Source: a virus
Length of the DNA stretch: 64,000 bases
Strand: one strand, 5' to 3'
Virus record (IMG/VR): IMGVR_UViG_3300050016_000168
Location: 1-64,000 of that record
Shown: positions 1 through 64,000 of the stretch, one piece after another
How positions within the stretch are numbered: the stretch's first letter is position 1
Layout: each line of letters starts with the position of its first letter
Notes under the pieces: generated by a model
Databases searched by the model: none
What the model saw: the letters and a program-made list of their open reading frames with translations, nothing else
What the model was told of the DNA's origin: nothing
Position numbers and translations under genes: made by a program

Positions 1-735
1 ACTGCCGCTGGCGGCGCGAGTGAAGTCCATTACACGGACGAGGTTGGACTCTTCCCTGGATCCGGGACGATCTGGTCCGCTGGCGGCTTCTCAGCCTCCG
101 CAGGTATCGTCATTCTTCGCTCCGACCGGGTCTATGTCAGAGGAGCTTCGCCAGTCAACACGGCACCAGAGTTGAACATTCCATTTCCAGACACTGTCAT
201 CGTCAACGACTACGAGGTCACGCCGCTGATTCCATACACCTATCAGGCTCTGCTGCAGGCCACAGGCTCGCAGGGCCTCGTGCAGTCTGCGTATTCTTCG
301 TTGGTTGGCGCTTCGGTTTCAACCACCCAGTGGTGGGAATTTGATCCAACCGATCCGTCGGGTGTGGCGGAAGCACAACCAATCCAATGGAACCCCTCGA
401 ACACCGAGCAGTCAACAGCTCACCAGGTGCTTGGGCAGACGACGATGCAGGTCATCTCCTCGGCCATGATGGGCATCGACATGACGGCGATCATGGAAGT
501 GTTCGACGCCGAGATCTGGAGCGATTTCTACGCCCTGGCGACATCACAGAAGACCATCTTCTTCTCCGACCCGTTCGGCTACAGCTACTACTTCCGGATC
601 GCGCCCGGGCCAGGCGGCATGTCAAGCGGAATGGGCAACAAAGCCCACGACACCCAACTGCTGCCGTCAACTGCTGGCGGACCGCACCGCACTCTGGCCA
701 TCACGGGTATTGCCCAGCCTCGGCCTGCGGTCTGA
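1..735 (+). CDS. Minor tail protein, 5'-truncated by the window edge
   Basis: The frame is open from base 1 to the stop at 733-735, so the gene starts upstream of the window; the TTG at 172 is not needed as a start. The visible 244 residues lie just before the tail-hub gene. The second half has the pattern of actinophage minor/distal tail proteins, with a 'FSDPFGYSYYFRI' segment followed by a C-terminal beta-strand ending 'RTLAITGIAQPRPAV'. The stop overlaps the next start (TGATG). Assigning it to the tail tip is inference from position and general sequence character. Confidence 0.7.
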   Translation, partial: TAAGGASEVHYTDEVGLFPGSGTIWSAGGFSASAGIVILRSDRVYVRGASPVNTAPELNIPFPDTVIVNDYEVTPLIPYTYQALLQATGSQGLVQSAYSSLVGASVSTTQWWEFDPTDPSGVAEAQPIQWNPSNTEQSTAHQVLGQTTMQVISSAMMGIDMTAIMEVFDAEIWSDFYALATSQKTIFFSDPFGYSYYFRIAPGPGGMSSGMGNKAHDTQLLPSTAGGPHRTLAITGIAQPRPAV

Positions 736-2012
736 TGCTCTCCGCCTCCAACGCCTTTATCGACGCGCTGCGCTTCGGCTCTTACCTCGTCCTCGCGCAG
801 CTGACGCTCTACTACAAAGGATCACCGACAAGCGTCATCCTGCCCTGCTCCACAGCCGACTTCACTTTCGACCGCAACTCCGAGCAGCGCCGCTCTGGAC
901 AGATCACCGTGGAGATCCTGCCCACGATTCCTCCACAGACGGTCTCTCTTGACGGGATAACCCAGATTCCACTGCTGCCGATCGCCCCGCAATCGACGTT
1001 GGCTCCATTCGCTCAGCAGATTGGGGTTGCTCTTCAGGTTCTCGGACCAGGCGGAACCATCAACCCGAGTGACTGGATCCCAATGGGGCTTTACGCCATC
1101 GCCGAGAGCACGATCGACGACACCACCAACGACATGATCGTCACTCTCAAGCTCTTCGACCGCTCCTGGGTACTCTCGAACTGGAAGCTGGTCTCGAGCT
1201 ATACGGTGCCAGCATCGACGGGAGTCCTTCAAGACGAAATCACAGCACTGATCAACCACGTCTGGTCGACTCAGGGACCGATTACGCCTCCAACACCGCC
1301 ATGGAGCTACTCGATCGTGCCGTCCACCTATTCGGTTCCGGCCGGAACGTACAACCAAGGTCAGGATCCCTGGCAGGCCTGCCTCGACATGGCCGCCTCT
1401 GCCGGATACGAGCTTTACTTCGACGTCAACGGCAACGTGGTTGGAGCACCTGCTCCAGGTTCGCCGGCCTCATCTAGCTATCCAACGCTCAACTCGATTC
1501 CCATCTCCTGGGGATTCGATCAGAACACGATCACCGCTCAGGGCACCTCGGAGCATCCACCCGGAGGAACTCCGTTTACAACCCCGATTGCGATGACGAT
1601 GCAAATCTTGCGCGACGGGATCTTCAACGACTATTGGGTCTCCGCTGTCGGATCGAACAACTACACCGCTCTGATCCAGGCCCGTGCGGCCGACACCAAC
1701 AACCAGTCTCCAACCTGGTATCAGGGCGTGATGGGCGACAATCCCAACTTCATCTACGACCCGTTGATCACCACACTGGCTCAGGCTCAAGCAGAGGCGA
1801 ACTACGACCTCGCTGTCGCTCTCTCCAAGGTTTGGCAGATCTCAGTCGACTCGGCACTGAACCCGCTGTTCGACATCGACGATGTCTTCACGGTGACCAA
1901 TCCACGTCTCGGCCTCAATGTGCAGAAAGTGATCATCGACACCATTCACACCTCTGTTCGCTATGACGCTCTGACGACGTTGACCGGACGAGTCATCGTC
2001 CCGGGAGCTTGA
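735..2012 (+). CDS. Tail hub / minor tail protein (gp27-like or DUF5047-like)
   Basis: The ATG at 735 overlaps the previous stop as TGATG, giving 425 residues; longer forms in this frame would run far into the upstream gene. The protein is beta-rich. Near residues 95-120 it has a 'GTINPSDWIPMGLYAI' stretch, and a 'QDPWQACLDMAASAGYELYFDVNGNVV' -type region lies at about 210-240, split by a proline-rich linker. This layout is typical of siphovirus hub proteins that sit between the tail tube and the tip or fibres. Fold assignment is by resemblance only. Confidence 0.65.
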   Translation: MLSASNAFIDALRFGSYLVLAQLTLYYKGSPTSVILPCSTADFTFDRNSEQRRSGQITVEILPTIPPQTVSLDGITQIPLLPIAPQSTLAPFAQQIGVALQVLGPGGTINPSDWIPMGLYAIAESTIDDTTNDMIVTLKLFDRSWVLSNWKLVSSYTVPASTGVLQDEITALINHVWSTQGPITPPTPPWSYSIVPSTYSVPAGTYNQGQDPWQACLDMAASAGYELYFDVNGNVVGAPAPGSPASSSYPTLNSIPISWGFDQNTITAQGTSEHPPGGTPFTTPIAMTMQILRDGIFNDYWVSAVGSNNYTALIQARAADTNNQSPTWYQGVMGDNPNFIYDPLITTLAQAQAEANYDLAVALSKVWQISVDSALNPLFDIDDVFTVTNPRLGLNVQKVIIDTIHTSVRYDALTTLTGRVIVPGA

Positions 2013-2013
2013 G

Positions 2014-2313
2014 ATGTCGCATCGCACAAGGATGATATCGGCGGTCAGATCCCTGAGGCAGAATCTGAGGGTCGATCCCGGGATGGAAGGGCCCTACCAG
2101 TGGGGCACCATTGCATCGATCACGACTGGAACTCCCAGCACCTTGGGGGTGTACCTCGATTCCGCGTCGGGCTCGCCTTTGGCCACAATTTCTCTCGGGA
2201 TTCCATACCTCAGCACCTACGTTCCCACCGTAGGCGATGTCGTTCTGATCGCTCGGATGGGCGGTTCGGCCAGGACTCAGAGGGTCGTGCTCGGGCGGTT
2301 AGCACACACCTAG
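2014..2313 (+). CDS. Small tail-tip protein, possible OB-fold spike base
   Basis: This 99-residue protein starts one base after the hub stop. Its core has short alternating strands ('GTIASITTG', 'VYLDSASGSPLATI', 'VGDVVLIARMGG') followed by 'RVVLGRL'. That pattern resembles the OB-fold spike or base domains encoded next to tail hubs. It is probably translationally coupled to the hub. The exact role is inference. Confidence 0.5.
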   Translation: MSHRTRMISAVRSLRQNLRVDPGMEGPYQWGTIASITTGTPSTLGVYLDSASGSPLATISLGIPYLSTYVPTVGDVVLIARMGGSARTQRVVLGRLAHT

Positions 2314-2351
2314 CCGTTCAATAGGCTGACTGTCGTGATAAGGTTCGTCTC

Positions 2352-2732
2352 GTGGCAGTAGGCGACCGCTACAAGCTGCTCAGGCCCTTTGGCAGTCAAC
2401 TCTTCGATCCCATCGGTGCCCGCCATGGTCTCCGTGCCGATGCCATCGGCACCGTAGTGGCCGAAGTCCCCGCCGCCGAAAAGGGCGCCCACAACGACTT
2501 CGAGGACGCTCTGATTTTGGAGTTTGAGGACGAAACGCGAGCCGTGGGGACTGACGGCGAACTTGTCAAGGGAACTCACACACGGCGTGTCTCCTTCGCG
2601 GTCAACCTGTTCTCTGCCGATCCGGCAATGCGTGAGATGGCCGAGCAGATGCAGAGCCACCTTAAGGGCGACGGCAACATTGCCGCTGACCCCACGTACA
2701 ACGACGGTCCACTGTTTGAGGTGGTGAAGTGA
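2352..2732 (+). CDS. Tail-region protein of unknown function
   Basis: A 126-residue protein from a GTG start, 38 bases after the preceding gene. It is acidic and soluble with no membrane segment. It contains 'HNDFEDALILEFEDETRAVGT' -type strands and an amphipathic 'PAMREMAEQMQSHL' helix near the C-terminus. Its stop overlaps the next GTG as GTGA. I do not recognise a family; position suggests a tail accessory or tail-tip protein. Confidence 0.6.
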   Translation: MAVGDRYKLLRPFGSQLFDPIGARHGLRADAIGTVVAEVPAAEKGAHNDFEDALILEFEDETRAVGTDGELVKGTHTRRVSFAVNLFSADPAMREMAEQMQSHLKGDGNIAADPTYNDGPLFEVVK

Positions 2733-3283
2733 TAGGAGGCCGAGGCCGCTGGGTCACGGTGGGCGGTGTGCGCATCAATCGCGCCAAACTCACCCGTGAC
2801 CAACGCATTCGCCTCGCGCTTCTACGCATGGTGTTGGCTCCTCTTGCTCTTATGGGGTTTTTTATGACGGGCCAGTTTTCGCGCGTAGGCGGTGGCTTCG
2901 CGCTCGACATAGTTACCGGTCGCGCAGCAGGCCCCGGTGCCCGCACCATGTACCTTGCGCTCATCGCCTCGGGCAGCGCCCCGACTGACGCCACGACCAA
3001 CGCGACGATGGTCGAGATTTCAGAGACAGGGTACGCCCGCCAGGCGATGGCCATGACTGCGCCGACAGCGGCCACACCACCGAGCACGAACAACACGTCG
3101 CTCCTGACCTTCGGACCGGTGAGCGGCACCATGACCACCGTCACCTATGCCGCATTGGTGTCGAGCGCATCAGGCACCACAGGCGACTTCGTTGCCTTCT
3201 GGACGCTGACCACAGCGCGCACCCCGGTCTCGGGTGACTCGTTGCAGGCGGCTATCGCCGCATTTTCCCTAACCGACGAGTGA
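2729..3283 (+). CDS. Phage tail fibre-like structural protein
   Basis: The GTG at 2729 overlaps the previous TGA (GTGA); 184 residues. After a basic N-terminus and a hydrophobic stretch (about residues 30-50), the protein has 'TMYLALIASGSAP' and 'VEISETGYARQAM'. These match the pattern of short phage tail-fibre proteins that carry an L-A-L ... G-Y-A-R-Q signature. The rest is Ala/Thr-rich beta structure. It lies directly before the repeat-rich fibre, so the two probably act in one tail-tip assembly. Confidence 0.55.
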   Translation: MIGGRGRWVTVGGVRINRAKLTRDQRIRLALLRMVLAPLALMGFFMTGQFSRVGGGFALDIVTGRAAGPGARTMYLALIASGSAPTDATTNATMVEISETGYARQAMAMTAPTAATPPSTNNTSLLTFGPVSGTMTTVTYAALVSSASGTTGDFVAFWTLTTARTPVSGDSLQAAIAAFSLTDE

Positions 3284-3286
3284 TAT

Positions 3287-5203
3287 GTGGAGTCAAGGCG
3301 TAGCGCACTAGCAATCGCCTGGCAGCCCGCGCCAGATGCGTGGGAACCGTCGCCCGAGCCCAATCGTCGTCGGCGTTACACACCACTCTGGACGCCGCGC
3401 ATCATTCCGGGCTTTCTCAATGCCATCGCGTTGGTCGGCTCGCGTGGCGCGGCGGTGCAAGCAGCCTCAGGTGTCGCGCTCACCACGTGGGCATATGGCC
3501 AGACTCCGACCGCAGGCAACACCCTGGTCGCTACCGTCACGGTGACAGGCTCGGCGACATTGCCCACCACGCCCAGCGGGTGGAGCATCGGCAAGCAGGT
3601 GGCGGGCACCTCCACGTCTGCGACCGTCTATTACAAAGTGGCGGCGGGCAGCGACGGGGTGCCCACCATCGCAGCCATCACCTCGGGTCTGATCGCGGGT
3701 CAGCTGTCTGAGTATTCAGGCGTCGGGCTGATCGACCAATCAGGTTCAGCAACCAGCACGAGCAGCCCTGTCACCGCTACCGCTGGGGGCGCGAACGCCG
3801 CCACTGGCGAACTGCTGATCTGTGCAGGTGCCGACTGTCGATCTACGGCCAGAGCCAGTAACGACACATGGACGAGCAACGACGGGACGGTGACCTTGGC
3901 AGGGTCAAACAACGGCACCAGTAGCGTCAACCATTACAGCTTCGGGGCCATCGTCGGCACAACAGCAACGACGGCACAGACGTCAGTGATGACGCTCTCG
4001 ATCACCACCAGCATCACCGGCCTGGCGGTGGTCAATGTCAGTTTCAAGCTGGGCGCGACCACATGGGCGATCGCGGCTGCGGGTGCAGCGGTTGCAAGTG
4101 GAACGGGCGCTCTCATCTCTACCGAAGTCATCGCTGGTGCGGGTGGTGCAGTGTCAGGCGGCTCGGGCAGTCTCGGTGTGTTCGATCCCATTGCCGCTGC
4201 CGGCGTGGCTGCCTCAAGCGGTGTGGGTGCGCTCACCAATGCTGATGCCATCTTTGGTGTTGGTGCGGCGACGGCAGGCGGCACGGCCGACATCGAGGAG
4301 TTCAATCCCATCGCCGCAACTGGTGCGGCTACGTCAACGGGCACAGCTGCGCTCATTGCACTCGATGTCATGGCAGGCACGGGCGCGGCGACAGCTGGAG
4401 GTGTTGGCGCACTCATCGCCACCGACATGCTGGCCGCCACGGGCGCAGCTGTGGCCACCGGCACAGGCGCGCTCAAATCCACGGAGGTGATGGCCGGTAC
4501 AGGCGCGGCCAGCGCCGCTGGTACTGCTGCACTGATCGCCTTGGATGTGATGACGGCTGCGGGGAGCGCAGTGGCCACTGGCAGCGGCGACATCACCATT
4601 GCAGGAGTAGGTCCGACCACATGGGCCATCGCCGCCGCGGGAGCGGCTACAGCAGCGGGCACGGGCGCCATCACCACCAGTCAAGAGCTTGATGCTGCTG
4701 GTGGGGCTACAGCGGGTGGCGTGGGGGCTTTGAAGTCAACTGAGGCACTGGCGGGAACAGGCGCTTCTACAGCCGCAGGTTCGGCTTCTCTTGCCGTCCT
4801 GATGATGGTGGCCGGAGCAGCTGCTGCACAGGCCGGTGGATCAGGGTCGCTGACGTTGATCCTAACCCTCGCTGCCTCAGGTGCAGCGCAAGCCGGAGGT
4901 CTCGGAGATCTGCTTCCACCATCGATCGTAATTCCCCTATACGTGATCGTCCATGCCTTCTCTCGAGACGGCAAGATCAGTGCGAATGCTCAAGGAGGCG
5001 CTTACCACTACGTCATCGGGACATATGGAAGCTACGCGAACACCACTTATGCCGGCTCCGACTTCGTTGGTGGCTCACAAATAACCGCCGCAGCTGTCGA
5101 GACCGCAGCTCAATCTCGAGATGGTAGAGTTCGAGCAGGTTCACGCGATGGCGTGGCTCCAGCTCAGTCCAGAAGCGGGAAAGTTCCAGCGGGAGTTGAT
5201 TGA
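3287..5203 (+). CDS. Repeat-rich tail fibre protein
   Basis: 638 residues from GTG 3287. Residues about 50-255 look like a beta-sandwich domain found in many phage surface proteins ('TPSGWSIGKQV', 'ATVYYKVAAGSDG', 'LSEYSGVGLID'). Residues 263-545 are about fourteen diverged copies of a 20-residue Ala/Gly unit. The last 90 residues contain four SRDGK-like motifs and a 'GSYANTTYAGSDFVGG' segment resembling the start of the protein encoded at 5521. No transmembrane or catalytic motif is seen. A fibre or shaft role is inferred from position, repeats and composition. Confidence 0.65.
   Translation: MESRRSALAIAWQPAPDAWEPSPEPNRRRRYTPLWTPRIIPGFLNAIALVGSRGAAVQAASGVALTTWAYGQTPTAGNTLVATVTVTGSATLPTTPSGWSIGKQVAGTSTSATVYYKVAAGSDGVPTIAAITSGLIAGQLSEYSGVGLIDQSGSATSTSSPVTATAGGANAATGELLICAGADCRSTARASNDTWTSNDGTVTLAGSNNGTSSVNHYSFGAIVGTTATTAQTSVMTLSITTSITGLAVVNVSFKLGATTWAIAAAGAAVASGTGALISTEVIAGAGGAVSGGSGSLGVFDPIAAAGVAASSGVGALTNADAIFGVGAATAGGTADIEEFNPIAATGAATSTGTAALIALDVMAGTGAATAGGVGALIATDMLAATGAAVATGTGALKSTEVMAGTGAASAAGTAALIALDVMTAAGSAVATGSGDITIAGVGPTTWAIAAAGAATAAGTGAITTSQELDAAGGATAGGVGALKSTEALAGTGASTAAGSASLAVLMMVAGAAAAQAGGSGSLTLILTLAASGAAQAGGLGDLLPPSIVIPLYVIVHAFSRDGKISANAQGGAYHYVIGTYGSYANTTYAGSDFVGGSQITAAAVETAAQSRDGRVRAGSRDGVAPAQSRSGKVPAGVD
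4073..4912 (+). repeat. About fourteen 60-bp in-frame repeats in the tail fibre gene
   Basis: Each unit encodes about 20 residues of the form A-x-x-G-A-A-x-A-x-G-x-G-A-L-x-x-x-x-x-(I/M/L). Spacing is very regular. One unit near 4600 is lengthened by six residues, and its 'TTWAI' lead-in (4617 on) copies the one before the first unit (4058 on), suggesting a block duplication. Because of the period, the opposite strand is also open over much of this region. Confidence 0.85.
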
Positions 5204-5206
5204 TAA

Positions 5207-5524
5207 GTGCCGATCTCACCGTGGGTGGTAGGCCAGACGCATCCGACCTGGCAGATCCCCTGGACCAACGAGAGCGGCCCTGTCGACCTCACCGGCGCCA
5301 CTGTCACGCTGTGGATCTTCACTCGAGAAGGAGCCTCGGTTCAGGGCGCCGGCGTCTGCACCGTGATCGGCAACCCGACGCTGGGCATCGTCACCTATGC
5401 GCCAGTAGTGGCTGACAGCTCAAAGGCGGGGAGCTTCTGGGTTGCTCTCAAAGCCGTCTACGGAGACGGCTCTGTGCTCTGGCAGCAGCCGGCAGATTCG
5501 TGGACAATTACGACACTGCCATGA
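5207..5524 (+). CDS. Baseplate/tail protein with BppU-like N-terminal fold
   Basis: 105 residues from GTG 5207. The opening 'GQTHPTWQIPWTNESGPVDL' followed by 'TGATVTLWIF' matches the common phage pattern in which a beta-sandwich domain begins with a description-like 'G(D/Q)T.P.....D..G..VDLTGATV' motif (BppU/DUF2479-like). No C-terminal receptor-binding domain follows, so it is a stand-alone domain. The stop overlaps the next ATG (ATGA). Confidence 0.6.
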   Translation: MPISPWVVGQTHPTWQIPWTNESGPVDLTGATVTLWIFTREGASVQGAGVCTVIGNPTLGIVTYAPVVADSSKAGSFWVALKAVYGDGSVLWQQPADSWTITTLP

Positions 5525-5919
5525 GCACCTATGGAAGCTTCGCTGGCGATGTTTACGCTGGTTCTGTCTACACCGGGCAGATGTTTGCCCTGGCGACCTC
5601 CTTTGCCATCCTCAGTGCCCTTTCTGCCCCGGGGTGGAGCATTGACTCGGTCAGCTACGGGCTGGCTCTGCTGGCTTATCAGTCGGAAGACACCCCAACC
5701 GCAGCGCTCTTCGGGTTCTCCGAGGCACCTGGAGGGGCGCCTTCGCAGTGGCTGGCTGCAACCCTCGGCATTTACGCCGGCCTCCCTAACGTCGCGACGA
5801 TGAACGTCGGCAACGGTGGAGTGTTCGCTCCGGCCCGAGGTGACTACTGGTTCTGGGTCTGGTTGAGCGGTGGAGCTATCAATTCTCCGTATCTGGTCGG
5901 AAGCTTGGCAGCCAGCTGA
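5521..5919 (+). CDS. Small tail-tip protein of unknown function
   Basis: 132 residues from the ATG at 5521, which overlaps the previous stop (ATGA); a start 21 bases upstream exists but would disturb this coupling. The first residues, 'MSTYGSFAGDVYAGSVYTG', resemble the C-terminus of the repeat fibre (3287-5203), suggesting a shared short tail-interaction motif. The remainder is hydrophobic and Gly/Ala-rich with 'DYWFWVWLSGG' near the end. Its stop overlaps the next start as TGATG. Confidence 0.55.
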   Translation: MSTYGSFAGDVYAGSVYTGQMFALATSFAILSALSAPGWSIDSVSYGLALLAYQSEDTPTAALFGFSEAPGGAPSQWLAATLGIYAGLPNVATMNVGNGGVFAPARGDYWFWVWLSGGAINSPYLVGSLAAS

Positions 5920-8273
5920 TGGCACGCCTCAGGTACAACAACCAGCAGGGGATCCTTGGCGCTCAACTGCTCAGCGGCGGAACGACCATCACCTTTCAGA
6001 GTGTCCCAAGCTTCGCCACTCTTGTCGCTCCCGACTACATCGTGCTGGTCCTGGAGCCGGGAACGCTCAATGAGGAGGTTGTCCATCTCACCGCCTACAC
6101 TAGCGGGCAACTCACCGGAACCGTAGCCAGAAGCCAGGAAGGTTCCCCCTCGAGCTTGACTCACGCTTTCTCCACGACTTGGCAGCATGGGCCGACTTCT
6201 AGTGACTTCTGGACTCGCAACGTCACCGTTCAGACCGCTGCCTACACAGCCAAAGATGGCGATGTGGTGCTGGCCAACGCGACCAGCGGCGCGATCGCCC
6301 TCACCCTGCCCGCAGTTGCCGCCAATATCCAAGTCATCGTCAAGAAGACGGACAACTCAGCCAACAAAGTCACGGTATCGCCGCAGTCAGGCACCATCGA
6401 CGGAGCCGCCACTTTCACCATCTGGGGTCAATACCACTCCATCACCTTCGTCTCGGACGGCACCAACTGGTTCGTAACCGAGACGCGGATCATGGACGGC
6501 AACGGCAACGTCGCAGCCGGGTCATTTAGTGCGTCTGTTGGCCCTTATACTCCAGATCCGAACCTCCCCAATGGCGTCGGAACGAGTGCTCTTCTCTATG
6601 ACAAAGGTGCCCATCACACCGACTGGCGAACAGCCTACGGCATCAAGATGGACGGGTTCCCGATTGCGGCCACGATTAACAACGGTTCACCGAACCTCGC
6701 GATCGGCTCCCCCTACTTCACCTCAACCGCCGTTGACGCCGGAAAGCTCGTCAAAATCGTGGGTGCGGGGGTTGCCGCCGCAGACTTCAAGGCTAGGGTA
6801 CTGACCGTCACCGACAGCACCCACTGCGTGCTCGATACTAACGCCAGCACTTCTGTGGTCGCTGCCTTCTCCGTCGTGGGGACCGACAACACAACCGCCG
6901 TGAATAACGCCCTTCTCGACTACAAGAATTGGGCCGATTTATTCACTGGCCCCGGTCTCTGCTTGGTCAATGGAACACTAACCCCTACCTTCGATTTCTT
7001 TGCTGCTGGCAAGGGATGGCTCGGAAGTGGAATAACCCCGGCGCGGATGCGGTCCGCTGGCGATACGGCCAGCGCTGCCTGGAACGGCACGTACATCATG
7101 CAATTGGCTGACGCGGTGCCTTTGGTCAAGACAAACTCCACGGACACTACGATTCAGCGCTGCCGATTTCCGGTTGGCATTTCTTTCGGCTATTTCACGC
7201 CACAAACCAACGCCGCTAGCGTGGGCTGGCTTTGGAGTGGACTTGCGAACACGTCCTACTTTGGATGGACTTGGGGGCCGGTCACCTTTGATAACTGCTA
7301 CACCGTAGTAAGTGTCGACCAGGGCCCCGGTGGGATCAGTGCCTGGAACCAGACCTGTTGGCTAATGGCGGGCGCAACCAAGCACCGGGTTATCGACTTT
7401 CTTTCCACCAACGTCATCAACCGCTTCGACTATCTGGGCATCTTCAACCAAAGCGGGGCCAATGGCCACGGCGCGGTGATCCCGGACGACGCGGCCATAA
7501 ACCTAAGCTCAAACGAACTCTTAATCGAGATGTTCGACATTGAAGGCTGGTACAACCGGATTCTTGTCGCTAGCGGCACCGGAGCGGTGCATATCAAGAC
7601 CGCCCACGTCGAGCACCACGTTTGGACGGGCGCTATTAACTTCGGCAGCGTTTTCGACTTCGCCAACGCGCCTTCAGAGATTGAGGACATCGTCATCTCG
7701 GGCAATTGCGATGCTACCTGTACGGGACCGGTCAACTGCTTCCACTCTCAAGCCGCTGCCCAGGTACTCGTTCGAGGTGTCACCTTCGCCGTGGTGCAGG
7801 CCAATGCGGGAGTCTTTTATGTCGCCTATGCCAGCCTTGGCACCCAGATCACCGTGCAGCAACTCTTCGACATCTTCGCTGGCGGGGCCAATGCCACCAT
7901 CATCGTGCCCTGGGATGCCCCAGCTCTCAACCAGTTTGTCTACAGCCCAGGGCGCGGGGCCAAACAGGCCCCTGCTTTCAACGCTGCCCCGGCCCCCGAC
8001 CCCACCCAGGGAGAAACCTACGAAATGGCCGCCCTCACCGGGGCCGTAAATGTGGCCAATCCAATCAACTCGGTGCGCGGCATGAAGCTGCGAATGTACT
8101 GGAAACAAGACGGGGCAGGAGGTCATGCGGTCGCCTACACAGGAGCCAACTGGCGTTCGGTTGGGATCGCCGCCCAGACGACCACGCTCAGCACCTACAC
8201 CATCGATGAGGCGGAATGCGTCGACGGCACGATCTGGCGTGTCGTGCGTCTTGTTACCGGTCAGACCGTCTAA
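5919..8273 (+). CDS. Large tail spike / receptor-binding protein
   Basis: 784 residues, ATG 5919. The N-terminal 110 residues are a small beta domain with 'EEVVHLTAYTSGQLTGTVAR', a motif common at the attachment end of phage fibres. Residues about 110-200 form a second beta domain ('ALTLPAVAANIQVIVKK'). From about 240 the pattern 'SPYFTSTAVDAGKLV...TDNTTAVNNAL' is typical of the start of a pectate-lyase-like beta-helix spike. No catalytic residues can be assigned by eye. It probably binds or cleaves a host surface glycan. Confidence 0.65.
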   Translation: MARLRYNNQQGILGAQLLSGGTTITFQSVPSFATLVAPDYIVLVLEPGTLNEEVVHLTAYTSGQLTGTVARSQEGSPSSLTHAFSTTWQHGPTSSDFWTRNVTVQTAAYTAKDGDVVLANATSGAIALTLPAVAANIQVIVKKTDNSANKVTVSPQSGTIDGAATFTIWGQYHSITFVSDGTNWFVTETRIMDGNGNVAAGSFSASVGPYTPDPNLPNGVGTSALLYDKGAHHTDWRTAYGIKMDGFPIAATINNGSPNLAIGSPYFTSTAVDAGKLVKIVGAGVAAADFKARVLTVTDSTHCVLDTNASTSVVAAFSVVGTDNTTAVNNALLDYKNWADLFTGPGLCLVNGTLTPTFDFFAAGKGWLGSGITPARMRSAGDTASAAWNGTYIMQLADAVPLVKTNSTDTTIQRCRFPVGISFGYFTPQTNAASVGWLWSGLANTSYFGWTWGPVTFDNCYTVVSVDQGPGGISAWNQTCWLMAGATKHRVIDFLSTNVINRFDYLGIFNQSGANGHGAVIPDDAAINLSSNELLIEMFDIEGWYNRILVASGTGAVHIKTAHVEHHVWTGAINFGSVFDFANAPSEIEDIVISGNCDATCTGPVNCFHSQAAAQVLVRGVTFAVVQANAGVFYVAYASLGTQITVQQLFDIFAGGANATIIVPWDAPALNQFVYSPGRGAKQAPAFNAAPAPDPTQGETYEMAALTGAVNVANPINSVRGMKLRMYWKQDGAGGHAVAYTGANWRSVGIAAQTTTLSTYTIDEAECVDGTIWRVVRLVTGQTV

Positions 8274-8393
8274 TGAAAACTGCACTCTAATTGACCACAT
8301 ACTGCGACCCGAATTTCACACATAAGCCAACTAGCCTCCAGCAACAACCGACGGACAAGTAGACAATTACGGCAATTTCCTAAGGAGGGATTG
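8274..8393 (+). other. Gap before lysis genes, possible weak promoter
   Basis: 120 bases without a gene between spike and peptidase. TTGACC near 8291 has a TTTCAC hexamer about 17 bases downstream, a weak promoter match. A strong ribosome site (AAGGAGGG, about 8382-8389) precedes the ATG at 8394. Confidence 0.3.
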
Positions 8394-9263
8394 ATGAGCA
8401 ACGAAGAGAAGACAGACAGGAAGACCCCCGACACCGACCTCGAGAAGGCCAAGGCGGCTCAAGCCAAGAAGGAGCAGGCGGCGCTCGAGAAGCTGGAGAA
8501 CGAGCCCATCCCAGGCAAGCGCTTGGGCCGGTTGCCGACTCCGCCGGCGATGCTCAAGAAGAACCTTCAGATGGCCCGCTACCTGCCATCAATCCTTCCG
8601 GCCGTACCAGCGCTGCCGATCGACGTGACCGACGGTGTTCACGACTGGCCTATGTATCTCAACGACCATCTGGGAGACTGCGCCTGCGCGGCTCCTGCGC
8701 ACATGGAGGAGATCTTCGCGGCCGACACCGGCGTGATGCGGATCCCGACCGACGCTGACGTCCTGGCGCTCTACGAGCTTCAGGGCTACAACCCCGCCGA
8801 CCCATCAACCGACCAGGGCTCATCGATGGGGAACGTGCTGATCGACTGGCGCACCCAGTGGTCGGCCTCCGGCGTCTACGCCTACTGCCAGGTCGACCAG
8901 ACCAACGAAGACCATCTCAAGCTCGCAATCTGGCTCTTCCGCGGCCTCTACATCGGCATCGCTCTGCCTCTCACAGCGCAGGGCCAGCAGATCTGGGACG
9001 TCGTGCCAGACGTTCCCGGCCGCAACGAGCCCGGATCGTGGGGCGGCCACGCGGTCAACGTGGTGTCCATCAACTCGGATGAGTCACGCGACGTCATCAC
9101 CTGGGGCCAGCGCCTCAAGATGACCAAGGCGTTTTGGGACGTTTATGTTGACGAGGTCTACTGCGTGGTTACGAAAGATCTGCAATCCAGTGCTAAGCTG
9201 GCCGCCAATGGGCTGGATGTAGATCAGCTCGAGGCAGACATGGCGGAAATCGGTAGCGCGTAA
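8394..9263 (+). CDS. Papain-like cysteine peptidase, possible lysis enzyme
   Basis: 289 residues; the ATG at 8394 sits just after AAGGAGGG. The N-terminal 45 residues are highly charged. The core shows 'MYLNDHLGDCACAAPAH', a cysteine-nucleophile helix, and 'GGHAVNVVSIN', a histidine strand, followed by 'ITWGQ'. This is the order expected of papain-fold peptidases found in actinophages. It lies immediately before holin-like genes, which suggests a role in lysis or peptidoglycan-peptide cleavage. The substrate is unknown, and it could instead act on proteins. Confidence 0.6.
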   Translation: MSNEEKTDRKTPDTDLEKAKAAQAKKEQAALEKLENEPIPGKRLGRLPTPPAMLKKNLQMARYLPSILPAVPALPIDVTDGVHDWPMYLNDHLGDCACAAPAHMEEIFAADTGVMRIPTDADVLALYELQGYNPADPSTDQGSSMGNVLIDWRTQWSASGVYAYCQVDQTNEDHLKLAIWLFRGLYIGIALPLTAQGQQIWDVVPDVPGRNEPGSWGGHAVNVVSINSDESRDVITWGQRLKMTKAFWDVYVDEVYCVVTKDLQSSAKLAANGLDVDQLEADMAEIGSA

Positions 9264-9273
9264 AGGAGGACTC

Positions 9274-9717
9274 ATGAAAGTCTCGGATATCAACGGACAG
9301 CTCGTCTCGCTGGTGACAGCGGCAATCTCTGCAGTGGTCGCCTTCCTGACGGCGTTCCACGTCTTGCACCTGACCGCGGCTGAGAGCAATGCTCTCCTGC
9401 CCGTGGCCATAGGTGCTATCGGCATCGGCGTCTATGCCTACGGCCTGATCCACAGCTGGGCGACCGCGAGCTACAGCCAAGCTCAGGTGACCACGCTACT
9501 CACCGCTTTCGTTGCCGCCCTCATGGCATTGGCCTCGGCTTTCGGCCTGTTCAACTTCGATGCTGAGCAGCAAGCGGCAGTGCTCGGAGTCACCGGCGGT
9601 ATGGCTTTCATCGGTGGCATCCTCTTCAGCTATCTCCACGCCGCACACCAAGTGGCCTTGGTCAAACTGCAGATCTCCAAGCAACAGGCATCATTCGCAC
9701 AACCAAGGAGAGCGTAG
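9274..9717 (+). CDS. Holin-like membrane protein
   Basis: 147 residues with AAAGGAGG just upstream. Four hydrophobic segments are visible at about residues 10-32, 42-60, 70-92 and 102-125, followed by a short charged tail ending 'QPRRA'. Holins make timed holes in the inner membrane. Assignment rests on membrane topology, size and its place after the peptidase gene, not on a family match. Confidence 0.6.
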   Translation: MKVSDINGQLVSLVTAAISAVVAFLTAFHVLHLTAAESNALLPVAIGAIGIGVYAYGLIHSWATASYSQAQVTTLLTAFVAALMALASAFGLFNFDAEQQAAVLGVTGGMAFIGGILFSYLHAAHQVALVKLQISKQQASFAQPRRA

Positions 9718-9849
9718 ATGGGCTTCTTCGAGGCCAACGCTGGTGTGTTCTTCGCTGCCGTCCTGATCGTCGGTGCCCTCGGTGGAGCGGTCGGCCGCAA
9801 GGTCGAAGCCTGGCTCGAGAGTTGGCGTGAGAACCGCGTTCGTGGATGA
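9718..9849 (+). CDS. 43-residue single-pass membrane protein
   Basis: An ATG follows directly after the holin stop (TAG ATG), with AAGGAGAG upstream. The protein has a short N-terminus, one hydrophobic helix (about residues 9-26) and a positively charged tail ('RKVEAWLESWRENRVRG'). Size, topology and position suit an antiholin or second holin. It overlaps the next reading frame by 8 bases. Confidence 0.6.
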   Translation: MGFFEANAGVFFAAVLIVGALGGAVGRKVEAWLESWRENRVRG

Positions 9850-10414
9850 AGGCCTTGTAACTGCTCCTGGCGTATATCGCTGGGCGGTCAAGACCGTCAG
9901 TGACGACGCAGCCGACGCGTTGAAATCGGCGGTCCCGACCGATGCCAAGATCGCCGACCTGATCGCCCTTCCCGCGCCCCATGTCACGCTCGGCTTGGCC
10001 CGTCAGCCGGGAGCCGAAAGTTCAGTCTTCCAGCTCACAGCAACACTGGTCGCATTCAAGCCGGAAGCAGACCAGGACTATCACCTTGTCATCCACGACG
10101 ACGCGGGAAACTCGATGATCGTTGAGATTCCGGATCCGTCGATCCTGACCCCCTCTTGCCGCTTCGCGGCTGAGATCACCGCCGCGCGCCAAGCTTTTGA
10201 CTCCCAGTTCGGGCTCCAGATGAAGCAGCTCCAGGCAGCCATGGCGCTGATGACGGCCCAACCGGGCCAGAAGCCCCCGCCGCTGATGATCACGAACGTG
10301 AACGTGCCCGTCCGAGTGATCGGCGTCGGCTACTTCGATGAGATCCACGGCCAGACCGGTGTGGCTCCTAATGGCCTCGAGCTGCACCCTATCCTGAGCA
10401 TCGAGTTTCCCTGA
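9842..10414 (+). CDS. Conserved protein of a bacterial family, lysis-cassette neighbour
   Basis: 190 residues from GTG 9842. The N-terminal 'RWAVKTVSDDAA' and the C-terminal 'VRVIGVGYFDEIHGQTGVAP' followed by 'LELHPILSIEF' match a conserved bacterial family whose C-terminus reads 'VTGVGFFDFxHGQTGVAPNxIELHP'. Known members are mostly bacterial and often secreted; no enzymatic role is established that I know of. No signal peptide is visible here. It closes the rightward late block before a terminator. Confidence 0.65.
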   Translation: MDEGLVTAPGVYRWAVKTVSDDAADALKSAVPTDAKIADLIALPAPHVTLGLARQPGAESSVFQLTATLVAFKPEADQDYHLVIHDDAGNSMIVEIPDPSILTPSCRFAAEITAARQAFDSQFGLQMKQLQAAMALMTAQPGQKPPPLMITNVNVPVRVIGVGYFDEIHGQTGVAPNGLELHPILSIEFP

Positions 10415-10426
10415 GGGGAGCAGACC

Positions 10427-10500
10427 AACGCCGGTTCGGCGTTCGATTGATGTGTAAGGAGCCGCCCTAGATTGACCGTCTGGGGCGGTTCCTACCTTTT
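10427..10500 (+). terminator. Two hairpins between convergent operons
   Basis: The first hairpin is AACGCCG/CGGCGTT with a 3-base loop (10427-10443). The second pairs AGGAGCCGCCC (10457-10467) with GGGCGGTTCCT (10483-10493), then CCTTTT. This is the expected place for a terminator of the rightward lysis genes. It may also stop the leftward operon ending at 10542. Confidence 0.7.
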
Positions 10501-10541
10501 GAGGCCCTACGAGCCTCGCCACGGCGAGCAGGACTCCTAGC

Positions 10542-10886
10542 TCAAGCTTGGGCTTTTCCTGCCGCAACGCCAGCGGTGGCTCGCAGACGAGGCCTTTTCG
10601 CCTCTCTATCAGCTTTCCCGTTGGATGATTGGGAGCGCTCAAGCAGGACGTCGTCCCACGGACGGCTAAGATCGACCGGCTTGAGGCCGGAAGGCACAGC
10701 ACCACGGTCCTTGGCTCGGAGCACGGCCAGGATCTCCCCGGCCTTGTCCGCCGGCAGGATCCGGTCCCCCTTCTCCCAGTGACTGATCTCGGTCTGGGAC
10801 TTGCCGATCGCCAGCGCGAGGTCCATCTGAGTCAGCCCCACCTTCTGGCGGAGGACGGTCAGGGTGAGGATCTGGTGCTTCTCCAT
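10542..10886 (-). CDS. Cro/CI-type helix-turn-helix regulator
   Basis: 114 residues, last gene of the leftward replication operon. Residues 10-60 give a clear XRE-family HTH: 'LRQKVGLTQMDLALAIGKS' then 'TEISHWEKGDR', with the typical TQ...LA...I..S...IS.WE pattern. The rest is a basic, disordered-looking tail with no peptidase domain, so it is not a LexA/CI-type self-cleaving repressor. It is a candidate for the protein that binds the ACTACACC palindrome, though a link is not shown. The ATG overlaps the upstream stop (TGATG). Confidence 0.8.
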   Translation of the reverse strand: MEKHQILTLTVLRQKVGLTQMDLALAIGKSQTEISHWEKGDRILPADKAGEILAVLRAKDRGAVPSGLKPVDLSRPWDDVLLERSQSSNGKADREAKRPRLRATAGVAAGKAQA

Positions 10887-11083
10887 CAGAAGGTCGCCTG
10901 CAGTGGCCGTGCGTCGTCTACGTCGTAGTCGACCCTGGCCAGCACGACGCCGTCTGGAGCGGTGTTGAGGGACATCTTGGCGTCATCCGGCACCCCCTGG
11001 AGCTTCAGTTCCTCCACGTAGGTGGAGAAGACGAGGAAGGTGGCTGGGATGCGGTCAGGGCCGATCGTGACGTGGCGGATCAT
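10886..11083 (-). CDS. Small conserved protein of unknown function
   Basis: 65 residues, basic N-terminus, ending in an acidic beta segment ('VVLARVDYDVDDARP'). Its stop overlaps the HTH gene start and its ATG overlaps the stop of the small gene at 11080-11205. It is therefore translationally linked to both. No recognised domain. Confidence 0.6.
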   Translation of the reverse strand: MIRHVTIGPDRIPATFLVFSTYVEELKLQGVPDDAKMSLNTAPDGVVLARVDYDVDDARPLQATF

Positions 11084-11205
11084 TTGCCCTTTCCCTTCCG
11101 CCGCTTGGCGTTGCGGCCACCGGAGACACCGCCCTTCTTCTTGCGCGCAGCAGCGATCTCGTCGGCCCGGTTCACATAGCTGATCGTACCGAGCTTTCCA
11201 CTCAT
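11080..11205 (-). CDS. 41-residue basic peptide
   Basis: The ATG at 11205 opens 'MSGKLGTISYVNRADEI' followed by a Lys/Arg/Gly-rich tail. The stop overlaps the next ATG by 3 bases. Extreme basicity suggests nucleic-acid binding. It is too short for most gene finders. Confidence 0.5.
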   Translation of the reverse strand: MSGKLGTISYVNRADEIAAARKKKGGVSGGRNAKRRKGKGK

Positions 11206-11225
11206 GGGTACAGATTACCGCATTT

Positions 11226-11612
11226 TTATTCGGAGGGCAACTGGTGGGTGATCACTTTCACGGGAATCTCAGCCAGATGAGCCCTTCGAACCATGTCGGC
11301 GGTGCCACTGGAGTGCTCGAGGTCGTCATGGAAAGCAAGCACCAGGTCGATCTCTTCCTCATCCAGCATTTGCTGATTTCTGATCGGCCCCGCAGCAAAG
11401 CCGTAGATTTTCCACTTCGCAGGATATGGGTGAACGATGATGCCAACCTTCACGGCCCACTGCCGGCTCAGCTTATCTGCCCCGTCGGCCTCTCCCTCGA
11501 CGAGGGTGATCAGCTCACCGTCACGACATGATCGTCGAACCTTGTCGATCTCCCGAGCAATCAGCTCACGATCCTTCCAATGGCGATCGCCGCAGCAGAG
11601 CAGGATCACCAC
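11226..11612 (-). CDS. SLOG-superfamily protein (DUF2493/YspA-like)
   Basis: 128 residues from GTG 11612. It shows 'LCCGDRHWKD' (glycine loop of a Rossmann-like fold), 'EGEADGADKLSRQWA', 'GPIRNQQML' and 'DLVLAFHDDL...SGTADMVRRA'. These are the ordered motifs of the cpYpsA-related SLOG family, thought to bind nucleotides or nucleotide-derived ligands. The phage role is unknown. It overlaps the next upstream gene by 7 bases. Confidence 0.75.
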   Translation of the reverse strand: MVILLCCGDRHWKDRELIAREIDKVRRSCRDGELITLVEGEADGADKLSRQWAVKVGIIVHPYPAKWKIYGFAAGPIRNQQMLDEEEIDLVLAFHDDLEHSSGTADMVRRAHLAEIPVKVITHQLPSE

Positions 11613-11854
11613 CGTCTGCCGATCATGCGCGGTCTGAAGAAGGCGACTGGACTGTCTGAGTTTTTACATTCTTGGCAATCTGGCTGACGGCAGAGGTGGA
11701 AGTCGACACACTCGCAGCCCGGAGCTTCGCAGACCATGTAGCTTGGATCGATGTCCGGCCGATCACCCTCAGCTCCGTGCTCGAGGAGCGTGTGGCCACA
11801 ACGGACACACTTAGCGTCGGTGATCGACGACAGACCGATCACTATGGGTGCCAT
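11606..11854 (-). CDS. Cysteine-rich zinc-binding protein
   Basis: 82 residues with nine cysteines and several histidines: C-x2-C-x5-H near the start ('CVRCGHTLLEH'), then 'CEAPGCECVDFHLC' and 'CQEC'. Likely binds one or two zinc ions. It overlaps the end of the polymerase gene by 13 bases, so it is probably translated with it. Function unknown. Confidence 0.6.
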   Translation of the reverse strand: MAPIVIGLSSITDAKCVRCGHTLLEHGAEGDRPDIDPSYMVCEAPGCECVDFHLCRQPDCQECKNSDSPVAFFRPRMIGRRW

Positions 11855-14340
11855 TTTTCAGCTTGCCCCCACTTCTTGCCGATCTCGATCTCAACGTCGA
11901 AGGGGACGTCCGTCTTGAGTAGAGTGGAGCTGGTCATGACCTGGTAGATCTGATGCAGCACCGGCTCGAGGATATCCTCACGGACCTCAAAGTTGATCGA
12001 GTCGTGGATTGGAAAGAGAACGTATGCCCCCTTCGGTAGCTGGTCGTGAAGCTTGACCATAGCGTCTAGGCAGATGTCCGACGCGGTGCCCTGAATAGGA
12101 AAGTTCACAGCCTCTCTGCCGACACCGTTGGCGGTACCAGGTGGGATGAACGGCCAGCGCCGGCGACGTCCGAGCGGGGACTCGATGTACTGCTGCTTGA
12201 GAGCCAGTACCTTGGTCGCATCGATCCAGGCCTTGAGCTTGGGGAACCCGTTGAGGAAGCGGTAGAGAAACAACTCGGCGTCGTCGACCGACCACCACTC
12301 GGCGTCTGGATCCTTGTATTCCAGCTCGGCACCGGAGACCAGCGACTGTGCGCTGCGGCCATAGATGATGCCGAAGTCGACATGCTTGGCCATCACGCGT
12401 TCTGACTTGGTGACCTTGTCAGCTGCTTTCTTGAAGATCATCGAAGCGACTTCGGTGTGAATGTCGCGGCCGTTGCGGAAAACATCTTTCATGTCTTCGT
12501 CGTCGGTGATCACCGCAGCTACACGCAGCTCCAGCTGGGAGTAGTCAGCGGCCACCCACACGTACCCAGGCGGAACGGTGAAAGCGTTGCGAATCTGAGG
12601 TCCCATGAGGAGAGGAATGTTCTGCAGGTTCGGCGAAGCCGATGAGAGCCTTCCAGTCGACGTACCGAGCAGTCGGAAGTCGGAGCGGATACGCCCGTCC
12701 GGCCCGAGCTTCTCGAGGATCCCGTCGATGTAAGTGGCCAGCACCTTCTTGAGCAGGCGCAGCTCGACGATGTCGGTCAGACCCTGCTTAATTTTCGGGT
12801 CAGTGGCTCTCTGCGCCATCCCGAAGAGGATGTCCTTGGCGGTGGTGTCGGCCGGCATCTCCATAGCTCGCTTGCCAGAGAGGATGGGTTTGGGCTGCCG
12901 CCAGTGCGTATAGATGAGCTTGCTGAGCTGCGGCTGCGAGTTGGGGTTGAAGTCTTTCATCCCGTGCTCAAGCGCCATCGCTTGCAGCGAGGCATGCTTG
13001 GACTCGATGGAGGCCCGCGTGGTGCCGCCCAGCTCCTCGAGGTATGGTCGATCGATCTTCACCCCGTGCAGCTCAATCTCAGCCAGCGCATAGGTCGCCG
13101 GCATGAGCAGGCTGCGAAGCAGTGACTCGAGCTTGGGTGACTCCTCGGTCATGTCGCAGGCCTGGTCACGTTTCAGCCGTGAGGTGTAGCCGAGGTCTTT
13201 GGCCTGATAGGCGTAGAGCGACTGCAGTCGGACAGCGCCCCACGATCCAGGGGTGAAGTCGAAGTCGTAGTCCTCAGCGTCGTAGCGGATCCGCGCCTGG
13301 GCCTTCAAGCCGTGAGCCTTGTACTTGCCGCTGATCGGACGCTCGTCAAGCAGGTAGTGCTGGAGCATGCCGTCGATCGCGCGCGGTCGGATGCGCTCGT
13401 TGAAGTAGACGTCAAGGAACTGGATGTCGAACTTGGCATTCCAGAGCGCGAACTCACCAGCGTAGGTCGTAAGAAATTTCCTCAAGGCAACCTTCATGAG
13501 CGGGACTCGGAGCAGGAACGGGTTGATGATCACGCCAGCGTCGTCGTTGCCGATGCCGACCGAGATGATGCGGTCGACGATCGGGTCCGGACCAGAGGTC
13601 TCGAGGTCGATAGTGAGGTCGGGGAGCTTCTCGATCGCATTCAGACTGCGGACGGCGATGCCCAACGTGGCCGGAACCACGACGCTCACTGCCATGTCAG
13701 GCATCGGCGCTGAGTACTTGAACCACTTCTCAATGTCGTCGCCGAAGTCGCGGAAGTAATCGCCATCGCGGAGCACGGCGGCCGGGTGGTAGGTGGCGAC
13801 CGTGTAGACCATGCGGCCACCCCATTCGGTCCAGACCCCGCGGCCGTGCCAGCGTGTGATCGGCGCTGCTTTGTCGACTCTCAGGACGGCAGTTAAAGCA
13901 ACGCCGCCGACGGCGAGGATCTTGGTCGGCGCGACCAGCGCCAACTCCTCTTCCAGCCGTTGGCGGCAGCACTTGATCTGCGCGATCCCCGGCGTCTTGT
14001 TGCCTGGCGGATGGCAGAGCACCGCGTTGGTGTAGTAGACGTCGTCAGGTTCGATGCCTGCGCTGCGGAGGGCTACTCTCAGGAGGCGACCAGCCTGGCC
14101 GACGAAGGGCTGCTTGTGTGAGACTTCGGTGTTGCCTGGCGCCTCACCGACCACGACGTAGCCGTCGCCCGGACCGAAGCCTTGAACGGTCGGGCTCGAC
14201 TGCAGCGGACACTTCTCACACCTGGTTGGTAGGAGTGATCTGCTCAGCTTCCAGTGCCTCCATGATGGCCACGGATACGGCAGCGCAGTGAAGCGCCTCC
14301 TTAGCTCGAGCCTCCGGTGTGTGACGTTCCGGGATGTCAT
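11842..14340 (-). CDS. polA: Uracil-DNA glycosylase / DNA polymerase I fusion
   Basis: Residues about 38-195 are a family-4 uracil-DNA glycosylase: cysteines C41, C44, C109 and C124/125 for the 4Fe-4S cluster, 'GEAPG' (65-69) and 'HPA' (185-187). Residues about 240-420 are a 3'-5' exonuclease with D-x-E ('IDLETSG'), 'NAKFD' and Y-x3-D ('YQAKD'). The rest is family A polymerase: motif A 'DYSQLELR' (D599), motif B 'KHVDFGIIYG', motif C 'HDSINFEV' (D780; HDS where HDE is usual). The only standard start upstream of the first cysteine is ATG 14340, which forces a 125-base overlap with the MazG-like gene. Confidence 0.9.
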   Translation of the reverse strand: MTSRNVTHRRLELRRRFTALPYPWPSWRHWKLSRSLLPTRCEKCPLQSSPTVQGFGPGDGYVVVGEAPGNTEVSHKQPFVGQAGRLLRVALRSAGIEPDDVYYTNAVLCHPPGNKTPGIAQIKCCRQRLEEELALVAPTKILAVGGVALTAVLRVDKAAPITRWHGRGVWTEWGGRMVYTVATYHPAAVLRDGDYFRDFGDDIEKWFKYSAPMPDMAVSVVVPATLGIAVRSLNAIEKLPDLTIDLETSGPDPIVDRIISVGIGNDDAGVIINPFLLRVPLMKVALRKFLTTYAGEFALWNAKFDIQFLDVYFNERIRPRAIDGMLQHYLLDERPISGKYKAHGLKAQARIRYDAEDYDFDFTPGSWGAVRLQSLYAYQAKDLGYTSRLKRDQACDMTEESPKLESLLRSLLMPATYALAEIELHGVKIDRPYLEELGGTTRASIESKHASLQAMALEHGMKDFNPNSQPQLSKLIYTHWRQPKPILSGKRAMEMPADTTAKDILFGMAQRATDPKIKQGLTDIVELRLLKKVLATYIDGILEKLGPDGRIRSDFRLLGTSTGRLSSASPNLQNIPLLMGPQIRNAFTVPPGYVWVAADYSQLELRVAAVITDDEDMKDVFRNGRDIHTEVASMIFKKAADKVTKSERVMAKHVDFGIIYGRSAQSLVSGAELEYKDPDAEWWSVDDAELFLYRFLNGFPKLKAWIDATKVLALKQQYIESPLGRRRRWPFIPPGTANGVGREAVNFPIQGTASDICLDAMVKLHDQLPKGAYVLFPIHDSINFEVREDILEPVLHQIYQVMTSSTLLKTDVPFDVEIEIGKKWGQAEKWHP

Positions 14341-14560
14341 CTCTAAGAATGGTCCTGGCCAGCTCGCCGACCTCCTCGACGAGGACGGCGTGATAGACCA
14401 GCAGGCGGTACTCGAGCGGCAAGGTCATGTCCCGCTCCGGAGAGTCGGGATGGATGACCTCTTGCCGCTCACGCTCAGCTGCAATCCTGCCGAACGCTCT
14501 ATACAACGTCGGTGGAAGGAATCTCTTGCGGTTTTTCCAGTGGAATGAAGGGAAGTCCAC
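14216..14560 (-). CDS. MazG-like nucleotide pyrophosphohydrolase
   Basis: 114 residues. Residues about 25-105 show the all-alpha NTP pyrophosphohydrolase pattern: 'ERERQEVIHPDSP', then 'LVEEVGELARTIL' (E-x2-E metal site) and 'EALHCAAVSVAIMEAL'. Such phage proteins may hydrolyse non-canonical dNTPs, fitting a neighbour with uracil glycosylase activity, or may lower ppGpp-type alarmones. Its 3' end lies inside the polymerase gene. Confidence 0.65.
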   Translation of the reverse strand: MDFPSFHWKNRKRFLPPTLYRAFGRIAAERERQEVIHPDSPERDMTLPLEYRLLVYHAVLVEEVGELARTILRDDIPERHTPEARAKEALHCAAVSVAIMEALEAEQITPTNQV

Positions 14561-14562
14561 GG

Positions 14563-14799
14563 CTAGAGGTCGGGTTCCTTCTTGACTGGCCAGAGGTCCA
14601 TCGCCTCGGCGATGTTCAGAGCGTTCTCCGCCATCGCTTCAGGGATGTTCTTCTGAACCGCCCAGAAGCGGACGGTCAATGCGGCGTGGACATCCTGTGC
14701 GCGGAGCGTGAAGCAAGGCTCACCGGCGTCTTCACAGCCCTTGGCGGTCTTCGAGTTGTAGTTCGGGTCGTCGTGTTTCGCGTAAGAAACTGGATCCAT
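14563..14799 (-). CDS. Small conserved replication-operon protein
   Basis: 78 residues. The ATG at 14799 follows GGAGGACAAC; an upstream alternative would add 12 residues but lacks a site. It contains 'GEPCFTLRAQDVHAA' and a helical 'IPEAMAENALNIAEAMDLW'. I do not know its function. Position between the polymerase and the ssDNA-binding gene suggests a replication accessory. Confidence 0.6.
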   Translation of the reverse strand: MDPVSYAKHDDPNYNSKTAKGCEDAGEPCFTLRAQDVHAALTVRFWAVQKNIPEAMAENALNIAEAMDLWPVKKEPDL

Positions 14800-14882
14800 G
14801 TTGTCCTCCGTGAAATAGGGCGGAGCCGCTCCCACAGGGATACGACCTGCGAGTACGGAGCGGCTCCTATCCCGATCGGGGT

Positions 14883-15446
14883 CTAACGCTTGAACTGACG
14901 AGCGGCGGCGGTGGCGGGGAACGGCGAGCGCTTGACTCCACCGTTCGGAGCTGCCTTTGCAGCAGTTGCTGGCGCGGCCTTGGGCGCTGTTCGGGTCGCC
15001 GGTCGGGTCGCAGGTGCGGTGGCTGCTGGCTGCTCAGCCGGAGCGGCGCCCTCACCGTTGGGCCCCAGGATGGTCGAGATCTTCGACGTCATCCGGTTGT
15101 TGTACGGCTCCTGGAAGACCTGAATCACGCAGGGCAGGCCGATCACCTCCGGGTTGATCAGCTGGCCGGTTGCGTCGTCGATCTCCAGCTCGAACTCCAG
15201 CTCGGCGTAGCCGAGGTTGATGAAGGCCTCCTGCATCTTCCACTTCGCACCCGGCGCGAAGCTGGAGACCATGAACTGATGACGCCCCTCAAGCTCACCC
15301 TCAGCGATCACGCAGTCCCAGTTGAGGAACGCGTGGTCCGCTCCAGGCTTCTGCTTGAGGAGACAGTCGGCGATGACGGCAGGGTAGTCGCCTGCCGGGA
15401 CGGCACCGCCTTGCTGCACATCGGAAAAGTCAACTGGTATCTTCAA
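14883..15446 (-). CDS. Single-stranded DNA-binding-like protein (DUF669 type)
   Basis: 187 residues. The first 120 residues form a beta-rich domain beginning 'MKIPVDFSDVQQGGAVPAGDY', a hallmark of DUF669-like phage proteins, with 'NWDCVIAEGELEGRHQF' and 'GLPCVIQVFQEPYN'. The C-terminus is a long Ala/Pro/Thr-rich disordered tail ending in basic residues. It overlaps the Sak4-like ATPase gene start by 4 bases, the usual partner of such proteins in single-strand annealing. Confidence 0.7.
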   Translation of the reverse strand: MKIPVDFSDVQQGGAVPAGDYPAVIADCLLKQKPGADHAFLNWDCVIAEGELEGRHQFMVSSFAPGAKWKMQEAFINLGYAELEFELEIDDATGQLINPEVIGLPCVIQVFQEPYNNRMTSKISTILGPNGEGAAPAEQPAATAPATRPATRTAPKAAPATAAKAAPNGGVKRSPFPATAAARQFKR

Positions 15447-16243
15447 CTCGTTTTCCTCCTAGATTTCTTGGTGGATGTAGTTTCGGCTCCAACGGCAACT
15501 GGTTCCTTCTCCTGCTCTACCTCCTGTGGCATGGCGTACCCGAGAACATCGAGTAACGAGCTGATGCTGGGGTCGTCGATGAGGTCGGGCACCGTGTCCT
15601 CGCGGCCCCAACCGGTCCTGATTTTGACACGAAACTGGCTGAAGTTCTTGAGCAGAAGCGAGCGCACCTCGGTGACCTCTTTTGTCTTCGGGTCGGTGAA
15701 CTGGGAGGTCGTCAGGTAGCCGCAGAGATCGAACAGCCCAGGCGCCTCGTCAGCCATCTGTCCGGCCAGCGCCGGCTTCTTCACGTTGCCGACGCGCGCC
15801 TCCTTGTCGGTCTTGTCCTGCGCTGTCATGAAGACGTGGTAGGGAAGATCGCGGAAGAGGCGGATCAGGCGCCGCATCTGGATCGAGGCCTTGCCGTAGT
15901 CCTGGATCTGGAGCACGTCGTCACGACCCTGGCTTTCGTTGATGTCCATCAGGGCGAAGATGTGGGTCTCGGAGAGCGAGTCGAGAAGGATGGTGCGGTA
16001 GCCCCCCTCGCCCTGAGCGAGCCCGCTGTAGACGTCGTTGAAGTCGTCCCACGTCCGCACCTTGATCATGTCGATGTCGAGTCCGGCCAAGGTCGACTCG
16101 CCACCCTCGAAGTCGAGGTAGAGCGCCGGGAACGTTCGTTCATCGAGCTGTGCGGTGCCCAGGAAATGCGTCTTCCCGGAGCCGTAGGGCCCGAAGATGA
16201 GCGCTTTGAGATAGGGAGACGCGTCAGGCTTCGTGATATTCAA
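15443..16243 (-). CDS. Sak4-like RecA-fold recombination ATPase
   Basis: 266 residues. Walker A 'GPYGSGKT' (about 18-25) and Walker B 'TILLDSLSE' (about 84-92) sit in a short RecA-type core with 'VFMTAQDKTDKEARVG', typical of AAA_24/Sak4 phage annealing or strand-exchange proteins. The start codon is TTG at 16243 after AAGGAGGACACA. An A/T-rich stretch (AATAATTAT, about 16262-16270) upstream may hold a secondary leftward promoter. Confidence 0.8.
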   Translation of the reverse strand: MNITKPDASPYLKALIFGPYGSGKTHFLGTAQLDERTFPALYLDFEGGESTLAGLDIDMIKVRTWDDFNDVYSGLAQGEGGYRTILLDSLSETHIFALMDINESQGRDDVLQIQDYGKASIQMRRLIRLFRDLPYHVFMTAQDKTDKEARVGNVKKPALAGQMADEAPGLFDLCGYLTTSQFTDPKTKEVTEVRSLLLKNFSQFRVKIRTGWGREDTVPDLIDDPSISSLLDVLGYAMPQEVEQEKEPVAVGAETTSTKKSRRKTS

Positions 16244-16268
16244 TGTGTCCTCCTTGAATGTGGAATAA

Positions 16269-16463
16269 TTATGGCAGATTGGGTGGGGTTTGTGCGGCTT
16301 CTTTTACCGCCGCGACAAACTCCGGCCAGCGGCTGTTGGAGAAGCCGGGGAACGAGGCTCGTTGGTTGACCGCAATCTCGTACGCAGCCTCGATTGGATC
16401 CATCTTCGGGTGCTTCTTCCGCCACGCCATTGCTGCCTCCACTCCGCGTTGGATGTCGGTCAT
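16269..16463 (-). CDS. 64-residue helical protein
   Basis: The ATG at 16463 overlaps the preceding small gene's stop (ATGA). The protein 'MTDIQRGVEAAMAWRKKHP' continues with 'WPEFVAAVKEA' and looks fully helical. Longer in-frame starts exist but would cover the whole upstream gene. Unknown function. Confidence 0.55.
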   Translation of the reverse strand: MTDIQRGVEAAMAWRKKHPKMDPIEAAYEIAVNQRASFPGFSNSRWPEFVAAVKEAAQTPPNLP

Positions 16464-16633
16464 CTGTAGTACCCCGTGCCCCATGAGGGCTGCGCTGGTG
16501 CAGGCGACCGGGATGGACGCTCGTTCATCGGCTTGCGCAAGACGGCGATCACGCACTCGCCTCTCGGCCCTGTGCGATGTGACGCCGGCGACGGGTGCCA
16601 CTGCTGGCAGCAGGGATAGAAGACTCCGTTCAT
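16460..16633 (-). CDS. 57-residue protein, probable small gene
   Basis: The ATG at 16633 overlaps the upstream TGA (ATGA) and its own TGA overlaps the next ATG (ATGA). The sequence begins 'MNGVFYPCCQQWHP' and ends 'WGTGYYR'; a Cys-Cys pair and His could bind metal. The evidence is the double 4-bp overlap and an uninterrupted frame; composition is less protein-like than its neighbours. Confidence 0.45.
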   Translation of the reverse strand: MNGVFYPCCQQWHPSPASHRTGPRGECVIAVLRKPMNERPSRSPAPAQPSWGTGYYR

Positions 16634-16833
16634 GTTTTATGTTCCTCCTCGAGCTTCTTCAGCGCGTCGAGCCAGATGGAGACAACCGAGACTATGGTCG
16701 GTCGCAGCCACTCGATGGTCTGCTCGACGAGGTCTGAGAACTTCATCAGCAGCTCAACCACGTACTCCATCTCATCCTCGGTCAACTCATCGCCAGCGCG
16801 CGCCTTGGCTGCGATCTTCTCGAGCTTGGTCAT
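16630..16833 (-). CDS. 67-residue helical protein
   Basis: The ATG at 16833 overlaps the upstream stop (ATGA). The protein is one long amphipathic helix pair ('MTKLEKIAAKARAGDELTED...') with a hydrophobic stretch 'TIVSVVSIWLDAL'. It could be a membrane-associated or coiled-coil accessory. Unknown function. Confidence 0.6.
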   Translation of the reverse strand: MTKLEKIAAKARAGDELTEDEMEYVVELLMKFSDLVEQTIEWLRPTIVSVVSIWLDALKKLEEEHKT

Positions 16834-16997
16834 GGCCTGCAGACCTCTCGTTCGATCCTGAGGTAGGGAACGTCGGCCGTCCATCTGCGTCCGCACCCAG
16901 TGCATTCCCATAGGTGCAGTCCATTGGCAACGATGACTCGTACCCGATGGGTTACAGGATTCTGAGGAACACCATTGAGCCACCAAGAGTACGTCAC
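16830..16997 (-). CDS. 55-residue zinc-finger-like protein
   Basis: GTG 16997 overlaps the nuclease stop (GTGA), and its own stop overlaps the next ATG (ATGA). The sequence reads 'MTYSWWLNGVPQNP...VIVANGLHLWECTGCGRRW', a beta-hairpin carrying a C-x2-C knuckle. Too short for default gene finders but well supported by coupling and coding character. Confidence 0.6.
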   Translation of the reverse strand: MTYSWWLNGVPQNPVTHRVRVIVANGLHLWECTGCGRRWTADVPYLRIEREVCRP

Positions 16998-18046
16998 AGC
17001 CGCTTCTCCTCAGAGACGGTGAACTGCGCCTTGATCAGATCTTCATAATCTGAGCCGTCGTTCATGGCTAAACACACCGTTCTGAAGGGGCAGCGGGGAC
17101 AGCGCATCGGCGACGGATTAGGGTACGCCTTGCGGGGGTTCTGGGCCACCGCCCGCATGTCCTGGAATGTGTCGTAGAGGTTGGTTTCGTAGGCGCGCAT
17201 CTGGGCCAGGTTTCGGTGGGTGACTTCGCGCTTGAAGAACTTCGACCAGCCCTGCTCCCTGAGCATGGAGAGGATCTCGGCGTACTCGGTCTGGTCAGCA
17301 CCCTTGGCCTTGACCGCTTCCAGCATCAGCTCGTAGGTGGTGCCCTGGTCCTTGTCCTTGGAGATCGTGCCGTTCTTCAGGATCTTCGGCTCGATGGGGA
17401 TCCGCTTGATCAAGGTGTCGTAGATCATGCCCTCGGGCAGGTAGCCGCGAATACGCCAAAACAGGAAGTGATAGCCAGTGGTCTGCTCGTCTAGCTCGAG
17501 GCCGCGGCCCTCAGTCCACTGGTGGGTGCTGTTCTTGTAGTCCTGGATGAACTCGCCGTTCTTTCCCTGTACGACCACCAGCCGGTCCATACGTCCACTC
17601 AGTTGGGGCCTCCCCTTGAGCGCTGAGCGTCCGCTGGCGGTACGGATGGGTACGAAGAGTCGCTCCTCGAGTGAGGTCGTGGTTAGGTTCATGCCCGTTT
17701 GGCGGTCGAAGAGCGCGTAGTTGTGGAGCATCGCCTTGCCCGTGGTCACCAGCTCCTGGAACTCGGGCTCCATCACCTCCCACATGCCACCGTAGCCTTT
17801 CCTAAGGTCGGGGATGGAGGCGTCGGCGGCCTCGAAGAAGGCGGTGACCGCCTGCTCGACGTCGCCAGTGGCGGCCAGGGTCTGCAGGCCGATGTGCATC
17901 TTATCTCCAAACCAGAGGTAGTCCTGCGGAGCCTTGGGTACCAACCCACGGATCTCAGACAGATACCACGCCCGCCGGCACTCCTTGAACTTCGAGACCT
18001 CAGTCACACGTACGACCTCAAGCCTCTTTGGAATTGTCACGCTCAT
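16994..18046 (-). CDS. Cas4/RecB-like PD-(D/E)XK nuclease with Fe-S cysteines
   Basis: 350 residues. It has an early cysteine in 'SKFKECRRAWYLSEIRG', a nuclease core with 'GRMDRLVVVQ...FIQDYKNS' (D...DYK) followed by 'QTTGYHFL', and a C-terminal 'CPRCPFRTVC'. One N-terminal plus three C-terminal cysteines is the 4Fe-4S arrangement of Cas4/AddB-type exonucleases. In phages these resect DNA ends for recombination. Its start overlaps the RuvC-like gene stop. Confidence 0.8.
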   Translation of the reverse strand: MSVTIPKRLEVVRVTEVSKFKECRRAWYLSEIRGLVPKAPQDYLWFGDKMHIGLQTLAATGDVEQAVTAFFEAADASIPDLRKGYGGMWEVMEPEFQELVTTGKAMLHNYALFDRQTGMNLTTTSLEERLFVPIRTASGRSALKGRPQLSGRMDRLVVVQGKNGEFIQDYKNSTHQWTEGRGLELDEQTTGYHFLFWRIRGYLPEGMIYDTLIKRIPIEPKILKNGTISKDKDQGTTYELMLEAVKAKGADQTEYAEILSMLREQGWSKFFKREVTHRNLAQMRAYETNLYDTFQDMRAVAQNPRKAYPNPSPMRCPRCPFRTVCLAMNDGSDYEDLIKAQFTVSEEKRL

Positions 18047-18447
18047 ACGAATGTCCTCCTATTTGGTCGATCAAATTTGTCGATTGCCCAGAGAGCAATA
18101 CGCCATGCATCTCGCTCGTGCTGAGTCTTCAAGACGCCGCGCCCGGGCAGCGGGTGCTTCTTGAATCGCTGCTTCCAGTCGGTCGGCCGGATGATCTTGA
18201 CGCGCTCGGCGTACCAGTTTTGCAGCTGCGAGACAGCGGCCGAGTACATCTCCTGCTGGAAGGGGTTGTTGGCAATGGCCGGCCGCTCGATGATCACGAG
18301 GTCTGGGCTGTAGAGGTCGACCCCCTTGAGCCCGTCCTCGAGTACGAACGAGCCGTGTGCCCTCAGACCGGGCTCGCCAGTGTCGTTGGACGCGTTGACG
18401 TAGACATATCCAGTGGTGTCGCCGAGATCGATGGCAAGAATGTTCAT
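18043..18447 (-). CDS. RuvC-like Holliday junction resolvase
   Basis: 134 residues from ATG 18447, which overlaps the ThyX stop (ATGA); an in-frame GTG three codons upstream is possible. RNase H-fold acidic residues are visible: 'ILAIDLGDTTGY' (D), 'LVIIERPA' (E) and a C-terminal 'HERDAWRIALWA' (H-x2-D-A). It probably resolves branched replication or recombination intermediates. Confidence 0.75.
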   Translation of the reverse strand: MNILAIDLGDTTGYVYVNASNDTGEPGLRAHGSFVLEDGLKGVDLYSPDLVIIERPAIANNPFQQEMYSAAVSQLQNWYAERVKIIRPTDWKQRFKKHPLPGRGVLKTQHERDAWRIALWAIDKFDRPNRRTFV

Positions 18448-18995
18448 CCGATACACCCCAGCAGCTTGAAGGGCAGGCCATCCTTGTCCAGATCGAAGGT
18501 CTCGGCCGCTGCTTTCTGGACGTCCTCGAGCATCTCAATCACCTGCACGATGGGCCCTCGAATCTCCTCAAGGATGGGTGGGATCCGGAAGCCGATGTCG
18601 GTCAGTCGAACGTAGCGCAGCGACTCCTGAGAGATGGCCACGCCAGCGCGGTGACGCACCAACTCATGGGTGAAAACGCGGGAGACGTCCTCGAAGATGA
18701 AGGTGTAGTTGGCATGCTCGAGCACCGAACCGTGCTTGGTCTTGAGGATGTTGAGGAGGTACTCCCCTGAGTCCTCTCGCACCTTGGTGACGTTGGGGTT
18801 CAGGCCCACGTCCCAGCTGCGATAGCAGAGGCGTCCAGCCGCTTCGGACAGAACCTCCCCGTCCCGCAGTGAGGAGGTCTGGTTGATCCTGGACACCCAG
18901 GCCTCGCCGCCCACAGAGCGGACGTAGTTCATCAGCGCATCGATGTGGATCGCCGGCGAAGCGATCAGATGCACCTTCGGGGTTGTCTCTCGCAT
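18444..18995 (-). CDS. thyX: Flavin-dependent thymidylate synthase, C-terminally truncated
   Basis: 183 residues. Family hallmarks are 'HGSVLEHANYTFIFEDVSR' and the ThyX motif 'RHRAGVAISQESLRY', with one extra residue compared with RHR-x7-S-x-R-Y. ThyX proteins usually have about 220-250 residues with a C-terminal helix region that completes the dUMP/FAD site. Here the frame stops soon after 'DKDGLPFK', where related proteins continue for roughly 60-70 residues. It may be inactive, act with a partner, or reflect a sequence error. Confidence 0.8.
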   Translation of the reverse strand: MRETTPKVHLIASPAIHIDALMNYVRSVGGEAWVSRINQTSSLRDGEVLSEAAGRLCYRSWDVGLNPNVTKVREDSGEYLLNILKTKHGSVLEHANYTFIFEDVSRVFTHELVRHRAGVAISQESLRYVRLTDIGFRIPPILEEIRGPIVQVIEMLEDVQKAAAETFDLDKDGLPFKLLGCIG

Positions 18996-20698
18996 TACTG
19001 TCCTCCTCTAAGATGCCGAAGCATCGCTGCCAGATCGTCGTTAGAAACCTTGCTTATGCCGACGAACTTTCCGCCCAGGTTGTCCTCGACCAACTGGTCG
19101 ACGGTGCCAACCGCCTTGATGGTGATCACCACCGGACGGTGGTCGAGGCCCATCCGCTTGACCCGTTTCATCGACTGCACGTAGTCGTCAGCGAACCAGG
19201 TCTTGTCGTGATAGATGACGGTGCGCGTCACCTGTAGGTTGTGGCCCATCTTGCCGACGGGCATGGCCAGGATGAGGATATCGAGCAGGCCAGCCTTGTA
19301 GTTCTCGAAGGTCAGTTCGTTGTAGCGATCCTCCATCTTGCTGGTCGCGCCGTGGATCCACGCGATCTTCAGGCCCGACTTCCACAGCCGGCCGAAGAGC
19401 GCCTCGGCACCCGGCAGCCACTGCGTCCAGATCAGCGCCGGGAATTCGATGCTGCGGGTCTCAACCATCTCTTCGATGACGTCGGCCTTGATCGACTCGT
19501 CAGGGCCCGCGATGTTGATCATGTTGGACGTGATCTGTTGCAACCGGATCAGCTGCGAGAGCACGATCGGAGCCTTGATCTCCTTGCCTGACTCGAGCGT
19601 GGTGATGAAGTCCGCCTCCATCTCGTTGTAGGCCTTGGCCTGCTTCGGCCGAAGCTCCACCTCGACCAGCTGCGGGATCTCCTCGGGAAGCTGATCGAGC
19701 ACATCCTTCTGGTTGCGGACGAACATGACGTCCCGCAGGTCACCAACGATGTCGATGTTCTGACGGGTGCCGGTGACCTTGGTTCCCCAGACGTCCTGCT
19801 CCACGTAACAGACTCGGTTGGTGAGCCTCCAGTAGGAGCTGAAGCCTTTGGGGTCCTGAAGGTGGAGCTGGGCCCAGAGGTCGTCGGCGTACTTGGTGAC
19901 CGGGTAGCCGGACAGCTCCCACCAGCGCTTCGCTTTCTTCGGGAAGGACTTGCGCAGCGCGAGCATGCCCTTGAAGCGATGGCTGTCGCGGTTCTTTACC
20001 AGCACCGACTCGTCGAGAATGACGAGGTCCCAGTCGACAGCCAGATAGGCTTCGAGACGAGAACCGTAGCTGATCACCTTCCCCTTCTTGTCGACCTCGA
20101 CCTTGTCGACTACCGTGTCGTAGTTGGTGAGGTTCCAGCCGGCGAATGGCACCTGGCCGTGCCGACGCTCGAACCAGACCTCTCCGAAGAACTTCATCGC
20201 CTCGTTCTCCCACGACCGCAGCAGGGATTTGGGAGCCACGATGAGCACCTTCGCGAGTTGTAAGTCGAAGAGCAGACGAGCTGCGGTGAGAGCAACCACT
20301 GTCTTTCCAAGTCCAGGAGAAAGAGCTACCAGCCCAGTCGCTTTGGGGCCATCGACCAGCCAGCCAACAGCTTCCTTCTGGAAGTCATAGAGGGTGGTCT
20401 CGAGTACCTCTTTGATGTACGTGTTCCAAACGGAAGGCTCCTTGAAACTGGAGTCAAACGTAATGGCATCGTCAGCCGCTTTCGTAACTTGCAGGTCTGG
20501 GAACAGCTCGATCGCAGTTAGGGCATAGATGATGTAGCCAGGGAGCACGAAGAGCCCGCGCTTCTCGTTCCACGACCCGGCGGCCAGATCCTGAACCGCC
20601 TCCCGGTTGTAGCGCACGTTGGAGAGCAGGAAGTTTTCGCCGTCGTAGTCGAGTTGCTCTTGCGACAGCCGACTCGCGGTGGTGACAACGTAGCTCAC
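18995..20698 (-). CDS. SNF2-type superfamily 2 helicase/translocase
   Basis: 567 residues from a GTG start (GTGA overlap). After about 100 residues come motif I 'LSPGLGKTVVAL', motif Ia 'VLIVAPKSLLRSW', a Walker B variant 'LVILDES', motif III 'WWELSGYPV', and in the C-terminal lobe 'WIHGATS' and motif VI 'QSMKRVKRMG'. This order fits SNF2-family ATPases used by phages in DNA replication or repair. The R-x2-R arginine finger is recognisable as 'KRVKR'. Confidence 0.85.
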   Translation of the reverse strand: MSYVVTTASRLSQEQLDYDGENFLLSNVRYNREAVQDLAAGSWNEKRGLFVLPGYIIYALTAIELFPDLQVTKAADDAITFDSSFKEPSVWNTYIKEVLETTLYDFQKEAVGWLVDGPKATGLVALSPGLGKTVVALTAARLLFDLQLAKVLIVAPKSLLRSWENEAMKFFGEVWFERRHGQVPFAGWNLTNYDTVVDKVEVDKKGKVISYGSRLEAYLAVDWDLVILDESVLVKNRDSHRFKGMLALRKSFPKKAKRWWELSGYPVTKYADDLWAQLHLQDPKGFSSYWRLTNRVCYVEQDVWGTKVTGTRQNIDIVGDLRDVMFVRNQKDVLDQLPEEIPQLVEVELRPKQAKAYNEMEADFITTLESGKEIKAPIVLSQLIRLQQITSNMINIAGPDESIKADVIEEMVETRSIEFPALIWTQWLPGAEALFGRLWKSGLKIAWIHGATSKMEDRYNELTFENYKAGLLDILILAMPVGKMGHNLQVTRTVIYHDKTWFADDYVQSMKRVKRMGLDHRPVVITIKAVGTVDQLVEDNLGGKFVGISKVSNDDLAAMLRHLRGGQ

Positions 20699-20943
20699 AG
20701 CGTCCCCGTCGCCTGCAGGTCAGGGTTCTGTTTGAAGGACCCCGACCGCCATTGCTTGTAGTAGCAGTGATAGCAAAACCCTCGAGCCCAATGCAGCTTG
20801 TCTGGATGACAGGTTGCATATCTCACTACCGTAGACCCGGGGAGCGGCAGGGATGGTGACGGCTCGAGCATTCGACGGAGCGCCATGTCTTTGCTCCGGA
20901 AGGGGCTCGAGTCGTCGTGCCACATCGGTCCAATCCTGTTCAC
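20695..20943 (-). CDS. 82-residue zinc-binding protein
   Basis: GTG 20943 overlaps the upstream gene stop (GTGA) and its stop overlaps the helicase GTG. The C-terminal half has 'CHPDKLHWARGFCYHCYYKQW', a C-x-H ... C-x2-C cluster found in many small phage proteins. Probably nucleic-acid or protein binding. Confidence 0.6.
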   Translation of the reverse strand: MNRIGPMWHDDSSPFRSKDMALRRMLEPSPSLPLPGSTVVRYATCHPDKLHWARGFCYHCYYKQWRSGSFKQNPDLQATGTL

Positions 20944-21182
20944 GCGGCGGCCACCTTCTTCAATGCCTGGCGGCTTGCCGCCTTGGCTTTGACGCACTTC
21001 CGGCAGCGACAGGCGTAGTTCTCATAGCCGTTGAGGCCGTGCGGGATCTTGGTGGTGCTGGTCTTGAGCTTGCTGCGCAGCTCCCGCATGTACTCGCGGG
21101 CGTACTTGCGGCATCTATCGCAGCGGCACTTCAGGGTGTAATACCTCGTTGACGTTCCGTGCTTTGCGAGACGGCGCTTCAT
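20940..21182 (-). CDS. Duplicated HGT/CRC zinc-knuckle protein
   Basis: 80 residues built of two copies of a short unit: 'HGTSTRYYTLKCRCDRC' and 'HGLNGYENYACRCRKC', each followed by a basic helix. This H-G-...-C-R-C-x2-C unit is widespread in actinophages as a single copy. High positive charge suggests DNA or RNA binding. Confidence 0.65.
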   Translation of the reverse strand: MKRRLAKHGTSTRYYTLKCRCDRCRKYAREYMRELRSKLKTSTTKIPHGLNGYENYACRCRKCVKAKAASRQALKKVAAA

Positions 21183-21409
21183 GATGCCTCCTTGGTTTTA
21201 CCGATGAGCAATCCGATGACGTAAAGAACTGCGAGTATCCCCATTACGACGTATGCGACGACCGCCCAGAAAGTGGGGAAGTAAGCAGCCGGAGCACCGA
21301 TGACGAAGAGCAAGGCGATGACGCCCAAGCATCCACCACAGCCGCCCCAGTTCTCCGTCTTGATGAAGGTCTTCGAGCCGTCCGGGTTGGTGATGGTTGT
21401 CGTTTTCAT
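21179..21409 (-). CDS. 76-residue membrane protein
   Basis: A polar N-terminus ('MKTTTITNPDGSKTFIK'), a Gly/Cys stretch 'GGCGGCLG', then two hydrophobic helices (about 27-45 and 48-68) and a charged tail. Located between the UvrD-like and SNF2-like genes with 4-bp overlaps. Role unknown. Confidence 0.6.
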   Translation of the reverse strand: MKTTTITNPDGSKTFIKTENWGGCGGCLGVIALLFVIGAPAAYFPTFWAVVAYVVMGILAVLYVIGLLIGKTKEAS

Positions 21410-21585
21410 GAGACGTAGTGCTCTGCTGCTTGCTCTGGCGTCTCGCCTGGATACAGTTCACGCCAGGCACGGAGTTCGTCAATCAGGGTACGAATCGTGG
21501 CAACTAGAGCCAGTGAATCGTTGGAGAGTGGCTGGATGGCAATGGCTTCATTCAAATCAGCTGCTAGCTGATCGATGTTGAGCAT
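21406..21585 (-). CDS. 59-residue helical protein
   Basis: The ATG at 21585 overlaps the UvrD-like stop (TAATG) and its stop overlaps the membrane-protein ATG (ATGA). The sequence 'MLNIDQLAADLNEA' through 'LIDELRAWRELYPGETPEQ' is acidic and helical. Good coding character; function unknown. Confidence 0.6.
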   Translation of the reverse strand: MLNIDQLAADLNEAIAIQPLSNDSLALVATIRTLIDELRAWRELYPGETPEQAAEHYVS

Positions 21586-23072
21586 TAGTTGTGGATCCAG
21601 TTGAGCCCACCGGGTTCGAGCGACAGCTTGGCGCGAGTCACAGTGACGTAGGCCAGCCGTATTTCTTCAGTGGGAAGCTTGAAGTTGGGATCGTCGGGAT
21701 CCCGCGCGAAATCATCGGCGACACGTACCGTCTCCCACTCGCGGCCCTTGGACTTGTGCGCGGTACTCACGATGACGTCAGCCGTTGTCTCTTCGACGAG
21801 GCTGTCGACGATGTTGATCACCTTCTCGGCACCGTAGGTGTCGATCAGGTTGACGAAGACTCTGAGGTCGGAGCCTGCGCGCTCGTTCTGGACGAACTCC
21901 TGGACCTCATGCCAGGTGCGGAAAAGCATCAGCTCGCGGTGACTGGTCGGCTGGTTGTTTTGCAGCTGCTGAGCAGCTCGCGCCATTGACACCAGCTCCC
22001 GTCCGCCTCCGACCATGGCAACCCGTAAATTGCCAGACTGAGCGAGGATGACCTCGGACAGGGCGCCGGCGTTGGTGCGACAGAGAATGGCTCGTGGAAA
22101 TGCCAGCTCGTCGACGACGGTCGACGCGACCTTCGGGTTGCCGGTGATCCTAAACTCTCCCAGCTTGGCCAGCCAGAGGTTCGCCTCATCGGCGATCATC
22201 TGACCGAAGCGGAAGGACATGGAGAGTGGGAGCCGCTTACCTTCGAAGTCATCCATGGCATCGACAGCGCCCCGCCAGGCGTAGATCTGCTGCGCCGGAT
22301 CGCCGACCAGGATTTTCTGCGCGTTGAGCTGTTGCTTGATGATGGCGGCGATCACCGGGTTGGCGTCCTGTGCCTCGTCGAGAAGGATGAAGTCGGCCGG
22401 AAACTGCACCCCGGAGAGGTGCCACATCTTCAGGTAGTGGTCGTGCTCGAAGCGCATCCGGCCACCGTCGACCAGGTTGACGTCGTCCCAGATCTTGCGA
22501 GCGTAGGGAAGCACCCTCTCGGCCACCGCCTTGTTCTGCCGACGTGAGAGCTTGGCTTCACGGGGAACATGCTGCTCGGAGATGGTGTAGTCCGCCGAGT
22601 AGCAAAAGTCTCTGACAGTGTCGCTGGCGATGGTGGCTAGGTGCTTGGGCTCGAGCGAGGCGCGCGTGAACTTCTCACCCTTCTCCTCGTCCTCGTCCAA
22701 CAGGATGCCGGTCATGCCAAGGATCTCAGCCACCCGCCATGACGGGACGCGTGAGTCGGTCAGCCTGGCCTGGTACTTGAAGCCGACGGCGCGGAAGGCC
22801 AGCGAGTGAGCGGTCGAGCAGTTCACGTTGGACGGGAAGGTGCCCTTGGCATCACCGGCAATGGCCTTGTTGTAGGCGATGTAGTAGCCGCGGCGGGGAG
22901 ACAGCGCGTGTCCGATCATGCGCTGGGTGCTGGTCTTACCACTGCCGGCACCGGCGACGACAACCAAGTCCTTACCTGTGCGCGCAGCGCCTATGATGGC
23001 AGCCTGCTCATCAGTGGGACGGATGTCTTGAGGTACAGCGACGGCTTGAAACTTAACTGGGATTTTTGTCAT
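21585..23072 (-). CDS. UvrD/FBH1-like superfamily 1 helicase
   Basis: 495 residues. The motifs are in order: Q motif 'PTDEQAAII', Walker A 'AGAGSGKTST', 'NCSTAHSLAFRA' (Ia/Ib), Walker B 'ILLDEAQD', motif III 'VGDPAQQIYAWRGA', motif IV 'LSMSFRFG', motif V 'VSTAHKSKGREWETV' and motif VI 'AYVTVTRAK'. It is shorter than cellular UvrD and close to the compact FBH1-like phage form. It is the first gene of the leftward replication operon, behind the 23092-23121 promoter. Confidence 0.88.
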   Translation of the reverse strand: MTKIPVKFQAVAVPQDIRPTDEQAAIIGAARTGKDLVVVAGAGSGKTSTQRMIGHALSPRRGYYIAYNKAIAGDAKGTFPSNVNCSTAHSLAFRAVGFKYQARLTDSRVPSWRVAEILGMTGILLDEDEEKGEKFTRASLEPKHLATIASDTVRDFCYSADYTISEQHVPREAKLSRRQNKAVAERVLPYARKIWDDVNLVDGGRMRFEHDHYLKMWHLSGVQFPADFILLDEAQDANPVIAAIIKQQLNAQKILVGDPAQQIYAWRGAVDAMDDFEGKRLPLSMSFRFGQMIADEANLWLAKLGEFRITGNPKVASTVVDELAFPRAILCRTNAGALSEVILAQSGNLRVAMVGGGRELVSMARAAQQLQNNQPTSHRELMLFRTWHEVQEFVQNERAGSDLRVFVNLIDTYGAEKVINIVDSLVEETTADVIVSTAHKSKGREWETVRVADDFARDPDDPNFKLPTEEIRLAYVTVTRAKLSLEPGGLNWIHN

Positions 23073-23091
23073 TCATGTCCTCCTGGGCATA

Positions 23092-23121
23092 ATAATAACT
23101 TCTGGTGTAGTTTGATGTCAA
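23092..23121 (-). promoter_or_regulatory. Leftward sigma70-type promoter of the replication operon
   Basis: On the minus strand TTGACA (23116-23121), an 18-base spacer and TATTAT (23092-23097) form a near-consensus promoter ending about 20 bases before the UvrD-like ATG region. The spacer contains ACTACACC (23104-23111 on the plus strand as GGTGTAGT), the motif shared with other leftward promoters. Confidence 0.75.
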
Positions 23122-23143
23122 GCCCCAATATTTACCTTATACT
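23112..23143 (+). promoter_or_regulatory. Possible weak divergent promoter for primase-helicase
   Basis: TTGATG (23112-23117) and TATACT (23138-23143) lie upstream of the ATG at 23167, but spacing is 20 bases, longer than optimal. It overlaps the leftward promoter, so one bound regulator could control both. No good ribosome site precedes 23167. Confidence 0.35.
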
Positions 23144-23166
23144 CGCTCAGCCTTGAGTCGCATGGC

Positions 23167-25002
23167 ATGAGTAGAATCCGGCTCTCCAAAGGGCCGCTCG
23201 TCACCTTAGAACAACTCCTTGCGCAACCTGACGTCAATCAGGTATCGGAACATGAGTGGTACGTCACCTGCCCATCACACAGCGGTGGCCACGAAGACAC
23301 CCCGTCACTCCACGTCACCCGACAGCCTGACGGCCATCCTGTCTTCCACTGCTTCTCTGGTTGCACTTACGCCCAGATCGTCGAGGCTTTTCAGGGTTTC
23401 CAGCCGGTTGAGAAGGCGGTTGCCTCCAACGGACACAAGAACGGCACCGGCTCCGGCCCGGTGACGGCGACGATCGGGATGACCCCCATCGAATGGCTGG
23501 CCTCGTACACCTCCCTGAGCCAGGATTTTCTGGCTACCCAGTCGATCGACTTCAGCCACCGCGGCAAGATTGGCTTCGTCTTCCCTCACTCGCGAGCGGT
23601 GAAGTGGCGTGAGGTGAAGGGCACCGTCAAGGGGACCTGGGAGGTTCATGAAGACAATCCACCGCCGTTGTGGCCGGAGCTACCCCCCACGCTGCCTGAG
23701 GTGATCTTCCTGACCGCCGGAGAGACCGATTGTCTGTGCTTACGAGCGACCGGCGTCGAGGCCTTCGCCCTGACCAAGGGAGAGATGGGCCTCCCACCGG
23801 CGCATCTCTTTAGGGACATGGCAAGGCGTGGGGCGTTGGAGGTCGTCTATACCGCCGACGTCGACGACACTGGTCACCAGTCAGCTGGTCGGCTCGCTCA
23901 CCTCGTCGACGAGGCTGGCCTCGAATGCTCACTGCTCGACCTGACCGTCCACCTAGACGCTGCGCTGGGCGAGAAGGACGTGCGCGCGTTGACCCGGCGC
24001 GTCGGGGTTGCTCGCTTACAGGAGCTGCTCGAGGAGGAATATCTACGGCCGCCAGAACTGCCGGTCTCGCTGGCCGAGTTCATCTTGACCGCACCGCCGG
24101 AGATCCCGTGGGTGATGACACCGCTGGTCGTGCTCGGTGCCACCACACTTTTCTCGGGTCATGCCAAGAGCGGAAAAACGACCTTCATCATCAAAGTCAT
24201 GCTCGCCATGCGCGATGGCGGCGACGTGCTGGGTATGCCGGTGCATCAGAGCCGAGTGCTGGTTTGGACAGAGAACTCGGCCATGGTCTGGCGAGCCAAG
24301 GTCCACAACGTGAAGCCTGAGCAGATCGAGCACATCTTTCCGATCCCACGCACCGACCCCCGCTTCATCGGCAAGACTTTCGACGAGAACGTGCGCACTG
24401 TGTTCGAGATCGCGGCCAAGCTCGAGGCCGGGGTGATCGTGCTCGACACGCTGACCGGACTGGCCGCTATCGAAGAGGAGAACGAGGCCTCCCAGGTCTC
24501 AGCTGCGCTGATCCCCGTGAGCAAGATGGCGCAGCGCTATGGCATCGCCTGCATCATGGTCCACCACCTCGGCCGCTCCGGCAATGAGCGTGGATCCACC
24601 GTCTTCCTCAGTGAGCCCGACATCCTGGTCCGCCTCGACGGTGAGTACGCGGAGGAACGGACGCTGCGGGTGAAGAACAATATGTTGATCAACCCGCCCG
24701 AGGACATCGTCTTCAAAATGGACGAGACGGGGAGCTACACGGCCGGCGTCGCCGGCGTGTCTGATGACAACGCGCTTGCCATCCTCGACGTGCTGCCGCT
24801 GACCCAGAAGGATGCCATCTCGCTGCAGGACATCGCCATCGCCACGCGTCAGCCGTGGGACAAGGCCACACGCGACTCACTGGCTCTGCTGGTTGCGAGC
24901 CTGGAGAAGGCGGGGAAGCTCAGGCGCATCTCTCAGGGAGTTGGTATGGCGGCCCTGCACTACAGAGTGAGCAAGTTCAGTACGAGGTCCCGTCGGAGCT
25001 AA
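23167..25002 (+). CDS. Bifunctional primase-helicase (zinc, Toprim and RepA-like helicase)
   Basis: 611 residues. The N-terminal zinc-binding part has 'VTCPSHSG' and 'HCFSGCTYAQIVEAF', as in CHC2-type primases. A Toprim domain follows: 'VIFLTAGETDCLCL' (E) and 'VVYTADVDDTG' (D-x-D). From about 315 there is a RecA-fold helicase: Walker A 'GHAKSGKTTF', Walker B 'GVIVLDTLTG' and 'CIMVHHLGRSG'. The C-terminus looks like a winged helix. It is the only rightward gene between two leftward blocks and overlaps the next, convergent gene by 4 bases. Confidence 0.88.
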   Translation: MSRIRLSKGPLVTLEQLLAQPDVNQVSEHEWYVTCPSHSGGHEDTPSLHVTRQPDGHPVFHCFSGCTYAQIVEAFQGFQPVEKAVASNGHKNGTGSGPVTATIGMTPIEWLASYTSLSQDFLATQSIDFSHRGKIGFVFPHSRAVKWREVKGTVKGTWEVHEDNPPPLWPELPPTLPEVIFLTAGETDCLCLRATGVEAFALTKGEMGLPPAHLFRDMARRGALEVVYTADVDDTGHQSAGRLAHLVDEAGLECSLLDLTVHLDAALGEKDVRALTRRVGVARLQELLEEEYLRPPELPVSLAEFILTAPPEIPWVMTPLVVLGATTLFSGHAKSGKTTFIIKVMLAMRDGGDVLGMPVHQSRVLVWTENSAMVWRAKVHNVKPEQIEHIFPIPRTDPRFIGKTFDENVRTVFEIAAKLEAGVIVLDTLTGLAAIEEENEASQVSAALIPVSKMAQRYGIACIMVHHLGRSGNERGSTVFLSEPDILVRLDGEYAEERTLRVKNNMLINPPEDIVFKMDETGSYTAGVAGVSDDNALAILDVLPLTQKDAISLQDIAIATRQPWDKATRDSLALLVASLEKAGKLRRISQGVGMAALHYRVSKFSTRSRRS

Positions 25003-25190
25003 GCGAGTTTTCTCCGCGCGACCGCCTGTTCATGGGCTTTGCGTCCGGCATTCATCCGCCCCCGCTGCGCTGAGCTGGCGTCGTAGTGAAAGATGTTGGG
25101 TGGCTTGCGGCTCTCGTCCCTGACGATGCGGCTGGCAACGCCGCTGATGGTGGAGTCGTCAGGAGCTTCCCAATGATCTGCCTGCCTCAT
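24999..25190 (-). CDS. 63-residue basic protein
   Basis: The ATG at 25190 overlaps the upstream gene stop (ATGA). Arg/Lys-rich ('GRMNAGRKAHEQAVARRKLA' at the C-terminus) with 'NIFHYDASSAQRGRM'. It is the last gene of the leftward operon and meets the primase gene tail-to-tail with 4 bases shared. Possibly nucleic-acid binding. Confidence 0.55.
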   Translation of the reverse strand: MRQADHWEAPDDSTISGVASRIVRDESRKPPNIFHYDASSAQRGRMNAGRKAHEQAVARRKLA

Positions 25191-25597
25191 ACCACGATTC
25201 TCACCAACTTCACGATGATGGTGAAGAACCCGCCGGCGACGGCAAGGCTGAGTCCGGCGGTGAGGAGGACGATGATCCCGACGGCATTGACCGCACCAGC
25301 TTGAGGCGGTTGCTCATTTGTCTTCCGCGCTCTCTGATGTCGTACGCGAGCAGGAGGTCGGCTGTGCTCTGGTCGGGGTTTGGACCGAGCTGGAGTGGAA
25401 GGTGTGGGCGGCTTGCTCGCATCCGTCGGAGCTGGCGCCGCTTGACGTCGCGCTCGAGACTCATCGCGTTCGATCTCCGCCTCCAGCCTGGCGCTGGTCT
25501 TGGCGAGGTGTTCCTGACGCATGACCTCGACCACAATCTCCTCGAAGTCGTCGTGCGCATGCTTTTGCCCAGGAACCGGGATCGCTGGCCGAGCCAT
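25187..25597 (-). CDS. Membrane-anchored protein with Pro/Arg-rich linker
   Basis: 136 residues: an N-terminal helical acidic/basic region ('DDFEEIVVEVMRQEHLAK'), a long Pro/Ala/Arg-rich middle, and one strong C-terminal hydrophobic helix ('VGIIVLLTAGLSLAVAGGFF'). It would place the basic linker in the cytoplasm. It lies just downstream of the lysin and a zinc-ribbon gene, so a lysis-timing role is possible but unproven. Confidence 0.6.
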   Translation of the reverse strand: MARPAIPVPGQKHAHDDFEEIVVEVMRQEHLAKTSARLEAEIERDESRARRQAAPAPTDASKPPTPSTPARSKPRPEHSRPPARVRHQRARKTNEQPPQAGAVNAVGIIVLLTAGLSLAVAGGFFTIIVKLVRIVV

Positions 25598-25610
25598 CTC
25601 GAGACACAGC

Positions 25611-26000
25611 CTACCCGAACGGCCTTCGAGTGAACGTCACTCGAATGTTGTTGATCGTGCTGTTGCCATAGAACCCGGAAGTCGACACCGTGACATATGT
25701 CGGGTCTCGGTAGTACGCTGGCGGAGGTGGAGGCGGAGCGACCGGCTGCAGCTCGGACTCGTCGATCGCTTTCAGCTTGAGCGCTGCCATCCTGTAGGTC
25801 GCCTTTTTGAGCGCCAGACGTCGAACATGTTCGTTGGCGGGCTTGCCGTCGTTGTCGGTCTCTCGAGCTGCCAACCTCAGCAGCTTGAGAACCTGCAGCG
25901 CCTCCTTGGTGGGAAAGGTCCGTGGACATCGAGTGCAGCGTACGACCTCGCCGCTGGGCGCATTCTCAAGCCTGCCCTCGCAGAGACAGACGATGACCAC
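25611..26000 (-). CDS. Zinc-ribbon protein of unknown function
   Basis: 129 residues. It begins 'MVIVCLCEGRLE' and continues 'VVRCTRCPRTFPTKEAL', giving C-x-C ... C-x2-C. The middle is basic and helical, followed by a run of prolines and a short beta tail. Ten bases separate it from the lysin stop. Confidence 0.55.
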   Translation of the reverse strand: MVIVCLCEGRLENAPSGEVVRCTRCPRTFPTKEALQVLKLLRLAARETDNDGKPANEHVRRLALKKATYRMAALKLKAIDESELQPVAPPPPPPAYYRDPTYVTVSTSGFYGNSTINNIRVTFTRRPFG

Positions 26001-26009
26001 GAGCGAATC

Positions 26010-27224
26010 TTAGTCGGTGATCACCGGTCCGGTGTTGATGATGCCCAGCACTGAGTGGTGGTGAGGACCCCCTGGAACCGGCTTGAAGTTGCCGAGCGCG
26101 GTTAGGATCTCGGCATCGACCTGGTCTTTGGTCAGGCCGGTAGCCGGCAGCTTAGCCAGCGCCGTAGTGATCGCGCCGGTGACCTGGATCATGGTGACGC
26201 CGCTAACGCTCGCCAGCTCAGACTCCTTGGCGAAGTACAACGTCATACCGGCTGGAAGAGCTGAGAGAGCGGCTCCGATGGGGGCTCCGGCGACTCCGAC
26301 TGTGTTCAGAAGCGCATCGCTGACCCAGTGGCCATCGGAGAGCTTCCACCAGACGTAGTCGATACCTGGACCGGCTCCAGCCCCGCGGTCTGTGGATTGG
26401 ACGCCCGAGTTGGCGAAGAGGAAGCCCGTCACCGCAACGGACGCGCCAAGAGCACCGACGCCTAGCGCTGCCGTGCTGGGATCAGAGTAGATCGACCCCG
26501 CAGCGAACTGCTTAAGGGTCGCCGTCAACGTGTGGAACGCGCCTGTGTAGAGCATGTCATCCTCCGTTGGGTGTACAGGACTGGGGGTCCAGAAACTGTC
26601 GTCGTAGTTGGTGCTGTCGACGCCGATGCCGCTGAAGACGTGGGTTCCTTGGAATTGCCAACCACAAGGATGGCCGCCTGCTGGCCGAGCATAGTACGAC
26701 GGCCATGACGCGCCGGGGTCGCCACCAGGGTAGGCAGCGAAGACGTAGCAAGAAGCGCTGACGCCGGCGAAGACGGGTTCGTTGCCGTACTGGCCGGAGC
26801 CTGAAGCGTTGAGCCAGGGCTGAACCCAGGCGCTGACCGTCCAGACGCCATTGATCATCTCGAGGACTGGACGGGCCTCTCCGCCGTGGAGCATCTTGCG
26901 AGCCATGTAGCGGTTTTGGCTGAAGGGGACGCGTTTCGTTGGATCCATCTCCAAGCTACGAATACCCGACTCGTCATCGAGGATGATCCGCGGGACGCCC
27001 CAGCTGACGGCCTGAGTCTTCATCGCCACCGGATCTGCCCAACCTGAGCAGTAAGCGGAAGCTTCTAGCCCGCCGGCCATCACGTTATCGAAGTTCTGCT
27101 CTGTCCAACCGTTGAGGATCCCCGGGCCAGCAAAATATCCACTCCACGCTGAGATCCCAGCCGCCTTGGCAACTGCAATCTGGGCTAGGGACGGGGGGTA
27201 AGCGCTATCGAGTCCGATCTTCAC
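26010..27224 (-). CDS. Endolysin-like protein with DUF1906 glycoside-hydrolase-like domain
   Basis: 404 residues. Residues 1-210 form a TIM-barrel-like domain: 'MKIGLDSAYPPSLAQIAVAK', 'WSGYFAGPG', 'PRIILDDESG' (acidic pair on a strand) and 'GWQFQGTH...GVDSTNYDDSF' near its end. This is the Rv2525c/DUF1906 type used by actinophage lysins against mycolata-type walls. A linker follows, then a beta region (about 270-345, 'DYVWWKLSDGHWVSDALL') that may bind cell wall. It is encoded far from the holin-like genes and on the other strand. Confidence 0.7.
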   Translation of the reverse strand: MKIGLDSAYPPSLAQIAVAKAAGISAWSGYFAGPGILNGWTEQNFDNVMAGGLEASAYCSGWADPVAMKTQAVSWGVPRIILDDESGIRSLEMDPTKRVPFSQNRYMARKMLHGGEARPVLEMINGVWTVSAWVQPWLNASGSGQYGNEPVFAGVSASCYVFAAYPGGDPGASWPSYYARPAGGHPCGWQFQGTHVFSGIGVDSTNYDDSFWTPSPVHPTEDDMLYTGAFHTLTATLKQFAAGSIYSDPSTAALGVGALGASVAVTGFLFANSGVQSTDRGAGAGPGIDYVWWKLSDGHWVSDALLNTVGVAGAPIGAALSALPAGMTLYFAKESELASVSGVTMIQVTGAITTALAKLPATGLTKDQVDAEILTALGNFKPVPGGPHHHSVLGIINTGPVITD

Positions 27225-27406
27225 GACTTTGCCTCCTTTTCCTGCTCTTCGATCTCTTCAGCTACTCGCATCAGGGCTTGTCCTGCGTCCTGGATGGCGA
27301 CCACCGTCTCGGCCATCAGCTCAGCCACGGAGTTCAGCGCATTCGTGGCCTTCATCAGTCTATTCGCCATTCGGTTCGGACGGGTAAGTTTAATTTTCGG
27401 AGCCAT
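27221..27406 (-). CDS. 61-residue coiled-coil protein upstream of the lysin
   Basis: The ATG at 27406; the stop overlaps the lysin start by 4 bases. The sequence 'RLMKATNALNSVAELMAE' to 'EEIEEQEKEAKS' is one amphipathic helix with no clear membrane segment. A lysin chaperone or regulator is conceivable. Function unknown. Confidence 0.55.
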   Translation of the reverse strand: MAPKIKLTRPNRMANRLMKATNALNSVAELMAETVVAIQDAGQALMRVAEEIEEQEKEAKS

Positions 27407-27422
27407 ATGAAGGCACTACACC

Positions 27423-27638
27423 TTAACCCGCCTTATGTGGGATTCCGGCCATCTGGTACTGAGTGAGCGCCCTGGGGTCGTTATCCCAACAGTCGAAGCA
27501 CCAGCGCCACTGGCGCGAATGTGACGACCCCGGCAGCGGTGGCGCGTCTACAAGGGCCGCTGTTTGCTGCCGCGTGATCCGTTTGCCACAGTTGTGGCAG
27601 GGGGGAATCGGTGGCCCCGGAATACCTGGAATTCCCAC
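27423..27638 (-). CDS. 71-residue zinc-ribbon protein
   Basis: The GTG at 27638 follows CAGGAGGGATTAGAC, a better start than the upstream ATG that would overlap the neighbour by 80 bases. 'IPPCHNCGKRITRQ' and 'WRWCFDCWDND' give two C-x2-C pairs. A Gly/Pro-rich N-terminus precedes them. Unknown function. Confidence 0.6.
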   Translation of the reverse strand: MGIPGIPGPPIPPCHNCGKRITRQQTAALVDAPPLPGSSHSRQWRWCFDCWDNDPRALTQYQMAGIPHKAG

Positions 27639-27666
27639 GTCTAATCCCTCCTGAGCGCACGGAGCG

Positions 27667-27888
27667 TCATGTCGGCGTGGACCTTGCCTCGTCGGCAATC
27701 GCTTCAGCCTCACACCACAGGCACTTGCCACAGTCCCGATAGACAAACTTGTTGCGGGTGGTTCCCCACACCTTGACGCCCTGGCAACCGGGCCAATCGG
27801 GACTGGTCACTAATCCCAAGATCAGGCCAACGAGGTGGTCCGTCGTCTCCCATGACGACTCCCTTTTATAACTGCTAAAAGAGTTCAT
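27667..27888 (-). CDS. 73-residue cysteine-containing protein
   Basis: The ATG overlaps the upstream stop (ATGA). The C-terminal half has 'FVYRDCGKCLWCEAEAIADEA', three cysteines in C-x2-C-x2-C spacing. The N-terminal part is helical ('DHLVGLILGLVTSPD'). Confidence 0.55.
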   Translation of the reverse strand: MNSFSSYKRESSWETTDHLVGLILGLVTSPDWPGCQGVKVWGTTRNKFVYRDCGKCLWCEAEAIADEARSTPT

Positions 27889-28208
27889 TCCGGCCCCTCC
27901 AGTAGGTCCAGCGCGGTGAGGGCGTCAAGCAATTCCACTTCGCGAGGCTGCATGGGAACGGCAACCGAGTGGAGCATGAAGTAGTTACTGGCCGCCTCTG
28001 CGACCGCGACCAATTTGTCGGCGTAGACGTCGCACCATTCCGCCTGTGGCGTGTAACTTGCGGAGTGGCGCGAGATTTCAAGAGACCCCCTTAGTCGCTG
28101 CAGCATATTCATCGCGTTCTCCCTTTGGTGGTAAGCCCGCCAACCTCCACAGAGGCTGCATTCGGGGTTGTCGCATTGCGCGTTCTCGGGGCCCCGATGT
28201 TCTCTCAT
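27885..28208 (-). CDS. 107-residue protein with N-terminal zinc site
   Basis: The ATG at 28208 follows GTGGAGGG; a longer form would cover the next gene. 'ENAQCDNPECSLCGGW' supplies three cysteines. The rest is helical with 'DVYADKLVAVAEAASNYF' and an acidic tail. Stop overlaps the next ATG. Confidence 0.6.
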   Translation of the reverse strand: MREHRGPENAQCDNPECSLCGGWRAYHQRENAMNMLQRLRGSLEISRHSASYTPQAEWCDVYADKLVAVAEAASNYFMLHSVAVPMQPREVELLDALTALDLLEGPE

Positions 28209-28233
28209 ATAAAAACCCTCCACTTGCGCCGAC

Positions 28234-28437
28234 TCACGTGGCTGTCTGCCCCAGCAGGGCCTCAGCGGCCGCCAGAACCTCATCGGGGGCAATGTCGAAC
28301 CAGTCAGCCGCCGTGCGGCCACCGAACCGATCGTGCTTGCTTCGCCACCAAACCTCAGCGCCCTCGGGCAGGTAAACCTCCTCGAGGATCTGGCGCAGCT
28401 CGATGGGTATCGGCATCGCAAACTCAAACTCAGTCAT
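28234..28437 (-). CDS. 67-residue conserved small protein
   Basis: Begins 'MTEFEFAMPIPIELRQIL', ends 'DWFDIAPDEVLAAAEALLG'. Clear coding character, acidic and helical, no metal site. Unknown role. Confidence 0.55.
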   Translation of the reverse strand: MTEFEFAMPIPIELRQILEEVYLPEGAEVWWRSKHDRFGGRTAADWFDIAPDEVLAAAEALLGQTAT

Positions 28438-28454
28438 TACAAACCTCGTTATGC

Positions 28455-28691
28455 TCAGACACGGACAGCGCCTTTGTGCTTGTGTTCGAACGTCTTGTCT
28501 GACAGAAACTCAGCGATCTCCCCGAGACAGCCAGCGTCGTAATAGGTGTTCGTCCCAGCCGAGAACACGTACTTACGCCACTGTGCTCCCCAATGCACCA
28601 TGCCAATGGCGCTACTCGGCCCGACTACCAGCCACCGATGGGTCTTTTGACGGGGCTTGTCCGCCTGCTCTACGAACCTTAGGTAGGTCAT
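28455..28691 (-). CDS. Conserved phage protein (WRKY-F type beta protein)
   Basis: 78 residues with 'THRWLVVGPSSAIGMVHWG' then 'WRKYVFSAGTNTYYDAGCLGEI'. This pattern (Gly-x-I/V-x-W ... W-R-x-Y-x-F ... C-L) is common in phage and plasmid small proteins. The fold is probably a small beta sheet with a helix. Function not established. Stop and next start overlap by 4 bases. Confidence 0.6.
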   Translation of the reverse strand: MTYLRFVEQADKPRQKTHRWLVVGPSSAIGMVHWGAQWRKYVFSAGTNTYYDAGCLGEIAEFLSDKTFEHKHKGAVRV

Positions 28692-28999
28692 GACCAGCGC
28701 GCCCGTGAAGGGTCGGTCAGATCAATGACGCCATAAGCGTGGGCGTCCAGCGGTACCACCTGCCAGTAGATTGCCTCCGTCTTGATAGCGTCCGGCTGCC
28801 AGCCCAGAAGCTCACCAACATGCTTTTCACAGGCATACGTGGTGTCCTTATATGGATCGGGACCGCCAAAGCCGCCACCTGGGCGTTGCGTGTGGATCTC
28901 GAATGCTGCACGGTGTGGGCGGGATGCCAGGGGCTCCCAGCACCCGATTCTGCAACAGTCGATTTGCTTTCGCTCATAAGCGTGGATAGGGTTAGTCAC
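28688..28999 (-). CDS. 103-residue protein with Cys/His cluster
   Basis: GTG 28999 overlaps the previous gene's end by 8 bases; longer starts would bury that gene. 'KQIDCCRIGCWEPLASRPHRAAF' and later 'YACEKHVGELL' give C-C-x2-C and C-x2-H. Possibly a treble-clef-type zinc fold. Confidence 0.55.
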   Translation of the reverse strand: MTNPIHAYERKQIDCCRIGCWEPLASRPHRAAFEIHTQRPGGGFGGPDPYKDTTYACEKHVGELLGWQPDAIKTEAIYWQVVPLDAHAYGVIDLTDPSRARWS

Positions 29000-29153
29000 T
29001 GGCTCCGATCTCCTCAACCACAACGCCAGTGCGCGTGACTTCGGCAGCCACCGCGTCTTCCTCGGAACCTCCGCCATCGAGATGCGCGACAAGCTCTTGA
29101 AGCAACGTCTCGCTGACGCGCACGACGAGCCGGAAGTACCTGGAGTCCGTCAT
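28992..29153 (-). CDS. 53-residue acidic protein
   Basis: The ATG at 29153 overlaps the upstream stop (ATGA). Sequence 'MTDSRYFRLVVRVSETLLQEL' then an acidic Gly/Glu/Asp segment. Probably a beta-alpha mini-domain. Unknown. Confidence 0.5.
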   Translation of the reverse strand: MTDSRYFRLVVRVSETLLQELVAHLDGGGSEEDAVAAEVTRTGVVVEEIGASD

Positions 29154-29332
29154 GAGACGAACCCCCATTCTTTGAACCAGGCGAGATTGACCTGGATTGG
29201 AAGGCCCTTCCCGCTGATGTGACGCACCCACACCCACTCGTCAGTGATGGCAACAATCCGACACAGGTAACCATCGCTCTGACGCCATACCTGACCGATT
29301 TGCGGGGAGGTAGTACAAGTCTGATTACCCAT
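29150..29332 (-). CDS. 60-residue SH3/KOW-like protein
   Basis: The pattern 'IGQVWRQSDGYLCRIVAITDEW' followed by 'VWVRHISG' resembles small phage proteins with an SH3-like barrel (G-x-V-W ... R-V/I-V). Stop coupled to the next gene. The role is unknown. Confidence 0.55.
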   Translation of the reverse strand: MGNQTCTTSPQIGQVWRQSDGYLCRIVAITDEWVWVRHISGKGLPIQVNLAWFKEWGFVS

Positions 29333-29338
29333 CGGATT

Positions 29339-29563
29339 TCACGCTCTATCCGCAGCCATCTGTTGCGAACGTCGGACCTGATCCGCTTGGTTGCACTGCC
29401 AGCAAATATCACTCGCATCTGCACCCCCGCGATCCCCAAGGGCGGTGAGTGTCATTCCCTCGAGGTGACCGCAATACCGAACACGCAACGTCCAGCCCGG
29501 ATGCTGCCGCTCGTACTCATTGACCAGCCCGTGGACCTGGTCGGTTTCTAGCCTATTCGCCAT
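29339..29563 (-). CDS. 74-residue zinc-finger-like protein
   Basis: ATG 29563. Contains 'LRVRYCGHLEGMTLTAL' and 'DICWQCNQADQVRR', giving C-x-H and C-x2-C. It lies directly downstream of the integrase with an 11-base gap. Might be a directionality factor by position, but it lacks an HTH. Confidence 0.5.
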   Translation of the reverse strand: MANRLETDQVHGLVNEYERQHPGWTLRVRYCGHLEGMTLTALGDRGGADASDICWQCNQADQVRRSQQMAADRA

Positions 29564-29574
29564 TGTTGCTAGTC

Positions 29575-30519
29575 CTACCCGGCCTTCAGGAAGCGATCCA
29601 TCGTCGCTGTGGTTCGAGCGCGCTGACTCTCGGGTACTTCTGCGTACACGTCGAGGGTCGCTAGGTTCTTGTGCCCGAGGAACTTCGCCACCGCCATCGG
29701 GTCCTCACCAGCTGCCAGCATTGCCGTGGCCGCAGTATGACGGAGTTGATGAGTCGTGAAGCGCTGCACTCCGAGCTTCTTGCACAGTTGAGTCCAGAGA
29801 TAGCGCACGCCGGCTGGGGAGATCTCTGACGCGTCCGCTTTACCTGCGCGCTTCACCCACAGAGAAGGACAGTCATCGATCCGCATCGCCAAATAGGCGC
29901 GCACCATATTGGCGGCGACATCCGGGCAGATCAGTGTCTTGAGCGAGCCGCCCTTCTGGACGACAGTGACACGCTCCCAGCCAATTCGGGGAACCCGCAA
30001 AACCTCTGAGACGCGGGCACCGACCCCAATCGTGTAAAAGAACAGCGCCCGGACCATCATGTAGCGTGGTGTTCCGGTCTTCTCGATGAAGTAGTGGCGG
30101 ATCCTCAGCATGACGTCGTGTGTCAGTGGCCGCGGCTGCAGCGGTGCGACCTTGACCTTGGTGAACAGCATCGGCAACTTGGCGTCGCACTTGTCGCGAA
30201 TCGCCGCCCAGGTAAAGAACATCCGGGCAGCACTCGCGCACAAGCCTTGGCTCCGCGGCGACAACGGCCGCTTCTTGAGCGGGCTGATGTTGGTGGCAAG
30301 GTGGTCCTGCCATTCCTCGAGCACTTCGCGGTTGATGCCGACGAAGCCAGCGATGCCGTTGTCGCGCATGTAGCCCCGGAGATGCTTCAAGCCCCAGATG
30401 TACGCCTCGACGGTGTTCTCGGACTTCACCTGTCGGCGCATCTGGGCGATAAAACTGGCCTCTTCCGCTCCAAGTGGACCATCTGGGTCTACCTTCATTC
30501 GCAAATTCACAATCGTCAC
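29575..30519 (-). CDS. int: Tyrosine recombinase / phage integrase
   Basis: 314 residues, GTG 30519 after TGAGGAGTAAGAA. The N-terminal SAM-like DNA-binding domain (about 15-110) contains 'SENTVEAYIWGLKHL'. The catalytic domain shows 'GARVSEVLR' (Arg I), a 'QKGGSLK' lysine strand, 'HQLRHTAATAML' (H-x2-R), 'LGHKN' (His III) and 'LDVYAEV' (Tyr nucleophile). All catalytic positions are present. It indicates site-specific integration and a temperate lifestyle. Confidence 0.9.
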   Translation of the reverse strand: MTIVNLRMKVDPDGPLGAEEASFIAQMRRQVKSENTVEAYIWGLKHLRGYMRDNGIAGFVGINREVLEEWQDHLATNISPLKKRPLSPRSQGLCASAARMFFTWAAIRDKCDAKLPMLFTKVKVAPLQPRPLTHDVMLRIRHYFIEKTGTPRYMMVRALFFYTIGVGARVSEVLRVPRIGWERVTVVQKGGSLKTLICPDVAANMVRAYLAMRIDDCPSLWVKRAGKADASEISPAGVRYLWTQLCKKLGVQRFTTHQLRHTAATAMLAAGEDPMAVAKFLGHKNLATLDVYAEVPESQRARTTATMDRFLKAG

Positions 30520-30719
30520 TTCTTACTCCTCAGTACCAGATTCCAAAAGGGCCACGAAACTCCACCTGGAGGCATCTTCGCGCGTTGCCGCTCGGCTTCT
30601 TTGCGATCAACCGGCGTCGCCGCCAATGCGGCTTGAAAGCGATTCCACGCAACTTCAAGTTGCCCTGACCGCGCAAGCCAGTACTCGATGGCGCGTCGAC
30701 GGCGGCTGTTAACGCTCAT
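30516..30719 (-). CDS. 67-residue basic protein coupled to integrase
   Basis: Stop overlaps the integrase GTG (GTGA). Arg-rich N-terminus ('MSVNSRRRRAIEYWLARSG') then a helical region. Position immediately upstream of int would suit an excisionase or accessory factor, but I see no winged-helix motif. Confidence 0.5.
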   Translation of the reverse strand: MSVNSRRRRAIEYWLARSGQLEVAWNRFQAALAATPVDRKEAERQRAKMPPGGVSWPFWNLVLRSKK

Positions 30720-30801
30720 GAGGAGAACGGGACCGCGGGAGCGCGGCGTTCCGCTAACGCCTCTCTCTTGTTACATCGAGGCCCTCGCGGCCCCAGTCTC
30801 C
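30720..30801 (-). other. Intergenic spacer upstream of the integrase pair
   Basis: 82 bases between the HerA-like stop and the 67-residue gene. Contains a 6-bp hairpin GGCGTT/AACGCC (30745-30761) and GC-rich inverted bits. It could hold a terminator for the HerA-like operon or part of an attachment site; no host core sequence can be recognised. Confidence 0.3.
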
Positions 30802-32745
30802 TCATGACCGTCTGTCCAGGAACAGGATTGTAGTCGCCTCCAACCCGGTGCCGCGGTTGCCACGGAGGAGGCCCATCGAGCGTAGGACGCTGACGTTGTT
30901 GACGAATCCGGAGCTGGTCGGCGACTGCTGGGAATGCTCAGCCACCTTCTCCCACGGATCGATGACTGGTTCCCCTTTACGCGCCAGGAACCATAGGATC
31001 CGGTGCTGCGGTGCTGTGATCTTGCCCTTGATCGCCGCTAGCATCTCATCCGTGGTCAATGGGACGTCAGGCGCAACGGCAATGCTGCGGCCGGCATCCG
31101 TGAGGGTGAGTCCGCTCCCGCGGTTTCCCTCGAGGAACCCATTGACACGCAGAACGCTCACGTTGTTGACGAAGCCTGACGACTTCGGCGATTGCTGTGC
31201 GAGCATGGCAACCAACGTCCAATGTGAGCCGCGTTGGCCAATCGATTCCATCCACGCCAGAGCGTCGAGGATCTTCTTCTGTGGCCACTTCAGATCGGGG
31301 TGGACGCTGGAGCCTGCCGGCATTTCTCTCACACCAGCAGTTCCACGCGTTGACGGCTTGGAGATGGCGACTGTGCGTAGCGCATTTCTAAGCGGAGTAG
31401 GCTCTTCAACCCTCTCGTACGGATCTCCTGGATGCTTGAGGTCGTAGCCGATCATGGCGGATCCACTTTTCGCTTGCGGCCAAGTGCTGACGGCGCCGTC
31501 AGTGCTCAACAGCGTCATCTTCGTAGTTTCAGGCGCAGTCTCATTGTGTTGGTGTAGGGCCATCCAGTGCGCGCCCATACGCTTGCCACCGTCCGTGAGA
31601 AGTGAGATGGCCTGAATGACGAAGTCGGCGTCGTGCTGGATCTCATTGAGCAGTTCTTCGGAGATCGGCTTGACCTTTTCGGTCTGCTCGACCTTCTCGA
31701 CCACACGCGCCGGCGACGCTTCGATGGCGGCGAGATCTCTGGTTAGGACGGTGATTTGCTTCTTGGCTTCAGCCAGCTGCTTGCGCAACTCCTTCGGATC
31801 GTCCTGCTTGGCGCGCTGGATGGTATCCGACATCTCGGTGCGCAAGGCTTCGAGGTCGGGTTGAGCCAGCACCTTTGGTTCGGTGCGCTTCTTGCCCAGC
31901 CCGGGCGTGGCTGAGGAGTCGAAGGTGGTGCGGTCGCGGACCTGAATCCGCTCGAACATCTTCATGTCTGGATGGGCAGAGGCGATGAACACCTCGCCCT
32001 TGCGGAGTCCGGCGATGACCGGAGCCTCGCTGCTCGTCTTCGAGCCCATCACAGCATCGACTGCCAGCTTGCCCATGTTGGCCTGCAGCCAGTCGCGGAC
32101 GCGCTCCTGATCGAGGACGCCTGGAGTGCGGTGGGCGATCATGACATCCATCAGCTCGGCCACCTCCTTGTTGAAGCCGGCGCCGCGCTGGGTGACAAAG
32201 AGGCGGCCGAGCCCGTGCTTGCGGCCAAGCTTGGCGATGTCTTCAGTGGCCCCCAGGCAGATGGTGTGGTCGGGGCTGATCGGCTTTTGTGGTGCCCAGC
32301 GCTGCGCCTCGTCAGCGATCAGCAGCCGCGGCCGACGGTTCAGCTCGTAGAGCTTCTCGAGGAAGGTGGCGACGAAGCGGATCTGCTTGCCCTTCGAGAG
32401 ATGCTCGAGGTCGATGATCACCGGCTGCTCGAGCCTGGCGACCACGGCAGCGATCGTCGCTGGGGCGTTCTCGTCCAGCGGGAGGTCGGCGTGGTCGCCA
32501 CCGAAGATGATCGCCGGGATTCCTGCCGTCTTGCCGTCACGGGACGACTTGACGCCCCACCAGTCGCCCTTCGGATCCAATGCCACGAAGGGGATGTGGA
32601 CGGTACGCCAGGCCTCCTCAGCGATCACCGTGGCGGTGGTCGTCTTACCCGACTCGGGAGCCCCGTAGATGACCGCGGAGCGGAGCAGGAAGTCGTCTGG
32701 CAGCTCGAATCGGCCCTTGGAAGTAAACCCCAAGTTGAGCCTCAC
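30802..32745 (-). CDS. HerA-like ATPase with duplicated C-terminal winged-helix units
   Basis: 647 residues from GTG 32745 (GTGA overlap with the NADAR gene). Walker A 'GAPESGKTTT' (about 27-36) and Walker B 'LLIADEAQRW' flank a RecA-like core with 'VFIASAHP' and 'FVTQRGAGFNKEV', as in HerA/DUF87 DNA translocases. A charged coiled coil (about 310-370) follows. Two C-terminal units each carry the segment 'SSGFVNNVSVLR' then 'GNRG(S/T)GL', almost identical, probably a duplicated winged helix. HerA proteins usually act with a nuclease; no NurA-like partner is adjacent. Confidence 0.8.
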   Translation of the reverse strand: MRLNLGFTSKGRFELPDDFLLRSAVIYGAPESGKTTTATVIAEEAWRTVHIPFVALDPKGDWWGVKSSRDGKTAGIPAIIFGGDHADLPLDENAPATIAAVVARLEQPVIIDLEHLSKGKQIRFVATFLEKLYELNRRPRLLIADEAQRWAPQKPISPDHTICLGATEDIAKLGRKHGLGRLFVTQRGAGFNKEVAELMDVMIAHRTPGVLDQERVRDWLQANMGKLAVDAVMGSKTSSEAPVIAGLRKGEVFIASAHPDMKMFERIQVRDRTTFDSSATPGLGKKRTEPKVLAQPDLEALRTEMSDTIQRAKQDDPKELRKQLAEAKKQITVLTRDLAAIEASPARVVEKVEQTEKVKPISEELLNEIQHDADFVIQAISLLTDGGKRMGAHWMALHQHNETAPETTKMTLLSTDGAVSTWPQAKSGSAMIGYDLKHPGDPYERVEEPTPLRNALRTVAISKPSTRGTAGVREMPAGSSVHPDLKWPQKKILDALAWMESIGQRGSHWTLVAMLAQQSPKSSGFVNNVSVLRVNGFLEGNRGSGLTLTDAGRSIAVAPDVPLTTDEMLAAIKGKITAPQHRILWFLARKGEPVIDPWEKVAEHSQQSPTSSGFVNNVSVLRSMGLLRGNRGTGLEATTILFLDRRS

Positions 32746-33212
32746 CAGTCGTATCCTCTCGGCTTGAGCACGATCGTAATCGGTTCGCCCTTCACGACCT
32801 CTTTGCGGACGTGCATGAGCAAGAGGCCCAACCAATTCTCGCCTTCGCCCCGCACGGTGCCCCAGAAGCGATCTCCCCACCAATTGCCCTCCTCCAATAC
32901 AGCATCACCCGTCACGGCCAACAGGAGGCGGAGGGCAGGCACGTCGAACTTCTGACGCAACAAGTCAAGCATGACCTCGATTCTCATGCCGTCCCACCCA
33001 TCGCGCAGCGTGACCTTTCGGCCGCGTCTCTTCGCCTCACCAGCATCCCGCGCCATGTAGATCCAGGCTCGCTGCGTTGAATCCTCGGTCTTGGCTGCCT
33101 GGAAAGCATGTTCGACGGATGGATAACGCTGTCCATCCAGCTCGACATCTACACGGTAGAAGTTGGAGAGGAACTCGTACTCACCCTTGAAGCTTGAGAT
33201 TTTCGCGGTCAC
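32742..33212 (-). CDS. NADAR (YbiA-like) domain protein
   Basis: 156 residues matching the family throughout: 'FLSNFY', 'YPSVEHAFQAAK', 'AKRRGRKVTLRDGWD', 'VMLDLLRQKF', 'LLLAVTGDAVLEEGN', 'WWGDRFWG' and 'GENWLGLLLMHVR'. Family members are N-glycosidases acting on ADP-ribose-linked or riboflavin-pathway substrates, and some remove ADP-ribose from DNA guanine. In a phage it may undo host ADP-ribosylation. It is coupled to the HerA-like gene and to DUF4031. Confidence 0.85.
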   Translation of the reverse strand: MTAKISSFKGEYEFLSNFYRVDVELDGQRYPSVEHAFQAAKTEDSTQRAWIYMARDAGEAKRRGRKVTLRDGWDGMRIEVMLDLLRQKFDVPALRLLLAVTGDAVLEEGNWWGDRFWGTVRGEGENWLGLLLMHVRKEVVKGEPITIVLKPRGYDW

Positions 33213-33511
33213 AATGGGACACCTCCATCGGGCTTCATTGGCAACCCCTGCGCACGTCGTTCTCGTCTCCGCTGCATTACGCCGGCGTGATCTTCACCTG
33301 CTGCCTCAGGCACAGCGCCATGAGCCAGCGCACGGGTGCGCAGAGCGTCGGTGACGTCGTAATGGTCGCCTTGGAACCAGGAGCGCTTGAGTCCGAGACG
33401 AGCAGCGAATTCGTGCAGCTCCTCGTCGGTGGTAGCGGTGAGGTGTGACCAGCGCCGGGTCAACCGACCTACGGTCGCGAGCATCCGCATGTCGTCTATG
33501 AATACGGTCAT
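33209..33511 (-). CDS. DUF4031 family protein
   Basis: 100 residues. The start 'MTVFIDDMRMLATVGR' followed by 'WSHLTATTDEELHEFA', 'LGLKRSWFQGDHYDVT' and 'ALAHGA' is the DUF4031 signature. This family is common in actinophages and actinobacteria with no known biochemical role. Overlaps neighbours by 4 bases on each side. Confidence 0.8.
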   Translation of the reverse strand: MTVFIDDMRMLATVGRLTRRWSHLTATTDEELHEFAARLGLKRSWFQGDHYDVTDALRTRALAHGAVPEAAGEDHAGVMQRRRERRAQGLPMKPDGGVPL

Positions 33512-33729
33512 CGGGGCAGCCTCCCTGCGCGGTCGAGGGCCATCTTGAACGCCATCACCTCATTGTTTGAGAGGTCATCACGCACACGGCGGATAGCACG
33601 ATTGAGGAGGTCTGGGTGTGCTGGAGCTGACGAGGAGAAATAGATCTCGTCGACCAACTGGTCGGCGTGGACGATCAGGGCGCCCAGCCTGTCGATGGCC
33701 GCGTCGGACAGCACGGGGATATCAGCCAT
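33508..33729 (-). CDS. 73-residue helical protein
   Basis: Begins 'MADIPVLSDAAIDRLGALI', helical throughout, with 'DDLSNNEVMAFKMALDRAG'. Starts 8 bases inside the previous gene's end. Unknown. Confidence 0.55.
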   Translation of the reverse strand: MADIPVLSDAAIDRLGALIVHADQLVDEIYFSSSAPAHPDLLNRAIRRVRDDLSNNEVMAFKMALDRAGRLPR

Positions 33730-34270
33730 CGGCTACTCCCTGAAGCAGCTTACGGAAGACTTCAGCCTGCAGGGACACCTCCACGTCGGTCGGATCGAAT
33801 TCGGTATCTGAATCGCCATGGTGGAGGTTGACTTGAATGTCGGATCGGTCGTTGTAGCTGCGAGAGTACGCGTGGTCGATCGTCAACTCGGGGGCGACTT
33901 CCTTGAGCAGGTCCTTCAGGCTCTGCATGTAAGCCTCGGCGGCCAGTGAGGCGGCGTGGGTCTCGCCAGCGCGCTCCACCAAGTCGGCCCAGGCGAGTAG
34001 GAGCGCCTTGGCATCGACCTCCACGACATGGCCGATGGGGAGGAGCTGAGGCGGCTCGCTGCTCCAGCGGACATAAAGCTTGTGCTCTTGGAGGAGCTTG
34101 ACTCGAATCACACCGACATTCAGCTTTTTGGTCGGCCGGTACTTGTCATAGTGTGGCTCGGCGGGGCCGAGATACTCAACCCGGACGAAGTTCTCGAGTC
34201 GTCGGATGTCACCACCGCCAGCGATCTGCCAGGCGTAGATGGTGCCCTTCTTCAGGTCCGACATCCTCAT
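33722..34270 (-). CDS. 182-residue protein of unknown function
   Basis: The ATG at 34270 overlaps the SWIM-type gene stop (ATGA); longer starts would run through that gene in another frame. The N-terminal half is beta-rich ('KKGTIYAWQIAGGGDIRR', 'NVGVIRVKLLQEHKLYVRW'), the C-terminal half helical with acidic residues. Seen as a plausible two-domain accessory protein; no family recognised. Confidence 0.55.
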   Translation of the reverse strand: MRMSDLKKGTIYAWQIAGGGDIRRLENFVRVEYLGPAEPHYDKYRPTKKLNVGVIRVKLLQEHKLYVRWSSEPPQLLPIGHVVEVDAKALLLAWADLVERAGETHAASLAAEAYMQSLKDLLKEVAPELTIDHAYSRSYNDRSDIQVNLHHGDSDTEFDPTDVEVSLQAEVFRKLLQGVADG

Positions 34271-34500
34271 CTGGATGCCACCTCCGCACGCTCGCGCGGG
34301 CTCCGCAGGAGACGCTTGGCCACTGCCCGCATCGCCCAGCAGACCTTGTCGTAGGTGTAGGCCTCGCAGCTGCAGGTGGCGACACCGGAGCTGGAGACGG
34401 CGATGTAGTGGCGCCGGCTGGCGCGGGTGTGACTGCGCGCGGTGAACAGCCCAGGCGCGATACGACGGGTGTAGGGTCGGATGGATTTCTTCAGGCGCAT
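34267..34500 (-). CDS. SWIM-like zinc-finger protein
   Basis: 77 residues. 'YIAVSSSGVATCSCEAYTYDK' with C-x-C and a downstream 'VCWAMRAVAKRL' resembles a SWIM finger (C-x-C-x(n)-C-x-H), although the final residue after the third Cys is not a clear His. Basic N-terminus. Probably DNA or protein binding. Confidence 0.6.
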   Translation of the reverse strand: MRLKKSIRPYTRRIAPGLFTARSHTRASRRHYIAVSSSGVATCSCEAYTYDKVCWAMRAVAKRLLRSPRERAEVASR

Positions 34501-34925
34501 GCGAATCTCCCATTAGCAGAACGTAGTTTGCCAGCGAGGTAGTGTCTTGTGGCATGGCAATGGTGGCACCGAACATCGCACTTCTCGATTTCTCGGAGGA
34601 GCGTCTCCCTAGTACGCATGTCCTTGCCGATGACGAAGAGCTTTAGTGTTCCTGGCCGGTGATCAAAAGCAAGTCGAGAAGCATCTTCACGGTATCCGCA
34701 ATCGACACATCCAGAAGCGAGCTTGATCTTGCGGAGAAACTCCGTCAGCTCAGGCTGGAGAACGCGCCTTCTTCGAGCGTCGGAGAGACGTTTGCAGACA
34801 CGGCAGTCCCGACTCCCGTCCCTTCGGACGTAACTGTTGTCGGGTGTATAGGCGTGCCCCTGCGGGCAGTAGGCGCGCGGGGGCCTCGGCCGTTGCAGTC
34901 GCGTAAGGCGAGATCGAGATCTCAT
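34491..34925 (-). CDS. HNH-type endonuclease or recombination nuclease
   Basis: 144 residues. The ATG at 34925 follows TGGAGGACACC. An N-terminal zinc pair ('CPQGHAYTPDN', 'CRVCKRLSDARRR') is followed by 'SGCVDCGYREDASRLAFDHR' and 'CDVRCHHCHATRH': the C-x2-C ... DH ... C-x2-C layout of HNH nucleases. First gene of this leftward operon. It may be a mobile or a packaging-related nuclease. Confidence 0.7.
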   Translation of the reverse strand: MRSRSRLTRLQRPRPPRAYCPQGHAYTPDNSYVRRDGSRDCRVCKRLSDARRRRVLQPELTEFLRKIKLASGCVDCGYREDASRLAFDHRPGTLKLFVIGKDMRTRETLLREIEKCDVRCHHCHATRHYLAGKLRSANGRFACA

Positions 34926-35209
34926 GGTGTCCTCCATTTTCAATCGTGGACGGGGTTTGCTTTGCTGCCGAGTCCGCAGTAGTCCGCGCCTGGCCGTCTC
35001 ACTAAGCCAAGCCTAGCTTTGCCCTGTCCGCCACGGAGCTTAGCATAATTATTGTAGTTTGGGGCAGCGGGGATTTTCGAGGTTTCGGCGCCGGTGGAGG
35101 ACTCTAAAGGAGCAAAGGGCCCTTATCTCCTTAAGCGAGAGAATAGGCGTATTGTTCCGTTTGGGCGCGGTCGCATGGCTCGTGTCCGTTGGCAAGCAAA
35201 CTCCCCAGA

Positions 35210-35264
35210 GCCCGCAAAGCGGGCCGCGTGAGCGGGGGGCAATGCCCCCTCTTGGGGGCTTGCC
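35210..35264 (+). repeat. Hairpin cluster with two mutually exclusive stems
   Basis: GCCCGC/GCGGGC with an AAA loop (35210-35224), then GGGGGC/GCCCCC (35235-35249), which competes with GGCAAtGCCCCC/GGGGGCTTGCC (35238-35264, one bulge). The stems share the GCCCCC arm, so only one can form. They sit just upstream of the rightward promoter. Confidence 0.65.
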
Positions 35265-35266
35265 AC

Positions 35267-35296
35267 TTGGACAACAATGGGCCTTTTGTGTATGAT
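35267..35296 (+). promoter_or_regulatory. Rightward promoter for the 35334 operon
   Basis: TTGGAC (35267-35272), an 18-base spacer and TATGAT (35291-35296), followed by AGGAGGACAG and ATG 35334. Good match to sigma70 type and correctly placed. Confidence 0.55.
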
Positions 35297-35333
35297 TCAG
35301 AATCAGTCAGAAATCGCTTCAGGAGGACAGCAG

Positions 35334-35774
35334 ATGATGAGCAGTTTCCCTACCAAGGCCAAAAGAGCCTCAAAAACCGTTGGCTACGCCGTTGCTGATG
35401 AGGGCATAATTATTGATCTGATCGGCTGGGGGCAGGTCTTCTCGACTCGCGGCGGGATCTCCCTGGACAAGGTCTACAAGGGACTGGGGAGGCTTCGAAC
35501 ACAGTCTCAACGCATTCACTATCAACAACTCAAGGCGACCATGTCAGCGCTGGCTGAGAAGGGAATCCTTGTCCGGGGCGAGCAGAACCGCTGGGCGACC
35601 TGGATGCTGGCCGACTGGAAAGCTTGGGCAGCTGATCTGGACATCAAGTTTGGGATTGTCGGTCGTGACCACATTCCAACTTCTCCGACCCAAGCCGAAG
35701 CGGCCGAGCTGCAGGAAATCTACTGGGACGAGACGTTGGACGGGCCTCGTCCGGATCCCGAAGCTGGAGAATGA
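35334..35774 (+). CDS. Putative winged-helix DNA-binding protein
   Basis: 146 residues; the ATG at 35334 (or 35337) follows AGGAGGACAG. After a basic N-terminus, residues about 45-100 ('QRIHYQQLKATMSALAEKG' then 'ILVRGEQNRWATW') read like a helix-helix-wing module. The C-terminus is acidic. It heads the rightward operon with an HNH nuclease and terminase-small candidate; a regulator or packaging factor are both possible. Confidence 0.5.
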   Translation: MMSSFPTKAKRASKTVGYAVADEGIIIDLIGWGQVFSTRGGISLDKVYKGLGRLRTQSQRIHYQQLKATMSALAEKGILVRGEQNRWATWMLADWKAWAADLDIKFGIVGRDHIPTSPTQAEAAELQEIYWDETLDGPRPDPEAGE

Positions 35775-36193
35775 TGAAGACGAATCGCCGAACCCAAGAT
35801 GTCGAGCTGGCTATCCCACCCGAAGAGCTGTGGTGGCTGCGCGGTCTGAACCATCATGCTTATGTTCAATCCAAACACTGGCGGGGACTGCGAGACCACA
35901 TCCTTTTGGGACGTGGAGAGCGCTGTCAGGTTTGTGGTTTGGAAGGCTCCGATTACAGATTCGCTGTGCATCACACGACATACGCTCGGGTTGGTGAGGA
36001 GCAAGACAGCGACCTGCTTGTCGTCTGCATCGCTTGCCACAACTTGATCCATTTCCCTGAGAGTCGTGCTGCCAAGCATTGGGTGTCTGTGGTTGCATCT
36101 ATGAATGGGACTTCATTGATAGAAGTGACCTGGCTGGCAGCATCGCTGCGGCCACCCGAGGTGGAGAATGATATCGATGATGTCGATGGCTGA
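35771..36193 (+). CDS. HNH endonuclease
   Basis: 140 residues, ATGA overlap with the previous gene. 'CQVCGLEGSDYRFAVHHTTY' and 'LLVVCIACHNLIHF' give the C-x2-C, H-H and C-x2-C-H pattern of HNH nucleases. Phage HNH proteins next to terminase genes can assist packaging; otherwise this could be a homing enzyme. Confidence 0.75.
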   Translation: MMKTNRRTQDVELAIPPEELWWLRGLNHHAYVQSKHWRGLRDHILLGRGERCQVCGLEGSDYRFAVHHTTYARVGEEQDSDLLVVCIACHNLIHFPESRAAKHWVSVVASMNGTSLIEVTWLAASLRPPEVENDIDDVDG

Positions 36194-36204
36194 GGAGCCC
36201 AAGC

Positions 36205-37053
36205 GTGTACGCAGGGGGTAAGAAGCGCGGCCCGAAGAAGGGGACCAAGATGCCCCAGAGTCACTTTCCCCACCAGGGCGTGGTCGAAGCGATTGCGTTA
36301 GGACTGGTCAAGCCGCGGCCGGGGATCTGCGCTCGCTGCAACCAGCAGCATCTGCTCTGCAGCGGCCACAACCATCCACGGGACGCGGAAGGCAACAATC
36401 TGCCGATCGGACCCTGCCGGCGCTGGCCGATGCACGGACAATCGGTCTGTTCGACCCACGGCGGCAAGGGACGCAATCGAGTGGTGGCCACCCGACAATG
36501 GGAAAAGGAGCGTAAGTTGGCGGGAGAGATGGAGAAAGCGGAACGCGCGGTGAAGACGCTGGGCTTGCCGATCCTGACCTCGCCCCAGCAGGCGTTGCTG
36601 GACGAGATCGCACGCACGGCGGGGCACGTCCAGTGGCTGGGCAATAGGGTCGGCAACTTGGATCCCGACGAGTCGACCTGGGGGCGCACGTCGGAGGAGC
36701 ACAAGGAAGGTACCGACGTCGGAATCACCGAGGCGGGGAGCGCGATCGACATCACGACGACGACCAAGGCGGCACGGCCGGCGGTCTGGATCCAGCTCTA
36801 TCAGCAGGAGCGCGCGCACCTCGTCCATGTGGCGAAAGTTGCCATCCAGTGCGGGGTCGCAGAAAGGTCAATCAAGCTGGCTGAAGAGCAGGGGCAGATG
36901 ATCGCAGCGGTGCTGCGCCAGGTCTTCGAGGACCCCGAGCTGGAGCTGACGGAGATTCAGATCGGGGTGGCTCGAATCGTTGCCTCCAAGGCCTTGCGTA
37001 CGTTGTCGACCAAGCCGTCACTGTCGGTGCTGAAGTCCATCTCCGATGCGTAA
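36205..37053 (+). CDS. Putative terminase small subunit
   Basis: 282 residues from GTG 36205 with GAGGAG upstream. A Cys-rich N-terminal part ('CARCNQQHLLCSGH') leads to 'CRRWPMHGQSVCSTHGGKG', the C-x-R-...-G-x-x-V-C-x-x-H-G-G motif found at the N-terminus of many actinophage terminase small subunits. A long helical region follows. It is 8 kb from the large subunit gene, so the assignment rests on the motif and the neighbouring HNH gene. Confidence 0.6.
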   Translation: MYAGGKKRGPKKGTKMPQSHFPHQGVVEAIALGLVKPRPGICARCNQQHLLCSGHNHPRDAEGNNLPIGPCRRWPMHGQSVCSTHGGKGRNRVVATRQWEKERKLAGEMEKAERAVKTLGLPILTSPQQALLDEIARTAGHVQWLGNRVGNLDPDESTWGRTSEEHKEGTDVGITEAGSAIDITTTTKAARPAVWIQLYQQERAHLVHVAKVAIQCGVAERSIKLAEEQGQMIAAVLRQVFEDPELELTEIQIGVARIVASKALRTLSTKPSLSVLKSISDA

Positions 37054-37189
37054 TCCTGTCCCACCCATCGTGGTCGAGGCGAAGACGGTGAAAGATGCGC
37101 GCACTCTCTATCGCCGCTCGAAGAGAGTTGCGCGCATGGTGCTTAAACGGAATCAGTTCCGGATGGTTCGGTTGGGGCGGCGCGCTTAG
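37046..37189 (+). CDS. 47-residue very basic peptide
   Basis: The ATG at 37046 overlaps the previous stop by 8 bases. Arg/Lys-rich ('LYRRSKRVARMVLKRNQF'). It runs 47 bases into the end of the convergent gene 37143-37388. Plausible but supported only by coupling and open frame. Confidence 0.4.
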   Translation: MRNPVPPIVVEAKTVKDARTLYRRSKRVARMVLKRNQFRMVRLGRRA

Positions 37190-37388
37190 CGTATTCCGGC
37201 TTCGGCCGGCGGCGAGCAGCGTGCCAATGGGTGGTTCCGTCGGGGTTGGGATGCGGACATTCGTAGACGTTCAGCACTCCCCGCTGGTGGCGGACTGCAA
37301 GCTTGGCTGAGCGCTTGGTTGAGTAGCGGCGCTTGCGCTGACAGTCTTCTATCGGTGAGTTGTGAGTCACGGCGGTGGAGACGGTCAT
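37143..37388 (-). CDS. Conserved small zinc-type protein
   Basis: 81 residues from ATG 37388 (TGATG overlap). 'CQRKRRYSTKRSAKLAVRHQ' then 'LNVYECPHPNPDGTTHWHAA' matches the widespread phage/actinobacterial pattern C-x-K-x-R-(F/Y) ... A ... Y-x-C-x(n)-W-H. Likely a zinc-stabilised nucleic-acid binder. Last gene of its leftward operon. Confidence 0.65.
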   Translation of the reverse strand: MTVSTAVTHNSPIEDCQRKRRYSTKRSAKLAVRHQRGVLNVYECPHPNPDGTTHWHAARRRPKPEYAKRAAPTEPSGTDSV

Positions 37389-37522
37389 CACTTTTTCTTA
37401 CCAGTCAGTTTGCGCTTGCGCTCCGCCTCGTCTTCGCGCTCGAGCTTCTCGCGGCGCTTGCGCAGCATCTCGACATGATGCTTCTGGGCTGGGGTGTAGC
37501 CCTTGGTCGGGTCGTTGATCAT
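37388..37522 (-). CDS. 44-residue charged helical peptide
   Basis: The ATG at 37522 overlaps the upstream stop (ATGA), and its own stop overlaps the next start (TGATG). 'MINDPTKGYTPAQKHHVEML' followed by alternating Arg/Lys/Glu. Looks like a real micro-gene. Confidence 0.55.
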   Translation of the reverse strand: MINDPTKGYTPAQKHHVEMLRKRREKLEREDEAERKRKLTGKKK

Positions 37523-37749
37523 CGCTTGACGCGGCGGAGCTTGATCGCTCCACCAGCCTCGACGGCGACGCCAGATTTGTTGATCAGGGCACGACGGCCG
37601 AACGAAAGCAGCAATTGGACCAGGTCGACCTCGATGGTGACATAGCCATGCTCGGCCGGAAGCTCGGCTGAGAAGCTCTTGGTGGCCGAGTCCCAGTGCT
37701 TGGCGGCAGGCAGGGTGACGGGGAAGGGACCGAACTTTTGAACGTCCAT
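37519..37749 (-). CDS. 76-residue beta-rich protein
   Basis: 'MDVQKFGPFPVTLPAAKHWD' through 'GYVTIEVDLVQLLLSFGRRAL' suggests a small beta sheet with one helix. Starts directly after the upstream stop. Unknown function. Confidence 0.55.
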   Translation of the reverse strand: MDVQKFGPFPVTLPAAKHWDSATKSFSAELPAEHGYVTIEVDLVQLLLSFGRRALINKSGVAVEAGGAIKLRRVKR

Positions 37750-38244
37750 TTAGATCGTCTCCTTGATCCAGTCGAGGTGGTTGGTATCGGCGTTCCAGAC
37801 ACAGGAGACGGGCTCGTCGGAGGATTGCACCTCCCAGCGGCGCAGACCCATCCAGCGGCTGTAGAGATCGCGCCCGTAGGCCTCAGCCTCGGGCATGGTG
37901 GCGACACGTACGGCATTGCTGGCCCCGGGGGCGCTGTCGAGGTCGTGGGCGTCCCAGCAGACGATCTTGAACGATCCTGGGAGCTTGGTGTTGTGGTTGG
38001 AGTTGACGGTTGAGGGATGGGAGAGCGTGTTCGGATGGGGGCCGTGGCGGGGACAGTCGGGGATCTGGTTGGCGATGCCGGCGACCGAGCGCTCGCGGAT
38101 GACGTCGCACTCATCGGCGTCGGTGGTGCCGTAGGGACAGGGGCAGGATGGGCAGTCGGCATCGGGCGCGATCTGATGCCGGCCCTGCATGTGGGCGGTC
38201 ATCAGGTAGACAGGGTGACGGGTGTAGGGGACGGAGGCGCTCAT
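37750..38244 (-). CDS. 164-residue cysteine-containing protein
   Basis: The ATG at 38244 follows GGGAGATAGCAAG. N-terminal 'DADCPSCPCPYGTTDADEC' is a compact four-cysteine cluster, followed later by 'CPRHGPHP'. The C-terminal half ('FKIVCWDAHDLDSAPGASNA') looks like an alpha/beta fold. Unknown. Confidence 0.55.
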   Translation of the reverse strand: MSASVPYTRHPVYLMTAHMQGRHQIAPDADCPSCPCPYGTTDADECDVIRERSVAGIANQIPDCPRHGPHPNTLSHPSTVNSNHNTKLPGSFKIVCWDAHDLDSAPGASNAVRVATMPEAEAYGRDLYSRWMGLRRWEVQSSDEPVSCVWNADTNHLDWIKETI

Positions 38245-38335
38245 CTTGCTATCTCCCAGACGAAGTAGGCAACGAAGAGGAGCATCCAGACATCCAGACG
38301 ACGACGGCACGCTCGGCGATGCGGTCCCAGTTCAC
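38241..38335 (-). pseudogene. Tiny membrane-protein gene broken by an 8-bp duplication
   Basis: GTG 38335 overlaps the upstream stop (GTGA) and opens 'MNWDRIAERAVVVW'. The downstream part in another frame reads 'MLLFVAYFVWEIAR' and its stop overlaps the next ATG (ATGA). Exactly at the junction is a tandem CATCCAGA repeat (38283-38298, plus strand). Removing one copy fuses both parts into a 28-residue single-pass membrane protein with perfect coupling on both sides. Confidence 0.6.
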
Positions 38336-38514
38336 GACGACCGACCCATGTCGGCAAGCTCCTGCTCGTCAGGACCGCCGGTGCGCTGGTGCTTGGCCCG
38401 GATCCGAGCCAGGCGTACGCGCATGGCTTCGTAGTCGGGTTGGGGTGAGGTGGCGCGCTGGCGGGCGATGACACGCTCGAGGTGGCTAAACATGAATGGG
38501 AGATTGAAGCTCAT
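38332..38514 (-). CDS. 60-residue basic helical protein
   Basis: 'MSFNLPFMFSHLERVIARQR' then 'EAMRVRLARIRAKHQR' and an acidic end. ATG overlaps the upstream stop. Probably helical; unknown function. Confidence 0.55.
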   Translation of the reverse strand: MSFNLPFMFSHLERVIARQRATSPQPDYEAMRVRLARIRAKHQRTGGPDEQELADMGRSS

Positions 38515-38777
38515 GCGAGCTTCCCCTTAGCCACGATGAGCCGGGTTCGGATGCTGCCAACGTAGGCGGCAAACATACGCTCAAAATCGGCTTCGACTTC
38601 GAGCATGTCGGGTGACTTCGAGCACTCTGGGTGATGCGCACGGACGAGTTCAGCCAAACCTTTGACTTCAGATTCGGCGGATTCGATCAGCCGTAGGATT
38701 GACAGTTCGCCGAGGGTTTTGGGCATGCGGGTGCGTCCGGTAGTGCCCGGATAGATGCCGGGATTTATGTCGCTCAT
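38511..38777 (-). CDS. 88-residue helical protein
   Basis: The ATG at 38777 follows TGGAGGACATCGACCC; upstream in-frame starts would cross the structured spacer. 'MPKTLGELSILRLIESAESE' onward is helical with 'MLEVEADFERMFAAYVG'. Unknown function. Confidence 0.6.
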   Translation of the reverse strand: MSDINPGIYPGTTGRTRMPKTLGELSILRLIESAESEVKGLAELVRAHHPECSKSPDMLEVEADFERMFAAYVGSIRTRLIVAKGKLA

Positions 38778-38826
38778 GGGTCGATGTCCTCCAGGTAAAC
38801 AGGGTTGGACGGGGGGGATGAGGTGA

Positions 38827-38902
38827 CCACAGACCGCGCTGTCCTGCGTGGGCCCTAGTTCGATTCGGGCTGAATGCCACCAGGTGAGTTCACGGTCTGT
38901 GG
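38827..38902. repeat. Inverted repeat enclosing a T-loop-like hairpin
   Basis: CCACAGACCG (38827-38836) and CGGTCTGTGG (38893-38902) are perfect 10-bp arms around 56 bases. Inside is GGGCCC...CGGGCT around TAGTTCGATT. It lies in the 142-base spacer between two leftward genes (38778-38919). It could be a structured leader RNA or a binding site. It does not fold as a complete tRNA. Confidence 0.55.
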
Positions 38903-38919
38903 GGTCGGACGCGGACGGT

Positions 38920-39921
38920 CTAGTTGACTCCGAGCAGCTGCAAGGCACGGGCGGCGAGTTCGTCGGTGTGGCCGCCGGTGAGAGCTTCCATCCGATTCTC
39001 TTCGGCGCTGGCGCTGTCGGTCTTGCGGCGAGTCTGCAGGTGTGAGGTGTAGAAGGTGATCGCGTTGTAGGCGCCCCAAGCGGTGTCGACCTTGTTGGCC
39101 TGCGTCGGGTGGGTCAGGTAGATGGTGTCCAGGGTGTCGCGGAGCCGAATCGCGCCCGAGACTTTGCGGTCGTGCTCGGGGTCGGTGGAAGCGGGGACGG
39201 GGACCAAAGACTCTAGGAACGAGGTCCAGGCGGAGCGTGACAGGTGAATACCGAGCAGCTGGTTGGCGGCGCTGAGCTTGGCCTCGCGGGCGGTCTGAGC
39301 GTTGGCGAGCAAGCGCTGGGCCTCGGCGATCGAGTCGCGCATGTTGCGGGTGTGCTTGATCCGAAAGATGGATGCAGCGCCCCCGAGCGCGGCGGAGAGC
39401 GTGTTCTGGCAGACGACGACGATCTCCACATCGGAGGCTTGGAGCGCGAGCGAGCCGTCATGCGAGGTGCTCAAGAGCAGATGGCCCTTGATCTCGTCGC
39501 CGTTGGGCATGCTCGCCGAGTCGGGGTGCTCGAAGCACATGAATGTGCGCGAGCCGGAGCGCAGGCTACCGGCGGTGAGGACTGGGAGTCCCAGCTGGCC
39601 AAGCGCGGAGCCGAGCCCGAGGAACGTCTCCTCGTTGCTGAAGATTTCGTAGTCGGTGCCGACAACTCCCAGCGTGGAGCCATCGCCCGGGCGGTAGACG
39701 GCGACTTGGCCAGATTTGATCTGGCGAAAGACCTTGCGCTCCTCGTCACGTACGTACATCGGTTGCTTGACGAGTCCCCAGTTGGCCATCCGGGCCTTGT
39801 CGAGTGCGGTCTGGATGTCCATCTCGCCCTCGAATGGCTCGCCGAGTTTGTGCCAGGGCGTGCCCTGTTTGGTCGAGTAGACGAGACGGGCGCCGAGTTC
39901 GTCGAATTCGAGTTCGTGCAT
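38920..39921 (-). CDS. DUF932 family protein
   Basis: 333 residues; the ATG at 39921 follows CCTGGAGGACAACC. The features 'TPWHKLGEPFEGEMDIQTAL', 'VVGTDYEIFSNEETF', 'SRTFMCFEHP', 'STSHDGSLALQ' and 'CQNTLSAAL' then 'FRIKHTRN' are the DUF932 (phage/plasmid-like protein) signature. Its role is unknown but it is often an abundant early product of plasmids and phages. It is driven by the promoter at 39986-40014. Confidence 0.85.
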   Translation of the reverse strand: MHELEFDELGARLVYSTKQGTPWHKLGEPFEGEMDIQTALDKARMANWGLVKQPMYVRDEERKVFRQIKSGQVAVYRPGDGSTLGVVGTDYEIFSNEETFLGLGSALGQLGLPVLTAGSLRSGSRTFMCFEHPDSASMPNGDEIKGHLLLSTSHDGSLALQASDVEIVVVCQNTLSAALGGAASIFRIKHTRNMRDSIAEAQRLLANAQTAREAKLSAANQLLGIHLSRSAWTSFLESLVPVPASTDPEHDRKVSGAIRLRDTLDTIYLTHPTQANKVDTAWGAYNAITFYTSHLQTRRKTDSASAEENRMEALTGGHTDELAARALQLLGVN

Positions 39922-39985
39922 TTTGGGGTTGTCCTCCAGGTGTCGCGGGATCCGCCGGACCGGGTGCGCGTTAAGCGCTAGGTGT

Positions 39986-40014
39986 AGTGTGCGCTCGGAG
40001 CGTGATGTTGTCAA
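39986..40014 (-). promoter_or_regulatory. Leftward promoter and operator half-site upstream of DUF932
   Basis: Minus strand TTGACA (40009-40014) with a 17-base spacer to CACACT (39986-39991), a weak -10. Immediately after comes ACACTACACCTA (39979-39990 on the plus strand as its complement), the shared operator motif. The leader to ATG 39921 would be about 55 bases. Confidence 0.55.
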
Positions 40015-40115
40015 TAGGCTTTAACCTCCGAGCATTCGATTGACGGGGTTGGATGCGTTCGCGGGGTCGGTCGACCAGCCGAGCAGGATGGCCCCGGGCG
40101 ACGGTGAGTGCTCAT
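40011..40115 (-). CDS. Possible 34-residue peptide
   Basis: The ATG at 40115 overlaps the upstream stop (ATGA); the product is Pro/Thr/Arg-rich and ends within the -35 box of the next promoter. Supported only by coupling, so it may be spurious. Confidence 0.3.
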   Translation of the reverse strand: MSTHRRPGPSCSAGRPTPRTHPTPSIECSEVKAY

Positions 40116-40333
40116 ATCGGGGCTCCGAATTTGAGGTCTGCCTCACGGCGCTCGCGGCAGTCGGCGATGGCTGCCTTCAGGTCGTGCATGCGGATGACGG
40201 CGCCTTCCAGGGTCATCACGTGCTCGGCGAGCTTGCGGCCGGTTTTGTAGCTGTAGATGCTGGCGACCACGGTGGGCTCAGCGTTGGGGTTGCCATCGGG
40301 GCGCTTGACGGTGAAAAAGATGCTCGTGCTCAT
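40112..40333 (-). CDS. 73-residue conserved protein
   Basis: The ATG at 40333; longer starts would overlap the Gp88-like gene. 'MSTSIFFTVKRPDGNPNAEP' begins a beta segment, followed by a helix rich in Arg and Glu ('AIADCRERREADLKFG'). Unknown. Confidence 0.55.
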   Translation of the reverse strand: MSTSIFFTVKRPDGNPNAEPTVVASIYSYKTGRKLAEHVMTLEGAVIRMHDLKAAIADCRERREADLKFGAPI

Positions 40334-40353
40334 GGGTACATGGTTCCTTCGCT

Positions 40354-40974
40354 CTAGTGGAGCTTGAATGCGAGTTTGGCCGAGGTCCGCAGGTTGACGT
40401 TCCAACACAAACCGCAGTCGGCGCAATTCTTGCGCTGGCCGGTTTGCTCCGGGCAATGGGCGATGCCGGGGGCATCGGCGAATGTGGGGACGATTTTGGT
40501 TACTGGCCAGTCTGACGGGGGCGCCGGCATAGTTGGGTCGGTCGATGCCCATAGGGTGACGTTGGGAAGCGAGCGCAGGATGTCAAGCGCTGGGAGGATG
40601 CTGGCGATTCTCCAGGAGCGCGTATAGCCGTAGAACGTGAGATCGGGGTGGGTGGCGGCGAGACGGCTCCAGAGTGTTACGTAGCCTGCGCTGACGAAGT
40701 CGCCAGAAGTGTGTAGGCGGATGACGGTACCGGCCGCTAGGACGTCAAGCTCAGCGCTGAGCAAGCGCTCGAGTTTGGCCGGATTCTGGCGCCAAAGTTC
40801 TAGGTTGGCCGCGTACTTTCCGGCCACGTTGGGGAATACGTAGTGACCCTTTTTGGCGTAGCAGACTGCGAAGCAGAATTTGGATTTGCCAGGACATGAG
40901 GGTCCAGCTGGGAGATCGAAGTGCCATATGGTCGGGCCGAGCTTGCGATTGCCGAGCGTTAAGAGTGTGCTCAT
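40354..40974 (-). CDS. Gp88-family protein (mycobacteriophage gene product 88 type)
   Basis: 206 residues. 'NRKLGPTIWHFDLPAGPSCP', 'KFCFAVCYAKKGHY', 'VIRLHTSGDFVSAGYVTLW', 'FYGYTRSWR' and the C-terminal 'CPEQTGQRKNCADCGLCW' match this actinophage family. The cysteine arrangement may bind metal or an Fe-S cluster. The function is not established. Starts 'MSTLLTLGNRKLG' at 40974. Confidence 0.8.
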   Translation of the reverse strand: MSTLLTLGNRKLGPTIWHFDLPAGPSCPGKSKFCFAVCYAKKGHYVFPNVAGKYAANLELWRQNPAKLERLLSAELDVLAAGTVIRLHTSGDFVSAGYVTLWSRLAATHPDLTFYGYTRSWRIASILPALDILRSLPNVTLWASTDPTMPAPPSDWPVTKIVPTFADAPGIAHCPEQTGQRKNCADCGLCWNVNLRTSAKLAFKLH

Positions 40975-40980
40975 GGATGC

Positions 40981-41208
40981 TTAAACCTCCCAAGGGAATT
41001 TGATGGCTTGCTGCGCAGACTCGAATCGGTTGCGCGCGGCCGTGAGCGCTCGCGCAATGTTGACTCGATCGCGGCGCAGAATGTCGCGGTCTACTTCCGG
41101 CAGATCGGGCGCGGCCAGGGTGCGGTCGACGTCGGCGAGGAGCCGATAGAAGTGCTGCATGCGGCCGAGTGCGCGGGCAGACTTTTGGACGTTGCGAATG
41201 ATGCTCAT
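40981..41208 (-). CDS. 75-residue helical basic protein
   Basis: 'MSIIRNVQKSARALGRMQHF' to 'ALTAARNRFESAQQAIKFPW': two Arg-rich helices. Follows GGAGCATCCC. No recognised family; may bind nucleic acid. Confidence 0.55.
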   Translation of the reverse strand: MSIIRNVQKSARALGRMQHFYRLLADVDRTLAAPDLPEVDRDILRRDRVNIARALTAARNRFESAQQAIKFPWEV

Positions 41209-41217
41209 GGGATGCTC

Positions 41218-41385
41218 CTATGGCCGGACTGGCCAGCAGATCGAATGACGGTAAGCGCGCTCACACTGCGCGCAGACCACATACGGCATGTCGTTTAGCC
41301 AGAAGCGAACGGTGCGAACGGGGCGCAGGTAACCACAGTCCGCGCAGTGGCCAGGATGACGGCGGGCGATTTTGGTTGCGCTCAT
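41218..41385 (-). CDS. 55-residue zinc-ribbon protein
   Basis: The ATG at 41385 overlaps the upstream stop (ATGA). 'RRHPGHCADCGYLRPVRTV' and 'VVCAQCERAYRHSI' give two C-x2-C knuckles. Typical small phage zinc ribbon. Confidence 0.6.
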   Translation of the reverse strand: MSATKIARRHPGHCADCGYLRPVRTVRFWLNDMPYVVCAQCERAYRHSICWPVRP

Positions 41386-41531
41386 GGCTTGCAGACCGTG
41401 CATAGCTGACAGTGGCGATTGGTGGCACCGGCCGACTGCAGACCGTGCAAACTGGCGTTAGGGTGCCCGCAGTGCTTGCAGCGATCTACGTAGGCATCGA
41501 TCGCGCGGTACGTGTGGCGGATGTTGAGCAC
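41382..41531 (-). CDS. 49-residue zinc-binding protein, start uncertain
   Basis: From GTG 41531 with AAGG upstream: 'MLNIRHTYRAIDAYVDRCKH' then 'CGHPN' and 'HCQLCTVCKP'. The frame stays open and protein-like for another ~35 codons upstream ('GLQPHDRGSYNKDGRAF') without any ATG, GTG or TTG, suggesting a lost or non-standard start. First gene of the leftward early operon. Confidence 0.55.
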   Translation of the reverse strand: MLNIRHTYRAIDAYVDRCKHCGHPNASLHGLQSAGATNRHCQLCTVCKP

Positions 41532-41917
41532 ATTGCAAGTTGCCTTGAATGCTCGGCCGTCTTTGTTGTAGCTGCCACGGTCGTGGGGTTGGAGCCCTAA
41601 AGCCTGTTCCCTGCGCGCGATGTTTGAAGTTTGGATGGGCGATCGTGCACGCTAATCGCACTAGCGCTCGTTACTTTTCACTCCCTACTCTGGGGCCCGA
41701 TCGTACCGGTATCCAATTCTGTGTTTAAGCTGGGGAGTTTGCTACTGGGGTCTTCAGACTCGCGGAACCTGCTACCGATCTAGTCTCTTTTCATGTAGGG
41801 TCTATCCCCGTTTATTGGCTAGCTGCCATCAGTGGAACCCATTAGAAAGCGCTACCAGATTGGCTCCGATGAGTGGAACCTAACCCGCTCGCTATGAACT
41901 TACGATCGACTGTTGCC

Positions 41918-41941
41918 TACACTACACCTAGGTGTAGTGTA
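41918..41941. promoter_or_regulatory. Perfect 24-bp palindromic operator
   Basis: Half-site TACACTACACCT followed by its exact reverse complement. It covers the -10 and spacer of the leftward promoter whose -35 is at 41942-41947. Dyad symmetry and position are typical of a dimeric repressor site. Confidence 0.75.
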
Positions 41942-41947
41942 TGTCAA
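41919..41947 (-). promoter_or_regulatory. Leftward early promoter
   Basis: Minus strand TTGACA (41942-41947), exactly 17 bases, TAGTGT (41919-41924). The perfect -35 and optimal spacing compensate for a moderate -10. It reads toward the genes at 41531 and beyond. Confidence 0.65.
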
Positions 41948-42025
41948 TAGCCAAATCAAAGTAGTTGCCAGGCAACCTTTAGTCGCCGGCGGAACCATAC
42001 CTGGCAGTGAGGACACGAGCGCGCG

Positions 42026-42054
42026 TATCTATCACACATTAGGTGTAGTGTCAA
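42026..42054 (-). promoter_or_regulatory. Second leftward early promoter with operator half-site
   Basis: Minus strand TTGACA (42049-42054), 17-base spacer, TAGATA (42026-42031). The spacer starts with CTACACCTA, so ACTACACC overlaps the last base of the -35 box. Confidence 0.65.
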
Positions 42055-42074
42055 GCTTTATGTGTGTAGGATAG

Positions 42075-42136
42075 CCAGGCTACATAGAGTAGGTGTCAAC
42101 CCCTAGTTGACAGGCTACATAGCATGGCCAGGCTAC
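42075..42136. repeat. Iterated CCAGGCTAC repeats
   Basis: CCAGGCTACATAG (42075-42087), CAGGCTACATAG (42111-42122) and CCAGGCTAC (42128-42136), followed by related GTAGGT words. The irregular spacing and location in the control region suggest iteron-like protein-binding sites. Confidence 0.55.
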
Positions 42137-42260
42137 TAAGCGTAGGTTGGCGAAAAGTTCTCGGACCGATCCTGGGAGGCATGCTTGGTCCTCCACGCTA
42201 CAAATTCAGAATCTCCAAATCGACCTTGACTCTACACCAGATCTGGACCATAATCACTTG

Positions 42261-42386
42261 GTGCTGACGATTCTGGCGGTTTGGCTGCTGTTCGACGTCG
42301 CCTTCCTCGCCGGCTGGCTGGTGGGCCACAGCAAGGGCTGGGCCAAGGGCTACGCTGCCGCGCAGGCGGCCTGGAGACGGCGTTGA
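42261..42386 (+). CDS. 41-residue membrane protein, start uncertain
   Basis: From GTG 42261: 'MLTILAVWLLFDVAFLAGWL' is one hydrophobic helix, then 'VGHSKGWAKGYAAAQAAWRR'. A TTG at 42147 would add 38 residues of poor character. Stop overlaps the next TTG (TTGA). Confidence 0.5.
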   Translation: MLTILAVWLLFDVAFLAGWLVGHSKGWAKGYAAAQAAWRRR

Positions 42387-42625
42387 ACCGCTACTTGCGG
42401 GACGCGCTGATCCTGGCTCTGATCCCGCTGGCGGTGATCGCCTTCTCGCTCTTCGAGTGGTGCGGCATTACTTCGGCGCCCTGGCACACAATCTCGTTCT
42501 ACGCTCAGCAGTACCGCTGGCTGCAGGCGGTGATCGCCATCCTGCCTGTAGTAGCACTCGTGATCTTCGAGTGGTGGTGGCTGTTCCACCACCTGAACCT
42601 GCCCATCCCACGGCTGCCGGGATAG
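42383..42625 (+). CDS. 80-residue two-helix membrane protein
   Basis: TTG 42383 overlaps the previous stop. Hydrophobic helices at about 6-24 ('RDALILALIPLAVIAFSLF') and 46-66 ('AVIAILPVVALVIFEWWWLF'). First of three consecutive small membrane genes upstream of terminase. Possibly superinfection-related or holin-like; unknown. Confidence 0.55.
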   Translation: MNRYLRDALILALIPLAVIAFSLFEWCGITSAPWHTISFYAQQYRWLQAVIAILPVVALVIFEWWWLFHHLNLPIPRLPG

Positions 42626-42742
42626 ATGGTCCCCGCTTGGGCGTTGCTGGTGACGGCAGGAGTTTGCTTTGCGCTCGGAGCGATCTTCACCCTCGTCGTG
42701 CTCTGGGTCGTCCAGGGCGGCCTGGCCGGCGGGTCGGATTGA
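42626..42742 (+). CDS. 38-residue single-pass membrane peptide
   Basis: The ATG follows directly after the previous stop (TAG ATG). 'MVPAWALLVTAGVCFALGAI' runs into 'FTLVVLWVV' and a Gly-rich end. One long hydrophobic helix. Confidence 0.5.
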   Translation: MVPAWALLVTAGVCFALGAIFTLVVLWVVQGGLAGGSD

Positions 42743-42785
42743 ATGGTTATGGACATTGTTCTCGATCCCCGGCTAGCGTCCGGCC

Positions 42786-42875
42786 ATGGAAGATTGCACC
42801 TGTATCTGCCACGTCACCGATTCGATCTGCACCCGTTGTGCTTGCGAGGACGAAACTGAGGACGAAGAGGTATAG
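42786..42875 (+). CDS. 29-residue Cys-rich peptide
   Basis: 'MEDCTCICHVTDSICTRCAC' followed by an all-acidic tail 'EDETEDEEV'. Six cysteines and a histidine in 17 residues imply metal binding. No strong ribosome site, so the call is moderate. Confidence 0.45.
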   Translation: MEDCTCICHVTDSICTRCACEDETEDEEV

Positions 42876-42890
42876 GATTCTCTTCGGGTG

Positions 42891-42909
42891 ACCGGCTACC
42901 CAGGCCGGT
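42891..42909 (+). terminator. Small hairpin between membrane-peptide genes and 42951 gene
   Basis: ACCGGC/GCCGGT with a 7-base loop. No T-run follows, so it may be only a processing or attenuating structure. Confidence 0.3.
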
Positions 42910-42950
42910 GGATCTGCGATGAAGCGTGAGGACCACGCAGAGGAGCACCC

Positions 42951-43319
42951 ATGGGCGTTGAGTTGAGACAGGATGACATTCCGATCGCAATCGCCAGCTG
43001 CACCGACAAGCCGATCGTCGAAGCGCGTTTCCACCTCACCGAAGTGCATTCTTTCCAGGCTTACGGCGACTCCGGGTTCGGTACCGCCAAGAGTGTGATA
43101 GTCACCATGACGGCGGCCAAGAGTGGAATCTTCGGCAAGGCCTCGCCCAACGGCAAGCTGGAGATCCACATCGCCAACCCGGGCGCTTACACGGTCTTCG
43201 AGAAAGCTTTCGATGAGGCGGCTCGTCGAGTCTACGATCCTGACTTCGCGGCGCCCAAGATGGGCTCCAAGCGATTCCGCATCTACATCGTCGAAGACGA
43301 GGATCAGGCGCCGGGGTAG
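42951..43319 (+). CDS. 122-residue protein upstream of terminase, unknown
   Basis: ATG 42951 after GAGGAGCACCC. Beta-rich: 'KPIVEARFHLTEVHSFQAYG', 'SVIVTMTAAKSG', 'RFRIYIVEDED'. Looks like a small beta-sandwich. It is followed 43 bases later by the PSBD-type gene. Confidence 0.6.
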   Translation: MGVELRQDDIPIAIASCTDKPIVEARFHLTEVHSFQAYGDSGFGTAKSVIVTMTAAKSGIFGKASPNGKLEIHIANPGAYTVFEKAFDEAARRVYDPDFAAPKMGSKRFRIYIVEDEDQAPG

Positions 43320-43362
43320 ACTCTTGGGGTCCGGAATTCCACAGCCACCAAGGAGAAAGTTC

Positions 43363-43764
43363 ATGCAGTTTGGCATCAGCATCAACGGCGACTCACCGAA
43401 GTCACACAACAAGCTGGAGGCGGCGGTCGAAGCTTTCCTCGAGGAGCTGAAGGACGTCGAAGGCATAACCGTCAACGTCACCGGCTACACCCACGATCGC
43501 ACGCAGACCAGGACAATGGGCCGGCTGCCGCGTGAGGAAGCTCGTGAGGAAGCTGAGGAGAAGGCAGCCGAAGCCAAGCCGAGTCGCGGTAAGGACAAGA
43601 AGCCGGCCGCCAACAAGCTCGGTCCGGGCGAAGAGTGGGACGCCACCGACGCCGCGAGCAAGGAAGCCAAGAAGCGCAAGATCGATATGGCCGAAGTCGA
43701 AGGCACCGGTCAGGGTGGAACGGTGACCAAGACCGACGTCGAAGAGCACGCCAAAACCGAGTAA
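43363..43764 (+). CDS. Protein with C-terminal E3-binding-like (PSBD) motif
   Basis: 133 residues, ATG 43363 after AAGGAGAAAG. The N-terminal part is a ferredoxin-like beta-alpha unit ('MQFGISINGDSPKSHNKLEA', 'VEGITVNVTGYTHD'). A charged helix follows. The C-terminus 'WDATDAASKEAKKRKIDMAE' then 'VEGTGQGGTVTKTDVEEH' follows the peripheral-subunit-binding-domain pattern (A-x3-A-x8-D-x3-V-x-G-T-G-x2-G-x-V-T-K-x-D-V). A closely similar C-terminal motif occurs in the connector-region protein at 58049. Confidence 0.65.
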   Translation: MQFGISINGDSPKSHNKLEAAVEAFLEELKDVEGITVNVTGYTHDRTQTRTMGRLPREEAREEAEEKAAEAKPSRGKDKKPAANKLGPGEEWDATDAASKEAKKRKIDMAEVEGTGQGGTVTKTDVEEHAKTE

Positions 43765-43779
43765 GCTGTTCGTCAGTTC

Positions 43780-43914
43780 TTGGACCGGCCCGCCGGCACC
43801 GAAGCTCCCGAGAGTTCTGCGGCGACAAAGGAGCAACGAACTGAATCCGCAGATGGGGAGGGCGCCGAGAGCCTCTGGCTCTTAAGCGCTCTCTCGGCTA
43901 CTATTTGGCTATGA
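43780..43914 (+). CDS. Possible 44-residue peptide
   Basis: TTG 43780 opens an acidic Ser/Glu/Ala-rich frame whose stop overlaps the next ATG (ATGA). A stem GCCGAGAG/CTCTCGGC (43864-43898) lies within it and may instead be a transcriptional structure. Uncertain. Confidence 0.25.
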   Translation: MDRPAGTEAPESSAATKEQRTESADGEGAESLWLLSALSATIWL

Positions 43915-44060
43915 ACCAAATCACATCATTTGGACTCGGTCGTATCGCTGCTCTCCTCATGCTGGTCGTTCTCTTTCTGGTCCTGATCGGCGTCGTCGCC
44001 TTCACCAAGACGATCCTGCTCGTTCTCTTCGTGCTGATCGCGATCGCCCTCCTGCTCTAG
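43911..44060 (+). CDS. 49-residue two-helix membrane peptide
   Basis: ATG 43911. 'MNQITSFGLGRIAALLMLVV' and 'FTKTILLVLFVLIAIALLL' form two hydrophobic helices split by a short loop. Could be a holin-like or superinfection protein. Confidence 0.5.
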   Translation: MNQITSFGLGRIAALLMLVVLFLVLIGVVAFTKTILLVLFVLIAIALLL

Positions 44061-44061
44061 C

Positions 44062-44217
44062 TTGTCGCACAAACGTCGGGACTCCAGTGCTGAGAACCTG
44101 GAGTGGATCGCCAAGCGCAACAAGGAGCGTGAGGAGGCGGCTCGCAAATCGGCCGAACAGCGTCGGGCTCAAAATGTCCCCGGATTTAAGCGGATGACGG
44201 TCGAAGACGAGTACTGA
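44062..44217 (+). CDS. 51-residue charged helical protein
   Basis: TTG 44062: 'MSHKRRDSSAENLEWIAKRN' followed by 'ERE EAARKSAEQRRAQNV' and 'PGFKRMTVEDEY'. Helical and very charged. The ribosome site is weak, so the exact start is uncertain. Confidence 0.45.
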   Translation: MSHKRRDSSAENLEWIAKRNKEREEAARKSAEQRRAQNVPGFKRMTVEDEY

Positions 44218-44235
44218 AACGATAGTATTGGCGTT

Positions 44236-44724
44236 GTGGGTATCGACCTCACCGGAGCCAACGCCAACGCCGTCTCGCTCGTCCTGGTCGCGCTGATCGT
44301 CGGCATCTTCGGATTCGCCGGTCCAATCATCGTCCAGCGCATCCAGAATTCGCAGCGTCAGAAGGAGCGGCGGGAGGACAAGGCAGACCGGGATGCTGTC
44401 GCCCAGCAGGCGCAGGTGGCTGCCGACAAGCTGGTCACCAGCCAGACCGAAACAGCCGACAAGTTGGTCAAGTCCAACGCCGATGTGGCGGCCAAACTGG
44501 TCGAGAATGCTGACGCCACCACACCACTGCTGCAAGAGATTTCCAAGACCGGGCTGGCCACCCACCAACTGGTCAACAACGACCGCTCGATCGACAAGAC
44601 CTACATCGCCAAGCTGACTTTGATCATCGCTCGCCTGCTGCCTGACGACGGGGACGCGCAGGCCGCCGCTCTGGAAGCCGAGAACGACGCTGCCCGCCTG
44701 CCCAAGCCGATCGACAAGACGTGA
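44236..44724 (+). CDS. Membrane-anchored coiled-coil protein (DUF2746-like)
   Basis: 162 residues, GTG 44236. One N-terminal helix ('AVSLVLVALIVGIFGFAG') then a long Gln/Lys/Asp-rich coiled coil with repeated 'ADKLV' words (about residues 63-90), and a helical end. This architecture is common in actinophages near terminase or lysis genes. Its role is unknown. Confidence 0.6.
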   Translation: MGIDLTGANANAVSLVLVALIVGIFGFAGPIIVQRIQNSQRQKERREDKADRDAVAQQAQVAADKLVTSQTETADKLVKSNADVAAKLVENADATTPLLQEISKTGLATHQLVNNDRSIDKTYIAKLTLIIARLLPDDGDAQAAALEAENDAARLPKPIDKT

Positions 44725-44924
44725 CAGTCGTCGTCCTCAGCTATCCGAATGGGGCCCAAGAAGAGGTTCTGCTGGTGGGGGTCCCACGCGTCGGGGATCA
44801 CATCCGCCGTCGTCACGCTAACCTCGAATCAAACGCCCTGGTCGTCGATTCGGTGGTCTGGATAGAGGGCGGCAACGGATCGCCCGAGCCCTCGGTGCTA
44901 GTCACCGTCCATACTCACGACTGA
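44721..44924 (+). CDS. 67-residue beta protein
   Basis: GTG 44721 overlaps the previous stop (GTGA). 'MTVVVLSYPNGAQEEVLLVG' through 'VTVHTHD' is a short all-beta chain. Unknown function. Confidence 0.55.
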   Translation: MTVVVLSYPNGAQEEVLLVGVPRVGDHIRRRHANLESNALVVDSVVWIEGGNGSPEPSVLVTVHTHD

Positions 44925-44939
44925 GGATCTTCTCAGACG

Positions 44940-45104
44940 CTAGAGCTTGAGTCCAGCTTCAGCCATATTGCCAATCTGGTGGAGGAGGAATTCCGCCGAA
45001 GTCTCCTCATGATCGTCGACCAGGGTGATGATGTCGGTCAGAGTTTTACGCAGCCGATCACGGTGCGCCAGCAGCATTTCTCGTTCATCTTTCATCGAGC
45101 GCAT
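44940..45104 (-). CDS. 54-residue helical protein on the opposite strand
   Basis: The ATG at 45104 opens 'MRSMKDEREMLLAHRDRLRK' and continues through 'LTDIITLVDDHEETSAEFLL'; upstream in-frame starts would cross the terminase start. Good coding character, convergent with 44721-44924, alone on this strand in the late region. It might dampen terminase expression from its antisense promoter. Confidence 0.45.
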   Translation of the reverse strand: MRSMKDEREMLLAHRDRLRKTLTDIITLVDDHEETSAEFLLHQIGNMAEAGLKL

Positions 45105-45142
45105 GAGCAGATCGTTTTCCACGCTTAGACTGTAAAACACCG

Positions 45143-46792
45143 ATGATCGACCTCGCAAACAGCTTCACCCAGCAGCCGGATCCGCTGAGCATCGCGGCCG
45201 ACATCATGGAGAAGGGTTCGCAGTCCACGGTCGAGGAGTTCTGCAACGTCGAGCTGCAGGAGGAGCTGTACTCCAAGCAGCGCGAGATCACGTCATCGAT
45301 TCTGGTCAATCGGCGCACCGCGGTGAAGAGTTGTCACGCTGCCGGCAAGAGCTACCTCGCCGCGCGCACCGCCGCCTGGTGGATCAAATTTCATCGCCCC
45401 GGCGAGGCCTTCGTGGTCTCCACCGCGCCGTCCAACGACCAGGTCAAGGGTGTTCTCTGGCGAGAGATCAACCGCGTCCACAAGAAGGGACATCTGGCTG
45501 GCCGGGTCAACCAGACAGAGTGGTGGATCGACGACGAGCTGGTCGCCTTCGGACGCAAGCCGCAGGACCAAGATCCCGGCTCCTTCCAGGGCATCCACGC
45601 CCGTTACGTGCTGGTAATAATTGACGAAGCGTGCTGGGTACCTAAAGATCTCTGGATGGCTGCCGGCTCCTTGGCCGCCAACGAGAACTCACGCATTCTG
45701 GCCATCGGCAACCCCGACGACCCAGGCTCTTACTTCGCGGAAGTCTGCAAGCCGGGAACCGGCTGGCACGTAATTCGGATCAGCTACCGGGACACACCAA
45801 ACTTCTCAGACGAACCTGTGGCTCCACTACTCAAGGAGCTGCTCATCTCCGAGATCTACGTCGATGAGATGCGTCATGAGGTCGGCGAGCAGGGAGCGCC
45901 ATTCATCTCCAAGTGCGAAGGTGAGTTCCCGGTCGAGGCCGAAGATGCGGTGGTCTCAGTTTCCAAGCTGATGAGCTGCATGCAGCCCGAGCAGTCGCAC
46001 ACCGCAAAGGAGCTTTCTCCTCACGAGTTGGGATGGGACGTTGGCGCCGGCGGTGACAAGAGTGTTGTCCGAGAACGTATGGGGATCAAAGTTGGCCGCG
46101 TCTGGTATCCCAAAGGTGGCGCCGACACCATGCAGCAAGTCGGCAACGTCGTCAACATCATCAATCAGACCAAGGCCACCGCGATTAAGGTGGACACCAT
46201 CGGCATCGGCCACGGAGCCGCCGACCGGCTCGATGAACTGCGCCGTGAGGGCAAGCACAACGCCAAGGTGGTGCGCGTCAACGTCTCCGAGAAGTCGACC
46301 AAGCCGCTCAAGTACATGCGCCTTCGAGACGAGATCTGGTGGACGATCGGACATCAGATGATCAACGACGGGGTGCTCGACCTGTACGGCCTGGACGATC
46401 CCACAGTGGCGCAACTACTCTCGCCAAAGTATCAGCTCGACTCCGGCGGACGGATCAACATCGAGGACAAGAAGGACACCAAGGCTCGGCTGGGCCGCTC
46501 CCCCGACGACGCCGACGCGCTGCTGCTCGCCTTCTACCACGGTTTCGGTCAGGGTCAGGCCTTTCAAGAGGCCTGGCGCAAGCAGACCGCGAAGGCGCTT
46601 GGGGCCCACCCCAACCAGACCCCAGCCGCCAGCGATAATCTATCGATCTCGCACCCGTCTCCCGTCTTCAGCCTCATGAAGAGGCCCCGCCGCGTTCCAC
46701 AGCAGATCAGCACCAGAACCTCCTGCGAGCATCGCTTTCGCGGTCCGGCTGTTGGAGATACGTGCGTTTTCTGCGGTACGGGCAGACAATGA
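45143..46792 (+). CDS. terL: Terminase large subunit
   Basis: 549 residues. ATPase: Walker A 'SCHAAGKSYLAA' (G68-K69-S70) and Walker B 'VLVIIDEA' (D161-E162), then 'LAIGNPDDPGS'. RNase H-like nuclease: 'GWDVGAGGDKS', 'AIKVDTIGIG' and 'RSPDDADALLLA' supply the acidic residues. The C-terminus adds a zinc-like tail ('CEHRFRGPAVGDTCVFCG'), an uncommon extension. It cuts and pumps phage DNA into proheads through the portal. Confidence 0.9.
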   Translation: MIDLANSFTQQPDPLSIAADIMEKGSQSTVEEFCNVELQEELYSKQREITSSILVNRRTAVKSCHAAGKSYLAARTAAWWIKFHRPGEAFVVSTAPSNDQVKGVLWREINRVHKKGHLAGRVNQTEWWIDDELVAFGRKPQDQDPGSFQGIHARYVLVIIDEACWVPKDLWMAAGSLAANENSRILAIGNPDDPGSYFAEVCKPGTGWHVIRISYRDTPNFSDEPVAPLLKELLISEIYVDEMRHEVGEQGAPFISKCEGEFPVEAEDAVVSVSKLMSCMQPEQSHTAKELSPHELGWDVGAGGDKSVVRERMGIKVGRVWYPKGGADTMQQVGNVVNIINQTKATAIKVDTIGIGHGAADRLDELRREGKHNAKVVRVNVSEKSTKPLKYMRLRDEIWWTIGHQMINDGVLDLYGLDDPTVAQLLSPKYQLDSGGRINIEDKKDTKARLGRSPDDADALLLAFYHGFGQGQAFQEAWRKQTAKALGAHPNQTPAASDNLSISHPSPVFSLMKRPRRVPQQISTRTSCEHRFRGPAVGDTCVFCGTGRQ

Positions 46793-46801
46793 GCGTCGTA
46801 C

Positions 46802-47119
46802 GTGGGCGCCAAGTGCTTCATGGTCGAGAGGATCATGGATTGCTGGTTAGAAGGTGGAGGTCAGCGTGTCGGTGCGATGGTCTGGGCTTGGCATGAGTAC
46901 GAGGCGTACGACACTCAACACCGGCCGTTTCCCCACCTCATGGTCATGACTCCAGCAGGTCTTGTCTGTATGGATTGCCCAGAGACGGATCCTCCTCACA
47001 GCTATTGGGTGCGGGACGGCGAGCTGCCAAATGTGACCGTCTCCCCGTCGCTCAACGTCAACGAAGGTAACCCGGGAGCGTGGCACGGCTGGCTGATTGG
47101 GGGAGAATTGACACCGTAG
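46802..47119 (+). CDS. 105-residue protein between terminase and portal
   Basis: GTG 46802. Trp- and Pro-rich, with 'GLVCMDCPETDPPHSYW' (C-x2-C) and 'NPGAWHGWLIGG'. The stop overlaps the portal GTG (TAGTG). Possibly zinc-binding; unknown role. Confidence 0.55.
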   Translation: MGAKCFMVERIMDCWLEGGGQRVGAMVWAWHEYEAYDTQHRPFPHLMVMTPAGLVCMDCPETDPPHSYWVRDGELPNVTVSPSLNVNEGNPGAWHGWLIGGELTP

Positions 47120-50100
47120 TGGGCACCACGGTTAAAGACCTGAAGCGAAAGTCGAAGACGATCAAGTCCACTCCCGTGCTCCGTGCGACCAGAACTCCAC
47201 TGGCTCTGCGGACACCCGAGCGGCCAATCCCGGTCTCAATTGTCCGCCAGCCTTACCAGCGCCGGCGCAAGTACAACGCCGAGTACATGGTCAAGGCGGT
47301 CAAGGTTGCACTGCGACCTGACGAGCTGATCCACATACCTCAGAGAGACCGCGAGATGGTCAAGGCGGCAGCTGACAAGATCTCACGCGGAGCTTCAATC
47401 GCATCTCTTGGTGGCCGGGGGGGAGGTCCAAGCGGACGCACACCGGGGCCACCGATGCCGGTCTCGGTGACTCAACTGGCGCAGGAGGCAGCGCGCGCGT
47501 TGCGTCCGTCCTCTGGCACCACACCAGCTGACATCGAGGTCGCACTCCGTAGACAGGGAATTGACTGGGTTGAGCCATTCGCTCCCGGTCGACCTCTCAC
47601 GCCCTACTACGGATACAGCCGACGAATGCGGCAAATGGACTACAAGGTCGGTCGAAACATCACAACCGACACCAGGCCAGATCGTTTGCCATTCTCATTG
47701 CTCAAACAGCTCAACGAGGGCTACGACATCGCGTCGATCTGCATCCGCCACATCATCAGCGACATGCGGGCCATGAAGCTCGGCTTCGGCCCCATGGACG
47801 ATTACGACGGTGAAGTCTCGAAGGACATCCTGGAAGCAAAAAAGTTCCTCCGTAAACCTGACGGCAACCGGCCATTCCCGATCTGGCTGGCGCAGTGGAT
47901 GATGGACATTCTCCGCTATGACGCCGGATGTCTTTATCGAGAGCGCAATGCCGCCGGCAAGCTGGTCGCCCTCAAGGTCGTCGAAGGCACCATCGTTGCT
48001 CCGATCGTCGACTACTACGGTGATCGGCCAATCCCACCAGCGCCATTCCTGCAGCAGTTCGTGAATGGCATTCCGTGGGACTGGGCGACCACTGACGACG
48101 TCATCTACGAACCGCACTGGCCGCTGCCCGAGAGTCCATATGGCGTTGCACCGGCGGAGACCATCGTGCTCAATGCCAACACCGACGTCCGCTTGCAGCT
48201 CTTCTTCCTCCAATTCTTCACCGCTGGGGTGGTTCCAGAGATGCTGCTTGAGGCGCCAGCAGAGATGACTGACCCGGACGCGATCTCCGAGCTGCAGGAG
48301 GACTGGGACAACTTCTACGAATCCAACCAGACCGGACGTCATGGGGCCCACTGGGTGCCTGCGGGGACCAAACCCTGGCCCTACAAACCGACGGTGTTCG
48401 ATCCCAACTTGTCCAAGTACGTGATGATGCGGTCGGTTGCCGCCTTCGGTCTCATGCCTCAGGATCTGGGATTCACCGAGTGCTATTCCGAGGATACCGA
48501 GTGCTTGACCGCCTCCGGTTGGAGGCAGTACCACGAGCTGAGCCGGGATGATCAGATCGCCACCTACAACCCTGAGACCCAACAGATCGAGTACCACTGT
48601 CCGATCTCGATCCACATTCATCAGCACAAGGGTGAGATGGTCCGTTTCAAGAGTCGCAGTGTCGATGTCATGGTTACGCCGCACCACCGGATGTGGGCTT
48701 GGAAGCAGACCCAGGACAGGACGCCACAGAACCGTCCCTGGGACTTCATCGAAGCTCAGGATTTGGCTTCCGCCTCGAGATTCGGATTCGTCAACATCAC
48801 CGAAGGACGCGACCATCAGCTCTGCCACGACCACGTTTCGCGTGAGACGTATGACGGAGTGGTATGGTGCCTCGAAGTTCCGCATCACCTGTTCGTAACC
48901 CGGCGCAATGGAGTAATCGCAGTCCACGGCAACACTGTCAACCGCTCGACTGCAGACGCTTTGGCAGATACACAGTTCAGGATTTCCACGCTGCCCAACA
49001 CCGAGATCTACGAAGCGATCATCAACATGGTCATTCAGGACGACCTCGGTCTGCCCGTGGAGGTCCATTTCGACACCGGGCGGGAGAAGAAGGATCGACT
49101 GATGGAGGCTCAGGCCCACCAGATCTATGTCGCTATGGGCTCGGAGTCTCCGGACGAGGTGCGGGATGAAATCCTCGGTCTGCCTGTGGACAACGACAAC
49201 CGGCTCCCCCGCTTCTACGACTCAGACCGATTGGGTCCTGTGCCCCTGGCCTGGATCATGGCCGTCTCTGGAACCATCGATCCGAGCACCCTGTCTCCGT
49301 TCGGGGTGATCCCGCCATTGCCATTCGTCCCCATCATCGGCCAGAAGGAGCCATCCGGTCCGGCGGAGCCAGACGGATCTCCGTCCAGCGGAAGCTCTAC
49401 ACCAAAGAAACCAAAGCCGAAAGCGGCAGCAGCTGCAACCCCCACAGCACCGCTGCCCGTCCTCCCCACCGGTACCAAAATCCCGCCCGAGACGGCGGTC
49501 AGTCAGCCTGGCCAACACGCTAAGGATTCGCACGAGCAGGTGGGCGACATGCACACCGATCCGGAGGGGCGAATTGATCAAGACGGTCATGCCGATGTGC
49601 CGACAGTCAAGCTCCGTGGTGCCGCTGCGCGCAACGAGTACCGCGTCGACGCCGGCCAATTTAATGCTCCTCCAGCCGGTACGACCGAAGGATCTCGAGG
49701 CCCGCGGCTGCCGCAGGGATCATCGGCACCGAAGCGGACATCTCCTCCACGGCGCTCTGCGAATGGCAACGCTCTGAAGGAAGGCGGAATCACATCTGGG
49801 ACAGCGCTGGCAGGCATCGATGGCCCAAGCACCGATGACGAAGACGATGACGTAATCCTGCTGTCGCAGGAAGCTCGTAAGGAACTGCTCCGCTGGCGTG
49901 ATGTCGCGCGCAAGAAGGCTAAGGACAAGAAGAAGCAGCGCTACTTCGAGTCCGGCATTATCCCTCAGGAAGTCTCCACCCGGCTGCACATGGCGTTGGC
50001 CCAAGCGCAGAACCGAGAGGATGTGGACAAGGTCTTCGAGGCCGCCATGGATCCTCGGCCGACAAACGCCAAGCCGGAGCCACTAGACGTACATAAGATC

Positions 50101-50550
50101 AACGGTGTGGCCATACGCGCTGGCAATACCGGCCGCGTCCTCATGCTCCAGCGCGCGATGGTGCAAGGCGATCCCGCAGCTGGCCAGTGGGAGTTCCCCG
50201 GTGGACACAAGGGCTACGAAGAGACCGACCAGGAAGCGGGCTATCGAGAGTGGCAGGAGGAGACCGGCATCTTCTTTCCCAAGAAGGCGCAGCTCTTCTC
50301 TAGGTGGGAAAGCTTCAACGGACGCTACATCGGTTGGGTATACGAAGTGCCGACCGAGGATGATGTTCACATCGACGGTCGTGAGGATGTGAAGAACCCG
50401 GACGGCGACACGTTTGAAGCGGTGGCGTGGTTCGATCCGCGCGACCTCGCCAACCACCCGGGGATCCGTCCTGAGTTGAAAGCGGACATCGCTGCGGTAC
50501 AGTCAGCATTGACCTGGCCGCGGAAGAAGAATGAACTGGGACAGGAGTAA
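47119..50550 (+). CDS. Portal protein with internal mini-intein and C-terminal Nudix domain
   Basis: 1143 residues from GTG 47119, which overlaps the preceding stop. Portal extein features: 'RPIPPAPFLQ', 'TDDVIYEPHWP' and, once the intein is removed, 'LGFTE' joined to 'TVNRSTADALADTQFRI', a typical siphovirus portal segment. Residues 455-605 are the intein. Residues about 820-960 are low-complexity and then helical. Residues about 985-1130 are a Nudix hydrolase with a perfect box G-x5-E-x7-R-E-W-Q-E-E-T-G-I at about 1029-1051. The mature portal would be about 992 residues. Confidence 0.88.
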   Translation: MGTTVKDLKRKSKTIKSTPVLRATRTPLALRTPERPIPVSIVRQPYQRRRKYNAEYMVKAVKVALRPDELIHIPQRDREMVKAAADKISRGASIASLGGRGGGPSGRTPGPPMPVSVTQLAQEAARALRPSSGTTPADIEVALRRQGIDWVEPFAPGRPLTPYYGYSRRMRQMDYKVGRNITTDTRPDRLPFSLLKQLNEGYDIASICIRHIISDMRAMKLGFGPMDDYDGEVSKDILEAKKFLRKPDGNRPFPIWLAQWMMDILRYDAGCLYRERNAAGKLVALKVVEGTIVAPIVDYYGDRPIPPAPFLQQFVNGIPWDWATTDDVIYEPHWPLPESPYGVAPAETIVLNANTDVRLQLFFLQFFTAGVVPEMLLEAPAEMTDPDAISELQEDWDNFYESNQTGRHGAHWVPAGTKPWPYKPTVFDPNLSKYVMMRSVAAFGLMPQDLGFTECYSEDTECLTASGWRQYHELSRDDQIATYNPETQQIEYHCPISIHIHQHKGEMVRFKSRSVDVMVTPHHRMWAWKQTQDRTPQNRPWDFIEAQDLASASRFGFVNITEGRDHQLCHDHVSRETYDGVVWCLEVPHHLFVTRRNGVIAVHGNTVNRSTADALADTQFRISTLPNTEIYEAIINMVIQDDLGLPVEVHFDTGREKKDRLMEAQAHQIYVAMGSESPDEVRDEILGLPVDNDNRLPRFYDSDRLGPVPLAWIMAVSGTIDPSTLSPFGVIPPLPFVPIIGQKEPSGPAEPDGSPSSGSSTPKKPKPKAAAAATPTAPLPVLPTGTKIPPETAVSQPGQHAKDSHEQVGDMHTDPEGRIDQDGHADVPTVKLRGAAARNEYRVDAGQFNAPPAGTTEGSRGPRLPQGSSAPKRTSPPRRSANGNALKEGGITSGTALAGIDGPSTDDEDDDVILLSQEARKELLRWRDVARKKAKDKKKQRYFESGIIPQEVSTRLHMALAQAQNREDVDKVFEAAMDPRPTNAKPEPLDVHKINGVAIRAGNTGRVLMLQRAMVQGDPAAGQWEFPGGHKGYEETDQEAGYREWQEETGIFFPKKAQLFSRWESFNGRYIGWVYEVPTEDDVHIDGREDVKNPDGDTFEAVAWFDPRDLANHPGIRPELKADIAAVQSALTWPRKKNELGQE
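48481..48933 (+). other. Mini-intein in the portal protein
   Basis: The 151-residue insert begins at a cysteine ('CYSEDTECLTASGW', block A) and has a block B 'VTPHHRM' and a block F 'VWCLEVPHHLFV'. It ends '...NGVIAVHGN' before Thr (+1 nucleophile). Length and motifs fit a Hint domain without homing endonuclease. The penultimate residue is Gly instead of the usual His. Confidence 0.88.
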
Positions 50551-50559
50551 GAGGTACTT

Positions 50560-50793
50560 ATGGCAACGAAAGAGGCTATCGACAATCAGTCAGCAAAACA
50601 GCGCGCAGCTGACAAGGTAACGACCGGGCAGACAGCGTCAGGCCACAATGTGTCGACGGCATTCGACAGCGTCGACAATGCGACCACGGTTGGTGCAGCT
50701 GGAGGGGCGTCGGCACTGCCGGCCACTCCGGTTGGCTACACCATGATCACCATTGGTGGCGTCCTCTTCAAGATGGCGTACTACAACCCCTGA
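50560..50793 (+). CDS. 77-residue protein, possible head-associated
   Basis: ATG 50560 after GAGGTACTT. The N-terminus is polar and Ala/Thr/Ser-rich; the end 'PVGYTMITIGGVLFKMAYYN' is beta-like. Located between portal and head genes. Unknown. Confidence 0.55.
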   Translation: MATKEAIDNQSAKQRAADKVTTGQTASGHNVSTAFDSVDNATTVGAAGGASALPATPVGYTMITIGGVLFKMAYYNP

Positions 50794-51299
50794 TTCAGAT
50801 CTACGTTCCCTGGACGAAGATTGCTCGTGAGACGGAAGAAGCTCTTCGCGGAGTAGTCCACACCAGAGTTCCGATGCGGAGTCCAAGCGACTACTCAAGC
50901 CTTTTTCGAGCTTTGGTCGATCTTGGTAATGACTTTGCAATCATCGAGCACGACATAGCCATCCATCGGGACGTCATGCCGCAGCTCGAAAGCTGTCTAA
51001 ACCCATGGTGCGTGTTTCCATTTTCGGGCGGCCACGAACTGTTCTACGAAGGCCTCGGCTGCGCTCGGTTCAGAGTCAAATCGTTGCTCTCGATCATCCC
51101 CGACTTCAGTGCCAGGATCGGAGACTGTCGGTGGAGCGACCTCGATACAAGAGTAGGAACGATCCTCAAGGAGGCAGGTGTTCAATTTCACACCCACTTG
51201 CCTCCAGTGCTTCATTTCCATCACTGGGAGGTGCCATCCGGACATCTGCCGGGATGTAAATGTCCGACCTGTACGTGGGTCAGAGGTGTGCATCCTTAG
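50793..51299 (+). CDS. Glycosyltransferase-like protein with non-standard start
   Basis: The frame is protein-like from the codon at 50793 (ATT, overlapping the previous TGA) or CTG 50790, while the first ATG is only at 50874. 'IQIYVPWTKIARETEEAL', 'FAIIEHDIAIH', 'CVFPFSGGHELFYEGLGCARF' and 'CRWSDLDTRVG' resemble small GT-A-type phage proteins with an acidic 'EHD' site. The C-terminus has 'CKCPTCTW'. It could modify virion or host glycans. Both start and family are uncertain. Confidence 0.5.
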   Translation: MQIYVPWTKIARETEEALRGVVHTRVPMRSPSDYSSLFRALVDLGNDFAIIEHDIAIHRDVMPQLESCLNPWCVFPFSGGHELFYEGLGCARFRVKSLLSIIPDFSARIGDCRWSDLDTRVGTILKEAGVQFHTHLPPVLHFHHWEVPSGHLPGCKCPTCTWVRGVHP

Positions 51300-51364
51300 T
51301 GATCACGTGCTTGAACGAGGGGTAAGATGCTGATCGTCATCGCAATATCTAGGAGGGAGAATCG

Positions 51365-51721
51365 GTGAACCTCTTCCAGCAAGCGTCAACCGGACTTACT
51401 GCCAACGGGTCATCGGCACCGATCAATGTCCCGGCGTCCATCCGACGTCTCGAGTTCGACCTCAACATCTCGGCTCTGGCCGGCACCTCGCCGACCATCA
51501 CGATTTTCGTTGAGGGTCTGGACGACGAAGGTGTTTGGTATTCGCTCTACGCTCCCACCGTGATCAGCACGGTGGTCGACACGCCGCAGAGCATCGGCCC
51601 CGGGATGCAGTCCAACACCGTCATCCCCGATACCATTCGGGTGCGCTGGGTGATCGGCGGATCCGCCGGCCAGACGGTCACCTGCACCATGTCTCTGATT
51701 GGACAGCCAGAAGGGCAATAG
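51365..51721 (+). CDS. Head decoration / virion-associated beta protein
   Basis: 118 residues, GTG 51365 after AGGAGGGAGAATCG. All-beta: 'RLEFDLNISALAGTSPTITI', 'DDEGVWYSLYAPTVIS', 'VTCTMSLIGQ'. This resembles short phage capsid-decoration or head-fibre domains encoded near portal and protease genes. The role is inferred. Confidence 0.55.
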   Translation: MNLFQQASTGLTANGSSAPINVPASIRRLEFDLNISALAGTSPTITIFVEGLDDEGVWYSLYAPTVISTVVDTPQSIGPGMQSNTVIPDTIRVRWVIGGSAGQTVTCTMSLIGQPEGQ

Positions 51722-51723
51722 GC

Positions 51724-51747
51724 GTGTGCTGGAGTTGCTCATGCGGG
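51724..51747 (+). pseudogene. Eight-codon 5' remnant of the XkdF-like gene
   Basis: GTG 51724, just after the previous stop, opens 'MCWSCSCG', nearly the same as the start of the real gene downstream ('MCWTCGC', 52265). It ends exactly where the stop codon of the inserted Endo VII gene (opposite strand) begins. Confidence 0.6.
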
Positions 51748-52245
51748 TCAGAATCTCTTGAGATATCTGAGGGCTGCTTTGAGCAACACAATGGAGTCAT
51801 GAAGTTGTCCGATTCCTGCGTTGCAATTGGAACAAAGCAACCCCCGACGCTTTCCAGTCAAATGATCGTGGTCAACAGCAAGAAGTCTTCCGTTAGGAGG
51901 GTTCAAGCAAATCGCACAGACGCCGTCCTGGCGGTCCAGCATCGCTTCGTATTCTTCGACAGTCATGTCGAATTTCCGTTTCAACTCTCCCTTCCGGAAT
52001 ACGGCCGGACTTCGCTTTCGATAGTCGCGGTAGTACTGACGGGAGTGTTCAAGCTGCTCCGATGTACGATTTCGTTTGTACTCTCGGTGGCGCGCGTTGT
52101 CGCACAAGCGACAGTAAGCTCCGTGTCCCGTACCACCACGTTCTGGTTGAGGCTTTCCAAATTCCGACAGTGGCTTCCTCTTGCCGCACCTAGGACAGCG
52201 TTTATTTTTTGCTTCCAGGTCGGTGGCCGTACGTTGGAAGACCAT
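51748..52245 (-). CDS. Endo VII-type HNH endonuclease, probable mobile gene
   Basis: 165 residues, the only nuclease on the minus strand in the head region. N-terminal zinc pair 'CPRCGKRKPLSEFG' and 'YCRLCDNARHREYK', then 'GVCAICLNPPNGRLLAVDHD', 'HLTGKRRGLLCSNCNAGIG' and 'DSIVLLKAALRYL'. This is the recombination endonuclease VII-like family, often free-standing homing endonucleases. It lies within the start of the XkdF-like gene. Confidence 0.85.
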   Translation of the reverse strand: MVFQRTATDLEAKNKRCPRCGKRKPLSEFGKPQPERGGTGHGAYCRLCDNARHREYKRNRTSEQLEHSRQYYRDYRKRSPAVFRKGELKRKFDMTVEEYEAMLDRQDGVCAICLNPPNGRLLAVDHDHLTGKRRGLLCSNCNAGIGQLHDSIVLLKAALRYLKRF

Positions 52246-52264
52246 ATGAGGATCTTACTATAAA

Positions 52265-52924
52265 TTGTGTTGGACTTGCGGCTGTATGATTCCCTCCGAT
52301 CCTCATGGTGATCTCAGAAACATCATTACTATGCAACTCGATGCGGCGACCAAGACGGATGCCTTCCAGTCGAAGAACCACGACCAGGGAGTGCCGCAGG
52401 CAGTAGCCAACATTACCAAGACGCTCTCGCTTTACCGCGGGCGCTCCGCCGGCGTGTACCCATTCAACGCCATGAAGGAGTTGGGTGCGGAAGTTGCTCT
52501 CAAGGCGGTGGCTGAACAGTCGGAGCGGCAGTACACTCTCGCTCTCGCTTACCCAGCCAATCGAGCCGATCGTTCTGTGGCGGCTGACGGATTCCGCGAC
52601 TTCGCTCCCGCCGACGTGCTCGAAAATGCGGCTTGGGGCTATCTCAAGAAGGGGGCGAGAGTTGGTCTTCTCCACCGCAAGGGAACTGAGGGTAGTGGTG
52701 TAGTTGTCGAGTCGTACATCTATCGCGGACCGGACTGGGAAGTTGTAACGCCCAGCGGCGAAAAGACGATGATCAAGTCCGGCGATTGGCTACTCGGTAC
52801 TATTTGGGACAACCTAGCATGGAGAGCAATCAAGTCGGGAAAGCTGACAGGAATGTCCCCACAGGCTAAAGTCAGACGTCGTATTCCCAGTGCAGAAGCT
52901 CTGGCTGGGTTGAGGAGAGACTGA
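52265..52924 (+). CDS. XkdF-like putative prohead protease
   Basis: 219 residues from TTG 52265. The N-terminal 'MCWTCGCMIPSDPHGDLRNI' is an actinophage motif. The C-terminal half has 'GVVVESYIYRGPDWEVV' and 'IKSGDWLLGTIWDNLAWRAI' then 'GKLTGMSPQAKV', as in XkdF-type proteins. XkdF-like domains are thought to be maturation peptidases. The start codon looks rebuilt after insertion of the Endo VII gene, and the ribosome site is weak (GAGGA 12 bases up). Confidence 0.7.
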   Translation: MCWTCGCMIPSDPHGDLRNIITMQLDAATKTDAFQSKNHDQGVPQAVANITKTLSLYRGRSAGVYPFNAMKELGAEVALKAVAEQSERQYTLALAYPANRADRSVAADGFRDFAPADVLENAAWGYLKKGARVGLLHRKGTEGSGVVVESYIYRGPDWEVVTPSGEKTMIKSGDWLLGTIWDNLAWRAIKSGKLTGMSPQAKVRRRIPSAEALAGLRRD

Positions 52925-52925
52925 T

Positions 52926-54518
52926 ATGGCGGTCGAGATAACAGAATTCGTCGAGATCGATCCAGACAGCGTTCACGCGGTTTACAAGGCCGCCAACGGC
53001 ACCTCCTTCCTCATGATCAAGCAGGTCGGCGATGACGATGCCGACGATAAACCGGAAGAGGACGAGGAGCCGGACGAGACGGGCAAGGCGACCAAGGAGC
53101 TGTTGTTCTGTGGCGACCCTGGTTGCGAGGTCTGTATCGGCCGCGCCGCAAAGGGCAAGCTCAAGATGTCAGAGCGACGGCAAATGCCGAAAGCTGACTT
53201 CGCCGTTCCCGACAAGGCTCCCGAGTCGGGGTCCTATCCAGTCAACGATCGCGCCCACGCGCGCAGCGCCCTCTCTCTCGTCTCCCAGCACGGGACACCT
53301 GAGGAGAAGGCGGCTGTCCGCCGCAAGGTGGCTTCTAAGTACCCCGACATCGGTCAGGGGAAGAAGCAAAAGAAGCAGCTGAGGAAGGCGCTCAAGGAGG
53401 TGCCTGCGCAGCAGACGGTCGAGCAGTCCTTCCACGGCATGGTCCCCGCGACCGATGCTCAGATGGAGCAGACCAAGAAGAACCAGCGTAGCCAGGCGCG
53501 TGGTGCTGGCGGCACATCGGACAGGCCGAGTGGGCAGCCCAAGTTCCCGGATGTAGGCACCATCCCTCAGAAAGACACCGGCTACGGTCGCACTGCCTCG
53601 AGCCAGCCGTCCATCACCACTGACACTCAGGGCGCGGAACGGCAGACCGAGGAAGAGGCACGGCAAAACGCATCCAAAGAGGCTGCGAATCCAGACAGCG
53701 GCATGGAGCACGATATGCACACCGGGCTCGGTGACGCCAATCCCGAAGACGTGCCGCGAGTTGCTGGAACCGCAACTGAGGAGGCGCAGTCACAGACCCG
53801 AGCCAACGTGCGTGAGGCGAAGAAGGGGTTCAAGTTCAAGGTCAAGAAGACCGGAAAGAAGAAGCGGAAGAAAGGCACACCCCACGAAATGAGCGGTGCG
53901 CTGAAACAATCGGATACGCAGAGGGTAGTATCGTGGCCACACGCCACAAAGGAGCTGGACAACATGAACGGTGCCGAGTTCGCGGAGACCCTGATCGCTA
54001 CGTTGGACGCCCGCGATGCTCGGAAGGCCGAGGAGCGGAAGGCCAAGAAGACAGCTCGCAAGGAAAAGGCCAAGAAGGCTGAGAAGAAGGCTCGCAAGGC
54101 CGGAGCGACGACCGCGGGGAACGAAGAGGCCGCTCGATCAGCGGCGAAGTCGATGACCCCCGAGCTGCTCGTCGAAGGTGTTGCGTCCAAGGTTTCGGAG
54201 GCGTTCAAGACGGCGCTCAAGCCGCTCGTGGACGACATCGAGAACCTGAAGAACCAGCCGGCTCGTCCTCGCCTCGCGGTCAGCAACCTCGCTGGCCAAC
54301 AGCCGGTCATGCGTGACCAGGCCAAGAAGGGCGAAAGCCCGATGGACCAACTGGCCCCGCTCGAGGAGATGTTCAAGTCCGAACGGGACCCATACAAGAA
54401 AGAAAAGCTCGGCAACGAACTGACCAAGGCGAGATTGGTGATCCGGGAGCGCATCGCTCACGGGGTGCCCGTCTCAGGAGCGGACGCGGAAGCGCTCGCC
54501 GCTGCGGTCGCCCGCTAG
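52926..54518 (+). CDS. Putative scaffold/prohead protein
   Basis: 530 residues. Residues about 88-145 include 'KADFAVPDKAP', 'YPVNDRAHARSALSLVSQHG' and 'TPEEKAAVRRKVASKYPD', a small conserved domain frequent in phage prohead genes. The middle is low-complexity and Lys/Gln-rich. The C-terminal third is a long charged coiled coil ('KKTARKEKAKKAEKKARKAG'). This suits a scaffold cleaved after capsid assembly. It lies directly between protease and capsid genes. Confidence 0.6.
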   Translation: MAVEITEFVEIDPDSVHAVYKAANGTSFLMIKQVGDDDADDKPEEDEEPDETGKATKELLFCGDPGCEVCIGRAAKGKLKMSERRQMPKADFAVPDKAPESGSYPVNDRAHARSALSLVSQHGTPEEKAAVRRKVASKYPDIGQGKKQKKQLRKALKEVPAQQTVEQSFHGMVPATDAQMEQTKKNQRSQARGAGGTSDRPSGQPKFPDVGTIPQKDTGYGRTASSQPSITTDTQGAERQTEEEARQNASKEAANPDSGMEHDMHTGLGDANPEDVPRVAGTATEEAQSQTRANVREAKKGFKFKVKKTGKKKRKKGTPHEMSGALKQSDTQRVVSWPHATKELDNMNGAEFAETLIATLDARDARKAEERKAKKTARKEKAKKAEKKARKAGATTAGNEEAARSAAKSMTPELLVEGVASKVSEAFKTALKPLVDDIENLKNQPARPRLAVSNLAGQQPVMRDQAKKGESPMDQLAPLEEMFKSERDPYKKEKLGNELTKARLVIRERIAHGVPVSGADAEALAAAVAR

Positions 54519-54545
54519 CCGAACCACCACAAGGAGAAAATAGAC

Positions 54546-56063
54546 ATGTCTTGGGGAGCCGATACCCTCGGCGTCTCGAACGACACGTTCGAGATGATCA
54601 AGGCGGCGACCAGCGGCATCGTGACCGGTACCGATCTTGCCGGCATCGATCTTCAGCCGCTCGTTTCGCTTGTCCCGACCGACACTCCGTTCTTCAACTC
54701 GACGCCGCGCGTCGGGGCGAAGCAGGGCGCGCTGTTCGCCTATTGGCAGGCGCTGCTCAACGTCAACAACCAGCAGGTTGACGTCGGCGTTCCGTTCGAC
54801 CAGGCAGCTGGACTGGTTCAGATCGCGAACCAGTACATCTTCTCGCCGTTCGTCCCGCTCGGCCTGGGCGGCACCGTCACGCAGGACGCTCTTGCTCAGG
54901 CGCAGGGCTACGCCGACGCGCTGGCAGTGGCCACGCTCGAGACGATCAAGCAGGTGCTGATCGGCCTCGACATCCACCAGATCGGAGCGCAGAGCTTCGC
55001 TCTGCCCACCGTCGGGACCATCTCGCTGACCACGTCAACGGCAGGGGGCTCGGTCGCCACGGCGACCACCCTGTTCATCAAGTGCGCAGCTCGTTCCAGC
55101 GTGAACTACTACCGTGGTGGTTCAAACGTAGCTTCGGCTGAGGCGAGCCTCGTCGACGGCGCAGGCAGCACCAACTCCTGGACGGCGACCGTTCCAGCTG
55201 TCAGGGGAGCTGTCGCCTACGATTGGTACGTCTCCAGCACGACCGGCACGGAGAAGTACTACACGACCACAACCGTCAACACCGTGGTGATCACCTCGAT
55301 CCCCGGTTCGACCCAGAACGTTCCCAGCCTCCCCGGCATCTTCAACGCCGGTCTGGCCGGTCCGGCATCGGTGCCGGTGGCAGACGTGTCCTTCCAGACG
55401 TACTGGCAGAACGGTCTGATCGCCTCCATCCTGGGCGATTTCTCGGCCCAGCCGGACGCGCTCGGCGTCTCCGGTGCGGTGGCCAACCTGGTCACCCCGG
55501 GCTCCGGAACCACACAGGGCGCGTACTTCAAGAGCCTCGACGGAGGCAAGCTCCACGTCGCCGGCGCGGCGCTGCTTGAGCTGGACGCGATGAACCAGGC
55601 CATTTACGACACCTACCAGCTGACGGCGACACGTTATCTGATGGGTTCGCAGTCGATCAACGATATCGCCAACGCGGTCTTGAACAACCCGCAGGCGGTG
55701 ACCTGGCTGGTGCCAACGGACTCGGACGGTCGCGCCCGGGTCGTCGCAGGTGGCGCCGTGGCGCTCTACCTGAACAAGACCGTGAACGGCAAGCCGATCA
55801 CGATCGAACTGCAGCCGCACTTGGCCCCAGGGACCATCGTTGCGGTCGTCGACGAGGTGCCATTCCCGGGCGCTAACATCGACCAAGTGTTGTCAGTCGA
55901 AACCCAATACGACTTCTGGCGCTTCGACTACGGCGCAAACCGTGCTGCGGGTGCCACCGGCGGCCCCCGGTACGACTTCGAGATTCGCTCCAAGCAGGCG
56001 TTCCGGAATAAAGCTGCTCCTGTGATGGGGATTATCGCGAACATCGCCCCGGGCACCTCGTAG
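54546..56063 (+). CDS. Major capsid protein with inserted Ig-like domain
   Basis: 505 residues after AAGGAGAAAATAGAC. The N-terminal E-loop region ('GALFAYWQALLNVNNQQ') and C-terminal 'FWRFDYGANRAAGATGG' then 'YDFEIRSKQAF' fit HK97-type actinophage capsid proteins. Residues about 157-255 (Ser/Thr/Gly-rich, 'VAYDWYVSSTTGTEKYY') form an immunoglobulin/fibronectin-like insertion, probably exposed on the capsid surface. Confidence 0.85.
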   Translation: MSWGADTLGVSNDTFEMIKAATSGIVTGTDLAGIDLQPLVSLVPTDTPFFNSTPRVGAKQGALFAYWQALLNVNNQQVDVGVPFDQAAGLVQIANQYIFSPFVPLGLGGTVTQDALAQAQGYADALAVATLETIKQVLIGLDIHQIGAQSFALPTVGTISLTTSTAGGSVATATTLFIKCAARSSVNYYRGGSNVASAEASLVDGAGSTNSWTATVPAVRGAVAYDWYVSSTTGTEKYYTTTTVNTVVITSIPGSTQNVPSLPGIFNAGLAGPASVPVADVSFQTYWQNGLIASILGDFSAQPDALGVSGAVANLVTPGSGTTQGAYFKSLDGGKLHVAGAALLELDAMNQAIYDTYQLTATRYLMGSQSINDIANAVLNNPQAVTWLVPTDSDGRARVVAGGAVALYLNKTVNGKPITIELQPHLAPGTIVAVVDEVPFPGANIDQVLSVETQYDFWRFDYGANRAAGATGGPRYDFEIRSKQAFRNKAAPVMGIIANIAPGTS

Positions 56064-56087
56064 GTCCAGGGCACAGGATGAGCCGAA

Positions 56088-56133
56088 GGGAGAAGATGGG
56101 CTGGAGGTTGTCCTCCACCAGCTCGTCTCTCCC
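56088..56133 (+). terminator. Stem-loop after the major capsid gene
   Basis: GGGAGA/TCTCCC outer stem with GCTGGAGG/CCTCCACCAGC inner stem. No U-run, so it may stabilise or attenuate the capsid transcript rather than end it. Confidence 0.45.
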
Positions 56134-56165
56134 TGAGGCTCCCTGACAAATAAAAGGAGGACGAC

Positions 56166-56507
56166 ATGTTCATCAAGCACTTTCGTGAGGTTACCTACAG
56201 GGTTCCGGACCCGATGCGTCCTGGCCACACCGCGTTCGACCGGCGCATGGATTCGGCGGGAACTCATGCGATATCGCACAACGGCAAGGAGTATCACGCC
56301 GATGCCGACGGATGGTTCGATCTACCCCCAGAGGTGGCCGACCATTTCCTCAAGTTCCCCGGCTGGTGCTCGCCGGAGATGGTCGATGAGGAGATCGTTG
56401 CGGGTAGGATTCGGAATGATGCCGAAGAGCTTCCCAACACCCGCGCCGAGATCAAGAAGACGACCACGAAGAAGCGGAAGGGAGCAAAACTGGCCAAGGA
56501 CGTCTGA
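56166..56507 (+). CDS. 113-residue head protein, unknown
   Basis: ATG 56166 after AAAAGGAGGACGAC. 'RMDSAGTHAISHNGKEYHAD' and 'GWFDLPPEVADHFLKFPGW' suggest a small alpha/beta fold, followed by a Lys-rich tail. Its position between capsid and connectors fits a head-associated or Ad-type protein. Confidence 0.6.
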   Translation: MFIKHFREVTYRVPDPMRPGHTAFDRRMDSAGTHAISHNGKEYHADADGWFDLPPEVADHFLKFPGWCSPEMVDEEIVAGRIRNDAEELPNTRAEIKKTTTKKRKGAKLAKDV

Positions 56508-56530
56508 CGTCCGGAGAGTGAGGAGCTAAG

Positions 56531-57532
56531 TTGTCGGTTCCTTACTCTCCAACTCCGTTCTCGACTCCAGTCCCGGTCAACCCAACCTACGGTGGCGTCC
56601 TCGGCGACATCATCCCGTACATCTCGCCGACCGCTTACCGGTCGGAGCCGACCTCGATGTCGACCAACGACCTCATTCCGTCCAGCCAGACCACGCAGTC
56701 CAATGCAGCTGCCCAGGAGCAGGCGCTCGTCGACACATTGCGCCGCGCGTCAGAGTGGACTGATCGCATCTGCTTCGGAGCTGTCGCATCCTCCAAGCGC
56801 ACCGGACTGCGGGCTTCGATCAACGTCGAGGTCGATGTGGTTCCAGTCATCAACGGGTATCTCAAGCTCTACTGCGATATCAAGCCGATCGCCGAAGTCC
56901 GCGGTGTCGACGTCGGCGTCGTCATGGGTTCGCTGACCAGCATCGGAGCCTCGCTGGCATCGGGAATTCGGATCGGACGGCGCACCATTTACGTTCCCTT
57001 CTCCATTCCCTACTTCTCAGCCTCCTTCCGCAACTACGCCATGGTCGAGCCTCCAGATAAGTTGACCGTAGTTTGGGCGTATGTGGGCGGCTTCCCGCAC
57101 ACCTCTCTGGCCGCCAACATCGTGTCTGGAACGAGCAGCGCGACTCTGACTCCAACCGACGGCTCAACCGGCCTGCTCGCTGTCTACCCGGGCACCTCGA
57201 TGGAGATCGTTGACGGTGTCAACACCGAGTACTTCGTGGTCCAATCGTTGAACAACAACGTGGTCATTTCGACTACTCCATTCGTCAACAACCACGCTGT
57301 TCCTGCGGGCCCCGACTTCATCGCTGTGACCTCGGTGCCTCCTGGTGTGCGGCTGGCCACCACCTTCCTGTGTACAGCGCTTCTGAAGACCCGTGGCGAC
57401 TCAAGCATCGCGCTTGAAGAGATCACTTCGCCGAAGGTGATCCAGAAGGTCGCCGGCGATGTCTTCGTCGACATCATGATGGCCAAAGACATGCTCAAGC
57501 CCTACATGAGCCGTGTCAAGAAACCACGCTGA
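56531..57532 (+). CDS. Head-to-tail connector
   Basis: 333 residues, TTG 56531 after GTGAGGAGCTAAG. Early disordered Pro/Ser part, then 'ALVDTLRRASEWTDRICFGA', 'EVDVVPVINGYLKLYCDIKP', 'VWAYVGGFPHTSLAANI' and 'GVRLATTFLCTALLKTRGDS'. This matches actinophage connectors downstream of the capsid gene. The stop overlaps the next ATG. Confidence 0.6.
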   Translation: MSVPYSPTPFSTPVPVNPTYGGVLGDIIPYISPTAYRSEPTSMSTNDLIPSSQTTQSNAAAQEQALVDTLRRASEWTDRICFGAVASSKRTGLRASINVEVDVVPVINGYLKLYCDIKPIAEVRGVDVGVVMGSLTSIGASLASGIRIGRRTIYVPFSIPYFSASFRNYAMVEPPDKLTVVWAYVGGFPHTSLAANIVSGTSSATLTPTDGSTGLLAVYPGTSMEIVDGVNTEYFVVQSLNNNVVISTTPFVNNHAVPAGPDFIAVTSVPPGVRLATTFLCTALLKTRGDSSIALEEITSPKVIQKVAGDVFVDIMMAKDMLKPYMSRVKKPR

Positions 57533-58038
57533 TGAGCCGCACTGCGGTTCGAGGTGCAATCCAGCAGTATCTGTCGTCCTCGAACGTCGAGTACGTCGGA
57601 ACCGTATTCTCGCATCCTCCGAAGTGGACCAACGAGACCGACTTCGTCGCCAACGGCTACCCTGGGCAAGGCTCGGGGGTCGTTATCTACATCCATCTTC
57701 GTCATCAGTCGGAGTTCCGCTTTGCTCTCGGCGGAGCGACCAGCGGTATGAAGATGCGAATGTACAAATGCACCTTGATCTGCCTGCTCAACTCCAAGAA
57801 GACGAACGCCGAGGATTGCGATGCCGACAACGACACCTTCATCGACTCGCTGACAGCCGCCATTCAAGCCAACCGCAACGCCGGCAACCCCGCAGCGATC
57901 TTTCAGTGGGGGGAGGGGGATACTCTCTACGGTGTGGACGTCGTGGTCGATACGACATTTCCCCGTCCGATCAGGCAGCAGACTATGCGCCAGAGAAGCC
58001 TGGTCGAAGTTGCAGTTCTCGAGCAGATGAACACTTAG
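57532..58038 (+). CDS. Head-to-tail connector / tail terminator
   Basis: 168 residues, TGATG overlap. 'GAIQQYLSSSNVEYVGTVF', 'GVVIYIHLRHQSEFRFALG' and 'MYKCTLICLLNSKKTN' alternate strand and helix as in tail-terminator-like proteins (gpU fold). The position just before the PSBD protein and major tail gene supports this. Confidence 0.6.
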   Translation: MSRTAVRGAIQQYLSSSNVEYVGTVFSHPPKWTNETDFVANGYPGQGSGVVIYIHLRHQSEFRFALGGATSGMKMRMYKCTLICLLNSKKTNAEDCDADNDTFIDSLTAAIQANRNAGNPAAIFQWGEGDTLYGVDVVVDTTFPRPIRQQTMRQRSLVEVAVLEQMNT

Positions 58039-58048
58039 GAGTAACGAG

Positions 58049-58480
58049 ATGAACGATAAGCTGCCCGACGAGACGAAGGCTGACCCGACGAAGCTCGGTC
58101 CAGGCGAATCCTGGGACGCTACCGCGGGAGCCACCAAAGAAGCGGAGAAGCAGGGGATCGACATGGCCCAGGTCCAGGGCTCAGGAGCAGGTGGCACTGT
58201 GACCAAAGACGATGTGACGGCTCACAAGGCCGCGGCAGCGAAGATGGTCAAGAAGACGATGATCAACACCGGCTTCCACACTCGGAGGTGGGATGCCATC
58301 CAACGCTTTGAAGACAGAATTGGCGAGGACGACCAGACGATTCAGTTGGCCGGAACAACGCTCGAGCTGGAACCTGGAGAATCAGCGTTGGTCTCCGTTT
58401 CAGCGGATTTTGAAGATCCTTGGCTGAAAGAGGCTAAAGTGGTGGCGTCCAAGAAGGACGGCTCGAAGAAAGAGGTCTGA
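58049..58480 (+). CDS. Connector-region protein with PSBD-like motif
   Basis: 143 residues, ATG 58049 with GGAGTAACG. Residues 20-56: 'ESWDATAGATKEAEKQGIDM' then 'AQVQGSGAGGTVTKDDVTAH', an E3-binding-like unit very similar to the C-terminus of the 43363-43764 product. The remainder is beta-rich ('QTIQLAGTTLELEPGESALV'). Such units occur in actinophage head/tail proteins; what they bind is unknown. Confidence 0.65.
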   Translation: MNDKLPDETKADPTKLGPGESWDATAGATKEAEKQGIDMAQVQGSGAGGTVTKDDVTAHKAAAAKMVKKTMINTGFHTRRWDAIQRFEDRIGEDDQTIQLAGTTLELEPGESALVSVSADFEDPWLKEAKVVASKKDGSKKEV

Positions 58481-58482
58481 AC

Positions 58483-59748
58483 GTGATGAATCGATCAGTT
58501 GCTCCGCTCCACGGCTGGGACTCTCGGTTCCATCTTGCCGTCATCGATGGCGAAGTCCGTCGAGTCCCCCGCATCGGCGGCGGCGTCAACACTGCTTACG
58601 CTACGCCTCAAACCACCATCGGTCTCATACCGGAGGTGACCCGCGGTGTGCCGCTCGCTCCCTCCTACTGGTTCAAGGTCAAGGCTCCGAAGTACAAGCC
58701 TGACCTGACCATGATCGAAGACGACACGCTGCAGGGCTCGATGGTCAAGGTTTACGAGACCATCCCCGGCCTTCGCTACGACTCTCACAGCTGGGACTCC
58801 TTCCTCTACATGGACGTGATGCCTCTGCTCGCCAAGTTCGAGTTGGGCTCCACCGACACGGTGACCACAGCCACCGCCTCAACCACCATGGGTGCTGTTG
58901 CCGCCGGCGTCACCGCAGTCACCTTTGCTATCTCGATCGCAACCGGCGCCTTCATCGTCATCGATACCGGCGGGCTCCTCGAGGCGAACTACGTCAAGAC
59001 CGGTGGCACCTCCGCCACGCTTCAGTTCCCGCTCAACTACGCTCACGGGGCTCTCACGGCCGTCACAGTGCTGACTGGGCACTCCTTCTCGCTGCTCAAC
59101 AACGCCGGAACAGTCGGCAACCAGCCGCCTTCTGCCACCATCACCGACTTCGACGGTGAGGAATGGCGTCAGCTGGCGGCAGCTCAGCTCGACAAGCTGA
59201 CCATCAAAGGCAATGCGACCGGATTGGCCGACTACAGCAGCACCTGGTTTGCCAACCCATCAATTACACCCACGCCTCCAACAGCGGCGTTTACAGTGCT
59301 CGATGCAGCTCCCGGCTGGACGGCGATGGTTCAGATCGGCGGCGTCTCCAAGAACTATGTCATGGATTGGGAGGTTGATCTGTCGCGCAGCGTGAAGCCG
59401 ATCCCGGCCTTGACTGGGACGCAGGAGTACTTCATGTACTTCGCCGACGCCATCACCTGCCCGGGCAAGCTCACCGTGATCGAGCAGTCCGGCGCACCGG
59501 AGTTGACTCAGTACCAGAGCGGAGCCGCATTTACGCTCGACATCTTCGTCTACGATCGGCTCTCGGGCGATGCCATGTACATCCATTCCAGCAAGTGCCG
59601 ATTCAAGACAGGCGAAATCGACCGCTCGAAGACGTGGGTCGAAGCGCCGCTCACTATGGATTTGCTGCCGACCTCAACCGACGCTGGAGCTGGTGGCGTA
59701 TCTCCGCTCAAGATGATGTTCGGAAACACACAGGTTACGGCATACTAG
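58483..59748 (+). CDS. Major tail (tube) protein
   Basis: 421 residues, GTG 58483 or ATG 58486. 'TTIGLIPEVTRGVPLAPSYW' near the start is the classic major-tail opening (P-E-x-T-x-G-x-P). It is followed by a 'DDTLQGSMVKVYETIPGLRY' strand pair, 'DGEEWRQLAAAQLDKLTI' and a C-terminal Ig-free tube domain ending 'SPLKMMFGNTQVTAY'. It precedes the tail chaperones and tape measure, confirming the role. Confidence 0.8.
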   Translation: MMNRSVAPLHGWDSRFHLAVIDGEVRRVPRIGGGVNTAYATPQTTIGLIPEVTRGVPLAPSYWFKVKAPKYKPDLTMIEDDTLQGSMVKVYETIPGLRYDSHSWDSFLYMDVMPLLAKFELGSTDTVTTATASTTMGAVAAGVTAVTFAISIATGAFIVIDTGGLLEANYVKTGGTSATLQFPLNYAHGALTAVTVLTGHSFSLLNNAGTVGNQPPSATITDFDGEEWRQLAAAQLDKLTIKGNATGLADYSSTWFANPSITPTPPTAAFTVLDAAPGWTAMVQIGGVSKNYVMDWEVDLSRSVKPIPALTGTQEYFMYFADAITCPGKLTVIEQSGAPELTQYQSGAAFTLDIFVYDRLSGDAMYIHSSKCRFKTGEIDRSKTWVEAPLTMDLLPTSTDAGAGGVSPLKMMFGNTQVTAY

Positions 59749-59780
59749 GCCATTCGCCGACAACCAAATAGGAGGACAAC

Positions 59781-60365
59781 ATGCGTTTGATTGAAGTTCC
59801 GGGCGGGCTCGCAAAGATCAAGGAGCAGAAGGATCTGCGAGGGCGCGACACTAAGCTGATCAAGGCCTATGCCCTAGCGGCCCAGAGCGTTCTGCTCAAG
59901 ATTCCCGAGGAGGCGAGGCCGAAACCGGGAGAGTCGAAAGAGGATGCTGGGAAGCGGATGCAGGAGCATCTGGAGACGCACCCAGTTCAGATGTCCGGTG
60001 ATGAAGGAATGCGGATGCTTGACATGAAGGAGGCGATCATGGTCGCCTACCTTGCCTCTTGGACACTCGAGATCCCGCTGCCGACGATGGAAACGATCGG
60101 AGATCTCCCTGACGAGATCTACCAGGCCCTCGATGATGCCGTCGGCGGCGATGCGATCAAGGTGGCGGTAGCCAGCGTCGACTTCGACGTCAACCCTGAC
60201 CAAAGTTCCCCTACTGGGCCCTCGAAATCCTCAGACTCCACATCGAGGGCAGAGGTCTTCCAGGATCAGGAGTCGATCTCGCAATCGGAGAACGGTACAG
60301 GTCATTCAGCTGGAGAAAAATCTTTGGACTCCGTGAGGCTGACTACGACGACACCCACAGTCTGA
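59781..60365 (+). CDS. Tail assembly chaperone, unshifted form (gpG-like)
   Basis: 194 residues, ATG 59781 after TAGGAGGACAAC. Helical core 'LIKAYALAAQSVLLKIPEEA' and 'EAIMVAYLASWTLEIPLPTM'; after about residue 142 the frame becomes Ser/Thr-rich with poor protein character, as expected past a frameshift site. Works with the tape measure protein during tail building. Confidence 0.75.
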   Translation: MRLIEVPGGLAKIKEQKDLRGRDTKLIKAYALAAQSVLLKIPEEARPKPGESKEDAGKRMQEHLETHPVQMSGDEGMRMLDMKEAIMVAYLASWTLEIPLPTMETIGDLPDEIYQALDDAVGGDAIKVAVASVDFDVNPDQSSPTGPSKSSDSTSRAEVFQDQESISQSENGTGHSAGEKSLDSVRLTTTTPTV

Positions 60366-60448
60366 CCGTCGATTGGGATCTCGGCTTCGCCAACATGGAA
60401 GCCAAGATCCAGAAAGAGGCGATCGAAAAGGGCCAGAATAGGTCCTGA
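59781..60448 (+). CDS. Tail assembly chaperone, -1 frameshifted form (gpGT-like)
   Basis: The -1 frame from TTC (60206) to the stop at 60446-60448 is strongly protein-like: 'FPYWALEILRLHIEGRG', 'READYDDTHSLTVDWDLGF', then a basic end. It has no start of its own, and a TGA in the -1 frame at 60197-60199 means the shift must occur between about 60200 and 60211. The candidate slip is T-TCC-CCT to TTC-CCC. The product would be about 222 residues. Confidence 0.8.
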
Positions 60449-60449
60449 T

Positions 60450-60923
60450 ATGCCGATCGACGTTAGAGCCGCCCAGGACGCTCTTGACCGCCTGATTGCG
60501 GCTCTTCCGGCGTCAGCGGCTCACGTCTCGAGCGAGATGGCGTCGGAGGGCCAACGGGCGGCTCGCGCCAACCTGAAGGATCCAGTCGGTCCTCTGGCCG
60601 AGTCGATTCTGATGGAAGGGCCAGATCACGTCGGGACATTCGCTTATCGCACCAGGCTGGGACCGACGCTCGATTACGGCCGTCAGCGAGAGCTTGGCGG
60701 CCCGATCGATCCCGTGAACGAATCGATCCTCACGGCTTCACGCCGCGCGCCCGGATACTGGATGTGGGACTACATGGACGGCCGCGGTGAGCGTGAAGTC
60801 TTCGCCGGCCATGTCGACCAGCTCGGTCAGCACTATCTGAAGCGTGGAGTAGAAGACTCGATCCCCGCATTCATGCGCATTGCCCGTAAGGTCTGGGGCG
60901 ACCTGATGAGGATCGCTGAGTAA
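60450..60923 (+). CDS. Tail component (HK97 gp10-like)
   Basis: 157 residues, ATG 60450. N-terminal helix 'AAQDALDRLIAALPASAAH', 'EGQRAARANLKDPVGPLAES', 'YGRQRELGGPIDPVN' and a C-terminal 'HYLKRGVEDSIPAFMRIA' follow the gp10/minor tail fold seen in siphoviruses. The stop overlaps the tape-measure ATG (TAATG). An unusual place for such a protein, between chaperone and tape measure. Confidence 0.6.
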   Translation: MPIDVRAAQDALDRLIAALPASAAHVSSEMASEGQRAARANLKDPVGPLAESILMEGPDHVGTFAYRTRLGPTLDYGRQRELGGPIDPVNESILTASRRAPGYWMWDYMDGRGEREVFAGHVDQLGQHYLKRGVEDSIPAFMRIARKVWGDLMRIAE

Positions 60924-63640
60924 TGGCTGAGGCCGGCGGGACATACCTCCCACCAGTTATTGCATCTCTGGTCGGAGAGGTCGGCGACCTTGCCAAGACG
61001 TTGGTCGAGGGCAAGGCCATGCTGGACGAATTCTCGAAGACGCCGGCCACAGTCAACATCAAGGCCGAGCTGACATCGCTGGCAATTCTCCAGGCGGATC
61101 TGTTCAAGGACATCGGTGGAGTTCAAGCGCTGGCCGAGTCACATCCGATCGACATTCCGATGCAGCTCGATATGTTCACTCTTCTCAGCGACATGTCAGC
61201 CTTCCGCCTCTTCGCCGATCAGCCGATAAAGGTACCCATCGTTCCTGACGTAGATATGGCTGCACTGGCCACTGACCGAGCGGTGATCGGAACCGCCATC
61301 GGAAGTGCAATTGCTCCCAGCATCTGGAAATCAATCCTGGCCGGACTCGCCGCAAGTGCGGCTGCTGGAGGCGGTGGAGGACTCGCGAATGCGCTCGGGT
61401 TCGGTACCGCCGGGTTCGGTGCAGGAGCTTTCGGACTGGCTGGATTCGGAACGATTGCCTCTCTGGCCGGGTTCGGTCTCGAGCGCGTCCTCACGCTCGC
61501 AATCGGCTTGATTGGATCTCTCGCCCAGGCCTTCATGGGTTTGGGCGTGATCGCTGCAGGCACTTTTGCCACCATGGCAGTCGGCATGGGCTCAGACATG
61601 CTGGTGATGTCATCGACCATCGCCGATACACGGACGCTCTCCGGGCTGTGGACGACCCTACAGAATGACGTCCTGCTTTATGGAGCAAACAGCACTCAGG
61701 CACAATCCGCCACCGCGGCGCTCAACAATGAACTGCTGATCCTTGGCAATACTGCGGGCGTCAAAGCCGAGCTGGGACTTGCCAAGCTCGCCTACACCAT
61801 CAACCAGCAATGGGATAAAGCGACCTCGAACGCTCGCGTCCAGGCGGTTGGACTGCTGACCTCGATTCTGCTTCTCGGTGAGAAGTACATCCCGCTGGTG
61901 GCGGCAGCTGCAGAGCGCAACCTCTCCATCATCAACAAAGGCCTGGTACCTCTGTTCCAGTGGCTCGGAGGCCCGCAGGGGATAGGAATCTTCAAAGACC
62001 TCGAAAACAAGTTCGCCAGGGATCTCCCAACGGCGGTACACGCCTTCGTCGGAGCGATCGAATTCTTACTCCGCTTTCTCGATCTCGCCTCCAACTACAC
62101 AGGCGGCCTTGTTCGATGGCTGGACAAGCTCTTTATCTACCTCAATTCGCCGTCAGGCTGGGCCCGGGTCGCAAGTGACGTCGGAAAGGTCGTCGCGGTC
62201 TTCCAAGTGTGGAAGGACTTCATCATCATCCTGCTCAAGGACATCGCGCTCATCTTCGGCCAGGCGGTGGGAGTCGGTACGACCATGATTAGCATGCTGA
62301 CGGGGATCCTGAATCGGCTTCATACCTATCTCTCATCTACGTCTGGGAAGAATGCTCTCAACAACCTCTTCACGGTTCACAAGAACGAGATTATCGCCCT
62401 CCTCAACCTGCTGCCTCAGCTCGCACCGGCGTTTTCGGTCTACTTGGCGTTGGCAGTTCCACTGACCACAATCGCTACCGACGTGATCAAGCTGCTCAAC
62501 TTCATGCTCAGCATCCCAGTGGTCGGGCCGGCGATAGCGTGGGGTCTCGCTCTCATCATCATCGTGAACCAGATGAGGTTGATGGCAATCTATGGCGCGC
62601 TGGCTGGAATGATCAGAGCCATTGGAGGTGCAATCGCTTTTGCCGGCGCTGCGGCAGAAACCTATGCGGTTGCCGGATTTGGGGCTCTAGCAAAATCCAT
62701 GTTTGGAGTCGACGCTGCCATGCTGGCGGGGATGCTTCCGTTCTTGGCGATCGGCGCTTTGATCATTGCGACTGGCATCCTCATCTACCTGCTGATCAGC
62801 CACTGGAAGCAGCTCAGCAGCACGGTAGGCGGAATCTTCAGTCTGCTCGGAACCATGTTCCACAACGCTGTCGGCCAGTGGGGAGGAGCTTTCAGCGAAC
62901 TGGGAATGGTCGTCCAAGCGATCGGCCACAAGTTCACTACAGCTTTTACCACTTGGGGACAAGTCTTCTCCCTGCTGGGCACAACTATCAGGTTGATCCT
63001 TGGAAAAATTTCGAGTGATTTCACGACCGCCTTCAAACAGTGGGGTGCCGCCTTCAACATGATCGGCACAGCCGTTCACCTTTTAGGCGTAAAGGTTTCG
63101 ACCGAACTCAGTACCATGCTCACTTCGGCCAAAACTACGTTGGGGCAGTGGTATTCGATTGGCTCGAGCATCGTGACTGGAATCATCAACGGATTCGTCA
63201 GCAAGGAGCAGTGGGCAATAAATGCAATCACCAACTTCTTCGCAGGCCTCCTCGCTGCCGCCGAAAAAGCCCTTCACGCGTCGAAGTCTTCGAGAGTTTA
63301 TTCCGAGCTTGCAGCCTCCATTCCGCAGGGTGTTGCGGACGGCATCACCAAGAACACCGCGACGACTCTGATGGCACTCTCCTCGATGTTCAACCAGATG
63401 CAGAATCACAGCCGCATGCTGGCTGGGGGCGCCTATGGGTCGTCATCGCTCGCTTTCGCTGGCGCTGGTGGCGGCAGAGGACCGTTGAGCATCAACATGC
63501 CGATCACCGTCCAGGTCTCAGGGACCTCAGCCGCCACCGCACAGGGCATCGGCAATGCCGTACAGCAGGGGGTTCGAAAAGAGTTGGACGTTCTCGTCCA
63601 GGCGCTGCAGGGCGGCATCTACTCCAACCCAGGCTCATGA
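60923..63640 (+). CDS. Tape measure protein
   Basis: 905 residues. Long helical, Ala/Gly/Leu-rich chain with several hydrophobic stretches (about 140-215, 505-560, 575-630) and repeated 'WG.AF..LG' units near 640-720. The C-terminus 'LSINMPITVQVSGTSAATAQ' is typical of tape measures. By the usual 1.5 Å per residue rule the tail would be near 135 nm. Confidence 0.88.
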   Translation: MAEAGGTYLPPVIASLVGEVGDLAKTLVEGKAMLDEFSKTPATVNIKAELTSLAILQADLFKDIGGVQALAESHPIDIPMQLDMFTLLSDMSAFRLFADQPIKVPIVPDVDMAALATDRAVIGTAIGSAIAPSIWKSILAGLAASAAAGGGGGLANALGFGTAGFGAGAFGLAGFGTIASLAGFGLERVLTLAIGLIGSLAQAFMGLGVIAAGTFATMAVGMGSDMLVMSSTIADTRTLSGLWTTLQNDVLLYGANSTQAQSATAALNNELLILGNTAGVKAELGLAKLAYTINQQWDKATSNARVQAVGLLTSILLLGEKYIPLVAAAAERNLSIINKGLVPLFQWLGGPQGIGIFKDLENKFARDLPTAVHAFVGAIEFLLRFLDLASNYTGGLVRWLDKLFIYLNSPSGWARVASDVGKVVAVFQVWKDFIIILLKDIALIFGQAVGVGTTMISMLTGILNRLHTYLSSTSGKNALNNLFTVHKNEIIALLNLLPQLAPAFSVYLALAVPLTTIATDVIKLLNFMLSIPVVGPAIAWGLALIIIVNQMRLMAIYGALAGMIRAIGGAIAFAGAAAETYAVAGFGALAKSMFGVDAAMLAGMLPFLAIGALIIATGILIYLLISHWKQLSSTVGGIFSLLGTMFHNAVGQWGGAFSELGMVVQAIGHKFTTAFTTWGQVFSLLGTTIRLILGKISSDFTTAFKQWGAAFNMIGTAVHLLGVKVSTELSTMLTSAKTTLGQWYSIGSSIVTGIINGFVSKEQWAINAITNFFAGLLAAAEKALHASKSSRVYSELAASIPQGVADGITKNTATTLMALSSMFNQMQNHSRMLAGGAYGSSSLAFAGAGGGRGPLSINMPITVQVSGTSAATAQGIGNAVQQGVRKELDVLVQALQGGIYSNPGS

Positions 63641-64000
63641 GCGAGAAAGTAAGCCACACCCCGACCTATCGGCTGACATGCCCGTACTGCAATGGCGCTC
63701 TTTATCCGAACGCCTTCACGCCAGAGTCAGCTCCCTGGTTGTGCTCGATCTGCAAACACTCCTGGTGGGCGGCTGAGCTGTCGGAGAAGGCACGGAAGCA
63801 GTTCCGTCCCAATCTCTGTGACTTCGGCTATGGCCAGCTGCTCGAAGACCTGCAGAACGAGGTGCTGGCGGAAAGAGACGAGGCTCGAATCCGAGGTACA
63901 TCGGTGAGATTGGATCAGCTGCAACTGCTGCCTGCGATTGGTTTGAAGCAGCTGCCCCAGGTCGGGAAATTTGGAGACTATGTAAAGCTAGAGATCAAGC
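63637..64000 (+). CDS. Zinc-ribbon tail-region protein, 3'-truncated by the window edge
   Basis: The ATG at 63637 overlaps the tape-measure stop (ATGA) and the frame stays open to base 64000 (121 codons seen). 'RLTCPYCNGALYP' and 'WLCSICKHSWW' give a C-x2-C pair twice, followed by 'CDFGYGQLLEDLQNEVLAER'. A zinc-ribbon protein directly after the tape measure is unusual. It continues outside the window toward the distal tail genes. Confidence 0.6.
   Translation, partial: MSEKVSHTPTYRLTCPYCNGALYPNAFTPESAPWLCSICKHSWWAAELSEKARKQFRPNLCDFGYGQLLEDLQNEVLAERDEARIRGTSVRLDQLQLLPAIGLKQLPQVGKFGDYVKLEIK

Follow-up and report, generated by a model that had tools for sequence, protein, structure and literature searches.

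What is a nucleotide-hydrolysing enzyme doing at the end of a phage portal protein? A portal is built of twelve subunits and turns its C-terminal side toward the capsid interior, and the inside of the prohead is the common place of the portal, MuF proteins and the prohead protease. In the soil phage record IMGVR_UViG_3300050016_000168, a portal and a Nudix hydrolase are encoded by one intact gene within the 64,000-nucleotide stretch that we analysed (the window). A sequence-only reading of this DNA had recognized the fusion and stated that no standard role for Nudix activity in a portal was known. Both the fusion and the integrity of the Nudix domain have held up, but the statement about its role has not, for it overlooks two annotated isolates (Burkholderia phage Bcep781 gp17 and Arthrobacter phage Mufasa8 gp3) and the work of Iyer et al. 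2022 (PMC9503650), in the accessible text of which Nudix domains fused to MuF, portal and capsid-processing serine peptidase proteins are called T4 NudE-like and proposed to be packaged and injected to counter ADPr-type signals. Portal-Nudix fusions as a kind are thus already published, and what is added here is evidence that the Nudix domain has been exchanged repeatedly, as a cassette, for a 2H phosphoesterase. The 2H phosphoesterases belong to another class of enzymes, one whose targets are likewise nucleotide phosphate bonds.

The gene and its neighbours comprise the following features.

45143..46792, + strand: terminase large subunit, the upstream neighbour of the portal (Pfam, PHROGs)
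47080..50550, + strand: portal-Nudix fusion gene, an unbroken reading frame of 1156 aa counted from the first GTG
47530..48480, + strand: N-terminal part of the portal core, residues 151-467 (Pfam Phage_portal; phrog_2662, portal protein)
48481..48933, + strand: mini-intein of 151 aa, residues 468-618, inserted into the portal after GFTE and before TVNRS
48934..49299, + strand: C-terminal part of the portal core, residues 619-740, aligned to L002 and other portals
49300..49854, + strand: disordered Pro/Ala/Ser-rich linker, residues ~741-925 (pLDDT mostly <35 in the full-length model, in which ~195 residues, about 730-925, lack structure)
49855..50049, + strand: helical module, residues ~926-990, with one like it beside the Nudix or 2H cargo of relatives
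50083..50511, + strand: Nudix hydrolase domain, residues ~1002-1144 (Pfam NUDIX, AlphaFold2, Foldseek)
50203..50271, + strand: Nudix box, residues 1042-1064 (pattern match)
52265..52924, + strand: XkdF-like prohead serine protease (Peptidase_S78_2), downstream of the portal (Pfam, PHROGs)
54546..56063, + strand: putative major capsid protein by gene position; matches phrog_13692, a family of unknown function

Is this truly one protein, and is its first part a portal? The HK97-type Phage_portal domain (PF04860) matches residues 221-442 at 7e-12 in Pfam, a span that widens to about 184-467 when PHROGs matches are added, and NUDIX (PF00293) matches residues 1013-1127 of the same frame at 1e-13. 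The portal assignment rests on this profile together with the position of the gene between those for the terminase and for the protease and capsid. Downstream, between the prohead protease and the probable major capsid protein (a function assigned to the latter by gene order), a lysine-rich scaffold-like protein is also encoded, so that the terminase upstream and the protease, scaffold-like and capsid genes downstream make this an ordinary late head operon. The sequence-only reading had placed the Nudix region at 50060-50550; the domain itself occupies about 50083-50511, and the box that it located at residues 1029-1051 is the one that we number 1042-1064, since its 1143-aa count starts 13 codons later. 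The true start codon may indeed lie up to ~20 codons further in, because the nearest relative, L002 (IMGVR_UViG_3300021178_000002), aligns only from about residue 17. That relative has a portal 90% identical to ours and the same Nudix fusion; over the N-terminal portal core the two are 91% identical, with a dN/dS of 0.066. A break in the frame before the Nudix region was looked for and is absent. A chimeric assembly is likewise rejected, given the open frame, the occurrence of the fusion in independent contigs and the purifying selection described below.

Several other features of the window deserve mention in their own right. An Endonuclease VII-like gene (51748-52245, - strand) lies within the late head operon on the opposite strand. 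In PHROG families annotated as DNA methyltransferase and as RNA ligase, the C-terminal part is similar to the XkdF-like protease, a likeness that suggests further fusions between enzymes and head proteins. Directly downstream of two portal-Nudix genes are related small proteins of unassigned function (50874-51299 in the window, 7652-8128 in L003); the former was considered as a general partner of the portal and rejected, as homologues are present in only 3 surveyed loci. Far from the head genes, a single reading frame (11842-14340, - strand) joins a DNA polymerase A to an N-terminal uracil-DNA glycosylase superfamily domain.

The portal core is interrupted by an element that is absent from the sequence-only reading. 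Residues 468-618 begin with C468, end with H616-G617-N618, are followed by T619 and are exactly missing from L002, and residues 466-566 match phrog_85, which we read as an intein-bearing family. On these sequence features the element is a mini-intein, predicted to splice. Intein signatures are also found at other portal sites in L074.

Beyond the portal core, the full-length AlphaFold2 model (pTM 0.37, and informative about nothing but the linker disorder and the separate folding of the Nudix domain) predicts an unstructured stretch, then the helical module, then an independently folded Nudix domain. Modelled in isolation with 62 relatives, the Nudix domain reaches a pLDDT of 93.8, and the top Foldseek matches to that model are all Nudix-fold enzymes, the best being of MutT, MutT2 and RppH type; the earlier description of a full-length Nudix-like domain behind a linker is thereby borne out. 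The segment GHKGYEETDQEAGYREWQEETGI (residues 1042-1064) satisfies the Nudix box G-x5-E-x7-R-E-U-x-E-E-x-G-U, the R-E-U-x-E-E core of which is intact in 116 of 119 non-redundant Nudix domains of relatives. Compared with L002, the Nudix part has a dN/dS of 0.14 (portal core, 0.07), which indicates that the domain is maintained by purifying selection. As modelled, the domain folds confidently as a MutT/RppH-like Nudix enzyme, with hydrolysis of an NDP-X pyrophosphate bond as its predicted activity.

Which pyrophosphate bond is a harder question. By profile and structure the closest families are MutT, MutT2, RppH and CTP pyrophosphohydrolase, with every profile match below its family cut-off. Against the curated NCBIfam cut-offs, membership of the MutT, RppH or NudG subfamilies was not found: the best score was 38 bits, to PRK08999 (cut-off 245), and the MutT profile gave 33 bits against a cut-off of 97.9. 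We accordingly rejected an assignment of substrate from family profiles, all of the matches being sub-threshold. In sequence and fold the domain is nearer to MutT/RppH enzymes acting on (d)NTPs or RNA than to ADP-ribose pyrophosphatases, again below the family cut-offs, so that the domain itself does not indicate a signalling substrate. In a tree with long branches and few columns, the NudE of phage VR7 groups with the domains of Bcep781 and PdC23 (SH-aLRT 92), outside the Nudix clade of the window.

If the domain alone does not name its target, its distribution tells which proteins carry it. A tblastn search of a phage collection found the order portal-Nudix-MuF in the Arthrobacter phages Sonali and Mufasa8, and a Nudix domain of the same clade in the MuF protein of Pseudanabaena phage Pam4. 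In Streptomyces phage Gilgamesh the Nudix domain is fused to an S78 prohead protease encoded directly before the capsid gene, and Streptomyces prophage members of the clade are likewise fused to S78 proteases. With a profile built from seven Nudix domains, matches were obtained in 314 stretches of IMG/VR, and 13 strong loci came up among actinobacterial genomes. More than 100 non-redundant domains of the clade were gathered, nearly all within head proteins; among 40 non-redundant complete reading frames, all 40 contain NUDIX, at least 39 a portal domain and 22 a MuF domain. The domain is thus attached to three kinds of head-interior protein: portal, MuF and S78 protease. It is not encoded separately in all relatives, the outcome that would have told against the sequence-only reading: nearly all of those surveyed have it fused to the portal, the exceptions being L218, L226, L228 and L230, where Nudix and MuF share a gene of their own directly behind the portal.

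In L226 and L228 that gene, which directly follows an unfused portal gene, unites Nudix, 2H and MuF domains. Intervening DNA splits the Nudix coding region at two recurrent positions (in L209, L244, L246 and L248, and in L212 and L240), with an HNH-like reading frame in that of L240; an Rfam intron search of the interrupted genes of L209, L244, L248, L212 and L240 gave no match. Elsewhere, L080 contains a huge polyvalent-type reading frame (2424-10391) with GNAT, Nudix, ParB-like and weak Arr-like domains.

Further evidence comes from relatives that have something else in the place of the Nudix domain. In these portals the cargo site holds Nudix, a 2H phosphoesterase, both or nothing. When relatives were chosen by portal sequence alone (the best 80 contigs per scan, near-copies included), 45 portals carried Nudix, 23 did not and 9 were lost at contig ends; in five of the 23 Nudix-less portals the cargo site is taken by a 2H phosphoesterase, which follows the helical module and precedes any MuF domain that is present. 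Two 2H-bearing portals, L192 and L205, have an added ADP-ribosyltransferase domain after MuF. Paired comparisons of Nudix and 2H portals locate the exchange: overall, the flanks are 48-88% identical and the cargoes ~22-31%, which is background similarity only. Between L303 and L227, identity is 68-78% in the segments that lead to the junction, drops to 29% in the cargo and recovers to 51% beyond it. Between L178 and L180, which have a second Nudix in common, it is 75% for the first 571 residues, 48-70% on the way to the junction, 22% in the cargo and 57% after it, and between L253 and L199 it falls from 88% for the first 419 residues to about 57-60% close before the junction and to 24% in the cargo.

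To explain the 2H label, a tree of 104 portals requires 12 changes, at least 10 of which are forced by well-supported branches. Sampling was partly by way of the cargo itself, so that cargo counts are not frequencies; the number of 2H changes on the tree is independent of this. In a second portal clade, with its cargo near the C-terminus, Nudix and 2H alternate too. There the tree label 'none' is unreliable, because 21 of the 41 tails first scored as empty, mostly in that clade, carry a further, different Nudix subfamily. The 2H cargoes keep both HxT/S motifs in 66 of 66 non-redundant cases. In the portal clade of the window, then, the Nudix site has repeatedly been replaced by a 2H phosphoesterase. 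The anti-CBASS enzyme Acb1 belongs to the 2H superfamily, and one 2H cargo has a weak Acb1 match in Pfam; the cargoes on portals are known as 2H, not as Acb1. Acb1 itself is made by phages as a protein of its own, from gene 57B in T4 (PMC10419184). Among named phages, none was found to carry the same 2H cargo on its portal; the only match was a distant one in Arthrobacter phage Kovu.

How does this compare with known systems? Sonali gp3 and Mufasa8 gp3 belong to the same portal clade (38-40% identical) and the same Nudix clade (42-46%) as the window protein, yet their order is portal-Nudix-helical module-MuF, whereas the window has portal-helical module-Nudix with an intein and no detectable MuF. 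Bcep781 gp17 resembles it in being a portal with a C-terminal Nudix domain, and is so annotated, but its portal is of the Phage_portal_3 family and its Nudix domain of another lineage; judged from these sequences it is probably an independent fusion. The fusions of Iyer et al. share with ours a Nudix domain on a head protein and the proposal of head packaging, but are described in the accessible text as T4 NudE-like, while the window domain is nearer MutT/RppH and falls apart from NudE in a weakly resolved tree (PMC9503650). Polyvalent proteins and MuF-linked effectors are likewise head proteins with exchangeable enzymes; in the accessible portions of these reports, 2H is found fused to MuF or portal (same group, 2017; PMC5512222) and the MuF-type protein gp7 of SPP1 binds the portal inside the head (PMC5576092). 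In contrast to what those portions describe, the anchor here is the portal, and exchange can be traced on the portal tree. The openly licensed literature, as far as its text is accessible, yielded no tree-based account of repeated Nudix/2H exchange on portals.

We put at roughly 0.5 the probability that the domain travels in the head as enzymatic cargo and, early in infection, destroys a nucleotide-type molecule of the host, with substrate, release and delivery all putative. The portal would serve as the anchor, so that with its C-terminal side toward the capsid interior about twelve enzyme copies would be enclosed per virion. The prohead protease may cut the linker during head maturation to free the enzyme (the XkdF-like protease is a candidate cutter of head proteins), which would then enter the cell with the DNA, or else work from the head. 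Its target would be some compound with a pyrophosphate bond (for instance a defence signal, an ADP-ribose derivative, an alarmone or capped RNA), hydrolysed before phage genes are expressed. The conserved box, purifying selection, Nudix fold, head-protein fusions, 2H exchange and disordered tether favour head-borne cargo, and we count the ADP-ribosyltransferases of L192 and L205 on the same side, together with the like role proposed by Iyer et al. in 2017 and 2022. As long as the domain is covalently attached to the portal it cannot follow the DNA and would stay outside the cell, so that it would first have to be cut free, which makes release and delivery the weakest step; the Nudix domains of S78-protease fusions might, moreover, be lost from the head in maturation, which counts against it. 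The sequence-only reading had likewise imagined an enzyme carried in the head whose targets at entry would be nucleotides, NAD-like molecules or capped RNA. This matches the published prediction, in the accessible text of PMC9503650, and is partly supported, being strengthened by the repeated exchange with a 2H phosphoesterase. That a pyrophosphatase and a phosphodiesterase have repeatedly taken each other's place at a single site is in keeping with an arms race in which the nucleotide signals of the host keep changing. More tentatively, the portal tail may be a dedicated cassette site at which nucleotide-cleaving enzymes (Nudix, 2H and possibly others) are swapped to match the host immune signal and delivered from the virion before phage gene expression.

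The main rival, which we consider unlikely, is that the late-expressed protein acts in the cytosol of the producing cell before or during head assembly, the virion copies being incidental. It would dispense with release from the portal, it suits a gene within the late head operon, and burst-scale synthesis would supply far more enzyme than one virion delivers; for such work a free enzyme would suffice, however, as in T4-like phages where NudE is a separate gene, and its lasting attachment to head proteins of three kinds argues that location in the head matters. Slightly less probable is a head-borne MutT/RppH-like enzyme that removes 5' pyrophosphate from host RNA or clears damaged or foreign dNTPs early in infection. 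The nearest structures and families speak for it, but all the matches lie far below the family cut-offs, and it leaves the 2H exchange unexplained, a 2H enzyme not being expected to clean dNTPs. We regard as improbable a role in assembly, either through activity inside the prohead while DNA is packaged (on nucleotides at the motor, for example) or by serving close to the portal as a folded plug or spacer: the shared prohead location, and fusion to a protease normally lost from mature heads, would agree with it, but close relatives lack the domain or have the unrelated 2H fold instead, and the tether is long and disordered. That the domain is dead and passively inherited, or an artefact of metagenome assembly, has next to no likelihood and is already contradicted: nothing but the metagenomic origin of the window speaks for it, and the domain recurs in independent contigs, two cultured phages and prophages, with a dN/dS of 0.14 and an intact box.

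If the domain is indeed head-borne cargo, these phages offer a natural series of portals that differ in the enzyme while their structural part hardly changes, so that the type of host signal destroyed by each enzyme would be testable with cultured Arthrobacter phages and purified domains. They would also provide phage proteins able to act against immunity before any phage transcription, and a pointer to undescribed nucleotide signals in actinobacterial defence.
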